DNA of 55,228 bases from Geosiphon pyriformis (Eukaryota > Glomeromycota > Glomeromycetes > Archaeosporales > Geosiphonaceae): assembly GCA_016748015.1 (NCBI GenBank), contig JAAOMT010000039.1:144293-199520 (forward strand), given 5' to 3'. The position numbers and the translations under genes are program-made. The notes beneath the pieces were generated by a model. That model did not search any database. It saw only the letters and a program-made list of their open reading frames with translations, and was not told the DNA's origin. This document shows positions 1 to 55,228 of the stretch, in pieces (the first letter of the stretch is position 1; each line of letters opens with the position of its first letter).

Positions 1-445
1 AGATAGTCTTCAAGGTGGCTGATTAGATCTTCCATAATAAGCACATCGGCGGCAACAAGCAATTCTACAATTATAGGTACTTCATATTCGTCAAGCAATA
101 TTTCACCACTATATATGTATCTAGATAAACCAATAAAAAAATATAAATAAAAATATTAGCAAGTATATTTTAAGCAAACTAAACTTACCGAAGTATCACC
201 TCAAACATTTGTGGTGAAATATTAGGCTTAGAGAAGATAATGGTGTTATTTTCTCTTTTAACCCAATTACTAGAGAGTGCTACAGCAAAATAGGAGGATC
301 TTGCTGCTAAAATCGGCGAATGACCATGAAAAGTTTTAGTATTAAGACCATCACCGACGATAATCCTGACATCAGAAAATATTTCATTATTTAATAAGGT
401 CCCGAAGTCACGAAGTAAAGCGTGAAGGAGTTTTTGGGGGGCCAT
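1..445 (-). CDS. BTB-TLDc family protein, 5' part (cut by window edge)
   Basis: Exon 1 runs 445 to 189, the intron 188 to 121 (GTAAG..CTAG), and exon 2 from 120 past the window edge. The predicted start (MAPQKLLHAL) is followed by a BTB/POZ fold: SDVRIIVGD, then the FHGHSPILAARSSYF core, then YIYSGE after the splice. About 125 residues are visible. BTB domains mediate dimerisation and often recruit Cullin-3 ligases. The close paralog at 21401 continues into BACK and TLDc domains, so this gene probably does too, but that part lies outside the window. The first exon, splice phase and about 130 bp of 5' flank match the 21401 copy in inverted orientation. A few residues differ, for example SDVRIIVGDGLNTK here against VDVRIIIGDGSNTK. 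No disruption is seen in the visible part. Confidence 0.85.
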
Positions 446-720
446 GAATCTTCAAAAAGCACAATTCTTGGTCTTTAGAACCTTTTTTGTTTACCTTGGG
501 AAAGATCCGTGAGTCACTAGTAGCGCAGGTTATGGCGTAGTCTTTTATTTGTTATTCTGTAATTGATCATCACAGATAATAACCTATTTATTATTGTGTT
601 AGTTTTATTGAATAATATTTGTGATTTATCAAGGGGAACAAACCAATTTTCATAAATAATGTGTTGCAAAACGTTTTTTTAGTCTGAAATGGTTTAGGGT
701 TAACCAATTTTGAATTAGTT
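446..720 (-). promoter_or_regulatory. 5' flank of BTB-TLDc gene, shared with inverted paralog
   Basis: This stretch is the reverse complement of sequence upstream of the paralog at 21401. The block around 480-560 matches 21255-21390 and the block around 625-690 matches 20365-20415. Conserved promoter-proximal sequence between paralogs suggests the duplication included regulatory DNA. I cannot point to a specific factor site. In the paralog the two blocks are pushed apart by a transposon-like insertion (20473-21141). Confidence 0.5.
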
Positions 721-1843
721 TATTTACTGTCATAACAAAAAATACTCACATTGAGTTTTTAATAGTTTTTTTGAACCCATGTTTTATCAAATTACTTTTA
801 TTTTTTTATAATATTATTATTTTGGTACAAATTTTTGCTTTAGTCATATATAGTTTTTAGGTAGTAAGAATTATTTATAATATTTTATAATTGAAATTTT
901 TTTGTTTTCAATTCAATAAATCTATGATACTTTAAAACTTGATTAAGCTTAATATTTATTTTATTTTTTTATTTCAAGATAATTGCGTTTGAAAGGCCTA
1001 AATGACACCAATAAAAATCAATCTTTTATTATTGCTGTTGTTGTTGTTGTTGTTGTTGTTGTTTTGAAAAGAGAATAAATTTAGAGTTAGAGTTTGTAAA
1101 ATTCAAAATTTTTTGAATGTATAATATAATTAGAATTTAATGAAAATCTTATACAATAAAGACTTTTTGGTATTTCAACAGCCGGATAGGAGTAAAACAT
1201 GAAAATAAAACATAAATTTTTTTAATTAAATCTTTAAATTTTGATGTTTAGGAGCTGATGGATTTGCGAGACTAAGGGGTAACGTGTTACCACTGAAATC
1301 AAAATTTAAAGATTATCCTTTTTTAGTTTTTGCTTTATCAATTTATTTTATATAGAGGTTTTGAGTTAATTTGCAATACATACATTTTAGTGATATAGTT
1401 AAAGCAACAGAGTCGATATTTTACTAAAGTGAGTCTAATAGGTAACAGGTGAGGGATAAGTTAAAATTTTCTTTAGATGTGATTTGGTAGTATTAAGGTT
1501 AGGCCATTTATGACAAAGATAAGTAAATAGATAAATTACTATTTTATAATTAAAGCCAAAGAAAATCGATAAATATGTTGTACCTTTAATTACAAATTTT
1601 TCCATATGACATGTGAATGTTGTATAGGTATAGATAATAGTTGAATTACGCTCATGTTAGTAAAAAAAAATTTTGTGACCCAAAACAAAATATCAATCAT
1701 TCTCCAAGGTTTTAGACCAATTTAATTTAGGGTACAAGAAATATATAATTCAAATTTATAACAAGAATTCTGTTTTCAATAAAACTTAAGATCAAGTTTA
1801 AACCCTTTTCATAAAAAAATTTATAAATATATTAAATTAATGA
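721..1843. other. AT-rich intergenic region with (GTT)n microsatellite
   Basis: No credible ORF was found. It contains a perfect GTT/TTG trinucleotide run at about 1034-1063. The rest is A/T-rich unique-looking sequence between the BTB gene and the end of the Kelch pseudogene. Confidence 0.6.
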
Positions 1844-3620
1844 TTAGCTTTTCATAGCTTTTTTAACAAAATTATACAAAACAAGTGGAATTACAAATAC
1901 CCCTAAAATAATACCTAATATAATGCCTCCTATTAAAATTATGGTGTTAAATGATAAAGATTTAGATGATGTTTGTGAAAATAAAGAATCGGTATCGCTT
2001 TCATTTGAGGTAATTGAAGTTTAATTTTTCAGTTGGTAGAGAACCTGGTCTAATCCAATAGGTTTATATTCTGTTTTCCAAACCATTTTTGTGGTGTCAA
2101 GTAACCAAAAGTGTCTATCGCTTTGCATTTTCGTCTAAATGTGGGTTTAAGATTCTTTAGTTATTAATTTAATTATATTTGTTTAAAACTTGAGATATAC
2201 AATGCTATATTTTGAAATAAATACTTACAGAAAAGCCTAGAGTTTTTTTGAATTGAATGAATAAAATTTCAAAAATTTATAATTTGAAATTATACTTTTA
2301 ATACTTACCAAATGCAATGATCAAATTATTTCCAACCATAGTCATTGTGTGTTCACATCTTCCTGCAGGAATTACTCAAGTAGTGTTTATTTTTTGACCA
2401 AATATATGGTTTTCTATTTACATCTAGTATTAATAAATCAAGTGGGCTTTGATAAAAATGATCACATCCTCCGAAGACAAAAATAGTATTATTTGAAGCT
2501 TAATATAAAATTAAAAAAGATTAAAAAAAATTAATTAGCTAAAACAACCACAATAATTACAGATTCAGAAAGTAAAGGTTAGCTATTTTAATCATTCTTA
2601 ATACTCACTTACAACAGCCTTATTACCTCCTCGAGATTTTGGTATATCTCCTGCTATCTTCTTCAATCCAAAAGTTAAAGTATCAATTATTTATTTTTGA
2701 CAAAAATTTTAAATTTTTTTTTTGATTTGTATTTTAAAATTAAATTTGTACCTCATTTGACCATTCTACTGTAATGGTATTATAAACATAAATCTGGGTC
2801 ATCGGTAAATAATTTTGACTGCCTAATCCGGGAATTAAATACATCTTTCCATCATTTAAAAATGTAGCAGTATGCTTTCTCATTCTAGGGGGAGCATTTT
2901 TCACAACCAAATCATTCCAAGTATTCAATTTTGAATCAAAAACTAAAAGTTCATTTGATAATTCGAATTTAGTGTTTATTCCAGAATTTGAATAAACAGA
3001 GCCACCAAAAAAACAAGTTTTTAAATAGCTAAAGTTAGTGGCCGCCGAGTGTTCAAGTCTTCGAGTTGGGAACGTTTTTGGAGAATACCATGATTGATTT
3101 TTTGTATTAAAAACATTTATCGAATTTTGCGCGGGTGGTACGATCGTTTTTTGATTTCCAACTATAATCATTTCATCAAAATTCTTCACCGCCTATGGTT
3201 ACGGTGTGAGCATAATACGGCGCAATAAAACCGGGATGCATTAGATTTTTCCCAAGGTGGTGAATTGACCGAGAATAGTATTGACATATCAAACATTCAA
3301 ATATTGCTACAGGTTCTGTTATATTTTTCAATTTATTATTCTCTCTTAATTTTCCTCCAAATATATATAATCTTTATTTTATGAATAAAATAATTTTAGA
3401 ATTGGCAAATTTTTAATTGGGTGATAAAATTTTCAAATTATTTTCTTGCTTACTTATTATTTATTAATATGGCTGAGTGATCACTTTTAGAATTTTGAAA
3501 GGAAAATATTAAATAGAGAAAAATAAATTTATTAATGTTTAAATAGATAAATAAATAAAAACCTACATTCTCGGACCAGGTTTTTCTCCAAATACAAATA
3601 TTTCAAAACCAAAATTTCCA
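1844..3620 (-). pseudogene. Kelch-repeat / galactose-oxidase-like membrane protein pseudogene
   Basis: The best block is 3189-2740 (149 aa), which has Kelch hallmarks: SINVFNTKNQSWYSPK, TRRLEHSAA, CFFGGSVYS, LLVFDSKLNTWNDL and PPRMRKHTATFLNDGKMYLI. Further blades lie upstream (FGGKLRENNK near 3370; NSPPWEKS near 3270) and downstream (FGGCDHF and LLILDVNRKPYIW near 2480-2400; GRCEHTMTMVGNN near 2370-2330). The C-terminus (about 2010-1844) gives a Ser-rich stretch, one hydrophobic segment (TIILIGGIILGIILGVFVI) and a short basic tail, so a type I membrane topology. Breaks: a frameshift near 3240, a TGA where a Trp is expected near 2382, and a TAA plus a possible frameshift near 2015-2040. Some gaps could be introns, but the in-frame stops lie inside conserved blades. 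Such Kelch proteins with a C-terminal membrane anchor are common in AM fungi, as I recall. Confidence 0.72.
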
Positions 3621-4560
3621 TATTTTTAAGAAGAAGTAATTAGATAAGAATATTTTTTTATTCATTATTTTAAAGTTTTTATTTTTATTTTGCAAAGAAA
3701 ATTTTTGTAATATTTATAAACACTTTTTAAGATAGCTAGCATTTATAATTTTTTGTTAAAAAAAGTCTGAAATGTGTATGACATTTTCAGCTCATCTGTG
3801 TTACAGCTTTAAAGAAAAATTAGATAGCGTTATCAAATTTTCGATTACATTTTGGCCATTAATTGTACTTTGAATATTTTACTAAGATAAAGACTATTTG
3901 CTGAATCTAATCTCTGTTATAAAACGTAATGTAATTTTAAGTGCAAAAACTTGATTTTATCTCATTGAACTAAAATATCTTTGTATTATGAGAAGAATTA
4001 AATTTAAACAAGTTTTAAAATTTGAAATTAGCTTAAACATTTTAAATTCAAAGAGATGTTAATAGCAAATAAATTATTTAGGCCTTACTAAAATAAAAAC
4101 AATTTCAAAAACCTTAAATGAATTTTAATTATTTTTTAAAATGGTAATTTTTAATTATTGTCCACCATCAGATCCATTTTTTTGGTTTTGTTTCTTAAAA
4201 ACTTTTTTAAAATATTCTGAATGATTAAATTAATAATATAATTAAAACACTGTACTCGTTGATTTAATGAATTAAATATTATTTGTTTTTCCGCAGATTT
4301 TGGTAAAATAAAAATACATAAGATCATTGTTTAATGGATTATTTGTATTTATTTTAAGCATTATTATTATGTAAAATAATTAATAAAAAATTAATATCTA
4401 CTGTTTTTGTTTTTGAATTTTTTGAATTAATTGTATTCTATTTATAATTTAGTATAAATATATAAAAACTCTTTCTTTTGTTGATCCTCCAATCACAAAG
4501 AGAGAAAAATGAAGCTGAAGAAATATCTTATTCTTTTTTTTCTTTCTTAAGCTATTTTTT
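3621..4560. other. AT-rich gene-free stretch
   Basis: No ORF, RNA gene or repeat I can support. It separates the Kelch pseudogene from the left part of the decayed LINE. Confidence 0.5.
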
Positions 4561-6172
4561 TTAATATGTTTTTTTTGTAAAACTATACACAATGGGCATT
4601 CTTGTTACTAGTATAATTGAAGCGAAAGGTGAAAAGAGAATTTACTCTAAGCCAAAATAAAAATTCTTAAGTGTATTTTTGGTAAAACAGACAAGAAAAC
4701 CAGAAAGCTTGGTGTTGAAGCTTCAGTATTGGATTCTTCTACTGGTGGCTTAAACATAAAGGTAGTCGAATCTGGCAAAGCTTTTAAGCCTATGTCTTAG
4801 AGCAGTAAAGAGAACAGTTTTATAGTAGTATTAATAGAGAATCAAATATTAAGACATAAAGACGTGTTATATTAAAAGAACTACTTTTTTAAATAATAAA
4901 AAGATAAAGATTTCTAATACCTCAAATAACATGATATTATAGAACTTATATCAAGTTTTTTCTGTTGAAAATGTCTATTAAATAGCTAAACTTTAATATT
5001 AAAGTTGATAATATTATTTTTGGTCTCTTTCCTTTTTTGCCTAAAAAGAAACCTTTTTTTTAGTAGTTTTAAAAAAGAAAATCGAATTTAATTCAATAAA
5101 ATCTTATGGCTTAAACATTAGTCTGTCTGCAGTAAACAAGAAAAATTCTCAAGAAAAGTTAAAGCATATTAAAATTTTTTTTCACCAAGTAGATAATTTT
5201 AGAAAGATCTCTACTTTTCAAAATTCCAAAAGATTATTCAATTTACATTTACATCCAAATTAAGTCTAAACAAAGCTAAGAAATTGGCTGTAAAAAATAA
5301 CATTATTATTAATATTAATCTAAAACATATAAATATACATAAAAATTAAAAAATAATTATTAAAACAATTGTGAAATTAGTTAGATAATCAAGTTGCAGC
5401 TTATTAATTTGTGGTAAAAAGTTGTAATAAAATTTGCTGATTTTAAAATTGTTAAATTAATAGTTTATTTTGATTAAAAAAAATTTAGTGCATTTAACAA
5501 AAACTAATATTAACAAACAAATATAAATATCAAAAATCAACATTAAGTGTTTCTTTGTATTTTATTAATAAACACAATAACTTATAATTTTTTTAATATT
5601 TTGGCATTATATAATAAGAAAATATGTGTTATAAATTAGAATTTTGTGTTTTATAATTGTGTAAAATATATAATTATTTGTTTTAAAACCAATAAGTCTT
5701 TGATAAATGCTTTTTATATAGTTTGTGTTTTAAAAACATGAATTTGTGTTGAATTAATTTGGTTTTGTCTTTTTATATTAAATATAAACAAAGTGAACAT
5801 ATTATTATAAAATGTGATTTTATTGAGAAATATTCAGGTCAGATTAAGCCTATTAAGTAATAGCTAATGTATTTATATACTAAAAAACAGATTATTATTG
5901 TTTATTCTATTTTTTTTAAAAAATATAGAATTATGACTTGTTGATTTAAAATACAGTCTTATTGGTTCAAAAAACAAATAAATAAGTTGACAAAAAAATT
6001 AATATATATTTATATTAATAATTTTTTAGTTTTATCTTAAATATAAACTATTAATAACATTTTTTAAGCAGAATTAAAAGAGTGATATAATAATAAAAAA
6101 GAATTTAAGTGTGTTTATTAGCAATAAGACTGTTAATATCAAAAGTTTTTTGATTTTTAATATTAATGAAAA

Positions 6173-6364
6173 TAAACAATTTTAATTTATTTTAAAGTTT
6201 AATAAATTACTATTTTAATAATTAACTTAATTTAGAAATTTACTATGTGTAATATATGAGTATAAACAATTTTAATTTATTTTAAAGTTTAATAAATTAT
6301 TATTTTAATAATTAACTTAATTTAGAAATTTACTATGTGTAATATATGAGTATAAACAATTTTC
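6173..6364. repeat. 90-bp tandem duplication (2 copies plus partial third)
   Basis: The unit starts at the ATAAACAATTTTAATTT motif at about 6173, 6263 and (partial) 6353. The two full copies are 90 bp apart and differ at one base by my reading (..AAATTAC.. against ..AAATTAT..). The near identity implies a recent duplication inside otherwise old, decayed LINE sequence. Confidence 0.85.
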
Positions 6365-8816
6365 TTAAGCAAAAAACATAATAAAATAAAATAAAAATAT
6401 AAATAATTTAATTTTTATTGTTATTAAAACAAATTTAAAAATTAAATCAGATTTTGAATCATAAACAAATTTAATAAAATAAGAGTTTTTATTTTTGGTT
6501 TGAATTCTGGTTATTTGAATTTTGAATTTATAATTATTTTAAATAATAATTTAACAAAACATATCTGCAAAATTTTTAATGTGTTTAATTAATTTTTATC
6601 TGTTGTTATAAGTAATTGTATAATATAATAATTTATAATATAGTATTGTAAATTGATAATATAATCTGAAGGTTTTGGTATTTGAAGATTTTGGTTGATT
6701 GAATTTTTTATATAATAAACAAAAATTTATTAATAATAAGTAATTTTAAACAAGATAAATAATAATTTATATAATTGAATAGTGAATAATTATAGATAAT
6801 TTTATTAAAAAAAAATTGTTTTAATTGTTGAATTTTTAATTATTAAAGGTATTTAGTAAATATTTAATAAAAAAATTGCTTTTAATGCTTTTGTTATATA
6901 TATATAAATCTTTATAATACAAAATTTCTAAAATTTTTAATAATTTTTACACTTTTTTCAAGTTATTATTGGAATTTTTGAAATCTTTTTTGGTATTTTT
7001 AAAATTTCTGTTATTATGTTATTTACTGATTTTTAATATATAATTGGCTAATTTATGCTATATTTAATCATTAATTGTTTTTTTATATTACTTTATAAGT
7101 AATACTGTTTATTTACTGTTTAAAAATAGGCTTTTAATTGCTATTTTAAGTTTTTATACAGATATTTTTTTTGCAATTTAATTAAATTAAGGTTGTAACA
7201 TTAATATTATAACTATTAAAACAGTAAATAACTGTTTTTTTGTGGTTTTAAATAATAATTTTAACAAAAATAGCACTGAATAAAATGCTAACTTCAAAAA
7301 ATATTTGGATTTAAGCTTGATTAATTTTTTGATAAGAAAATTTATTATTAAAACTCTAACTTAAAAAAAATTTAAGAAAAATAAAAAAAGTTATTAATTA
7401 TAATTTTATTAATATATTATTTATAAATATTATAATCAAGCAAAAAATGCAAAGTATAAAATTTTTTTTAATACTTATTATAAAGCTATTTTTGTGTCAA
7501 TTAATTTAAATAGTTTTTTAAATATATAATTTATTGCTTTATAAAAACAAGTAAATAAAAACCGTTAAAATATAAAATTAAGAATATAAATAGCTTTAAG
7601 TAGAAACAGTTCAAAGTTTTTTTAAATAAATATAAATAATATAATAAATAAGTTTAAAAAACAAAAAAAATTTGAATAAAAAATAGACTTTTTTTAAAAG
7701 TTATATGTTTATTAATTAATAAAATTTTCTTTAAAGTTTGATTTATAAATTTGAAAAAAAACAGAAATAAAAGTTTTTTAAGTTCTTTAAATTAAAGCTT
7801 TTGGTGTTCAGAATTGCTAAAAAAATAAGATTAAAGTTTAATTATAAATTTAAAAGACTTTTATACATATAATATTTTTTAAAAGAGCAAATATTTTGTT
7901 AATTTAAAATATATAAATATAAATTCTGATATTAATAATATTAGTTTGATTTTGTTTAGTGTATAAAAATTTTATTAAGCTTTTAAGTTTTATAAATTCT
8001 AAATAATTAAAGAATTTAAAATTAAGTTTATTATTTTTAAGTACATAAAAAACTTTATTTGTAATAAAGAATTGTTTTACAATATTTATTTTAAAATATT
8101 GTCCTAAATTATTTAATTATTAAAAATAAGCTATTTTTAGAGCCTAAAAAAGTTAAATTTAAAATAAATAAGATAATAAAAAAATAAACTAAGAAACAAA
8201 TAATATTAAATAAAGTTTTTAATTTATAATACTGTTAGTATATTCTGTTAAATTATGTAAATAATAGGATGTTTTTAAAGTACTAAAAAGAATAAAATAC
8301 AAGTTGTTAAATGTAATCAAAATTTTGTTAAATAATAAGACTGCTAATTTGTTTGTTATTATAAATAAACTATAAAAACATTATAACAAATTTGTTTTAA
8401 GTTTTTTGTTAAATTTATTAAATATATATTTACTAAGTAAGTTAATTTTCAAATTATAAAAAAAGACTTGAAAATTAATAAAAAAAGTTTTAAAAAATAC
8501 TTAACTTATTATTTTAATTAAAACTATTAGAAAAATACTTTTTGATTAGATTTTTACATCTATATAAGAAGTTTTAAGTTTTTTATAGAAATAATTTTTG
8601 TTTTAAAAATACTTTAATTCAATCTTTTATTTAGTAATTAATATATTTTTTAATAATATAATTTAAATTAAAAATACTTAAATTATTATTTTATTTATTT
8701 AAATATTGTTAATAAGTTTTTAAAATTAATAATATTTTAATTAATAATAACAAAACAATAATTATTTTTATTAAACATATGATTAAATATTTTTTTAAAT
8801 ATTAATTAATTAATTA

Positions 8817-8830
8817 TTTTTTTTTATTTA
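8817..8830. repeat. Candidate target-site duplication, left copy
   Basis: TTTTTTTTTATTTA directly abuts the 3' end of the minus-strand LINE. The same 14 bases occur at 15602-15615, immediately outside the other end. T-run/A-rich junctions are typical LINE targets. The low complexity lowers certainty. Confidence 0.55.
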
Positions 8831-9008
8831 GCTTTTATGAGTACAGCTCAACTACTACCTAAGTACATAGAATTAACAAGACTTTAAATTAAGTGTGGCT
8901 CATGTGTTGTCAACATGTGACTGGCCACTCAGGCCAACTCAAAGCAATACTATGCACTCAAACCTTCCAGTACAGGAAAGTCATACAGAAAACCAAAATG
9001 CAAGCTTA

Positions 9009-12000
9009 CTAAACTAGAATACAAACCAAAACAAATGTGTACACCCAACCTGACCCAAAATCAAAAACTATTTTACAAGACCACACAGATGCCAGGCCAG
9101 ATATGATTGGAAACACAAAGCTATTTCTTGGCAAGAGACTGTGTTTCTCATAATACACTCTTAATTTGGCAGTCAGTATCTAAATAGAAGATCAATGACC
9201 TTCCACAAACTCACAGACCAGATTAATGACCAACAAACCCCCATCGAATTTAAAGCCTAACAAATGCACTGTGTTAGCCACCCATTTCTTCAACACAAAA
9301 CCCTTAGCCAGGACTATATACAAACTGTCTGACAATTCAACATTATGCAAGGAGTGAGTCACAGCACAATTAACATCACCAATTTCAGGCAAGCTAGTCC
9401 ATGTCTTAATTGTGTCAGAAATCAACTTTTGCTTGACATTAGCATCCCAGGCACATAAAAACATATGGTCAGAATCTTTAACCAAATCACAATAGATACA
9501 CACCATGCTAGGATAACTTGGTTTGTACCATTTTTTCTATACAGCCGTGGGCAGCCTATAATGGAGAGCCTTCATGAAGTAAGATTTCAGCACTGTAGTG
9601 ACAGAGCTGGAGAAGCCAGAGTAGATACCACCATCGGAATGCCAAACTTGAAAGGTTCAGCACATATCAAATTGTTTGACAAGATTCAAATCAACAATGC
9701 CACCCATACATTTGAACTTCCAGCCAACAAAATTAACAGCATCAAATAGACACCATATGAACTGACAAGTGTTTCCAAAAACAGATTGGCCTTCTACAGC
9801 AATAAATTGACATGCTATACTGACTGGCAGCACAAACTTAGATTTAGTGACAGCATCAGCAAAAAAGTCTGCATGTTTGTTACCAACCACTCCAGAGTGG
9901 CCCTTGACTTTATTTCAACAAACCAAAAGTTTCTTAGAAGCAATAGTGATATGAATGTGTTCCTTCTCAATCCAGCATTTATCGCAAAAATTGGGACCAA
10001 CAGAATTAACCAATGAAGCACACATGTCCAAGGAAGCCTGGCTATCTGTGAACAACATAACTGAGCTAGAAGTTGAAATGCATTCCAAAGCAAGAGCAAT
10101 GGCCTGAAGTTCCACCAGAGTCGAAGAAAGCAAACCATATACTCTAATCTCTACACTCAAGTCAACATCCGAGAAGTAAGCAGCAGTATCACCACAAGTG
10201 CCTGCAAAACCCAAACCTTTGACTGACCCATCTGTGTATACACTTACAATACCAGGCCTATTTTCAATAAGACAACCATTAGCAAAACCAAAATTGCATA
10301 AGTGTATGTCTGAAATAAAATAGTAGACCAAAGCACCAATGCTAGCTAGACCACCACTAAAAATGAATAAGACTAAAGAGACAAACCAACCAGGAACCCA
10401 ACCTTTGGGATCCAGTCTTTTCCATTGGCAAAAAGTGCTCCAAGTGAAGCACATGCCATTATGATCCAGAAGCTGATTTGCAAACACAATTCCGAATTTT
10501 CTTAAAGAGGCAATCACACTTAAGTATCACATCACACCCAAAACATTAGCAACAAGAACACCAACACCAGACTGGAAAACATTAAGAATATTATTGACCA
10601 ATGAAGACCCACATGATGCAAACATGTTGGTCATGCTGGCCAGAAAGCAATTGATTGGATTAACAGACAATTTAACCAGAAAACTAAGGGGTTGTTGGGG
10701 CATCCAACTGACAGTCTGTAGGTCCATGACTCTGTACTCAAACAACCTGCTGAGGATGCCACCAGAGTTGGCAAACCCAACCACACTGGCTAATAGATTT
10801 TCGGTCTGCAATTGGCTAAAAGATTTGAGACCATACATCTAAAGATAATATAAAGCCTTATTAGCAAAATTTTTAGGTAAGCTGGCTTTGATTTTCAGCC
10901 CTTTTCTAAGCAGTCTGTCTCATTTTTTACACACATGTGCTGAAACATAGCTAAATTAGATCCTGTAATTAACAATGGGCTGAAGCACAACAGACATCAG
11001 ATACAAAAATTGCTTGTCTAAAATGGTCTTCCTCAATATTAAATTGGTAAAAAACTGAACATCTGAGTGTGCTTTGGCAAGACTGGGTATAAAAAAACCA
11101 TTTGTAGACAAAAAGATGTCCAAGTATCTGTGTGGTTTCTTTTTTTTTGCTATTGAAATGACAGCTCCACTAATAAACAACCAAGGATTCTCTACTTTCA
11201 TGTTGATGGGTATGGCGACTGTTTTATCTGTGTTGATGGAGATGTTATTGACTCCAAAAAACTCACTTGCTATATCTAAAATGTTTTAAATAGCAGTTAT
11301 ACTATTACCAATCCATATTGTGTCATCCACAAAAACTTCAACAGCCAGAAAAGATGTCAAGCCACTTCTAAAATTTTTGAATCCAATCTATACCCAAATA
11401 AATCACCACAATACTTAATTTTGCAAAGCAAAGAATCATAAAAGATTCTCCACAACAAAGGCGAGAAAACTTCTCTTTGATCTAAATCATCATAGACAAC
11501 ATAACTATCTGTGAATCCAAAGTTAGTCATGACTCGATTGAATCTGCCATTGTGTAGGCTACCAAAAAATCTAATAAAACGGAGACACATCTTGATTCTA
11601 GCCAGACTATTATGTAGATGAAACTATCCAACAGAATTATATGCCTTTCACATATTCTGAAGCACCAGTCACAGCTCCTTATTCTTTTCCAAAGCATCTT
11701 TAACAATCAAACCAATAGCAAAAATTGGGATCTGTGTGGATGTACTTTTCAAAACCAAGAAATTGTCACCTTGTAGAACATTAAACTTACTACAAGTCAC
11801 AGAAATCCTGTCAGACAATATCTTAGACAATATCTTCTGAGATGTTTCAACTAAAGCAATTGGTTTGGTGTTTGTGAGAGTCCCCTTCCAATCATACAGT
11901 TTCGAAATCATAGACACCCATGTGTATTTCCAATGAACAGGCATTGCACCTAACACCAAACACACATTGAAAATATCTAGCAAACCACCCAAAACTTGCA

Positions 12001-13612
12001 CATCACCATGTTTCCAAAGCTTGTTAGGAATGCCAGACAAACCAGCAGCCTTACCATCAGGCAAACACTTGACCACTTAAAAAAATTTATCAGACCCTAT
12101 ATTGCACATAACTTTTAAGAAAGCATTATCATCAACATAACTTAGGGGAGCATATTGGGCAGCCCAGCGAGCAGGTAGAACATCAGGGATTGCACGCTTT
12201 TTCGTCCAACTCTCCATGATAGTGTCGACTGTAGATTTAACTTCACTAAACTCCAAAACTAAATCATTGTCAACCACCAAATGATCGAGGACCACCTTAT
12301 AAAAAGGTCATTCCAAAATGCTTTTAATCATATGGTTCTTGTCAGTACAAAAATTTTCCATGCACTTGTTAACCACTTTTCTAATAACAGCATCCCTGGT
12401 ATTCCTGGATTCAAAATACTTGGATCTATAGTATTTTTTTTTAACACTCAACAAATGGCCAAGAATTGCATCATGATCAGCACCATTATTAACCATGGCA
12501 CGAAATATGGAGGCTTCCTCAAAATCAACAACAGATCAGATGTCAACAAAGTGGTTAGCCACTGGATTCCAATACAAGCTCAAATTTTTTACCAGCTTGT
12601 AGATTAATAATTCTAGCTTAAAGAACTTTAAAGAAACCTTATTCCTTGAATACTCAAAATCATTAAACCAGAACTTAGAAAACACTTGATCAGCAGAGCA
12701 AACTACCACCTCCCTAAGAATATTCCATATTTTATCTAAATTACTGTCTTTTTTTGTGATGTCAAAGTCCACAAATCTCAACTGAAATTCACTAGAAAAA
12801 CACTCTCTGAATTGCAATCATTAATCATTACTAGCTGACTTAATTTTGAACTTCTATTTGTCTCTGTTAGTTTGCTTATGCAAGCTGTTCAAATTGACAT
12901 CCACAAAACCATCCAAACCAACTGAAACCGAGACTGCCTTATGATTAGACTCAAAAAAATCTGAAGCAGAACTAACAGCATGTCTGGTGACTGCAAAAGC
13001 CAAACTTGCACTAACAAAAACAAAGTCTATGGTCTTCTCAACCTCTCTAAAATTGCTTCATGTGAAAGCCTTGACCAAAGAAGATCTACTGAGTGAGTTA
13101 ACCAAATCCAAATCTGAACAGAACCTGAAACACATACTTCTTCTTGAACTATTTTTATTGAAATCCCCACCAATAACCAAGAAAGTACTAGAGTTGACAG
13201 CCTTAGCAATAAATGCATTAATCTCCAGAACTTGACTGAATTTAGCTCCAGTTGAAACACTAGCATATAGACTCAAAATTGAAACTAAAAGCTTGCCTTT
13301 GAACAAGAGCTGTACCAGAATAATCCAACCTGGAATTTTCTCAATTTTGCATACATAATGAGCCAGATTATTGTTCATGATTATTGCTACTCCAGCACCA
13401 AGAAAGCCCTTATCCAAGCCCGTCAAAAATATTCTTACTTCATCAAACTTATTGGCTATTTATGGCCTAATATTAGACTTCAACTTTGTTTCCATGATAA
13501 TAGAAACCATATTACCAGATTTTTTATGCCAACGAACAATGTCTTCCTGCTTGGCAGGAATATTGATACCCCGAACATTACAGGTAGCTATCTTCCAGAT
13601 CAAATCACTCAT
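9009..13612 (-). pseudogene. LINE ORF2 (endonuclease-reverse transcriptase-RNase H) with many nonsense codons
   Basis: ORF2 starts MSDLIWKIATCNVRG (APE-type endonuclease, N in motif I), with LVIGGDFNKN near 13180 and TIDFVFVS near 13020. RT: KAAGLSGIPNKLWKH near 12040, PIALVETSQKILSKILSDRI near 11900-11800, motif A degraded to LQNM-stop-KAYNSV near 11640, LDQREVFSPLLWRIF near 11470, and motif C FVDD at 11333-11322. RNase H: VYTDGS near 10240, ELQAIALALE near 10110, LFTDSQA near 10050, KGHSGVVGNKHAD near 9880. C-terminal module CIYCDLVKDSDHMFLC near 9490. All blocks from 13612 to about 11370 share one frame, and all blocks from about 11370 to 9009 share a second, so there is one frameshift near 11370. 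About 21 stops interrupt them, mostly at expected Trp, Arg or Gln codons. The catalytic Asp of motif A is Asn, so the RT would be inactive. Confidence 0.88.
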
Positions 13613-13614
13613 TA
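13610..13614 (-). promoter_or_regulatory. TAATG stop/start overlap between ORF1 and ORF2
   Basis: On the minus strand ORF1 ends TAA (13614-13612) and ORF2 begins ATG (13612-13610), sharing one A. A UAAUG overlap is the configuration reported for translational coupling (termination-reinitiation) of ORF2 in the LINE SART1. The sequence shows the overlap. Use of that mechanism here is inferred. Confidence 0.7.
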
Positions 13615-15482
13615 AAAAGAAGAAGAGGCCAATGAACTCGAACCAGCACAAATCAGCTTTAACTTTGCCAAAACAGAACCAATAGAGGCCTCAAAAGCCA
13701 CCAACTTAGATTCCAAACAGCCAATCTTGGTAGTCAAGATCTTTGAACTACTCAGACCCAATGTTGAAATACTAAGAAAAGCAGAGGAGGGGGATGATAG
13801 TACCAACTCAGAATCATCCATGACCACATCCACAACCAAATCCTCTTTGGCAGCAATCAAAATAGCTGAGACTTTAGGGAGGAAGTTGAAGCTCACAGCA
13901 CCAATTTCATGTTGCTGAGTTTTTGCATAATGTCAGAGACTTGGTCAGTTAGCAATTCTAAGGATTGTTCTAAAAAGATCAAACAAGCATCCAAAAATGA
14001 ATTGTCAACCGAGATGGGAGGGATACTGTTATTTAAACCTGAGATGCTAGAAAGAGAGGAACTGAAACCAGAAACAAAGTGAAAACCATCAGAAAAACCA
14101 GCAAGTGAGACCATCTGGATCCAAAACTTATTACTAAAAGCAGCAGGGCAAGATATTAGAACACTCTTTTTCTCATACAACTTAGCCAACTGAAGATAAC
14201 ATTCATCAGATACAACTCTTATAAATGGTTTTTTTAAAGGCTTAGAGGTAGTTGCAACAGATGCATCACATTTTAGAGCAGAATGACCAAACTTCCCACA
14301 TCTCTCACACCAAACTAGATCCATTCTTGTCCAAGAAAGTCTAACACTACCAAGAATTGGCTTCATGCAAAAGACAGATTCCAGATTATTATCAGATTCA
14401 AAACCAACTACTGTACAGCAAATCCTATTGCCAGTTCCCAGAGATCTGTTTATGACACAAGTTTTCCCATTAGTCTTTTCCAGAAGAGTCCTAAGATTAT
14501 ATGCTGTTGTTCCTATCAACAGAGTAAACAACAGCACCCTGAACTGATCCTTTGATGTCCAGGTCTCACAATCCCCTACTGTTTTGGCTATATACACAGA
14601 GTTTTTACCAATCAGAAATGACCATTTTGAGGCCAATGAATTAGCTTGGTCTGATTCAGCAAACTCCACTACAGTCTTTTGCCACATTCTCATTAGTTGA
14701 ATTTTGATTGACTTAATTTCCCCAAATTCAGATACTGCGGTGACAATTATGTCCTTAGACATGTCTATGGAAATTTCCTTAATCACTACAGCTTGATCTG
14801 ATCTTATTTTTTGTTTCTTAAGATTGCCATTTATGTCAATCCCTTTTTCTTTGGCCAATGATGTGGCCATCTCCATGCTTTTTTCTGACATAAACATTAA
14901 TTGGATAATCCCTTCAAATTTTGAGGGGGTAGTGGCTCCCCCAAAACCATTGACTGTTGAAAAAATTTTCCTAATTAACTGAGTCTTTGCCATTGCTAAT
15001 TTACCTTCTACAGCTGAGAGATTAATATCCAAAGCAAATAACTTTCTAATTGACACTTCCACAGAAGTCTTAATAATTTTAGGATCAATCCACTTTTTTT
15101 CTAAAGAGATAGGCAAGTGAGAAAGAAGCACAACTTCATTATCATCCATATGAAAATTAGGAGAGCCAAGTGGAGAACCAAAACCAGCACCAGTGTTGAC
15201 TCACTTTGCCTTAAATGTAGTAGCAGCTGAACCTAAAAAAGACTCACCATTTGTTCCAGACATGCTAACATCCTCATCCTCACCAGATAAACTCTCCACA
15301 TCAAAATAAACACTGCCACTAGATCCAAATTTGCTCAAGGATATATCCCTTTTATTACCAAAATGTTTTACATTACCAAGAACAACTTTTTTCTTCTGAG
15401 AAAAGAAGCCACCAGCAGAACCGTGAAAAGCATCCTTAAGAGCCTTCTTCTTAGGTGCAGTGCTACTAGCAGTAGTCTCCAT
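13612..15482 (-). pseudogene. LINE ORF1 (gag-like RNA-binding protein) with stop and frameshift
   Basis: Start METTASSTAPKKK at 15482; an upstream in-frame ATG exists at 15566. An in-frame TGA at 15203-15201 splits the frame, and reading resumes in the same frame with VNTGAGFGSPLGSPNFH. The long open part (15149-13893, 418 aa) contains an RRM-like region with VVIKEISIDMSKDII and IKSIKIQLMRMWQKTVVEF, then a retroviral-type zinc knuckle CERCGKFGHSALKC (CX2CX4HX4C) at about 14320-14280. The end of ORF1 is in another frame (about 13895-13612), so there is a second break near 13895. The final TAA overlaps the ORF2 ATG (TAATG at 13614-13610). Its role would be nucleic-acid binding in the RNP. The sequence is rich in Thr, Ile, Lys and Asn where relatives, as I recall, have Ala, Arg and Asp, which fits transition-type decay. 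Confidence 0.85.
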
Positions 15483-15601
15483 ATCCACGAAAAATAGGTT
15501 ACTATTAGATAAAAAAATATTGATATAGACTAAAAAAACAAAAAACTTCTTTTTTAGAAAATGCACTTTTTGGAGATTTGTGGAAGTAAGAGAGAAAGAA
15601 G

Positions 15602-15615
15602 TTTTTTTTTATTTA
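15602..15615. repeat. Candidate target-site duplication, right copy
   Basis: TTTTTTTTTATTTA, identical to 8817-8830, immediately beyond the 5' end of the minus-strand LINE. Confidence 0.55.
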
Positions 15616-17278
15616 TTTTTATTATAAAATAAAAAAACTGTACTTATATTTTAAAATTTTTCTATTAAAAAAATTGTTCAAATTTAATATAAAAAAGTAT
15701 ATTTAAATATTAGATTTTTTGCCAAAATAATATTAAAAAAATATATTTTAAATAAACAGTTTTTTTATTTGGTTTAGCAGTTTTGTAGTTATTAAATTTA
15801 ATTTAAGTTTGTGTTTAAAAGTATATATAATAAGTAAAACTTGCTAATTAAGAAAAAATTAAAAATTAAAATCAACTTATTTCAAAATTTTTTTAATAAA
15901 GCAATGTATTTTCTTTGTTATACATTTTAAAAAAAAACTTTTATAATAACTTTTATAAATATTAATAATTCTTTAATAGATTTTTAATAATAAGTCAATA
16001 AATTTACTAATTTTAAAATTTTTACTAAAATATTATTTAGTTTTTGAACAATTTTTTGGTTAAAACAATAAAAATTTTTTGAAGTGTAATATTTTTTTTG
16101 CTAATATTGTTTAAATATGTTTTAATAATTAAAAAAATTTCTATTATTAAAAAAACTTGATTTTAAAACTTAATTTTTACTTCTATTATAAATTTTATTA
16201 AAAAAAATAGTTTTATAAATAAAAATTTGTTTGTATTATTTAACTTTGTTTTGTTAATATTTTTGATTTTTCTTATTTACTTAAACATTTAAGTGTTTTT
16301 AATACATATATGTTAAAATAAACTTAATTTTTACAATTACTGCTAAATAAAAAGATAATATATTAATAATATAAATAAAATAAGAATTTATTTATTAATA
16401 AGTTTTTAATAAAAGATTTTAATCTAATAAAAACTGATTTAATATAATATTTTAACAGTTATTTAAAAATTAACTTATTAAATTGTAATTTAATTAGTTT
16501 TTATATTTATTTTATAAAGACTTTATACAAAAAATATTTATTATTGTGAAAAATAAACTTTATAATTTCAGTTAATTTAATGAAAATTATGTTTGTTGTA
16601 GTTTATAAGAAAACTCTAATTACATATTTTTGTGTATTTTAACATTTTTATAAAAAAAACTATTATAAAAAACTGTTTAAGTAAGTAAATTATTTTGGCT
16701 AATATGTTATTTATGTGTTTATTTGTTTTTTAGTGCTAAATAACATTAATATTAATGATTATATATATATAACTATTGTCAAAAAATTTTGTTTTTAAGA
16801 ATTAGTTATTTTAAGTTGTTTGTATTATTAAAAATATTGTTAAAATTAGTTTATATATTATAAATTTTGTTTATAATATGATTGTATACCACAAAGTAAA
16901 TATTTAGTTGCTATATTTTAAGCTAAAAGCTAAGTATAAAAAAATAAGTTTAATTTTTGATAATAAATTGGTTTTGTTAATACTTGTGATTTAATTGTAC
17001 TTGGCTTTAGAGATTTTGTTCATAGAAAAAGTTTTGCTTAAGATTGGCTGGTTAGTTTTGGTCTTGTTATTGGTTTGCAATTAGTTTTTAATGTTTTTTA
17101 TAGTCTTATAAATGTTTTTAATAGTTTGAGTATATAATGTAGTCTTGATTGATTTAAGTATTGCTTATGTATAAAAAAGACATAGCCTATACTTATTTTA
17201 GAATTTTTAATAATTGTATTGTAGTAGATAGTTGGAATATATTTAATAAATAAATAATAATAATAATAATAATAATTA
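15602..17278 (+). mobile_element. Ancient AT-decayed LINE, right part with 3' tail
   Basis: The AT-desert sequence resumes after the inserted LINE and grades into a less decayed 3' end (about 16940-17240). That end gives faint LINE C-terminal traces (LIVLGFRDF near 17000) and then an A/T tail ending in TAAATAAATAATAATAATAATAATAAT at 17245-17276. Such (AAT)n tails are typical 3' ends of these LINEs, as I recall. Together with 4560-8830 the interrupted element would be about 6 kb, the size of a full LINE. The middle is not recognisable as protein, so assignment of this half rests on position, tail and composition. Confidence 0.55.
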
Positions 17279-17620
17279 AAATTACATTTTATTGCAAAAT
17301 AGGTGATAATTTACTATTTTAAATAATTTGAATTATTATAAGGTTAAATTCTAATTTTAAGTTTATAATTTTATGTCAGTTTACAAAAATTATCAACAAA
17401 ATATTTGTAAAATATAAGTTTGTAGATGCAAAAAATTAATAAATATTATTTTTATTTGTTAATTTGTTTTTATTTGCTGCAAACAAAAACTTAAATCATT
17501 AAAATTCATGTTTTATTATCAATTGAATTTAATACCAAACAATATAAATTATTTTTAATTTATATTGTTTAATTTACAATTAAATTTTTTTAAAATTTAT
17601 TATTTAATTTATTCACTATT

Positions 17621-17636
17621 TCTATTATTTTTATTA

Positions 17637-17670
<34 letters not shown>
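17621..17670. repeat. (ATT)n microsatellite
   Basis: A nearly pure TTA/ATT trinucleotide run lies just right of the old LINE end. A second (AAT)n run, the LINE tail, lies at 17250-17276. Confidence 0.9.
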
Positions 17671-17672
<2 letters not shown>

Positions 17673-17767
17673 TGATTTTGCAACAATTTCAAAATTTGAT
17701 TAAATACAGTAATTAAATTATGCACATATTAATTTCAAATTTTTATCAAAATCCAAAATTTTTCGCA

Positions 17768-18620
17768 CACCGAAGTAGCAATATCCGATACCGAATGCAG
17801 CTCTGTCACTGATGACCTTTACAACAACCGCACCTTTCCACCAGAATCGACCTATCCTTATCCAATCTTCTGACCAGATCGATAATCTCAGCATCCTAAT
17901 TTCTGATCAAACCCTCCTTCTCATATAGGAACGCTTCTTAGCCGTATCCATCCAGACTCGTTGTCTCGGAAGATCCATGACCAATCTAACAAGTACCACA
18001 ACCTTGCCGTGGCTAGCTTTGCACACCCAAAATCCTATCCAAATCCACGAACCAATCGTTAAAAAACAAAACCCTTGGCCGGTACCACTGCTTGCCAACT
18101 TCAGATTTCCAAAAATCCTCAAAATCATTCAAAATTCAAAAACATGATCCGACGACTCTACTTCGCCACATCTAAAACATTTGGAGCTGGGATAATCCTT
18201 ATTGTATATTTTCATTCTCAACAACTCTCAATAAACCGCGGAGAACTTTCATTGCGTAACGAAATCCAGCCGACTTTCTTCTCGTGGTAGCCGACTTCAA
18301 AAGTGAATTTAGGTGCTAGACCATCACTATTTCGACGATATCACTGTCCACACATTTCTGCACTTTCTCAATTTTCTTAATAGCTTCATAAAAACCCTGA
18401 CATACCGCATAGCGCTGTAAAATATTGGAACACCGATACCGTTCACCAAAAACGGTTTTTCTCTAACCAAAAAATGTTCAGAAGGTTTAATTTTACGATA
18501 AAGAGTTCGCTCGCTTACATTATAAAAAGTTGCTAATTTATTTCAAGCATAGCCTTTTTTGTGTAAGTTGATTAAGTGCTGAGTTTCTAAGAAAAAATTT
18601 AATAACTTTGTATTATTCAT
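17768..18620 (-). pseudogene. Decayed transposon-like ORFs: helix-turn-helix segment and CX2C/H retroelement-type segment
   Basis: GC content jumps at about 17768. Minus strand from ATG 18620: MNNTKLLNFFLETQ, then a helix-turn-helix-like stretch LINLHKKGYA-stop-NKLATFYNVSERTLYR (TGA where Trp would fit) and IKPSEHFLVREKPFLVN. After a TAG at about 18329 the reading continues in shifted frames as LAPKFTFEVGYHEKKVGWIS, then YPSSKCFRCGEVESSDHVFE near 18190-18140, DFEDFWKSEVGKQWYRPR near 18110, and LWYLLDWSWIFRDN near 18000. The CX2C..H motif followed by Trp-rich sequence resembles the zinc-binding C-terminal region of retroelement polyproteins. Whether the helix-turn-helix part belongs to the same element is unknown. 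Several frameshifts make this a relic. Confidence 0.5.
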
Positions 18621-18650
18621 ATATTATTTTGTAAAATAATAAAAATCCTA

Positions 18651-18935
18651 TTAGACTGTTCCCAATATCAATTTAACACATCCCTCCATATCCATCATTT
18701 CCCTAACTGAAACTGGTTTGTTATTCTCATTTACTTGGTAAACTTGATATTTTCTCTTTTGACTAGTAGTTGCTATAACTCCAACCACCAATTTACTAGG
18801 AGGAACCAAAGCTCCTTTCTTTTCAGCTTCTTCCTTATAAAAACTTTCATTTTTAAACAATTTACGATCTAACTTGTCTTTCAAAAAATCTTTGCCGATA
18901 GTTTCAGATATTTTTAAAAGTAAACAATTTGACAA
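18651..18935 (-). CDS. Unrecognised 94-aa ORF, possibly part of adjacent relic
   Basis: MSNCLLLKISETIGKDFLKD..., lysine-rich and without membrane segments, ending TGCVKLILGTV-like at 18651 only 31 nt before the helix-turn-helix ORF on the same strand. Composition (mixed charged and hydrophobic, with Cys and Trp scarce) looks protein-like, and the surrounding DNA is much more AT-rich. I do not recognise the family. It could be the N-terminal part of the neighbouring element or an unrelated small gene. Confidence 0.35.
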   Translation of the reverse strand: MSNCLLLKISETIGKDFLKDKLDRKLFKNESFYKEEAEKKGALVPPSKLVVGVIATTSQKRKYQVYQVNENNKPVSVREMMDMEGCVKLILGTV

Positions 18936-19499
18936 GAAATTGTCGATATAAAAAAATATTTTTGAAATTTTGAGTAAATATTTAAAATAAAAATATAATT
19001 TTAATAATTTGTAATTAGTACAATGCTTAATTACAATTATTTTGCAATTTATGTAATACTTATTTGTTGCATTTACATTCTATTTTAATTAAAATAAAAA
19101 AATAAGTTTAGATTACATGAATTCAATTTGATAAAAAAAATTTTACTTTTTTTTAAGTATATTATCTTAATTTTTGGTATAATAATAAATTGCTTTTAGA
19201 ATCAAAAAATTCAAATTATATTATAGAAAGCTAAATATTAATTATTATTTATTTAAAAAGTAAAAAAAATGTGGTCTAAATGCAAATAACTTGTAAAAAA
19301 GATTTTATCGTTTGTCCAATTTTTAAAAAAAATAATTAATTGATTAGTACTTTGAATTTTTCAATAAATTATGTACTTTTTGAATATGTTTTATTATTGA
19401 TTTAAAATAATTTTATCTAAATTTTTTGAATGTCAAAAATAAAAATTAAACTTATTTTTATTTACATCTTATTTTCTAAGTTTTGTTATTAAATAAAAC

Positions 19500-20200
19500 T
19501 TAAAATAAACGACAAATTCTTTATGGCATTCATGTCATCTTTTTATTACAGCATTTTCAGCTTCACATTTATCGTAGTTGCGCATTTTTTTTTGGAAGAT
19601 CACAACAAACCACAATTTAATTTTTAAATAAACATTAGAGTAAAAATTTAAAAGAAAATTTTTTAATTAATTTTGACAATGAAACATATTGCTTTCATTC
19701 TCTTCAAGAGAATATGTTATTAGATTAATACTCTAATTTTAAATCTTCCGGTTTGAATTTATCATATGTATCATATGTTTTATTTTCTTAACAAATTTAA
19801 ATTTTATTCTTATAAAAATAAATTCAATGTAACATCGAAATTTTAGAAAAATAAAAATTCTTTTGCATAAAAATCTTATGCTTTGGTAGGTGATGTTTTA
19901 TTTCCTTTGATTAAACTTTGGCTAAATCTCATTGAGAGCTTTCATTCTACATTGCAAAGACATATAACTTTGACTCACCAAAAATCTTTGTTGAAATATG
20001 ACCATTCCTTTCGGTGTAAAAAAATTTTTATCTCGACAAAAAAGTTAGAAAAGCATAGGGTCTTAAAATTTATACCTTGCATTAATATTAATATATATTG
20101 CATACCATTTTTCTACCGATGCGCGACAGAAAATACATCTTCATTTCCTATGCTATTATGTTAGTGCACTCTTTTAAACTTTTCTTAATCAAGAAAATAA
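19500..20200 (+). repeat. Diverged direct repeat, copy 1
   Basis: About 700 bp that aligns with 24185-25040 in the same orientation. Paired blocks include TTATGGCATTCATGTCAT (19522) with TTATGACATTCAAATTAT (24209), CTTCACATTTATCGTAG (19561) with CTTCATATTTATTATAG (24248), and CTTATGCTTTGGTAGGTGAT (19875) with TTTATGCTTTGGTAAGTGAT (24604). The 93-aa ORF at 19883-20164 is not conserved in copy 2, so it is probably not a gene. Copy 2 carries more A/T. The repeat is unclassified; no terminal repeats seen. Confidence 0.65.
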
Positions 20201-20472
20201 TTTACCTACCAAGAATCACGAACATATAATTTCCACTTAACTTGATGATATCAATCTTAGCTATTCTAATATTTCTATCTCATCAATTTAAATAATATTA
20301 AACAAAGAGTTTGGCACAATTTAACAACATTTGGTCAACCCTAACGCCATTCAGACCATAAAAAACATGTTTTGCGGCACATTATTTATGAAAATTGGTT
20401 TGTTCCCCTTGATAATTCATAAATTAAATAAAGGTAAAATTTAATTATTCAAGTAAATCTAATATAATAATA

Positions 20473-21141
20473 CCATAGAGCACTGCTTATAGTATTAAGA
20501 CCGGAGACACTACACGATTTTATTTTGAAGATTGAATAAGACCCGAGTGTTTTATATATTTATTATATATTTGGTCTTCCTGACTTTTAATATATATTGC
20601 TTCATTTTCATTAGTTTCGTCAACATTATAATCCTCTATTCTATATTATGAATATTTTCATAATTATTCAAAGATAAATCATGTATTTTGCTTTCTTGTT
20701 AAAAATGAATTCCAATAGTATTAATACTATTAGATTGTACATGCGAAAATGGAGAAGTAATTTTTCCTCCAATCTTTCCATTTTATTTGAAATGCCACAA
20801 CATTTGAATGATCTTTGAATTGATGGAATTTCAATGCATTTTTCACCCATTTAGCCACTGTTGCATAGGATGGTCATTTAATTTTGCCAGAAGGAGTATA
20901 TTCTTTAATTTCATTTGCCATCCATTTATTATAAATGTGACAAATCTGTTAAAATTAATCAAATATTAGAATATATTTTAAAAATCATTTTAATTATCTT
21001 AGCTTTAAAAGGTTTACATAATTTGTGTTCGATTATTTTTTTGCTATCTTGTAAAGTATCCCCATGCATGTATAGTACTATTCAATTTTCTGATTAAAAA
21101 TTTTTGAATAATACCCGATTACTGTAGGCAGTGCCCTCTGG
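20473..21141 (-). mobile_element. Deleted pogo/Tc1-like DNA transposon with terminal inverted repeats and TA target duplication
   Basis: The left end CCATAGAGCACTGCTTATAG (20473) and the reverse complement of the right end, CCAGAGGGCACTGCCTACAG (21141 inward), form imperfect inverted repeats with 19 of the first 24 bases matching. Both ends are flanked by TA (20471-20472 and 21142-21143), the target duplication of the Tc1/mariner/pogo superfamily. Inside, the minus strand near 20930-20720 reads INGWQMKLKN.., GKKCIEIPSIQRSFKCCGIS, a stretch I recognise as the C-terminus of pogo-like DDE transposases of AM fungi (RRSFKCCGIS type). At 669 bp the element lacks most of the transposase, so it is non-autonomous. 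It lies in the 5' flank of the BTB-TLDc gene at 21401 and is absent from the paralogous flank at 446-720. Confidence 0.75.
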
Positions 21142-21400
21142 TAATTTATTTTAAATAGAATATATGTTAACTGACGCAGTAAAAATACTCGATGGCTATG
21201 GGAATAATATATTGTAGGGGTATATTGTTTAAATGAAAAATTTCAGATAAAAATCACGTTATCTGTGATAATCAATCGCAGATTAAAAAATAAAAGACTA
21301 CGCCATCAACTGCGCTACTAGTGACTCACGGATTTTGCTCAAGGTAAACAAAAATGTAGGCTGAGTTATAAAGACTAAGAATTGTGATTTCTGGAGATTC

Positions 21401-22909
21401 ATGGCGCCCCAAAAACTCCTTCACGCTTTATCTCGAGACTTCGGGACCTTATTGAATAACGAAATATTCGTAGATGTTAGGATTATCATCGGTGATGGTT
21501 CTAATACTAAAACTTTTCATGCTTATTCGCCGATTTTAGCAGCAAGATCCTCCTATTTTGCTGTAGCACTCTCTAGTAATTGGGTTAAAAGAGAAAATAA
21601 CACCATCATCTTCTCTAAGCCTAATATTTCACCACAAATGTTTGAGATGATACTTCGGTAAGTTTAGTTTGCTTAAAATATACTTGCTAATATTTTATTC
21701 ATACATTTGATTATTGTTTTATCTAGATATTTGTATAGTGGTGAAATATCTCTTAAGGAATACGGAGTACCTATAATATTAGAATTGCTTGTTGCCGCCG
21801 ATGAGCTTATTATGGAAGATCTAATTAGCCACCTTGAAGACTATCTAATTAAACAACATGAAGAAGAGTTGAAAGAAAACTTTTTCACTTTACGTGAAAC
21901 ATCCAATAGGCATGAATCTTTTAAAAAGCTCCAAGATTTTTTTACCAACATAACTGCTAGAAATCCAGCTGCAATCTTTAATTCAAAAGAGTTCACTAAC
22001 CTCAACAAAAGTGCTTTAGCTTCAATTCTATGCAGAGATGACCTTAATTTAGAAGAATCTCAAATATGGGAAAAGATTATAGAATGGGGAGTTGCCAAAT
22101 CGGGTAGCAATATTAAAGCAGAGGAAATTCTAAATTGGACAAATGAAAACTTTGAGGCCTTTAAGGAATCAATTGAAGAGCTTCTACCTTTAATACGGTT
22201 CTTTCATATATCCTCAACTGTATTCTATCACAAAGTAAAGCCATTTGGAAGAATTTTACCTAAAACTTTATATCAAGATCTTTTACATCATTATCTAGTA
22301 CCGGGTAGTCAGCAAAAATCTGTAGACGCTCAGCCATTTCGCCTTCAACTAGATATAGAATCGAAGCTTCTTTATTTGCATAATGTGAGGCAGCTTGATC
22401 ACTGGGTTCAGGACAAAGATAACAATACTCCTTTTCAAAACCAACTTGGAAATAGTTTTGACTTGTTACTTCGAGGCAGTCGAGATGGATTTACCCCAGG
22501 TGATTTTCATCGATTATGCAATCACAGAGGATCCACAATTAGTGTTATCAAAGTGAAAGAAACTGGTCAACTGATTGGTGGATATAGTCAAAATCCTTGG
22601 GCTTCTTGCAATAGTTGGATATATGGAACAGAAAGTTTTATTTTTTCTCTCGGAGATGGCAAAGCTGAAAATGCTAAACTTAGCAAATCAATTAACGAAC
22701 GGGGACCTTTTGATAAATCAACTTATGGACCCTATTTCGGTATGCGTAATATTGTAATAGGCGGTAGTGATTTTCAAAATAGTCCTGGATGCTATTGTCA
22801 TAATGATTCATCATATGAGGATGTAATAATGCCTGGTTCTGAAAATGAACGAGTGTCCTTCTTTGTTGAGGAGTATGAAGTTTTTAAAATCAGCGAAATA
22901 CGTTATTGA
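21401..22909 (+). CDS. BTB-BACK-TLDc domain protein
   Basis: Exon 1 is 21401-21657 and exon 2 21727-22909, with intron GTAAGT..TCTAG (69 nt). Spliced length is 479 aa. BTB at about residues 20-125: VDVRIIIGD, FHAYSPILAARSSYF, then RYLYSGEISLKEY across the splice. BACK-like helices at about 130-235 (ILCRDDLNLEESQIWEKIIE, EWGVAKSG). TLDc at about 315-478: LLLRGSRDGFTPGDFHRLCN, TISVIKVKETGQLIGGYS, SFIFSLGDG, YGPYFG.., IVIGGSDFQ, FFVEEYEVFKI. BTB-BACK regions usually act as Cullin-3 adaptors. TLDc domains are linked to oxidative-stress protection and V-ATPase regulation. This combination is hugely expanded in Rhizophagus, from general knowledge. No frame defects. Its first exon and upstream region are duplicated in inverted orientation at 1-445, and a pogo-like insertion sits about 260 bp upstream. 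Confidence 0.93.
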
Positions 22910-24184
22910 GTTTTATACAATTCATTTTGCATTTTCTAAGCTATATATTAAATGGGGCTCTTTATTATTGTAATTTGCATTAGTAGAGTTATCCATAGCT
23001 TATTGATTTAAATCCCAAAATAAAGATATACAATTGAATATAAATATTATTTCACTTATCTTTATTTTACTTTGTGAAGTCTGCTATTAAAAACCTATCT
23101 TAAAACTTATATATAATCTTTAAATTTCATAAATTTATACAATTGGCTCAATAATATTAAAAAAGTTCCTACTTCTTTAAAATATAGTTTTAAATCACTA
23201 TAAAGAATGAGAGTTATTATTCGAGTTTTTACTAAGTAATGAGTGATTCTCAAGCCAAATGTAACTCGAAATTTCAATTTGTTCATTCTTCCCCTTTGAA
23301 TTTAAATTGACAAAGAATCAGAATATTTTTCTATTGAGCTTGCCCATATTCATCAGAAAATACAAATCAAAATAGTTTTCAGACCTTCGTAATATCATAT
23401 GTGTTACCCTATTCCTCCGAAACATTTTTCATATGATGAAATTAAATTTAATGAATCAAATTTAAGCCAATAAATTATTCAAATTCAATAATGCTTTTAA
23501 ATAAAGCACCTTTTTATCATTTATATTAATATTCTACTCGAAAAGAAGAAATTTATTTTGACTCATTTTTTTATGTTACATTATAAGTTCGACAATATGT
23601 ACCATTCAATTCTTATTCTTTTCTAAATAATGAGAAACTTTCATTGAAATATTATTTTATAATTTTTATAGTTTTCCTTAAAGTATTTAAAGTATAAAGG
23701 TATAATTTAGAATACTTACAAACTAAAAAGAGTTTTTCAATAAGATCATTTCAATTATTTAACTTCTAACAGTCGTAATCTTAAAAATAATAATAATAAT
23801 AAAAGTATAACCTTTATTATAACGTATTTAACTTTAATTTCAATTTCATATTACTTTTTTAACTTATACTTAGAAATGTGTGTTTATGTTGATATTATGT
23901 GACGAAATTTGAAAGTCATAATATGTAATCAATAATTATATAAATTGAAATTACATGTTAAAAGAAATTAAAATTTTGATATTTTTTTTAAGGATATCTG
24001 AGGATTGATATAACAATATTCTATAAAATAATCATTTCTTGATATTCCTCAAAAATAATTAGAAATTCAGATTTTAGAGTTATTATTAAAAATTGTTTAA
24101 TTTATTAGTAGTCCCAATGTATTTTTTAATCTATATTGTTCTTTTTTGGAATACTTAGACCTATCTACAATATAATCCTTCTTT
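22910..24184. other. AT-rich intergenic region 3' of BTB-TLDc gene
   Basis: No ORF or structured element supported. It leads into direct-repeat copy 2. Confidence 0.5.
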
Positions 24185-25040
24185 TTATTGATAAATAACA
24201 ACTCATTTATGACATTCAAATTATATTTTTTATTAAAAAAATTTCAACTTCATATTTATTATAGTAACACATCTTTTTGAAAACTTACAACAAACAATAA
24301 TTTAATATTTATGGTAAAAGAAATCTAAGAAATAGAGAATAATTTTTTTTAATACATAATATGATTGATAAAAATATAATATTTTAATTTTATTTCAAAA
24401 GGATAAATCATTATTTATTTTAATAGTTTTAATATTTTAAATCATCTTGACTGAAATTTACTATATGAATCATATATCTAATTTCTTTTAATAAAGAATA
24501 ATGGTAAGAACATTTAGGTCTTTTAAATATTATTCTGATAAATAAGAAAATTTAATAAAATACGAAAATTTGTAAAAATGAGTGATTCTTTTCCATAAAG
24601 ATTTTATGCTTTGGTAAGTGATTTTATTTTTAGAAATATCATTTATATAAAAAGGTTGATTATAATACTTTAATAAAATATGCATTATAGAAAAAGACTA
24701 GTAAATAAAATTCTTTTTGCTTTATTATATCTAATTGAAAAAACATTTAAAATTTCCTAGAAATTTTTAATAAATTATAGGATGTAATATTCCATATTTC
24801 TTTAATTAGACTTTGATTAAATTTCATTAAAAACTTTTTATCTACATTATTGAAAAAACCTTGTTAAAATATCATCATTCTTTTCGGTACAAAGTAATTT
24901 TTATCTTAGCAAAGAAGTTATAAAAGCATGAAGTCTTAATATTTAAAGCTTATATTATTATAATATTGCATACATTTTTCTACAAAAAGTATTTTCTATC
25001 ATGTCAAAGTACTCATTCATATTTTTCTTAATCAAGGATT
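24185..25040 (+). repeat. Diverged direct repeat, copy 2
   Basis: Aligns with 19500-20200 in the same orientation, further AT-shifted, for example AAAATATCATCATTCTTTTC (24866) against AAATATGACCATTCCTTTCG (19994). Shared landmarks end near TTTTTCTTAATCAAG (25023 here, 20183 in copy 1). The BTB-TLDc gene lies between the copies. Confidence 0.6.
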
Positions 25041-25072
25041 TTAACTATCAATATTTTGTTTTAATGACTGAT

Positions 25073-25245
25073 GTTGATCTACTTAAGGACCGGGAACTAG
25101 TCCAGCCCTTCTTTATATATCCGAATACCCCCTCCCAAATCTTATTACTAATTAACCGAATTAGTAAGCCGACTAGAATATTCCGGCATATTCAGCGAGT
25201 ATTCCTGATACGTCGCGAACTCGTGACACATAGAATGCATTTTTT
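25073..25245. repeat. Possible fragment of a solo LTR or other dispersed element
   Basis: An abrupt GC-richer island begins TGTTGATCTACTTAAGGACC, continues with GGGAACTAGTCCAGCCC, and ends near GTCGCGAACTCGTGACAC in otherwise AT-desert sequence. The TG start and sharp composition edge suggest a retrotransposon LTR fragment. No matching partner, primer-binding site or duplication was found in the window. The overlapping 86-aa ORF is probably fortuitous. Confidence 0.3.
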
Positions 25246-27136
25246 ATTATCATTAATATAAATTAAGATAAAATAATTAATTTTGAAAATATTATTAGAT
25301 CTTTTTATGACATGAAAAAAAATTTTCAAGTTGTTTTAAAAAAGATTATTCATATTATTATCATTATTTTTCGAATGATATACAATTATTTATTTTATTC
25401 AAAATATTAAATCGGAATTAAATAAACTGATAAAATATTTTTAACCCTTTTTTTAAAAAAACGTTTTAAAAATCAAAAATATATATTAAAATTATTGTTT
25501 GCTAAGAAATATTACATTTTATTTATTTATTTATATAATCTTTAAAAAATAATTTTAATTAAAAAATGAAATTGTAAATGTGACAAATAAACATTAAATT
25601 AATTATGATTTAGAGTTGTAATTATGTGACAATAAGACATTTACATTAGTAATAATTTATTGTAATACTTTTATTGCCAATATAAATTATTGTTATCATC
25701 TTTTTATAATTGTTATAAATATTAATAATTTTTTAAAATATAAACTATTTTTATATATAAAATTAATTAATTAATTAATTAAAAGATTATATTGATTAAT
25801 TGAAAAAGGAATTAATTAAAAGAAAAATAATTATTGAATATAACAAAATAAAATTTTTTTGAGAATTAATTTTGAAGAGATAATTAAATTTTAAAAGTAT
25901 ATTAACAATTTAAAGCTTAAATAAAAGTATTATTAACAACTTTTATTGATTTATTTTAAAAAAAAATTGAATCAAATGTCAATTACTAAAATTCTATTTT
26001 TTTTAGAGTATATTTTCATATTTTTAAATTTTCTTTCCATTATTTCAACGACACGTGAATAAATATTTTTTACAAGAATTTAAACCAATATGGTGGTGAT
26101 TATATTAATACTATTTTCATTTATTCAATAAATCAAAAAGATCACATTAGTCATGTTTTGCTTTGTTTTAAAAACGAGTTGATAAAACTTTGAAGTTCCC
26201 AAATTTAAATTACTTTCAACACAATTCACTTTACAGACAAACTCGATTACAAGATATTTAAATTTTTTTAAATTTTTGAGGAAATCAGTTCCATTGTTAC
26301 TTGCAGTAAAAATTATTAATTTTCATTTCATCTGCGACAAGCTGTGTTACAGCATCAAATTAATGAACGTGGAGATGTAGAAAAACAAAGAGAAAAATAT
26401 GTGCTTACTAATAAAGTAAATACCATACCAGAACTTTACATTCAGTTTTATTCTAGTTTCTTTTTTTGCTTATTGGTCTATACTTAGTTTCACAAATCTT
26501 GTCCATAATTGATTTAATGGGAAAAATATGTAAAGATCAAACAAAAGGGATTGAAATAAAAAATTTATTTCCATTGTTGTGATTAAAAAAAAATTTATAT
26601 TGGAACTTCAAGAGAAACTATTTAATTAAAAAAAGAATATTTATATTTATCTGAACTTGTGATGAAAACTTAATAAAAATTCATTAACCAAAATCTTTTA
26701 CATTTATAATATGAAAGGTATAAAATATAAAACGGAAATTTTATAAAGATTATAAAATTAAAATTGTTAACTATTTTTGCATCAAATAAAATTATCAAGG
26801 AAAGCAAAACCTGCAAAAGAAATTTAAAGGCAATAAATATTAACAAGAAATTTGACACTTTTTTGCTGATAAAGTGGTATTTTTGAAAATTAATTTTATT
26901 CTATCATCCCTCAGCATCAATTAATCTAATCATACTGCTATAAACATTTTACTTTTGTTAAAATTCAATTCAGATAAATTCCTGCCAAAATTTTTCTTAA
27001 AAGTTCAGATTCAACTTTAAAATTTAACCTATCAAATATTATCTTTAGTTCCTGACTAAGGAGCTATATGAACTATCTTTTTTGCCAAATTGAACTGAAT
27101 ATTGGCCTCATTTTTAATACCCCATATTTCTATGGT
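25246..27136. other. AT-rich gene-free stretch
   Basis: Long A/T tracts, including runs of TTAATTAATTAA near 25760. No supported ORF, RNA gene or repeat. The last 250 bp may be 3' UTR of the minus-strand gene at 27137. Confidence 0.5.
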
Positions 27137-28012
27137 TCAAATGAATTTTTTAATACTAGAGGGCGAAGATATCCCCCCAAATTCCATTAATCGCATGTGG
27201 AAATCATTGTACTCTCTGAACTCGGATCTTTCATGAAAATCGTAATGATGCTCTTGCTTTTCTTTACGATCCCGCCCCACAATTTTTGAATCAATAGATC
27301 TACTGCTTGAAGATTTTGATTGAGATTTCACTATTTTTACTTTCTCATCAACTTGATTATTTTTTTCCAAAAAACTTTTCCCATTCTTATTGCCTCTGGG
27401 TGGGCTTTGATTACGCTTTGCCATATTATGATTAGATCTTGAATTTAGGTTTGGATGTTTCTCATCAAGATTCTTGAACAAATTCAATCTTTTCTCGTCA
27501 ATATTTAAAAAACTTTTCTTCCTTTGATTATGAAATTCATTCACGCTACTACTACTCTTCTCAGATTTCTCAATTTGACAAGGTTTTTTCTTATCTTTTT
27601 TATGCTCTATGGAAGCCTTGATACAATCTTCGCATGGGCACTTTAAAAATCCATCATTGTCAATAATGAATCTCTCGTCTTCATCTGATGCCCTGATGTG
27701 AACACCATACCATTGTTCATTTATTAAATCAAATATTTTGTGATTTCCTGGGAGAGTTCGCTTTATTGGTTTCAAACGATACTTTTTTTCCATGATTAAA
27801 GTGATTGAGTCGATAAAATTTCCAAGTCCAAGAACGGCTTCCTCTTTATTACCATCAACTCCATTCAGTAATTTTTTAACACTTTCAATAACAGAAAGAC
27901 GTACACATGGTGGGGTGATTTCGGAGCGAAGAAAATCAAATTCTTTTTTAAAAATTTCATCTTTGACTGGTTTTGAAAATTGGTCGAAATTATTGGATAT
28001 TCTTTGAGCCAT
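27137..28012 (-). CDS. Hypothetical protein, 291 aa, CPCEDC motif and basic Ser-rich tail
   Basis: Single-exon ORF from ATG 28012. Residues 1-120 look globular and helical (DQFSKPVKDEIFKKEFDFLR, VIESVKKLLNG, GLGNFIDSITLIMEKKY), then WYGVHIRASDEDERFIIDND. A Cys cluster CPCEDC lies at residues 125-130. From about 135 the chain is disordered: Lys/Ser/Asn-rich with SRSNHNMAKRNQSPPRGNKN and a serine run KSQSKSSSSRSID, ending in a conserved-looking YNDFHMRLMEFGGIS segment. No signal peptide or membrane segment, so intracellular and possibly nuclear given the basic stretches. I do not recognise the family. A TATA-like TTATATATTT lies about 110 nt upstream (minus strand, near 28119-28128). Composition is clearly above the background GC, supporting a real gene. 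Confidence 0.75.
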   Translation of the reverse strand: MAQRISNNFDQFSKPVKDEIFKKEFDFLRSEITPPCVRLSVIESVKKLLNGVDGNKEEAVLGLGNFIDSITLIMEKKYRLKPIKRTLPGNHKIFDLINEQWYGVHIRASDEDERFIIDNDGFLKCPCEDCIKASIEHKKDKKKPCQIEKSEKSSSSVNEFHNQRKKSFLNIDEKRLNLFKNLDEKHPNLNSRSNHNMAKRNQSPPRGNKNGKSFLEKNNQVDEKVKIVKSQSKSSSSRSIDSKIVGRDRKEKQEHHYDFHERSEFREYNDFHMRLMEFGGISSPSSIKKFI

Positions 28013-29745
28013 ATTTTAGAAAAACTTTTTAATTGTATGGGAAATATTATTTGAAGAGAAATAAAAAACAGAGAGTTGTTGTATTTAACAAGGAAAACAA
28101 TGGTGCAAATTTAACCCAAATATATAAGTCCTTTCGAAAATATATCATCCTTCAGGTCGACTGAGTTTACAAGTTATTTTTAATTATCTGTAACATATTT
28201 ACTCTTTTTGTCTAATCAATAGTCTCTCACAATCATACATGTCATATATTAGTCAGAATAGAAAGATTTTGAATGATTTGGAAATTAATAGGGTTGCAAA
28301 AAAATTTCGGTCAATGATCAATAATCTAAGAATCCCATTAATCAGCTTTAAATGATATTGAATTTCAATACTAGAAATAAAAAATTTAGTTTGATTATCT
28401 TATTATTATCAATAAACTATATTCTACGAGTATTCGTCTTGGAATCTTAAATTTTTTTTCACGGGATTTGAACTTTAAAAAAGGTACAAGAAAAACATTT
28501 CTACGTATTTGGAAAATAAGTATCTTTTTGAGAAACGTTTCACTTTGCAATTCTTTTAAGTATAATTAAGTATTTACATAATACATGTAATTTATAGTTG
28601 AAAAAAAAAAAATTCCAATATCGTATGATCTTTGCTTTTTTACTATTACTTCAAAAAAGAAAAAAAAATAATTAATTTTATTACATGGTTTCAGCTTTCA
28701 AAAATTTATGATCCCAGAATTAAATTAGCCATCATTTGTTTATGTTAAAGCCCCACTTTCAAATCGAAATGAGGAAATAATATTATCAGGTTTTTTATTT
28801 AAAAGTTTCATATATTTTAGGTTTTCTTTTCACGTATTTTCACATAAAATTCTCAACCCCCCATCCCCTAATAATATATAAAATTAGGGAAATGCATGAA
28901 ACCTATTAATTCCTTGTCTTTATATGTTATAATGTCCTTGTTATGTAACGAATCCAATTAAAATTATTAATTGACGGTTTGCAGTATACATTTTATCATT
29001 TTTTGTGAACCTCTCACTAATGATCTGTTAATCAATAGGGAGTTGTTATCTCATACACCCGTGACCCTTTTCTCTTACTGAAGACCTGCATATGCTAAAT
29101 CGTGAATATTATTTCCATTTTTGGACTACAGGTAAAAAAAAATTTAGATGATGTCGCGTATACTACTGAATCTTCTTTTAGTTAGGGAAACAAAGGATTT
29201 AATCCATGATAAAACAAAGATCTCAATTATCACAAATTACATAGAAAGAATTCCCGAGCTTTTATTATACAATCACTCACCCAGGCTAATAAAGAAATAA
29301 AGAAAGAAAGAAAGAAAGAATTAATAAAATTGATGTTACCCCACTGTACCTCAATCAATGACTATGAGTAACTTAATTCTCACAGAAGGATAACTCAAAG
29401 ATAAAAACTCATAGAAATATTAATTTCTCAAAACTGCTTTTTACTTATTCTTGATCAGGTATCAAAAGCGAAGAGATTTCCCACACACAGTTTTTCATTA
29501 CCATTCGAACAACCTCCTGGGGATTCTCTTCTTTACATTTATTGTCGCCTTGTTTCTTTGCCAATTCATTTTTACACCTCTTTTATTTCCTCATGCATAC
29601 TTTCACCCGCTATTTTTAAAACATAAATATATTCGTTTTTTTTTTCTTTTTGAAAAGAATTCCTGGATATCTTATCAGCCAGGGAAGAGAAAAATAAACG
29701 AATACATACAGACCATAAAACCACCTGAATAAATTCAATACAGCA
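28013..29745. other. Intergenic region between divergent genes, with (AAAG)n
   Basis: It holds the promoters of the 27137-28012 gene (leftward) and the 29746 gene (rightward). A GAAA/AAAG tetranucleotide run lies at about 29294-29320. Short C-rich tract CCCCCCATCCCC near 28856. No ORF supported. The ORF at 29451-29732 is probably 5' UTR. Confidence 0.5.
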
Positions 29746-31106
29746 ATGGAAATGAGCAATGCCACAGAAACAGTAATTTCGACGATCCTAAAACATTGTG
29801 ACTGGCGCATAGAGATCTATAATTGTCAAAATTCTGGTTTCTGGACAACAGAGGTCGTCTTTTCGCTCGTCACATTTGGAATGTTGACATTGAGCGGTCT
29901 ATTCATTTTTGCATACCGATTTCGATACATGTGGCAAGGTTTATTTGTAGAGCATGGTGGTGTAGGGATAAGACCATTACCAGTTGATTGTCTATTGTTA
30001 TTTTTCACCATTGCTGCTTTGCTACGGACGGGACATTGCGTTTTTTTGTTGTTGGATTTGTATACAATGTTCTGGCAACGAGAACTCGGGCAAGAATTGG
30101 CAGCGACCTTCTTGAGTTTTGGGAGTGTTACCTATCTTGTGGGTAAGCATTATCTATCAATTTTTAATCATCTTTTAAAGACTAGAAAAATAATTATAAA
30201 ACTTAATATTAATTTAAATTTCAAAATTCTTCAGGAATTATATATACAATTCCGGTTAGCTATACATACGGGACATCTGGCATAGTCTCACTGGGAAGCT
30301 CAGCTGAAAAAAGTTCTTTAAATCTTAAATCCCACAAATTATTCATCCCAACCCCAGTACAACTTAATGTTTGTCTGGCATTCTGGTGTTTTTGGCCTTC
30401 CCTCATTGCTCTTCCATGTGCTATTCTATCTGGAATTTCAAGAGATCAAGGAAACCTTATAGCAGCAGAAAAATTTATTACTGCAAAATATGCATTGGAC
30501 TTTGTTTTTAGCATGAGTTTTTCTATAATCACGGCTTATTACGGGGTTAATTTTATTATTATTCTTCAAAGTACCATGAGAAAATTTGAAAGAAACTCGG
30601 TGGCCTTTGGTAGATTACAATCTAAGCTAACGCCCAATCCCACAAGGAAAGCTTTCTATCGGCTCAAATACACAATGACTTATCTATTTTTCATGTTTGC
30701 TTTCACCGGGCCTTGCTGGCTTCTATGGGGTATCTCTCATCAACAAATTGTGTCTACAGTGAATGGTCTCAACATCTTCCTTTCCATTATGTGGTATATC
30801 ACGGGGCCACAAGGAATGATTGCCGTGTGCCAATACTTGCTTGCTAAACGCATTTACCAGATAACCTTCTCGGATGGCCATCCATCATCTATAAGTTCTG
30901 TGCAAACTCAACTAACATATGCTGATTTGACCAATCCACATACCCCAACCACACCATCAATGATAAAGCCGGCAGTGATAAAGGTTGATAATAGAGTTGA
31001 TATTGAAATAAGGACTGTTGATAACTATAGTTCTGAGACGAATAATCATTGGGGAATGACTATGCCTGACTTTTCTGATACGGTGCCATACCATTCATCT
31101 GTCTAG
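29746..31106 (+). CDS. Seven-transmembrane protein (GPCR-like or TOM1/THH1-like)
   Basis: Exon 1 is 29746-30142 and exon 2 30235-31106, with intron GTAAGC..TTCAG (92 nt). Spliced length is 422 aa. A short extracellular-type N-terminus (NATETV, possible N-glycosylation) is followed by seven hydrophobic segments: VVFSLVTFGMLTLSGLFIFA, CLLLFFTIAALL.., FLSFGSVTYLVGIIYTIPV, LAFWCFWPSLIALPCAIL, FVFSMSFSIITAYYGVNFII, MTYLFFMFAFTGPCWLLWGI and LNIFLSIMWYITGPQGMIAV. The C-terminal tail is hydrophilic, about 85 residues, with Thr/Pro-rich NPHTPTTPS. Topology fits a receptor or a TOM1/THH1-type membrane protein. The sequence alone does not let me choose. The splice joins GTG-G to GA-ATT, keeping the frame inside TM3. 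Likely in the plasma membrane or an endomembrane. Confidence 0.88.
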
Positions 31107-33440
31107 ATTCGAAAAGGCATCAATTTGTGAAAATTAAGGAGACTTGAATCCCTTGGACAAAAAAACTTTATAACTTTTTGTAATTATATATTCCACAGAA
31201 TTTCAACACATACAAATAGATTTAACTTTGTACAGCTCATAGATCATTTTTACTTCATCCCAATTCATTTGTTATATATGCTTCAAACCATTGACTTTCC
31301 CAAACTATCATATCATTTGCATTTTTTCATCATCATTCCCTTAATTTCTGTTAATCCCAAATCCACACAATAATAATTTTAAAAAATGGTGTATACTTTT
31401 CATTTTTTCCTTCGTTTCACTTGAACTTTTCATTCTTGTATATACAGTCAATCTCTGGACCTATTTTATGAACCAAACATTTAGCAAAATAGTAAATTTT
31501 CACTTTTCAGAATGAGGCAAAAAGTGAAATAGTCGTGTTAAAGGACGAAACTTAAATTTTTAATAATCTTAATGTTTGAATTGGTTTTGACTCGATAAAA
31601 CCAAAGTCAATTCATTTTTTTATGAAATCCTTTTAATTGTGACAGTTACTTTAATTTAATTATTTCTAATGTGACAATGAGTTTAATTCAAAAAAAATAA
31701 AAACTACAAAAAAATCAAGTTCAAATGATTCTATCTTGTAATGAATTTAATATTGCAGCAAGAACCACGTTGACGTTGTGTAACAACAAAGAATAAATAA
31801 TAATGTTATTTTGAGGTTTTTAAAATTTCATTGGGTGGGCGCGTTTATTATAACCAGTTAGTTCGGTTAAAGACATCAAAACTGACGCGATCAAATATTT
31901 TTAATTACAAATTTATTCTTTATCAATGGCACTTTTTTCTTTAATTTCAAATTATAAATTCTCCATTTCAGGATTATTTTTTTTCTAAAGTATAAAAATA
32001 ATTTTTAAAGGAGTTCCAAAACAAATTCTTGGAGTATAGAGTTCTGCTCTTTTATATTATCCTAAAAAATATAAAAGAAAGAAATTTACTAATTAATTTA
32101 TTAATTAATGCAAAAGAGAGAAAATTTTTTTATTATATCTGTTTAATCTGTAGGAATTATATATATATATATATCTATATATATATTGTAATTATTTATC
32201 AAATATTAAAAACATTTGATAAAAAATGATTTTTCTTTTTTTTAGAATTTATAACAATATATATAAAAAGATATCAACAGGATGTTTATTGATAAAAATA
32301 TGATTATTGCTTTAAAAAATGGTTTATTAAAATAAAAATTTTTAATAAATATTAATTAAATTATATAATTAATTATTTTTTTACTCATTTTCAAATGAAC
32401 TTAAAAATTTAATTTTAATCAATTTAAAAAATTATTTTTATTTTATTTTATTGGTTTCATAATAATTGGAATTAAGTTCTTATTTTATAATAATTTTTAT
32501 ATATTAATTATATATTACTTAATTTTTTCTAATTATTAGTTTTTTAGTGTTAAGAAAATATTATTTTAAATAATAATCAAATTAAAAACTATTTATTGAC
32601 TATTATTTTTATGTATTTTCATAAATAACTAGAAATAATAATAAAATATTAAGTTTTATAATTCCTTAATTTTTTTTTCAATTGAATAAAATTTTAATAT
32701 TTTTATTTATTAACATTTTAAAATATTTTAATAAATAATAAGTTAAAAATAAAATGAATAATGTAATACTATTGTTTTTAAATCAACTAAAATTTAAAGG
32801 TTTTAATTTTTTATTATATATAAAATAATATTTTAGCAATATCAATTTTATAAATATTAAATTAATTAATTTAAAAGATTAAAAATTTATGTTTTAATAA
32901 GCATTAATATTTTTAATAATTAAAAAAGTTTTATTAAAAAAATTGAATTAAATAAAATTAAAGCTTTTTATTTATAAAAACAATAATTTATTAATCTTAA
33001 ATTTTTAAGTTAAAATATAATATATTCAAACAAAAAATTAATTCGAAAATTAAAAATTAAAAATAATATTTGTAATTTCAATAAAAAAAACAAATTAAAA
33101 ACAAAATTTATTTTTTATACAAGTTATTTATTTTAATAAATTGATAATTTTTGTATTAAATAAAATATTTAATTTTATTTATTATTAATAATAGTTAATT
33201 AATTAAATTATATTTTTTAAAACAATATTTTTATTACTTTTAATTTGATAATAGGTATTAAAATACCAAAAAATATTTAATTTCAAATTTTAATAACATA
33301 TTTTTTAAAATATAAATTTTTAATTATTATAGTAAATATTTTATTCAAAACAAATATTCTTAATTATAAAATAAGCAATTTTATATCAAATTATCAATAG
33401 AGTTTTAAATTTAAAAAATAAGAAATAAGTTTTTATTTAA

Positions 33441-33508
33441 AAAACAATTTTTTGTTTCTTAATACATTAAAAACAATTTTTTGTTTCTTAATACATTAAA
33501 AACAATAT
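33441..33508. repeat. 29-bp tandem duplication
   Basis: A unit containing AACAATTTTTTGTTTCTTAA recurs at 29-bp spacing (33441 and 33470), followed by a partial third start at 33499. The two copies are identical by eye. Confidence 0.8.
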
Positions 33509-34014
33509 ATATACAACTATTTATAATTAATTTAATAATAAAAATAATTTATTAAATATTAAAGTATTTAATTCAATATTTAATAATAATAATAATAATT
33601 TAATTGTTATGTTAAATATGTAAATATTAAAAAATTTAAAATAAATTTAAAATAATTAAATCTAAATATAACACATATATTTTTTATTAATTATAATAAG
33701 TATGTATTATAATTTTTAATATTTATTTATAATTTGTTATTGAAAAAATTGGCAAAAATTACAACAATAAAATTAAATATTATAAATATTTTTATTATAT
33801 TTAATTAAATTTTAAACTAATTAGAAATTTAATATATAAACTTTTCATTTTATTCTATTTTTATTATTATTTATAACTCAAAAATTTTTTTGGTGTTCAA
33901 TAGCATTAATCTTAAATAAATTTAATTTTGTTATAAATTTCAATTAAATTATATTAATTATATATATTAATTAATAAATTATAAATAAATTTTAAGTGTT
34001 TTGAAAATGATTTA

Positions 34015-34095
34015 TTACTTTTTTTTATAATTGCTTACAACTTAATCGTCATACATTAGAAGTGGATCGCACGGCACGTGACCAGTTACTCACAC
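34015..34095 (-). repeat. Possible truncated LINE 3' end
   Basis: An isolated GC-richer island of about 75 bp lies in AT-desert. On the minus strand it reads GTGAGTAACTGGTCACGTGC, then GATCCACTTCTAATGTATGA, and ends TTGTAAGCAATTATAAAAAA, followed by A/T. The order (GC-richer unique sequence, then A-rich tail) and the partial similarity of GTAACTGGTCACGTG to GAGTGGCCAGTCACATG in the 3' UTR of the 8831-15601 LINE suggest a 5'-truncated LINE or SINE end. Weak evidence. Confidence 0.25.
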
Positions 34096-34952
34096 ATTAA
34101 TGTTTATATCTAGTTTAAAAATAAAATTTATTTATATTAATAGAATTTTTAAAAAAATTAATTCAAAAAAATTAATTTTCTATTATATAATATTTGTATT
34201 TTTGATTAATTATTAATTTAATAATAATAAATTTGAAATAAAAAATAATATTAATCAATTATTATTAAGTGTAAATATTATATTTTAACATAATTGCAAA
34301 TGTATTTAGACTTTTTATGCTTAAAATATATATAGTTTTTTTGAAATCCGTTCTCATTAGTTTTTGTTTTTCACAATTTGTTACTTTTTTCTTTGAAATC
34401 ATTGAAATTGAGCGTAAATTAAAAATAGTGGGACAAGCCTAATTTTAATCTAAAAGTTTAATTTCTGATTATATTCAAATATAAATTTTGTCACGTGTTA
34501 ATTTAATGTCTATTTATATAATACACAATGTTATTGGCCGATTCGGCGATTTATATATCAACCATTAATTATCAAGAATTCTTGGGAACGAGATTTTCAA
34601 AATTTACCTTGTAAATAAAATAAATGGCACAATGGTCGACTTCTCTACTTATATTATTCTTTCCTTTCGATGACCCCATTTGTTGGTTGGACAAAAAGCT
34701 TTTTTTTAGTTACATCATGCAGAATTCAGGCAATAAATAGAAATATGTGTGACGTTTCTCCATTATGCACCACACAAGTCTTTTTCGTTTCCCTTTCATG
34801 AGGAACAAAATATCGAATTTCCCCAAACTCTCTTTTTACTCCTCGACGTTGTTTACGCTACAACTTTAATCACTTTTTTTCACATTTCAAAAAAACTCAA
34901 CCCACTGATTCAAATTTCACTCGCTCCATGTTTTAATTCATTTAACCATTAA

Positions 34953-37900
34953 ATGCCTTCCGAAAAAAAGAAACATTTTATATCTCCACCTCCTGGTTTA
35001 GATTTCGTTACTCCACCTCATGATTCTTTGGTCGACGACCTAAGGTACGCGCTAGAACATGCGCGCGAATTATTCCCTGACATCGCATGGGAATTTACAC
35101 TTGCACTTACGCCCACAATTGTTTATGCCCATAAATGTATGTCAATCGTTGCAATAGTTCTATTATCTACTTTTTATCAAAGTTAGAAATCTATACAAAA
35201 TCAAACAACATTGATGAGTCTGATAATTAACGTCCTTTGACGCACCTGTGTTTTGAATTTAAACAATTATTCATGAATGTCATTTTACATGTCTCTATTG
35301 AAAGCTACAAAATCATTGACAATATATTTATTTATTTTCTAGCCATATTATACGCACGAAGTTCACGTACCTTTCAGGAAAATTTTTTAAAAATCAAAGA
35401 TGCAAATGGAATGTCAGTGCGGTCCATGAGAATGTCAAATCCGGAGCCAATAATTGTAAAAACAGAAGCAAATCCATTTTCACTTCGGCAGGAATTAAAA
35501 TTTTTTTACACGGGTGAAGAAGGTAGTGAAGAGTTTTTGGCTGCAGTTGATACTACGGCTGAACTTGAACAAGACAAATTGAAAGAGGATTTACTTTACA
35601 TGCTTAAATCAAAACTTTATACGGACGTTGAGTTGTTACTGTCCATTTCTGAGGATTCTCTGGATATTTTCCCGGAAGAGGACTTTACACCCACTTCACA
35701 TCGTGCCCATCGATTTATGCTTGCTTCGAGGTCAGAATACTTCAAAGCTATGCTGAACTCCCAATTCATTGAGGCTCGCCTATCCACAATTCACTTAGAT
35801 GCTAGCATTTTTACCCCAACATCTCTCAACTTGATTCTTACATTCGTTTACACTGGAAATCTATCATCCTCATCAAAACCTCTAACCTTGGAAACATGTG
35901 AAATGGTGTGGATAGGAGCAGATTTTCTTGGCATAAAATCATTATGTGACGAATGTGTACATCGTATCGCAACAAAGGTTCACTCATTTTCATGTACGTG
36001 CGCCGAATGTCAGGCAGTTATTCCGCGAGTAGCTGGTTTTGCTAAAGAGCATCATGTTGATATGCTTTGGCAAGGATCGCTGCACGTGTTGTCACAAGGC
36101 TTCGATAGTATGTGGCCTCAAAAAGCCTTTGCAGAATTAGAGGAAAATATTAGGGAGGAGGTTCTTTTGAATTTATTAGCCAAAATTCAAAATAGTAATA
36201 TTGTTGAAACTTTCAGAGGATGCCGAAAAATACTTGCTATTATTGAGGTTAAAGGTATCGGATTACCTTGGATAGAGATAATACGTGGGATGGCTAACCA
36301 TGTCCGTTCATATACAGCTGGTATATTGGTCGATGATTTTCAGCAGCTCTGTGAAGAGGATAAAGAATTTTTAAATTGCGTGGATGGAGTTGGCTTCAGC
36401 TCAGATTTATTAGAAGACATTATGAAGATTGTAGTCGAAGAAGGTCTAACGGAGCAAAACGCTGGAACTGTACTTAATTGTATCACTGGTAATTTATTGT
36501 TGAGGGAAGCTGTTCTGGATGCAGAGAGTGTGGAAACGAAGCGAATCCTACTTCAAGCGAAACAAAATGTCTCCGATTATATCAAAAAAAGGTGGATTGG
36601 GGTAAAACAGCATGGTGGGTTCAGCGAGTTAAAAGATTGGCTTTTAGATGAGTTTGCACAAGGTAAAAGCCATTCACGAATATTTGGTTTTCTGTTTTTA
36701 ATATTTTAGCCATTGATATTATCACCTTCGCAATGTCGTTTTTTAATGATAAATATTTTATATTTCTAGATCTTGGTATTACAAAAGCGGAATTGACGGA
36801 AACTGTTAGTGAACCAAAACCAAAATCTCGAACACCTGTGACAACAAATGGTATTCGTACCAACGGAAAAACAACCTCCCCCTCTACTTCACCTAAAGGT
36901 AGAACTACTCCATCAACAAAATCATCCTTATCGCTGGGGTCTTCCTCAACAGTTACAAAGACCATTTCAACATTTACCACAATCTCAACAACCAATTCAA
37001 CAGGTTCTTCCAGCCCAAAAACAATTCGAAGATCCGCCACAACATCGGTGGCATCCTCGACTGGTAGTTCAAAAGCTTCTGATCTTTCTGCTGCCAAAAA
37101 AAGCAAAAGTGTACGCATTGTGACAACTCCAGCAACATTTGGACGACCAACAAGAGCGAGTGTTTTGCGTCAGAAAGCCTTAGCAGAAGCTGCTGCTAAA
37201 AATCCAGTTAAGCAGAGAACAAAGACCATGCCTGAACGAATTTCCAATTCTAGCACAAATAGTGTCAGCTCTCTACCGCCGGTCGCTGGATTAAGTAAAT
37301 CTAAATCAGCTAGCGCATTAAACTCTCGCGTGACGCGGCCAGATTCAAAATCCTCACTAAATGTGCCAGGAGTATCGACACCTCCAGCTCGAGGTCGTAT
37401 TTCAACAAAACAAACAGCATCGGCAGCTTCTTCACGGGCAAGTTCTATTTCATCGATTCGTTCATCAAAGTCACCTTCTATTTCACCTAGCCGTTTTGGG
37501 GGTGTACGTCAAACTCGAGCTAGTATCCTTCGTCAACTTAAGTTTGACGAAACAGAACAACGTCGTGGCCGGGATCGACAACGTAAAGCTTCATCTCCAA
37601 CATCTTCAAGGGCAAGCTCGATAGCTTCCGTGTCATCTGTTGCAAGTTCAACAAACTCTTCAAACGTTGTGCATCCAAAAAGATCAGGATCACAATATTC
37701 CACATCTACCAGCATGACAACCGCATCTACTGGGTCAATCAGTAGTTTACCAGCTAAACCTCATCAAACGAAATTATCTACCACAAAAGATCCTGACATT
37801 TCTGTGGGTAGGAGAGTAATTCTACCGACAAAAAACAATTCTCCTGGTACTATCCAGTTTTTGGGCGAAACAGAGTTTGCCAGGGGTCATTGGGTGGGAA

Positions 37901-38098
37901 TAGCACTAGATAATCCAGGTAAGTTATTGGTTATATTATGAATTGTTTTAAATTTTTAATGAATGGATACTTACATATTTTTAATTTGCAACACATTTAG
38001 TTGGGAAGAACAACGGGACTGTTGCCAACATACAGTACTTTGAAACTTCTCCAAATCAAGGCATCTTTGTGCGACCTGACTCAATATTAATAATATAA
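34953..38098 (+). CDS. Tandem BTB / BACK-like / CAP-Gly protein
   Basis: Four exons: 34953-35136, 35343-36662, 36770-37918, 38001-38098 (introns 206, 107 and 82 nt). Spliced length is 916 aa. An in-frame TAA directly precedes the ATG, fixing the start. Residues 30-110 give a first, divergent BTB (LALTPTIVYAHKSILYARSS, the core formed across the splice). Residues about 150-275 give a second BTB (TDVELLLSISED, HRAHRFMLASRSEYFKAMLN, LILTFVYTGNL, GADFLGIKSLCDECV). Then come BACK-like helices to about 500. A 330-residue Ser/Thr/Arg-rich disordered linker follows, with repeated TRASILRQ/TRASVLRQKA motifs. The C-terminal CAP-Gly domain (about 845-915) has VGRRVILPT, ARGHWVGIALDNPVGKNNGT and QYFETSPNQGIFVRP. 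CAP-Gly domains bind tubulin or EB1 C-termini, so this is probably a microtubule-associated adaptor, perhaps linking BTB/Cullin-3 functions to microtubules (inference). Confidence 0.92.
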
Positions 38099-39180
38099 AC
38101 TGCCAGGGGATGTTCCTTCACAAAAAATCGCGCATTTAGATGATGGGGTCAATAGGCATGCACCTGAACAACTAAGATTTCATATACGACCAAAGCAGAT
38201 CATGCGGCAAAGAATAGAATTTCTATATCCGTAGATTTCCCTTGTCAAAATAGATCCAAAATCAAGGACGAATAGATTCCACTTAGATTAAAGTTTGGAA
38301 GTCTCATAAAGCAGTAAAAGAATTTTCAAATTTTTTATAAAAACACTGGGCATGAAGCAACAAAGGAATTTAGGTATTTTGGGAAATAATTTCAATGAGG
38401 ATCAACCATTCTTTCCGATTCCAAATAAATTATCTTTAGCCTAGAATCAATCCTTTCTGACCACTCTTTTACCCTTCACATAATTTGTGGACAATTCATT
38501 TGCCATTTTTTGTGATAGTTTTCTGTGTTTATCCCTGGTCTCCCATTCCCTAAAAATGATTTTAAAAGTCATATTCCTCTTTGACTACATCCATGTTTTC
38601 AAAGACATCTTGCTTCACATTCCCTTAATTATTCATATCTAGCCTTTGCGTGACCATCTAGTGTCAATTGGCGGGCATGTTTAAACTTTCTTTAACAACC
38701 CTTACTTCATAATTTTAGTGATATCAAATCATGACGATAACCCTTGTAATTTCCTATCACTTGGTTAATCTAATTCAATGCCCAATTTTGGTTATTTATC
38801 CCATAATATTATTAATAATTGTAATACCTACCTTTAGTTGGGTCTATCTAGTTTTTCATCAACCATTGTATTATATCAAAGATTTCAAAAAGCTAGGAAA
38901 GAGGAAGCGTGATCGCGGTTTTCCAAAAAAATCCTTGTTGAAAGTAGTCTTGCATGAATTATTGTCTGTTGATCAGTTATAAGAAACTATATTCAAAACA
39001 TTAGCAAGCGAGCCAACTCAAAATATAGTCACCGTTAGAATCAAAAATTTTCAAATAAATGACTAATATTTAAACTAATTCATTTATCCCCTTGCGTCGT
39101 ATTGAATTAATCTTTGACCATTTCAAAATGATATTTCCTTGACAGAAATTATGCAACAAATCAATAATAGGGTAATACTA
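38099..39180. other. 3' flank of BTB/CAP-Gly gene
   Basis: An ORF at 38731-38982 (83 aa, hydrophobic N-terminal half PILVIYPIILLIIVIPTF and basic C-terminal half) has no upstream exon, partner or family I recognise. I do not call it a gene. No repeat recognised. Confidence 0.4.
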
Positions 39181-39183
39181 AGT

Positions 39184-40394
39184 ATTGCTATATAACTCCT
39201 ATTATTTCCTGGCTTCATCAAACAATGCCCAGAGGAAATCCCCCCGAGCGCCATCTACCAGAATCCTACAATATTGGTAGTTGTACACTTTGGACCCTTG
39301 GATCCTTTGGATGTGTCACGCTAACCACAAGTCTTGGATATATAAGTTTCATTCTAAATAATAGCATGGACCTTAATTGCTAATCAGACTTTGTCGAAGC
39401 GATAATGCCCCAACAAAGCATTTTTTCATGTAATCTTTCTTGTCTTGCGATTCACCGTGTCCGACACTTTAGGAGGAATCACAATCGTATCAAATTCGCG
39501 AGAAAAGAGTCACTGAATTTTACGTCTTATCAAGTCTCCAGGCCATTTTATTCTTACCCTTTGAGGAGGATGCTAATAGCCTATCCTTTTTGCAGATGAG
39601 GCCCAGAAAAAAAATAAAGTAGAAGATGGAACCTGATAAAGAAAATGTATATCAAGATCTACATGCAACTTGCAACAGTATCTAGTTCTGTCTCATGCTA
39701 GCAGTGCCAAGTTGAGGCTCTTGAACAAAGATTGGTTGACAAAATTACATGAGGCATAAAGTTTAAACTCTGAGCCTTAAAATTGTCCTAATCATCCAAG
39801 TACTTGCAAATACGAACTATACGTTCAATAATATGTTCGTCAATCTTGCCTACACCCTTTTGTGCTAGGTAAAAGGTATGGACGCCGAGACAGTACTATC
39901 CACTTGGATTTCGCGGAGCTGTTTTTGCATCTCATATACCCAGAAAAACTTCCACTCACTCGTTTTGGGAGAGGTGAGCTTGCCATTTGACATTACTTGT
40001 GAGGAATAGGGTACCTATGATTATTCCTCCTTTTTTCAAAATGAAGTCACAGAGCACGCTTCGATATCGAAATGATAGAGTGTATTTGGAAGAACTTGTT
40101 GATTCGCGTTTGTCTCTTGTTGATTCATGTTTAACTTTTGCTAATTTACATTACGCCTAATTACTTCTTCCCTAGTAATCAATGCTTCATCGATGATATT
40201 GGCGGGCGCTTTGCTGTGCATACCCCGAAACACACAACAATTCGCATTAACTTGCGCTTAGCATTTTCGAGTTTCTCGTCTTCGTGTTTGCTAGCGTCTT
40301 TTTCTGCCCAAATATCTGTATAAAGCTTAAGTTTATCTTTGATGGATTGAGGCCTGCTGTGATGGACCGCTTTTTGTTCATTGTGATCACTCAA
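39184..40394 (-). repeat. Unclassified dispersed repeat, copy A (degraded coding element)
   Basis: Shares blocks with 43760-44410 in the same orientation: TCTTTCTTGTCTTGCGATT (39435/44023), GTCCGACACTTTAGGAGG (39458/44049), ATCAAGTCTCCAGGCCATTT with ATCAAGTCGCCAGGCCATTT (39528/44157), and TTTATCTTTGATGGATTGAG (40332/44371). On the minus strand the shared blocks read as protein: SIKDKLKLYTDIWAEKDASK (40340-40280) and EFDTIVIPPKVSD..NRKTRK (39500-39430). The coding direction is therefore minus, but stops and shifts abound. About 550 bp more lies between the end blocks here than in copy B. The family is not recognised; it behaves like a low-copy transposable element. Confidence 0.6.
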
Positions 40395-41270
40395 TAATAG
40401 TTTCTAAATTTAAAACCAAGACCTAGACAAATTAATAAAATTTTGGAGCTTCGAGCACCATAATGCTATTCGATAAACTCAGATGTGTTGGATTGCAAAG
40501 ACAGTGATTCCGTTTGCACCACCAAATTCAAGTTGAGTGTAATTTTCTTCCTTTCTTGTTATTATTCAAATACGAACGTGGTTAGTGGGTACTCTATGCC
40601 TCTGTCGGCCCACTTAGGCAAATCATGTTGCATTCTTCCGATTGAGCCATCCGAAAATGAAAACTGAGAACCCAATCGCGGTAATTATAGAAACAGAAAT
40701 CTTGAATTGACACAAGAAAAGTCTCAAACCCAAGCTAAAGTCCAAAACTAGAGGTAAATTAATGAAAGACGGTGTAATAAGCTTAATTCTCTTTGATGGT
40801 GCGGTTTAATAATAAAAAATACCCGACAGATAATGTTTATAGTGCCGATAGCAAAATTGCCACTTATACTTTTTGGAGTTCCGAATAATAAGATAACATC
40901 ATGATAGGAAATTTTCAGGACGTATCCAGTTTCAAATAATTATGAATTCACAAATCTGTTTCTGGAAATTCAAAAAATCTGTTTCAAAAAAGTTTTTGGA
41001 ATTCAAAAAAGTGTTAATAGTCAAAATCGTGCAACATTACCCGATTTTTTTAAGTCCAATTTTTTTGGGTGATGAGCTCATAATCACTGATTCTTTGGAA
41101 TGTATGTATTCAAAGTACCCTAACCTCAATCATAAATTTATCATCACCTATACGTCACTTGGTATTACCAGTACTATCATGCACAAGGAAAATCAATAGG
41201 CATTAGCCGAAATAATGATGTATGATGGATTTTGAGTTCCTTCTTTTGACTGGAATTTTTTTTTTGGACT
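40395..41270. other. Intergenic region upstream of the DUF4203-like gene
   Basis: No supported ORF. Two short near-repeats (TCTGTTTCTGGAAATTCAAAA and GTTTTTGGAATTCAAAAAAG) lie near 40954-41010. The 85-aa ORF at 40942 overlaps them and looks fortuitous. Confidence 0.4.
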
Positions 41271-41281
41271 TATATAAAAAG
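41271..41281 (+). promoter_or_regulatory. TATA box of the DUF4203-like gene
   Basis: TATATAAAAAG lies 54 nt upstream of the predicted ATG at 41335, followed by a pyrimidine-rich leader. It is the clearest TATA element in the window. Confidence 0.6.
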
Positions 41282-41334
41282 GAGGTCTGAGTTATTCCCT
41301 TAGTTATCTGGCTCCTTTTTTTTAACACTTAATT

Positions 41335-42516
41335 ATGACTTGGAAAAATAATTCAATGGTCAAACAATCTACATTACTTAAGATTAACCATTTCTACTCT
41401 AAATTTCCACGAATTCTCACAACCATACTTTACTTAGTATATTTCTTGAGTTTATCAACAATTTCATGTTGGGCTTCCCCAATTGAGAAACGCGGTGTGG
41501 GGAGCGACGCCTCACAACAAAATAGCGATAATGGTATGTTTTTGATTTCCGTGATCATATGATTCTAAAAATCAAACTGAAATTTCTTCTCAATTATATT
41601 TTTATAACGCGTTACAGCCAGCAAAATTACGGTACATTCAACCATCCTTGGCATATTATTGATCGCGTTAGGGTTCGTCTATTGTTTCTTTGGAAGGAGA
41701 TTTTTTCGAGTGACAATTTTCATACTTGGGTTCTATATAGGCTGTAAGTATTTACCTACTGACTCGTAAAGTTGAAGTTACGTAGAGTTGAAATTTTCAC
41801 ATTTTAACCGTATGATTTGTAAAACTTTCAAAGCTATTATCGCTTGGGTAATATTAACAAACGCAGAACCTAGCAAAGGATATGGCAAAGGGGCAGCAAC
41901 TATACTCTTAGTGGTCTCCCTTGTGTTTGGGCTTCTTATTGGTCTTTTAGCCGTGTGTTGCGCAGATTTCGCTGTTTATATGTTGGGTGGGCTTGGTGGT
42001 ATGTATCCGAAGTTCAGAGAACCTTTGGCCGATTGAGATAATAAGAATACTTATATATATTCCTGAATTTAAGGTTACGTCCTTGCCATATTCATCCTAG
42101 CCTGGGGAAATGATGGAATAATTACATCAAAAGCCGGCAGAATTATCTTTATATTGGCCTTTATTATTGCTGGTGTGATCCTAACGATGTTATTTAAAAA
42201 TATTCTCATCATCCTTTCAACCTCTTTGATTGGTGCCTACAGTATCATTCTTGGCATTGATATATTTGCTCGGACAGGGTTCAAGGAATCAGTTCGTCAT
42301 TTTATGGATGGAAACCATGGCATTATTTATCATGCTAGTGGTAAAGTATATGGGCTGTTGGTAGCATTGTTGGTGCTCTTTATTGCAGGGAGTGTATTTC
42401 AATGGAGATATCATAGAGGTCATGATTTCGGATACCGGAATGAAGCACCTGCAACAAAGAATACAATTGGTAAAAAAAGAAATTGGAGGAATATGTTTAG
42501 CAGGAGAAGTGTGTAA
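41335..42516 (+). CDS. TMEM198/DUF4203-like multi-pass membrane protein
   Basis: Four exons: 41335-41533, 41618-41743, 41834-41998, 42074-42516. Spliced length is 310 aa. The N-terminus has a hydrophobic signal-like segment (ILTTILYLVYFLSLSTISCW) followed by IEKR, a possible Kex2 cleavage site. Then come seven or so hydrophobic segments typical of DUF4203/TMEM198: STILGILLIALGFVYCFFG, RVTIFILGFYIG.., NAEPSKGYG followed by TILLVVSLVFGLLIGLLAVC, GGLGGYVLAIFILAWG, AGRIIFILAFIIAGVILTML, LIILSTSLIGAYSIILGIDI, and a last one near VYGLLVALLVLFIAGSVF. The tail is basic (KKRNWRNMFSRRSV). TMEM198 in animals promotes LRP6 phosphorylation in Wnt signalling, but fungal members have no clear role. Acceptor 3 (41833) has a poor pyrimidine tract and is the least certain splice. 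Confidence 0.85.
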
Positions 42517-43008
42517 ATCTTAGCCGCAGGGTAATAAGATAAATGCCCGAAAATCAATTCCCGCCATTTAATTACATTTAGTTTTTATATTCCCTTTTGA
42601 TTTTAAACCCTAACAATTATTTTGAATTATTTATTGTACTATTTAAGTTGACATTGGTGCTGACGAATTTTTTTCTTCTCGTTGAGAAGTATTAGTATAC
42701 AAATCTTGATACGTTGTAAAATTGCTACCTTGTAAAGAGAAAAATTAATAAAACCATTGTGTCGAGATTGAAAATAGCTCTTTAAACTAGCTTTAATTAA
42801 ATGAAAAGCATACTTGCAGTTGCTTAAAAAAGAAACTGAACACGAAAAAATCGAATTTCTCGCCAAGAGTAAAAAAGTATATTCGTTAAATCATTTTTAT
42901 CACTTTCAGTGTATTGTGACAGAAACCGATATTTAAAAACGAATTTCTCAAAGTAAATTACCAAACTAAGAGTAAAGATCCCTAGCCCTTTTTGGTACCG
43001 AATCGATT
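42517..43008. other. 3' flank of the DUF4203-like gene
   Basis: No gene seen. The short ORF at 42866-42639 (minus) has no recognisable features. Confidence 0.4.
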
Positions 43009-43490
43009 AACCTTTAACAAAAAACGATTTCAATGCTATTCCAGGCAATTTATAACTTTTCCCACGCATATCTACTTCATTCCATAAATGCTCGACTGGG
43101 TTTAAATTAGGAGACTGGAAAAGAATTATGAAACCATTTGGCGATCTTTTAATATATTTTCCAACAATACTTTTGCCCATCTGACCCGAATAACTGGTAC
43201 TTGCTTTCCTTTGACCAGGCTACTCTTCGATGTTTTTGTCCATAGTAGTGAGTCTAGACTTCAACGGCGGTGGAGCATTTCCGGATGATATTAGTCGGAC
43301 AGCATTCTGTGGGCGACAGCTTTTGGTTTCTCATTGAAGCTCCCCGTTTCTTTTTTATTTTTGCATATGTTTAGAGCCGAAACCAGGGCTACCTGCTTTG
43401 ATACAGCGGTTTCGTGGACCATGTATCCTTCTTTTCCCAGTGTAGATATATCGGGAGCGTTTTCTTGTAAAATCCGAGCATTGAAATAAA
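43009..43490 (-). pseudogene. Tc1/mariner transposase relic
   Basis: The minus strand near 43120-43009 reads FQSPNLNPVEHLWNEVDMRG and KSYKLPGIALKSFFVKG then stop. SPxLNPxEHLW is the hallmark around the third catalytic residue (E) of the Tc1 DDE domain. Upstream fragments in shifting frames include ILQENAPDISTLGKEGYMVH and KKETGSFNEKPK (43480-43310), the latter like the ETGSF(K)DRPR linker between Tc1 helix-turn-helix domains. Only about 480 bp remain, so the middle of the catalytic domain is deleted. No terminal repeats found. Confidence 0.7.
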
Positions 43491-43759
43491 AAGAATGTTG
43501 TGTGAGATGAAAAAATTTAACTATTTATATTTAGTGGAATCTTAAGGCGATAAAAATTTAAAAATCCTTATTTTAATAAAGGAAAAATATAAAAACTAAA
43601 TTATATGATATTTGTCATTTTAGCGAAAATATTTTATATGCTTTTGGCATACAATTCTTCAATGGCAAAATATTCGAATCTCGACATTTTTTCGTGTCTG
43701 TATTTTTATTTTAAAATTAACTCAATTCCATTTTCTAGGTTACGATGCTTTCGGATGGA

Positions 43760-44880
43760 TTGCTATATAACGCGTATTACTTCTTGCAGGACCAAGGCTC
43801 CATCTCCTGAGCGCCATTTTCATTTTTATCTATCACAATCCCACAATTCTGACAGTTTCACACTTTGAACCCTCGGACTCTTTGGATTTAGCCACACTGA
43901 CTAAAAGTCTTTGATGTGTTAGCTTCGCTCTGGATAATAGCACAAACCCCTGATAACTCGGCCTTTGCTGATCAAGCGTTGTCGAAAGTGAGAATGCACC
44001 CAAAAAAGCATTTTCTAATTTAATCTTTCTTGTCTTGCGATTTGCCATGTCCGACACTTTAGGAGGGATCACAATCGCGTCAAATTCGCGAGTAAAGAGT
44101 GACTGATTTTCACTTTGCAAACGTATAACTTTTCACCCCATCCGAAAAATCGCCTTATCAAGTCGCCAGGCCATTTCATTCTTATATTTTGAGGAGAATG
44201 CTAATAACTTAGCCTTTTTGCAAATGAATGGTGATAGGCTTTTAACAATTTATAGTACACATTGACGGGTTATGAAAATGAGTGATATAGAACGGTTTTA
44301 TGTGGATTGTTAAAAATCATATTGATAAACCTTGAAGTTTTTCGTCTTTACCCAAACATCTATGTAAGATCAGGTTTATCTTTGATGGATTGAGGCCTGT
44401 TGTGATCAAAATTTTTGGCGATGTCATTGAAATAATCCGATTAGCGATTTTTGACATGACCTAGTATTATAAGCAACCCAACCACCGCTCGAAGTGCTTC
44501 TTTGAAGATGGTTTTGATCACCTTGATTAATAATATACGGTTGAGAATATCTTTCATCTTCTGACGTTTGCGACGAGCTGTTGTCGCTTTTCTCTTGTGC
44601 TATTCGCCTGTTCTAACGCTTTTCGCCGAAGAGAGCCACAATTTTTGCAGAGACCATACCGCGGCTTGTTCGTTACAATAGGGTCTTAAGTCCCAATCGT
44701 TTGAAATTGATACCTGACCCGATATCGCTGAGGAGTTTGCAGGTTGAAAATCGAGAAAGGGGGAGTTGCTTTTGTAACTTTTCTTGTTAGCATAGTTGGT
44801 GGTAATATCAGAAGTTAACTCAGTAAAGAGAGAGGTGGAATTTATTTTCACAATTTTGAGCCTGAGAAGCACTACTTAGC
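43760..44880 (-). repeat. Unclassified dispersed repeat, copy B (degraded coding element)
   Basis: Homologous to 39184-40394 up to about 44410. The minus strand has an ORF 44120-43833 (95 aa: SLFTREFDAIVIPPKVSDMA, NRKTRKIKLENAFLGAFSLS) and a second, 44872-44600 (90 aa), then in another frame SDNSSSQTSEDERYSQPYII near 44580-44520 and GGWVAYNTRSCQKS near 44480. HNRPQSIKDKPDL near 44400-44370 matches SRPQSIKDKLKL in copy A. Several frame changes show decay. The part from 44410 to 44880 has no counterpart I can see in copy A, so its membership is inferred from strand and spacing. Confidence 0.55.
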
Positions 44881-45538
44881 TATTAATTGGTATTTTTATT
44901 AATAGGTATTTTTAATCAATCTTTTCATTTTTAGAAGAATTCCAATTAAGTTTCAGTCCTCATGATGGAAAATAAAAGACAGATACACCAAATAGTGAGT
45001 TTTGTAAAAGTATAAATAATATACTAACAAACTTAACTTAAAAAATTAGCATAATAAAAGGTTTTCTTATAATGAAAATCTATAATAATGAAAAGACTTT
45101 GCTAAAAATGATAAGTTATTTCTTACTAATTTGGTTAATTATTTCTTTGAAATATTACAAATTCAAAAGAAAATTTATATATATTAGATCATTTATATAT
45201 ATTAGCTGGAAGAAATTGTAAGATATAGAAGATCAGTGAAACAATTTATACATGTAACTATGTTTTTAAAAATGAAAAAAAAATCTCACATGTAATTTGT
45301 AATATTGGCTGAAGCTGATTATTGACCATTGAGAAGTTTAACCCAGTTTTGGGAATATCAATGATCAGATGGTCCCTGCTCATTTAAGACACACACTGTA
45401 CGCCAAATTTCTCATTTAAAAAGTTTAGTTGTGGCATGTTTGCTGGAATCCCAATTAGATATCTTAAACTTCCATTCATTATATAACGGATAACTCATTA
45501 AATTTCTATTTTTAAAAACTTTATCGATTGATGTTAAA
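44881..45538. other. AT-rich intergenic region
   Basis: No ORF or element supported. Contains a short repeat of ATATATTAGATCATTTATAT near 45178. Confidence 0.4.
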
Positions 45539-46375
45539 ATGGTCTTCAAATACGGATTCGCAATTGGTATTTAAATTCTTAATATTCCTACTTGTTTTAA
45601 TCTTGAAAATAAAGAAAAATTTTCAAAATCTATTCGAACATTTTTTTCAATCACTTTTGTGATAATCTGATAAAAAGGGGAAAATGTTGGTTCGATGTCA
45701 ATCACTTCAGCAAGGATTATGACGCCATTACACGTTCCTAACGTTATTAGCCTTTCAGTCACTAATTCTACAAGGTTTTTATTGATTGGCACGAAGCCCG
45801 GTAAGTGAATAAAATAACACCAAGTATATCAGATAAAATAATCTAAAATCATTAATAAAAAATTCTTTGAAGAAATCCTCGAATGGATTTACGACCACCC
45901 CACAATTTTAATTGAAACTTCTCTATTCGACAATCCAAACGAAGCGCCACATATTCCATTACCAGACATCATAATCGATCTTTTACCATGTTACGATTCT
46001 GATGCTCATGCAACACATCAAAAATCTTTTCTACAATCTCTAAATCCGCTTTCTCATCCTGATCCAGCCACTGAACCAGTTCGTTTAGAATTTCGTGCGG
46101 TTAATCAAACTTTAGATGAAGAGATAAATGAATGGTATTTCCGGATTGTAATTCAAAAGGGAAAGAATTTGGCAGAAGTTTTTCAACGAGTTAGTGAAGA
46201 ATGGTCAAAAGTTCAGTATCCTAGCCTATGGGATAATATCAAAAAAGTTGCCGGTGTTGGAGTGCAGGCTTATAATGAGGTTGAGGAACAGGTTGAGAAT
46301 TACAAGAAAGTTGAGGAACAGCATCATGGGAATGAAAGTGTGAGCTATGAAAATGAAAGTACAGAAGGAGACTGA
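45539..46375 (+). CDS. Hypothetical protein, 217 aa, three exons
   Basis: Exons 45539-45566 (28 nt), 45678-45800 and 45873-46375; introns GTATTT..AAAAG and GTAAGT..TGAAG. The spliced frame is continuous: MVFKYGFAIG, ENVGSMSITSARIMTPLHVP, NVISLSVTNSTRFLLIGTKP, EILEWIYDHPTILIETSLFD, then IPLPDIIIDLLPCYDSDAHA, QTLDEEINEWYFRIVIQKGK and SEEWSKVQYPSLWDNIKKVA. It ends in a Glu-rich coiled-coil-like tail (NEVEEQVENYKKVEEQ). The tail and composition are those of a soluble intracellular protein. I do not recognise the family. The reverse-strand ORF at 45792-45571 is its antisense shadow. The 28-nt first exon is the weakest part; a start at the internal ATG 45695 is possible. Confidence 0.65.
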
Positions 46376-47585
46376 AGTTGGCAAGAAAAGATGTAATTAA
46401 TTAACACGATTAAAACTTTGTTTTATTCTTGCTTGATATGTATTTTTCGATTCTGTCCTTTATTATGATGAATCGCATTTTGGTTTAAGACAATCATTGA
46501 ATATGGAGGATATGGTAGCTTTCGTATTGGTCATTTTGTTCAAATATAGTATGGGGAATTTTATTGGGTCTATATGATTACGAATTTGTATTTATATAGA
46601 TAAAACCTCTATATTAGTCAGACTTCTTATAGTCACCACTTTTTATATCCTCAAGGTCTGATTACAATGAGTTTAAACTGTAGTAGTAACAGTTTTAAAC
46701 AAGCAACTATCTTTGGCACTCTAAAGAAATCTTTGCTATTAACAATTCAATGCGTTCCTTTCAAGACGTCAACTTTTTAGGTGTGCCTTTCTTTTTTTTG
46801 GTTTCGATTTTTTTATTTAACATTCAAATCGTCTTCTTGAGGTCCTGGATTTTTTTATAAAAGCTTTATGGAGCATTTAATGTTTAACTTCCAAACTAAA
46901 AAATATACAGGTTTTTGGGAAAGTAATAATAGGCTATCATTAAACAAGTTCCTGAATTTTCGTCTTTCTGCTGGCAATTGAAATAATGAAATTACAAACA
47001 ATCATCATTATAACAGTGAACTTGAGAAACTTGGCAAATATTATATTAAAGAGAAAAAGATCCTTAAATAGAGGAATCTGTTAAAGGAAAGTATAGTTAT
47101 TTTTTTATTAAAACACTTGGTCAGTCATGACATCTGAATATACCGATTACCTTCCAGGGTTTGTCCTTGTAGTGAGAAATGATTTATCCTTGTTGGTAAG
47201 AACAAAGCTCAGCAGAATATCTTGGGGGTTTGTCCTTGTTTTGTGGTGTTTTATATACTAATGTTGAGCAGCTTAAAATAATTTAATATTCCACTTATTT
47301 TTACAAATTTCCTTATTTCAAATGAAAATACACTTGCTTTTTGATTTTCTAAACAATATCAATGAGTTTCCCTATTTTATTTAGGCTAAAAACTGATTTG
47401 GTTGTTAAGTGTAAAAGTTCTAGCACTTTTTTGAAAGCTTGTTTCTTTTTTATCAAATTATTTCGACCTTAAAAAAATTAAATATCTTGGGTGTATTTTA
47501 CTAATCTCAAGGCTACAATTAAAATTCAAGATTTGGTTCCAAATTACACAGACGGATAACTTTATTATTGAAAACAAAAGTCTAT
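46376..47585. other. Intergenic region, no gene seen
   Basis: Moderately AT-rich. GGGTTTGTCCTTGT occurs twice 70 bp apart (47157 and 47227). AACCTCTATATTAGTCAGAC near 46605 resembles a DNA-transposon terminal repeat, but no partner was found. Confidence 0.4.
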
Positions 47586-47960
47586 CAATAGATCGCAGAA
47601 CCCTTTCTTTTTATAATTTCTTTGACACGTTTTAGCATCGAGTCAAGAAAATTGAACAAATGTTTTTAATCTATCCAATAAATCCTGCTCTTCCAAGTCA
47701 GCTTCTGTTTGTGGCTTTCGGTTTTTTTTGATGAATTCAATTTTTAATTTCTCTGAGATTTTCGACATTCAGAACGTTTATCAATAATAGATTTTCATTT
47801 CTTTTAGTTCTAATCGTTTAAGACAATTTTTAAAGCAAGTAATGAACCTTCCAATAATTCCGTACTCTTTCTTGGGCATTTTTACCGTATAACATTCGTT
47901 TTAAGTAAGATCTTTTTGGCTACTAATTTTTGTATACATTTCAAAAATTCAAGTCGTTCT
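47586..47960 (-). pseudogene. Second Tc1/mariner transposase C-terminal relic
   Basis: On the minus strand, LNVENLREIKN-like sequence near 47780-47740 (cf. DLNPIENLW of Tc1), then ISEKLKIEFIKKNRKPQTEA and DLEEQDLLDRLKTFVQ, a frameshift, and FLDSMLKRVKEIIKRKGSAI with a stop near 47587. The last part matches the usual Tc1 C-terminus (LxxSMPxRxxxVIxxKG..KY). Order and spacing fit the end of a transposase. No inverted repeats identified. Confidence 0.6.
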
Positions 47961-48437
47961 TTAACTAAACAATATATATTAAAAAAAAGATGAATGTCTT
48001 GTTATTAAAAGTAACAAGACAGATCCAATCTAAAAGTTGTTAGTATTACTAAATCTTTGAAATTCGTCTTGAGATCTTTTTACCCGTCTGTACATGTGCC
48101 TAGATATGCAAAACGTTCGAAGCGGAAAAAGTTTTAAAATGAGTATTTTGGACATCTTTGTGGGATGCTAATATGATAAATAATCTTATGATTGAGTGCA
48201 AAGCCATTTAAGAATTGCGAATTGGGGCTTTGAATTCGTGGTTTGTCAATTTTGTTTTATTGTTAATTCAATTTAGTGAATTTCGAGACTTTCATTTTTT
48301 AAACGTTTCTGGAAAAAACAGGATGAATGAAAGAGCAAATTCAGAACAAAATTCAATTTGGAAAGAAATTCTAGTTCTCACAAAGACAAAGATGAAAATG
48401 TTAAATTCTCAGTTCACTATTATTAATTCAAAAATCA
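47961..48437. other. Intergenic / 3' flank of the GPI-protein gene
   Basis: The ORF at 48215-48502 (plus) overlaps the end of the minus-strand gene and lacks features. I see no separate gene. TGTCTTGTTATTAAAAGTAACAAGACA at 47996-48022 is a perfect palindrome around AAAAG (11-bp arms). Confidence 0.45.
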
Positions 48438-48872
48438 TCAAAATTTTGGTAAAAGAACGGCCATTAATACAGACAACAAGACCGCAAATGCAGCCTCGTT
48501 AAACATCGAAACCGCAGAACTTTTCTTTGCCGTAGTGCTGGTACTATTATTTGCGGATGTTGTGGTTCCCGATGAATTATTAGAGCCAGTAATAGGTTGA
48601 GACTCATTAGTTAGCTTATTACTAGAGTCTTGGTTGCCGGTAGGACTATTCCCGTTATCCTTCCCATAACGAATCCCGTTTCCACCCCCAATACCGGTGC
48701 CACCCCCATTACCGTTACCACCCCCATTACCGTTGCCGCCCTCATTACTGTTGCCTCTCTGACGTTTCTTGACATCATTGATGTCGCTGGGAGTTGCAGT
48801 GACGATGGCTAACGTCAGTGAAAGAAGAAAGACAAATAAAACAATATAGAAAAAGTGTTGTCTTTGAGCCAT
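48438..48872 (-). CDS. Small secreted, GPI-anchored Gly/Asn-rich protein
   Basis: Single exon, 144 aa. Signal peptide at residues 1-27 (FFYIVLFVFLLSLTLAIVTA), then a dibasic site VKKRQR (35-39) suited to Kex2 processing. A repeat region of GNGGG/GGGNGN units spans about 40-70 and an Asn/Ser/Thr-rich stretch about 75-120 with several NNSS/NNST sequons. The C-terminal hydrophobic tail (FAVLLSVLMAVLLPKF), preceded by small residues, is typical of a GPI-attachment signal. Mature protein: an O/N-glycosylated low-complexity surface or wall protein. In an AM fungus it could be an interface or wall component, but nothing shows an effector role. A TATA-like stretch lies about 30-40 nt upstream (minus strand, near 48900-48912). 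Confidence 0.82.
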   Translation of the reverse strand: MAQRQHFFYIVLFVFLLSLTLAIVTATPSDINDVKKRQRGNSNEGGNGNGGGNGNGGGTGIGGGNGIRYGKDNGNSPTGNQDSSNKLTNESQPITGSNNSSGTTTSANNSTSTTAKKSSAVSMFNEAAFAVLLSVLMAVLLPKF

Positions 48873-49955
48873 ATTTTTATATGAGAGGTGGGAAGAAAAT
48901 TATAATATATGTTTAAAGAACAGTAATTAACCAATTGAGTAGAATTATTGTTACAAGAAAAAACTGCTGTTGAGATTTCAAAATTTATCTCTTAGGGGGT
49001 GCAGGATAGTATTTTTATGGTTTTTTTTGTCGAATGGCACAAGCGTATGAACGAATGAAAAATATTTTGTCATGACTTCTGAGGCCTGTTGACTTTTTGT
49101 TGATTTTTCCTTCTAATCATCACCTTGTGAAAGCTTTCGAACAACATTGAGCTCGCTGTGCTAGTAATTCTTAAAGATTTCTTTTAGGTGAATGAATCTG
49201 TTTGAAAATTTCCCAATCTAAACCTCAATTGCTGGCAGGTAATGAAATGGATAAAAGTTATTTTTTATCGCTTGGCAATTGGGAATATTCTATTTGCGCT
49301 CTTGTTTGTTACTTTGGCTTTTCCTATCGGCAAAAAGAATTATAATCAACTGTGAAATTTTTTTTGCGCATAATAAAAATTAGACTTATATAGAATGAGA
49401 TCCAAGCAATATTTTTGAATTCCATTCCATTGTGGGCTTTGAACGAATGAAAATGATTCAGATTTTTGGATATATCGTAACCAAGCCTCATAAAATTTTA
49501 CCAATTCTCTTCATTTTTTTTTTAAAATTTGTGTGACAATGATAAAGTTTCTGCGTCAGTTTTTATGTAAAGGAAATATTTCGCCACGTGATCGGAAAAA
49601 AATTGAATAATAAGAAGAATGCTTTTGCGTGATCATTTTTCAAATTCAAGAACTTTCTAGAATGGTGGAGACGATGGTTGCCAATTTTTTTATCTTTGAA
49701 AGACTTTGGTAAAAATTTATTCAAAAGAAATAAGGTTTGATTTGATATTTATTTCCTTTCCGAAAATCATATTGACTTTGTAAAATAAAATTTGTAGTCT
49801 CTTTCAATGGGAAAGATATGAATATGTTATTTGACCCACTTACATAAAAAATCCTAATATTGACCTCCCTTCAATACCGTAATGATGAGGAACATGGATC
49901 CCCAATGCTTTTTTCTTGGCTGTCATTGATACAATAGCAATCCAACCGGATTGAA
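48873..49955. other. Intergenic region between two minus-strand genes
   Basis: It holds the promoter of the GPI-protein gene and the 3' flank of the Zn2Cys6 gene. A CACGTG palindrome lies near 49585. No ORF supported. Confidence 0.45.
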
Positions 49956-51265
49956 TTATTTCTTCTTATAACAATTACCAGTAATCCCATCTTTGGAACA
50001 CCGACCGCAAATTGGCTCTATTCTATCACAGCCACGATGTCTTTGGCGACAACGAGGACATGGTGATGGTTTTATGAGAGGAGCCGTGGTGGAGGACGGA
50101 TCGGGAGATGGTGACGTGATATTTCGAGTGTTTTGGGACTTTTTAAAAGCAAAAGGATCAGATTATTAACTATAAGTGATCTAAAACCAAGGAAATTTTA
50201 CAAACCCTATTTACTTGTGAAGCAAGAGCCGAGTTTTTTGGAGTCGGAGTTGGAGATTTTGCGGTCGCGAGTTTCTTATCGAATATTTGTAAATTTAATG
50301 TTTAGTACTTTTTATTCACAATTCTATTGACAGAAGGAATAGTTTCATTTATTTACCTTAGAACTAGATCTCGTCGATTTTGATCCCTCCACAGGTCTCC
50401 TATTCGATCGACTTTGATTATATAATATTACTGACGAATTTCGCCTTTTTTGGGCTCGGTAATCAGGTTCTGCCGTCGCAGGTCTTTTACCAGTAGATTT
50501 GGTTGATTTATAAGAGTTTGGAGATTCAAAGTAATCTTTACTTTTTGACCCGCCTTTGCTATTACTTGCCGACGATTTCCCTGTTGAAATTTTTTGCTGC
50601 TTTGCCGAAATGGGTGCTCTTTTAGGAGAAACGCTGATGGGAGCCGATAGACTTTTCAGTTTATAACTTTGCCTCGTAGCATATGGTCTGAGGGTCGATA
50701 TTTTATCAAAGACGCTCGAATCATCTAGAAAAGGGTTTGGGACATTAGGTTGATGATCCACGGTATAATTTTCCGGACTGGAACCACGTTCGCTTTCATC
50801 ACAGTCATTTTCAGATATCGCATCATCATATTCTTTTTCATCTCCCGAAATCTCTGCTGCTGAGGTATCCTCTTCAGTATATTCAATCAGGGATGAAGGA
50901 ATATTTTGTCTTCCATCGGGGAAATAATCCTGTGATAAATAATCTCTACTAAGGTCTGAATCTTCTATGCCTTCGAAAGCCAGGCTTTCTTCAAATACTT
51001 TTTCGTGTGGATAATTTCGTTGGTATGTATCTGAAGATTCCACATGAACCAAATAAGAATTACTGGCAGCTTCCTCAAAAGAATCATAGTCAAGCGGAAC
51101 CAGAATATTATGTTTGTCGTATAATTTTTCGAATGAGTTCAAGTGATAAACCTGACAAATTTTTTCATGAATCATATCGGGAGTATCGGAGTCACAAATC
51201 TTTATGAGACGAGGCGAGTTGGTTCCCCCTTTGTAAATCAAAATTGTTTTGAAGTCTGCAGTCAT
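49956..51265 (-). CDS. Ubiquitin/PB1-like N-terminus with C-terminal Zn2Cys6 cluster
   Basis: Three exons: 51265-50357, 50274-50215, 50138-49956 (phase-0 splices; donors GTAAAT and GTAAAT, acceptors ATAAG and AAAAG). Spliced length is 383 aa. Residues 1-75 resemble a ubiquitin/PB1-type fold (FKTILIYKGG, RLIKICDSDTPDMIHEKICQ, LVPLDYDSFEEA, SYLVHVES). Residues 80-190 are acidic and disordered. Residues 200-340 are basic and Ser-rich (SPKRAPISAKQQKIS, RPATAEPDYRAQKRRN). Residues 350-379 are CPRCRQRHRGCDRIEPICGR plus CSKDGITGNC, i.e. CX2CX6CX6CX2CX8C, a GAL4-type binuclear zinc cluster. In the usual fungal regulators this cluster is N-terminal, with a linker and coiled coil after it. Here it ends the protein, four residues from the stop. 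Probably a nuclear DNA-binding regulator. If exons 2-3 are not used, a 306-aa protein without the cluster results. Confidence 0.75.
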
Positions 51266-54200
51266 TTTTGTTGGCTTAGGAGAAGAAATGGGGGAAATTT
51301 AATTAACCGACTATAAAATTTCGAATTTTGAGAGTCCCCGAAACAAGGATTCAAAGGGGGCGAGGCAAAATTTAAAAGATTGATTTTCGGATAGCAACCA
51401 ATTAGTAAAATAATAATTATCTGGGTGCCTTTCAGTATTTGATATTATTCGAAATAAATTTTCCCGTTTTTCTTCCAAATTTTTCCTTCCTTCCTACCTT
51501 CGTTTTACCGGCGGGGGAAATTTTCGTTCGTTGATGCGGTCTCTGGATTGGGAAAAGCTTCACCTAAAGCATAAGAGGGTAACACCATTCACCCATAACG
51601 ATATGCAGAAAAGTTTACTAACTATATATCTGATTGCCCGCATCAATGTGTACACTGTTGATCATTATATCAAAGCAGCTCCTCAATAAATGCCTTTATA
51701 AATTTATTTATAAAAAAAAAAACCTTTTGTCAAAATAAGAAAAATGATTATAAGAATTTATTAAAATATTTTTAATAATAATTTTATAGAATAATTAATT
51801 TTTTTTTACTTTTTATTAATTCATTAATAAATTAATATTACATAAATTAGTATTATTATTTATTTATTATTTTTTAACTTTTATTTTATTTAAGAATTTA
51901 ATTAATTATTTATTTATTGTTATAATTATTTATTTATTTATTTATTGTTATTATAATTATTTAAGTATTTATTTATTTATTGTTATTATAATTATTATTT
52001 GCAATTAATTAATTATTATACTTATAAAAATTAATTAAAAATTTATTTTTTAATCTTTAAAAATAATTTATTTAAAATATTTTATCAATTTAATTTTTTT
52101 TTCAAAAAGTTTTAAACAATATAAAATATTATATATTATTTATTTATAATAATAATAATAATAATAATAATAATTAATAATTTAATTATAATTAATAATA
52201 AAGTAAAAGCTTACCATTTTTTTTTAAATTTAAAAGTAAAAATAATATGATTTGATTCATATTTTAAAAAGCAAAATGTTTTTTAAAATAAAAAAAATAA
52301 AAAAAATAGTGTCCTATATCTTAATCTAGCTAGATCCTAAATTTTGTTTATATATCACGTATAGTTTCTGAAGAATTAATATACATATACATTTATTTAA
52401 CTAAATAAGGAATCTCGATTCTATGGAATCCCGGATAAAAAAATATTCTTAAAAAAAGAAGATATTCTTACGTCAGTGTTATGCTACTCATGAAGAAAAA
52501 TATCCTGAACCCTGGGGATTTGAGCCGGTATTTTTCCTTCGAATAAATATATATTCCAATACCAACTTTGATATTTTGATAGGCTAATAATCTATAATTT
52601 TTTAAAGCTCGGTGATCCAAATGAAATTTACTGCGGATTATATCTTCGCATCCTTTAAAAGAAAAATAAAGACTGAATTGAAAGAAATACCTATCGATAA
52701 ACTTTATTTATAAAAGAACTCTGCAGGAGTGAATACTTAAACAAAGTTGAAGTGACAAGTCCGAACTCTAGGCACTGACATTAGCTCTATATTGACAACT
52801 TTCAAATGAATGGCAAACAATCCGAGATAAAAGTTAAAACACTTTTAAATTATATCGTGTAACTGACAGATATTTTTTTGAGGTGCTTATGAATGAGGTC
52901 CAGAAACTAGTTTGTTTCTCATTCAAACACACAGATGCTGCCATAATCCTTTTTGAAGAAGTCTCAAAACCGAGATTATGAAGTAGGCGGCGTAATTCGG
53001 AAGGCTATAAGGATATTTCATCTCGCCAAGATGGATATCCTAATTTTAGTGATTTCAATAAATTCTTTACAGATTTTTTATGAAAAAATCCTTAATATTT
53101 TCAAACTGTTGTAAATTTATTGTATTCATTTTCCCTTAAATCCTGTTTAGTTTAAAGTCACAAATAATAGGAAAAAAATGTCCAATTAACAGTCATTTAA
53201 TATTAGAAATGATTAAAAAATATTTTATTTTAATGTGAAAAACAATTAAATTAACAAAGTGTTCAAAATATCAAAAACTTGAAAAGAAAATTAAAAAAAT
53301 AGGCTTATATATAGAATAATGATTAGGATCAGTGATTTTTTTAAAAAATAAACATAATAACAATATAATAATTAAAATCATAACTTTCTAAATGTTGAAA
53401 ATTAATTTTGAATAATTATTTAGACTACAATATATATATTATTATTTAAAGGGTATTATAAAAAAAATAGTTTCCATAAAAAGTAACATTTTAGTATCGG
53501 TTTCAAACCTTACACATGTACATGTACATATGTACCTTATTAATTACCATTTATAGTAAAGAATTGATCATCATTTTTTCAAGTTGCTTTCTGTTTTACT
53601 TTTTTAATGTACTTGAAATTATTATTATTATTATTATTATTATAATTATCATGATTTCTTAAAATAAATATGGGAATTACATTTTTAATTCATAAAAATA
53701 ATTCCGTAGAGAAATAGAAAAATAAAAATTTCGCAACCCTTTTTTTCAATAAATTTCATCATTTGGAAGTTTCCTTTACATTCCTGTACTTCGGATATTA
53801 CTACTTTCGTTCTGCATTACCAAAAAAATTGACAAAAGAGAACGTAAAAATCATTTTCAATATTTATAGTTAAGAGCATTTAGAAATTAAAAATAGTTTT
53901 AGAATTTTTGATTTGACGAATTTTATTTTTTGATAAAGAGTAAATAAATGAAAAGAATGTTTTCATAAACAAATATTCATGATCACAGGGCTTTAAAAAT
54001 TGAAAAGACAATCAAAAGGATTTTTCAATTGTATCTTTCATTTTTTCTGAAATAAAGTTAAAAAAATTAAAAACAATACAAATATTGTTTGAATAGAATA
54101 GAATCTAAAAGAGGAAGCATTTTCAATTTAAAATTCATTATACAAGCCCCTAAAAAAATGTAAAGGGTAACAAAGGGAATCATAGAAATTACAAAAAAAG

Positions 54201-55192
54201 CCATTTATGATTCTGCAATAAATTATCGAAAATAAGAAAAAACAAAGATATGGAGAAGATTCTCAAAAGATTTGATACCATCTTTATCCATAAAAAAAAA
54301 AAATCCAGTTTTTCAAATTTGTTTAACAAAGATGTATTCATAATTGAAAATTCTCTCTTTTAGATTTGTTTTTGTTTTAGGGTCTCTCTTTGAAAATAAA
54401 ATTTATTTTAACGCGATAAAAATTTGAATATATATAAATTTTTTTGAAGGATTAAACTAAAATATTTTATTTACTAGATTTTTTTCGTGTGAGTGCTTAA
54501 ATCTAATATTTTTTATATATTATATACAAATAAAAAGTGGTTTTATTGATAGTAAAATTCATATTTCATTCAAGAAAGTACATTAACTGATTATTTGTAT
54601 GTGTGATTCTTTAAAGATATCTATCATTTTATTATTCTTTTATATCAATCAATCAATCAATTAAAAACTGATAAAAATTTCGGATCAAATAGATTTGGTT
54701 TTTGGAATATCTGAATATCTGATATTTAAATCACGATTTAAAGATATCAAGTAGAACAATAGGAAAAAGACAATATTTACCAAATATTGTTTTTCAAAAA
54801 TTAAAATCACAATGTGATTTGTGATTGTCGATTAATTCAGTTTTTTTTTTTAAAATATTATACCCTCGTGAGATGGTGATAGTGGTGTCTTAAATACCCG
54901 ATACACAAAGAAATGTTTATAAAAATTGTTTATTGAAAAAAAAAAAGAAGGTATTTCGATTGTCACGGACCATGGGGGGTGGGGTTGAATATCAAACAAA
55001 TTTTTTTAATGACATAAAAATACCGTTTTCCTGAATTTATCTTTCGTCATTTTTTCTTTCGTCAGAGAGATAGAAATCTTTAAAATCTTTAAAATCATTA
55101 CAAATTTTATAAATAAATTTGATTTTTTTTTAAACGAAACAAATTATTTTAAAATTAATTAATTTATCATGGTATTAATAGCCCATGCATTC

Positions 55193-55200
<8 letters not shown>
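51266..55200. other. AT-rich gene-free end of the window
   Basis: 51266-51690 is upstream sequence of the Zn2Cys6 gene. Beyond that: A/T-only tracts with (TTTA/TTAT)n at 51900-51990, (AAT)n at 52147-52173 and (ATT)n at 53618-53643. A slightly more GC-rich piece lies at 52300-53040 without an ORF or a tRNA I can support. Nothing coding seen. Confidence 0.55.

Positions 55201-55228
<28 letters not shown>
55201..55228. repeat. Terminal poly-A run
   Basis: The window ends in an unbroken A homopolymer. This is most simply an assembly end at a homopolymer; no gene or LINE body precedes it. Confidence 0.9.

Follow-up and report, generated by a model that had tools for sequence, protein, structure and literature searches.

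Repeat copies in the genome of Geosiphon pyriformis (124.7 Mb, AT-rich) decay by C:G>T:A transitions on both strands and in every sequence context, with a T favoured in front of the changed cytosine. The pattern was analyzed in a LINE-type element within a window of 55,228 nucleotides (contig JAAOMT010000039.1, positions 144,293 to 199,520, forward strand), in a second LINE group and in a high-copy inserted repeat. The most likely cause, to which we give a probability of about one half, is steady post-insertion deamination of 5-methylcytosine, non-CpG sites included, in silenced repeats that we infer to be methylated.

The LINE copy lies on the minus strand at approximately 8720-15630 of the window, its limits being the points where homology to other copies stops. 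Four other copies (L001, L003, L004 and L006) match it at 79-87% identity, with ends near common points; a target-site duplication was looked for around the copy and not found. ORF1 (13893-15608, minus) carries a zinc-knuckle-like motif, which gave a CLIP1_ZNF match below the cut-off, and its 572 codons include two in-frame stops, one of them at the very end of the frame. ORF2 (9010-13612, minus) includes an RNase H domain (9852-10247, minus; Pfam RNase_H, 43 bits, E=6.7e-11) and a weak endonuclease-like domain (12971-13588, minus; Pfam Exo_endo_phos at E=7e-4, short of the curated cut-off). Reverse transcriptase gave no Pfam match in this decayed frame, and its motifs were recognised by eye only.

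A first-pass annotation had placed the decayed ORF2 at 9009-13612, with about 21 stops and a single frameshift. These coordinates were correct, the element being read on the minus strand, as was the count: the 1533 codons contain 21 stops, and the one frameshift is a 25-base deletion (11374-11375, minus), which is a gap against all seven other copies and private to the window copy. Over the whole element, the window copy had five unique indels by the script's rule against 219 unique substitutions, of which 176 were C>T or G>A and one was a transversion at C or G. When the stops were compared one by one with up to seven other copies, 16 of the 21 fitted the proposed origin by C:G>T:A. Nine were explained by a single G>A, one by a double G>A and four by C>T, while two are TGA where the majority of other copies have CAA; judged from these codons, both would go back to CGA, a CpG. 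One further stop arose by G>T, and at four the stop is also the commonest codon among the other copies. The damaged motifs that had been read as G>A products were borne out as such, namely the QNM residue of RT motif A (GAT or GAC in 6 of 7 other copies), the last residue of KAYN (GAT in 5 of 7), the QR in place of QG before SPLLW (GGA in 3 of 7) and the GNK residue of RNase H (GAG in 2 of 6). Protection of ORF1 from decay was ruled out, as codon usage accounts for its few stops: it has 19 Trp/Gln codons against 66 in ORF2 (expected new stops 3.3 versus 11.9), at a similar C:G>T:A rate (213/1933 versus 629/5261).

The LINE search gave 41 matches including the window copy, from which 14 loci were taken. 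The main alignment held the window copy and seven loci, with L007 and L002 cut to their homologous parts; six rows were counted (LINE A), and L004 and L006 formed the outgroup. L009, L011 and L013 were placed in the second group (LINE C), defined as nine matches of at least 83% with the query included, and L008, L010, L012 and L014 entered no count. The inserted repeat was represented by its query and the best 16 of its 40 other matches; its ORF matched no convincing Pfam family, and that it is LTR-like is only a guess. Strict counts were preferred where numbers allowed because the relaxed-majority rule inflates A>G and T>C via parallel C>T.

Strict polarised counts in the six LINE A copies gave C>T at 368 of 3141 sites, G>A at 526 of 4641 and transversions at 19 of 7782 C:G sites, a ratio of transitions to transversions of 894:19 (984:16 with outgroup support). 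Under the same strict rule the ratio was 309:8 in the nine LINE C copies and 92:5 in the 17 copies of the inserted repeat, one pair of which gave 68:7 only. Four within-group LINE pairs showed 38-54 transitions per C:G transversion, whereas seven non-transposon duplicate pairs of 83-92% identity showed 1.4-4.9, a comparison in which the genes are under selection and older than the repeats. In one such pairwise test (LINE 865:16 versus non-transposon 64:28) the difference gave p=4e-20. The non-coding flanks of gene duplicates stood at 64:28, 49:10 and 52:19, not at about 40:1, and the skew to C>T was absent from gene duplicates that share 92-93% identity along more than 1.7 kb.

The control within the window was a BACK-TLD gene (21677-22909, plus; Pfam TLD and BACK), which belongs to a tandem gene family; it has 43 genome matches including itself, and the best eight, the window's own among them, were used. 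The presence of a BTB-TLD family, like the size and AT-richness of the genome, is consistent with Glomeromycotina. Non-coding sites of this family had C:G>T:A at 41/635 (6.5%, against 11.5% in the LINE) and A:T transitions at 27/1897. C>T is thus also frequent per C:G site in the gene family, and the contrast with the LINE lies in the ratio to transversions (894:19 versus 41:9, Fisher p=4e-6). The strong, directional decay claimed in the first-pass annotation was upheld, and the LINE departs from the neutral AT-biased decay of other DNA, where the comparison is with duplicated DNA only. No duplicate was found for 35000-38200 of the window, which made it unusable as a control.

Counting each substitution class by neighbouring base on both strands, as had been proposed, proved the right test and was carried out here. 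CpA sites of LINE A had changed at 353/3166 (11.1%) and CpC plus CpT sites at 479/4248 (11.3%; p=0.88), so that no CpA preference was seen; in LINE C and the inserted repeat, under relaxed rules, CpA fell between CpC and CpT or under both. A preceding T raised the rate relative to ApC/GpC by 2.34 in LINE A, 2.21 in LINE C and 2.52 in the inserted repeat (strict, 80% and 85% rules respectively; p<=5e-13 each), compared with 1.30 (p=0.44) in the gene family. CpG sites had changed at 22/53 in LINE A and 28/165 in the inserted repeat, against 832/7414 and 289/5212 of non-CpG sites, while LINE C had no CpG scored; the excess is three- to fourfold in the families with scorable CpG. CpG observed/expected was 0.13 in the LINE versus 0.61-0.86 in genes. 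Within CpG a 5'-T had no visible effect (TCG 8/19, ACG 8/18), and TCG made up 8 of 854 context-scored LINE A events, which shows that the target is not restricted to TpCpG. The annotation had offered repeat-induced point mutation (RIP) or deamination of methylated CpG. The first fails on the missing CpA preference and on tandem gene duplicates without skew; the second holds incompletely, with CpG changing about fourfold faster and yet 11.2% of non-CpG sites changed. What is seen, C>T whatever the neighbouring bases but more often after a T, matches neither of these proposals in its original form. A UV signature was also ruled out, as tandem CC>TT showed no clear excess in the three families (17 observed versus 11.6 expected, 15 versus 13.9 and 2 versus 2.5), the first being slightly high.

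Strand rates in LINE A were equal (C>T 0.117, G>A 0.113). They were unequal under strict counting in LINE C (C>T 0.130, G>A 0.089) and, in the opposite sense, in the inserted repeat (0.027 and 0.046), with smaller gaps under relaxed rules. In all six LINE A copies the fraction of adjacent same-strand changes was close to the permuted value (p 0.30-0.58), with neither strand runs nor clusters, and codon positions changed at similar rates. The six copies also had equal rates (chi2 2.17, 5 df, p=0.83), which argues against a premeiotic pulse; LINE C copies were overdispersed (p=6e-12). In the inserted repeat the C>T rate climbed with other substitutions (rho 0.51, p=0.03). Fixed differences between the two LINE groups were 245:52, only 4.7 to 1, and most of the skew therefore arose after insertion.

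The LINE is bordered by two AT-rich islands, the limits of which were picked after viewing the profile. That at 5001-8900 has 14.1% GC, a CpG observed/expected of 0.11 and depleted TpC (163 versus 259 CpT), and that on the other side, at 15650-17200, is likewise depleted (46 TpC versus 102 CpT). Their composite RIP indices are positive (0.15 and 0.42). The island at 5001-8900 is possibly an older relic of the same C>T process.

A search of the genome with PF00145 gave 10 matches in seven genes, as best candidates only. These include a DNMT1-like gene on C96, two DIM-2-like genes on C355 and C327, and a stand-alone methyltransferase pair on C318; for L020 a chain of DIM-2 type and DNMT1 tied as best PDB matches. 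In six of the seven genes, all but L019, motif VI could be read and is ENV, and the EQT or EET found in RID/Masc1 methyltransferases (PMC6709928) was not seen in them. The literature consulted offered no methyltransferase described as preferring a 5'-T. Loss of uracil glycosylase (UNG) as a cause was dropped: the ung model TIGR00628 gave three adjacent matches at C271:277695-278345, none up to the whole-protein cut-off, and UNG is probably encoded there. Earlier searches had returned one unconvincing match to PF03167 and no match to a GQDPYH codon pattern, while the repair-gene control PF00730 gave one match. Since PF03167 overlooked a probable UNG, caution applies to other gene absences in this genome.

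On the reading we prefer, repeat copies would undergo steady C:G>T:A after insertion, on either strand and whatever the context, at a rate highest at CpG and about 2.3 times higher with T than with a purine before the C. CpG methylation would be kept by the DNMT1-type enzyme and much non-CpG cytosine would be methylated by the DIM-2-type enzymes; the T:G product of a deamination that we infer to be spontaneous, not enzyme-driven, would escape the uracil glycosylase apparently encoded by the genome. Against this reading count the CpG excess, which is just three- to fourfold, the overdispersion of LINE C, the unequal strands outside LINE A, the frequent C>T per C:G site in gene-family non-coding DNA, the inserted-repeat pair at 68:7, the tied PDB matches of L020 and the failure to find a described methyltransferase that prefers a 5'-T. 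Methyl-CpG deamination as known from methylated transposons likewise decays CpG on both strands, but differs in that the events here are mostly non-CpG, with 832 such transitions in LINE A against 19 transversions at all C:G. In Rhizophagus irregularis, 32.5-49.5% of cytosines are given as methylated by LC-MS, a value that could be inflated (PMC8298701), and CG sites as 13.8% of cytosines (PMC8647823); if both figures, as quoted from these papers, are right, there is therefore much non-CpG methylation in that fungus. These values may not carry over to the present genome.

An enzymatic mutator akin to RIP but aimed at TpC, in which a DIM-2, RID or stand-alone C318-type methyltransferase turns C into T in silenced repeats, perhaps mitotically, is unlikely but deserves real weight. 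It would account for an almost pure C>T skew confined to repeats and acting on both strands, the stand-alone pair on C318 is a candidate, and Zymoseptoria tritici is described as having a mitotic C>T mutator that depends on Dim2 (PMC8016269). The likeness extends to repeat-associated C>T and a DIM-2-type enzyme in the genome, but in the same source more than 98% of C>T falls at CpA and CpG lacks a high rate, in contrast to the 5'-T bias seen here and to a rate that is highest at CpG. The equal LINE A rates, together with inserted-repeat rates that track other substitutions, suit a slow clock better, and the six readable motifs are ENV. We consider it improbable that mutation is AT-biased genome-wide, with CpG deamination added and the LINE special only through its neutrality. 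Non-coding DNA is indeed AT-rich and C:G>T:A exceeds A:T transitions in gene-family non-coding sites, but the flanks of gene duplicates have low ratios without significant TpC bias, the fixed LINE-group differences lack the strong skew, and genes and LINE differ in CpG content.

An AID/APOBEC-like deaminase that attacks single-stranded DNA or cDNA in the course of retrotransposition would bring a TpC preference, but is very unlikely given the CpG excess and inserted-repeat rates that climb with other substitutions; strand-biased cDNA editing was ruled out for LINE A by its equal strand rates and lack of strand-coordinated runs or clusters. Still harder to support is classical premeiotic RIP, CpA-directed and triggered by homology. 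As in Neurospora and other Pezizomycotina, C:G>T:A strikes repeats on both strands and destroys reading frames, and the island indices are positive, but the LINE has a composite index of -0.74 and no CpA preference, its A copies are equal in rate, tandem and 92-93% identical gene duplicates (>1.7 kb) have no skew, and the RID triad was not seen in the six genes read. Long-read base calls can be disturbed by modified bases, and yet errors of assembly or base calling at modified cytosines are scarcely credible with copy-specific differences at about 11% of C:G sites, few indels and inserted-repeat rates that rise with other substitutions.

Genome defence by C>T in fungi is for the most part viewed as CpA-directed RIP. 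The TpCpG hypermutation described for Microbotryum and Pucciniomycotina (PMC5381629) resembles the present pattern in being RIP-like, non-CpA and preceded by T, but differs in its target, as events here fall mostly outside CpG. A kingdom-wide k-mer screen found RIP-type signatures in ascomycetes only (PMC12543289), and RIP is said in two papers to be undetected in the mycorrhizal Gigaspora margarita (PMC8647823, PMC7082362), while RIP outside Dikarya has already been suggested, from the composite index, for Entomophthorales (PMC11105155). No report of TpC-biased repeat decay in mycorrhizal fungi was found among the titles and abstracts listed in searches on RIP, methylation and decay, subscription papers being mostly beyond their reach.

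A wider proposal can be made only tentatively, at rather less than even odds: that a non-Dikarya lineage supposed to be free of RIP has an equivalent of it, in which TpC-favoured non-CpG methylation marks repeats and C>T decay erases them over time, needing neither meiosis nor homology recognition and sparing duplicated genes, with the AT-rich islands as end product. As long as copies are young, CpA indices would hardly pick up a C>T process that is specific to repeats and has a different context. Such a process predicts non-CpG methylation, and it could explain how transposons are disarmed in such fungi without known sex.

The LINE-type element of the window lies on the minus strand at about 8720-15630, its limits being the ends of homology to other copies, and contains two reading frames on that strand, ORF1 (13893-15608) and ORF2 (9010-13612). 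The first-pass annotation had described an ORF2 decayed through transition-type stops with few indels, and this observation is genuine. ORF2 had 21 in-frame stops in 1533 codons and, on comparison with up to seven other copies, C:G>T:A changes accounted for 16 of the 21, one was G>T and four were also stops in most other copies. The single frameshift was a 25-base deletion private to the window copy, which carried 219 unique substitutions (74 C>T, 102 G>A) and 5 unique indels.

A search of the genome (124.7 Mb, 406 contigs) returned at least 41 matches to LINE copies. Five loci (L001, L002, L003, L005 and L007) and the window copy formed a star with pairwise identity of 86-88%, and L004 and L006 formed a sister pair with 78-79% identity to the longer copies of this family (LINE A). 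L007 (C218:279626-289038) is a LINE copy interrupted by a 9.4 kb stretch, the start of which belongs to a repeat of very high copy number (3339 first-look candidates in the genome); an open frame there, at least 312 aa long, gave no convincing Pfam match. When only changes private to one copy, with agreement among all others, were counted (strict rule), LINE A had C:G>T:A changes at 894 of 7782 sites, 19 C:G transversions, and A:T transitions at 136 of 19068 sites; the transition:transversion ratio at C:G was 984:16 under the outgroup rule. As proposed in the annotation the strands were compared, and their rates were alike (C>T 0.117, G>A 0.113). Rates were also similar across codon positions (0.096-0.128), the six copies shared one rate (p=0.83), and neither clustering nor same-strand runs of changes were seen in LINE A copies.

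Strict counts of C:G transitions versus transversions were 309:8 in a second LINE group (group C, 9 copies) and 92:5 in the repeat inserted in L007 (17 copies), where three pairs gave 56:0, 65:2 and 68:7, so that the skew is less uniform there. Strand totals were unequal under strict counts and in opposite directions (group C, C>T 0.130 and G>A 0.089; inserted repeat, C>T 0.027 and G>A 0.046), and relaxed, majority rules narrowed the gap (0.141/0.131 and 0.057/0.062); the sole explanation we offer is that small, filtered counts may be responsible.

The skew of the LINE was not matched in duplicated non-transposon DNA, as it would have been under neutral decay equal to that of other DNA. The tandem BTB/BACK-TLD gene family, with a member in the window at 21677-22909, is densely arrayed on C168 and C136 in both orientations, with more copies on other contigs, at 73-93% identity. 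Its non-coding DNA had 41 C:G>T:A changes and 9 C:G transversions at 635 C:G sites (strict count), the ratio over all sites was 81:28, and TpC bias in the family was not significant. The non-coding C>T rate of 6.5% per site is not small; C:G transversions reached 1.4% per site versus 0.24% in the LINE, which indicates that the duplicates are older, and the contrast thus lies in the transition:transversion ratio, not in the per-site C>T rate. Pairwise, non-coding flanks of gene duplicates gave 64:28, 49:10 and 52:19, three further BTB/BACK-TLD pairs 1.4-2.3 to 1, and a methyltransferase gene pair 40:12, these controls comprising few events, some under coding constraint, in duplicated DNA of one genome. 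Five LINE pairs ranged from 9.4 to 54 to 1; four exceeded 37, and the lowest was the cross-group pair of the window copy and L004. Fixed differences of 245:52 between the LINE A copies and L004/L006, in which coding constraint would if anything lift the transition share, point to an ordinary spectrum while the lineages were active and a skew that arose post-insertion.

With respect to sequence context, non-CpG cytosines changed more often after T than after A or G (ratios of 2.34 in LINE A, 2.21 in group C and 2.52 in the inserted repeat), 5'-T exceeding both 5'-A and 5'-G on each strand separately in all three families. The suggestion of repeat-induced point mutation (RIP) is contradicted, as LINE A had no CpA preference (p=0.88) and the LINE had a composite RIP index of -0.74, close to the values for two genes (-0.61, -0.52); the index applied in Entomophthorales (PMC11105155) would therefore score the window copy clean. 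It would not pass everything as clean, since AT-rich islands flanking the LINE scored 0.15 (5001-8900) and 0.42 (15650-17200). Both islands, with limits set after viewing the profile, were CpG-poor and TpC-depleted relative to CpT (163 vs 259, p=3e-6; 46 vs 102, p=5e-6). TpC was not depleted in a third at 31800-34300 (107 vs 101), and depletion was weaker in fixed 2-kb bins (6001-8000, p=0.002; 16001-18000, p=0.06), with an excess of TpC in several others. AT-rich DNA in the window may have two origins, and composition, including a CpG o/e of 0.13 in the LINE versus 0.61-0.86 in genes, agrees in part with C>T decay. The alternative suggestion, methyl-cytosine deamination, held in that CpG changed faster than other cytosines, about fourfold in LINE A (22/53) and threefold in the inserted repeat (28/165 vs 289/5212 non-CpG, relaxed rule), group C having zero scored CpG sites; with 832/7414 non-CpG sites of LINE A changed, CpG methylation by itself is insufficient.

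The annotation had also raised Masc/RID-type methyltransferases. A PF00145 profile search gave ten matches in seven genes, whose exons were read by eye: one DNMT1-like (C96), two DIM-2-like (C355, C327), two DNMT2-like (C307, C346) and, on C318, a pair of stand-alone genes, the DNMT2 and DIM-2 labels depending partly on motifs typical of those families. The best PDB match of the C355 gene was a cytosine methyltransferase of 1244-1456 residues, which we take to be DIM-2, and C327 tied between DNMT1 and that same chain. Frames that by eye resemble Sel1 repeats lie just upstream of a DNMT2-like gene (L053, C346:421000-424200). The C318 pair (788280-789372 and 820713-821336; L015, L017, L019), about 32 kb apart and about 90% alike over 0.9 kb, has PCQ and ENV motifs in the one copy read and is neither clearly RID nor DNMT1. 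Motif VI was ENV in the six of seven genes read (all except L019). AMF are said to carry DNMT1, DNMT2, DNMT5, DIM-2 and RID (PMC8298701). A UNG gene is probably present, found by TIGR00628 and missed by the PF03167 search of this genome, so that absences from family searches here are weak evidence.

Because UNG is probably present, C>T change in all contexts would be better explained by deamination of 5mC than by uracil. For R. irregularis, to which the source species is presumably related, LC-MS is reported to find 32.5-49.5% of cytosines methylated (PMC8298701), and CG sites are given as 13.8% of cytosines with 30.8% of CG highly methylated (PMC8647823). These figures can be reconciled only through extensive non-CpG methylation or an error in one of them. 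Counting against extensive non-CpG methylation, Phycomyces, with DNMT1 and Dim-2, is described as having low methylation with CG above non-CG (PMC7862722). An enzymatic mutator is a possible source of the C>T changes. A slow clock is favored by the inserted repeat, in which C>T rates correlated positively with other substitutions (rho 0.51, p=0.03); in group C, whose copies are overdispersed, the same trend was non-significant (rho 0.62, p=0.08). Methylation is a candidate cause, and the decay may carry taxonomic significance. These data indicate that C>T decay of repeats, non-CpA and with a TpC bias, is genuine in this genome, an observation firmly established at the sequence level for the LINE and well supported in the two additional families.
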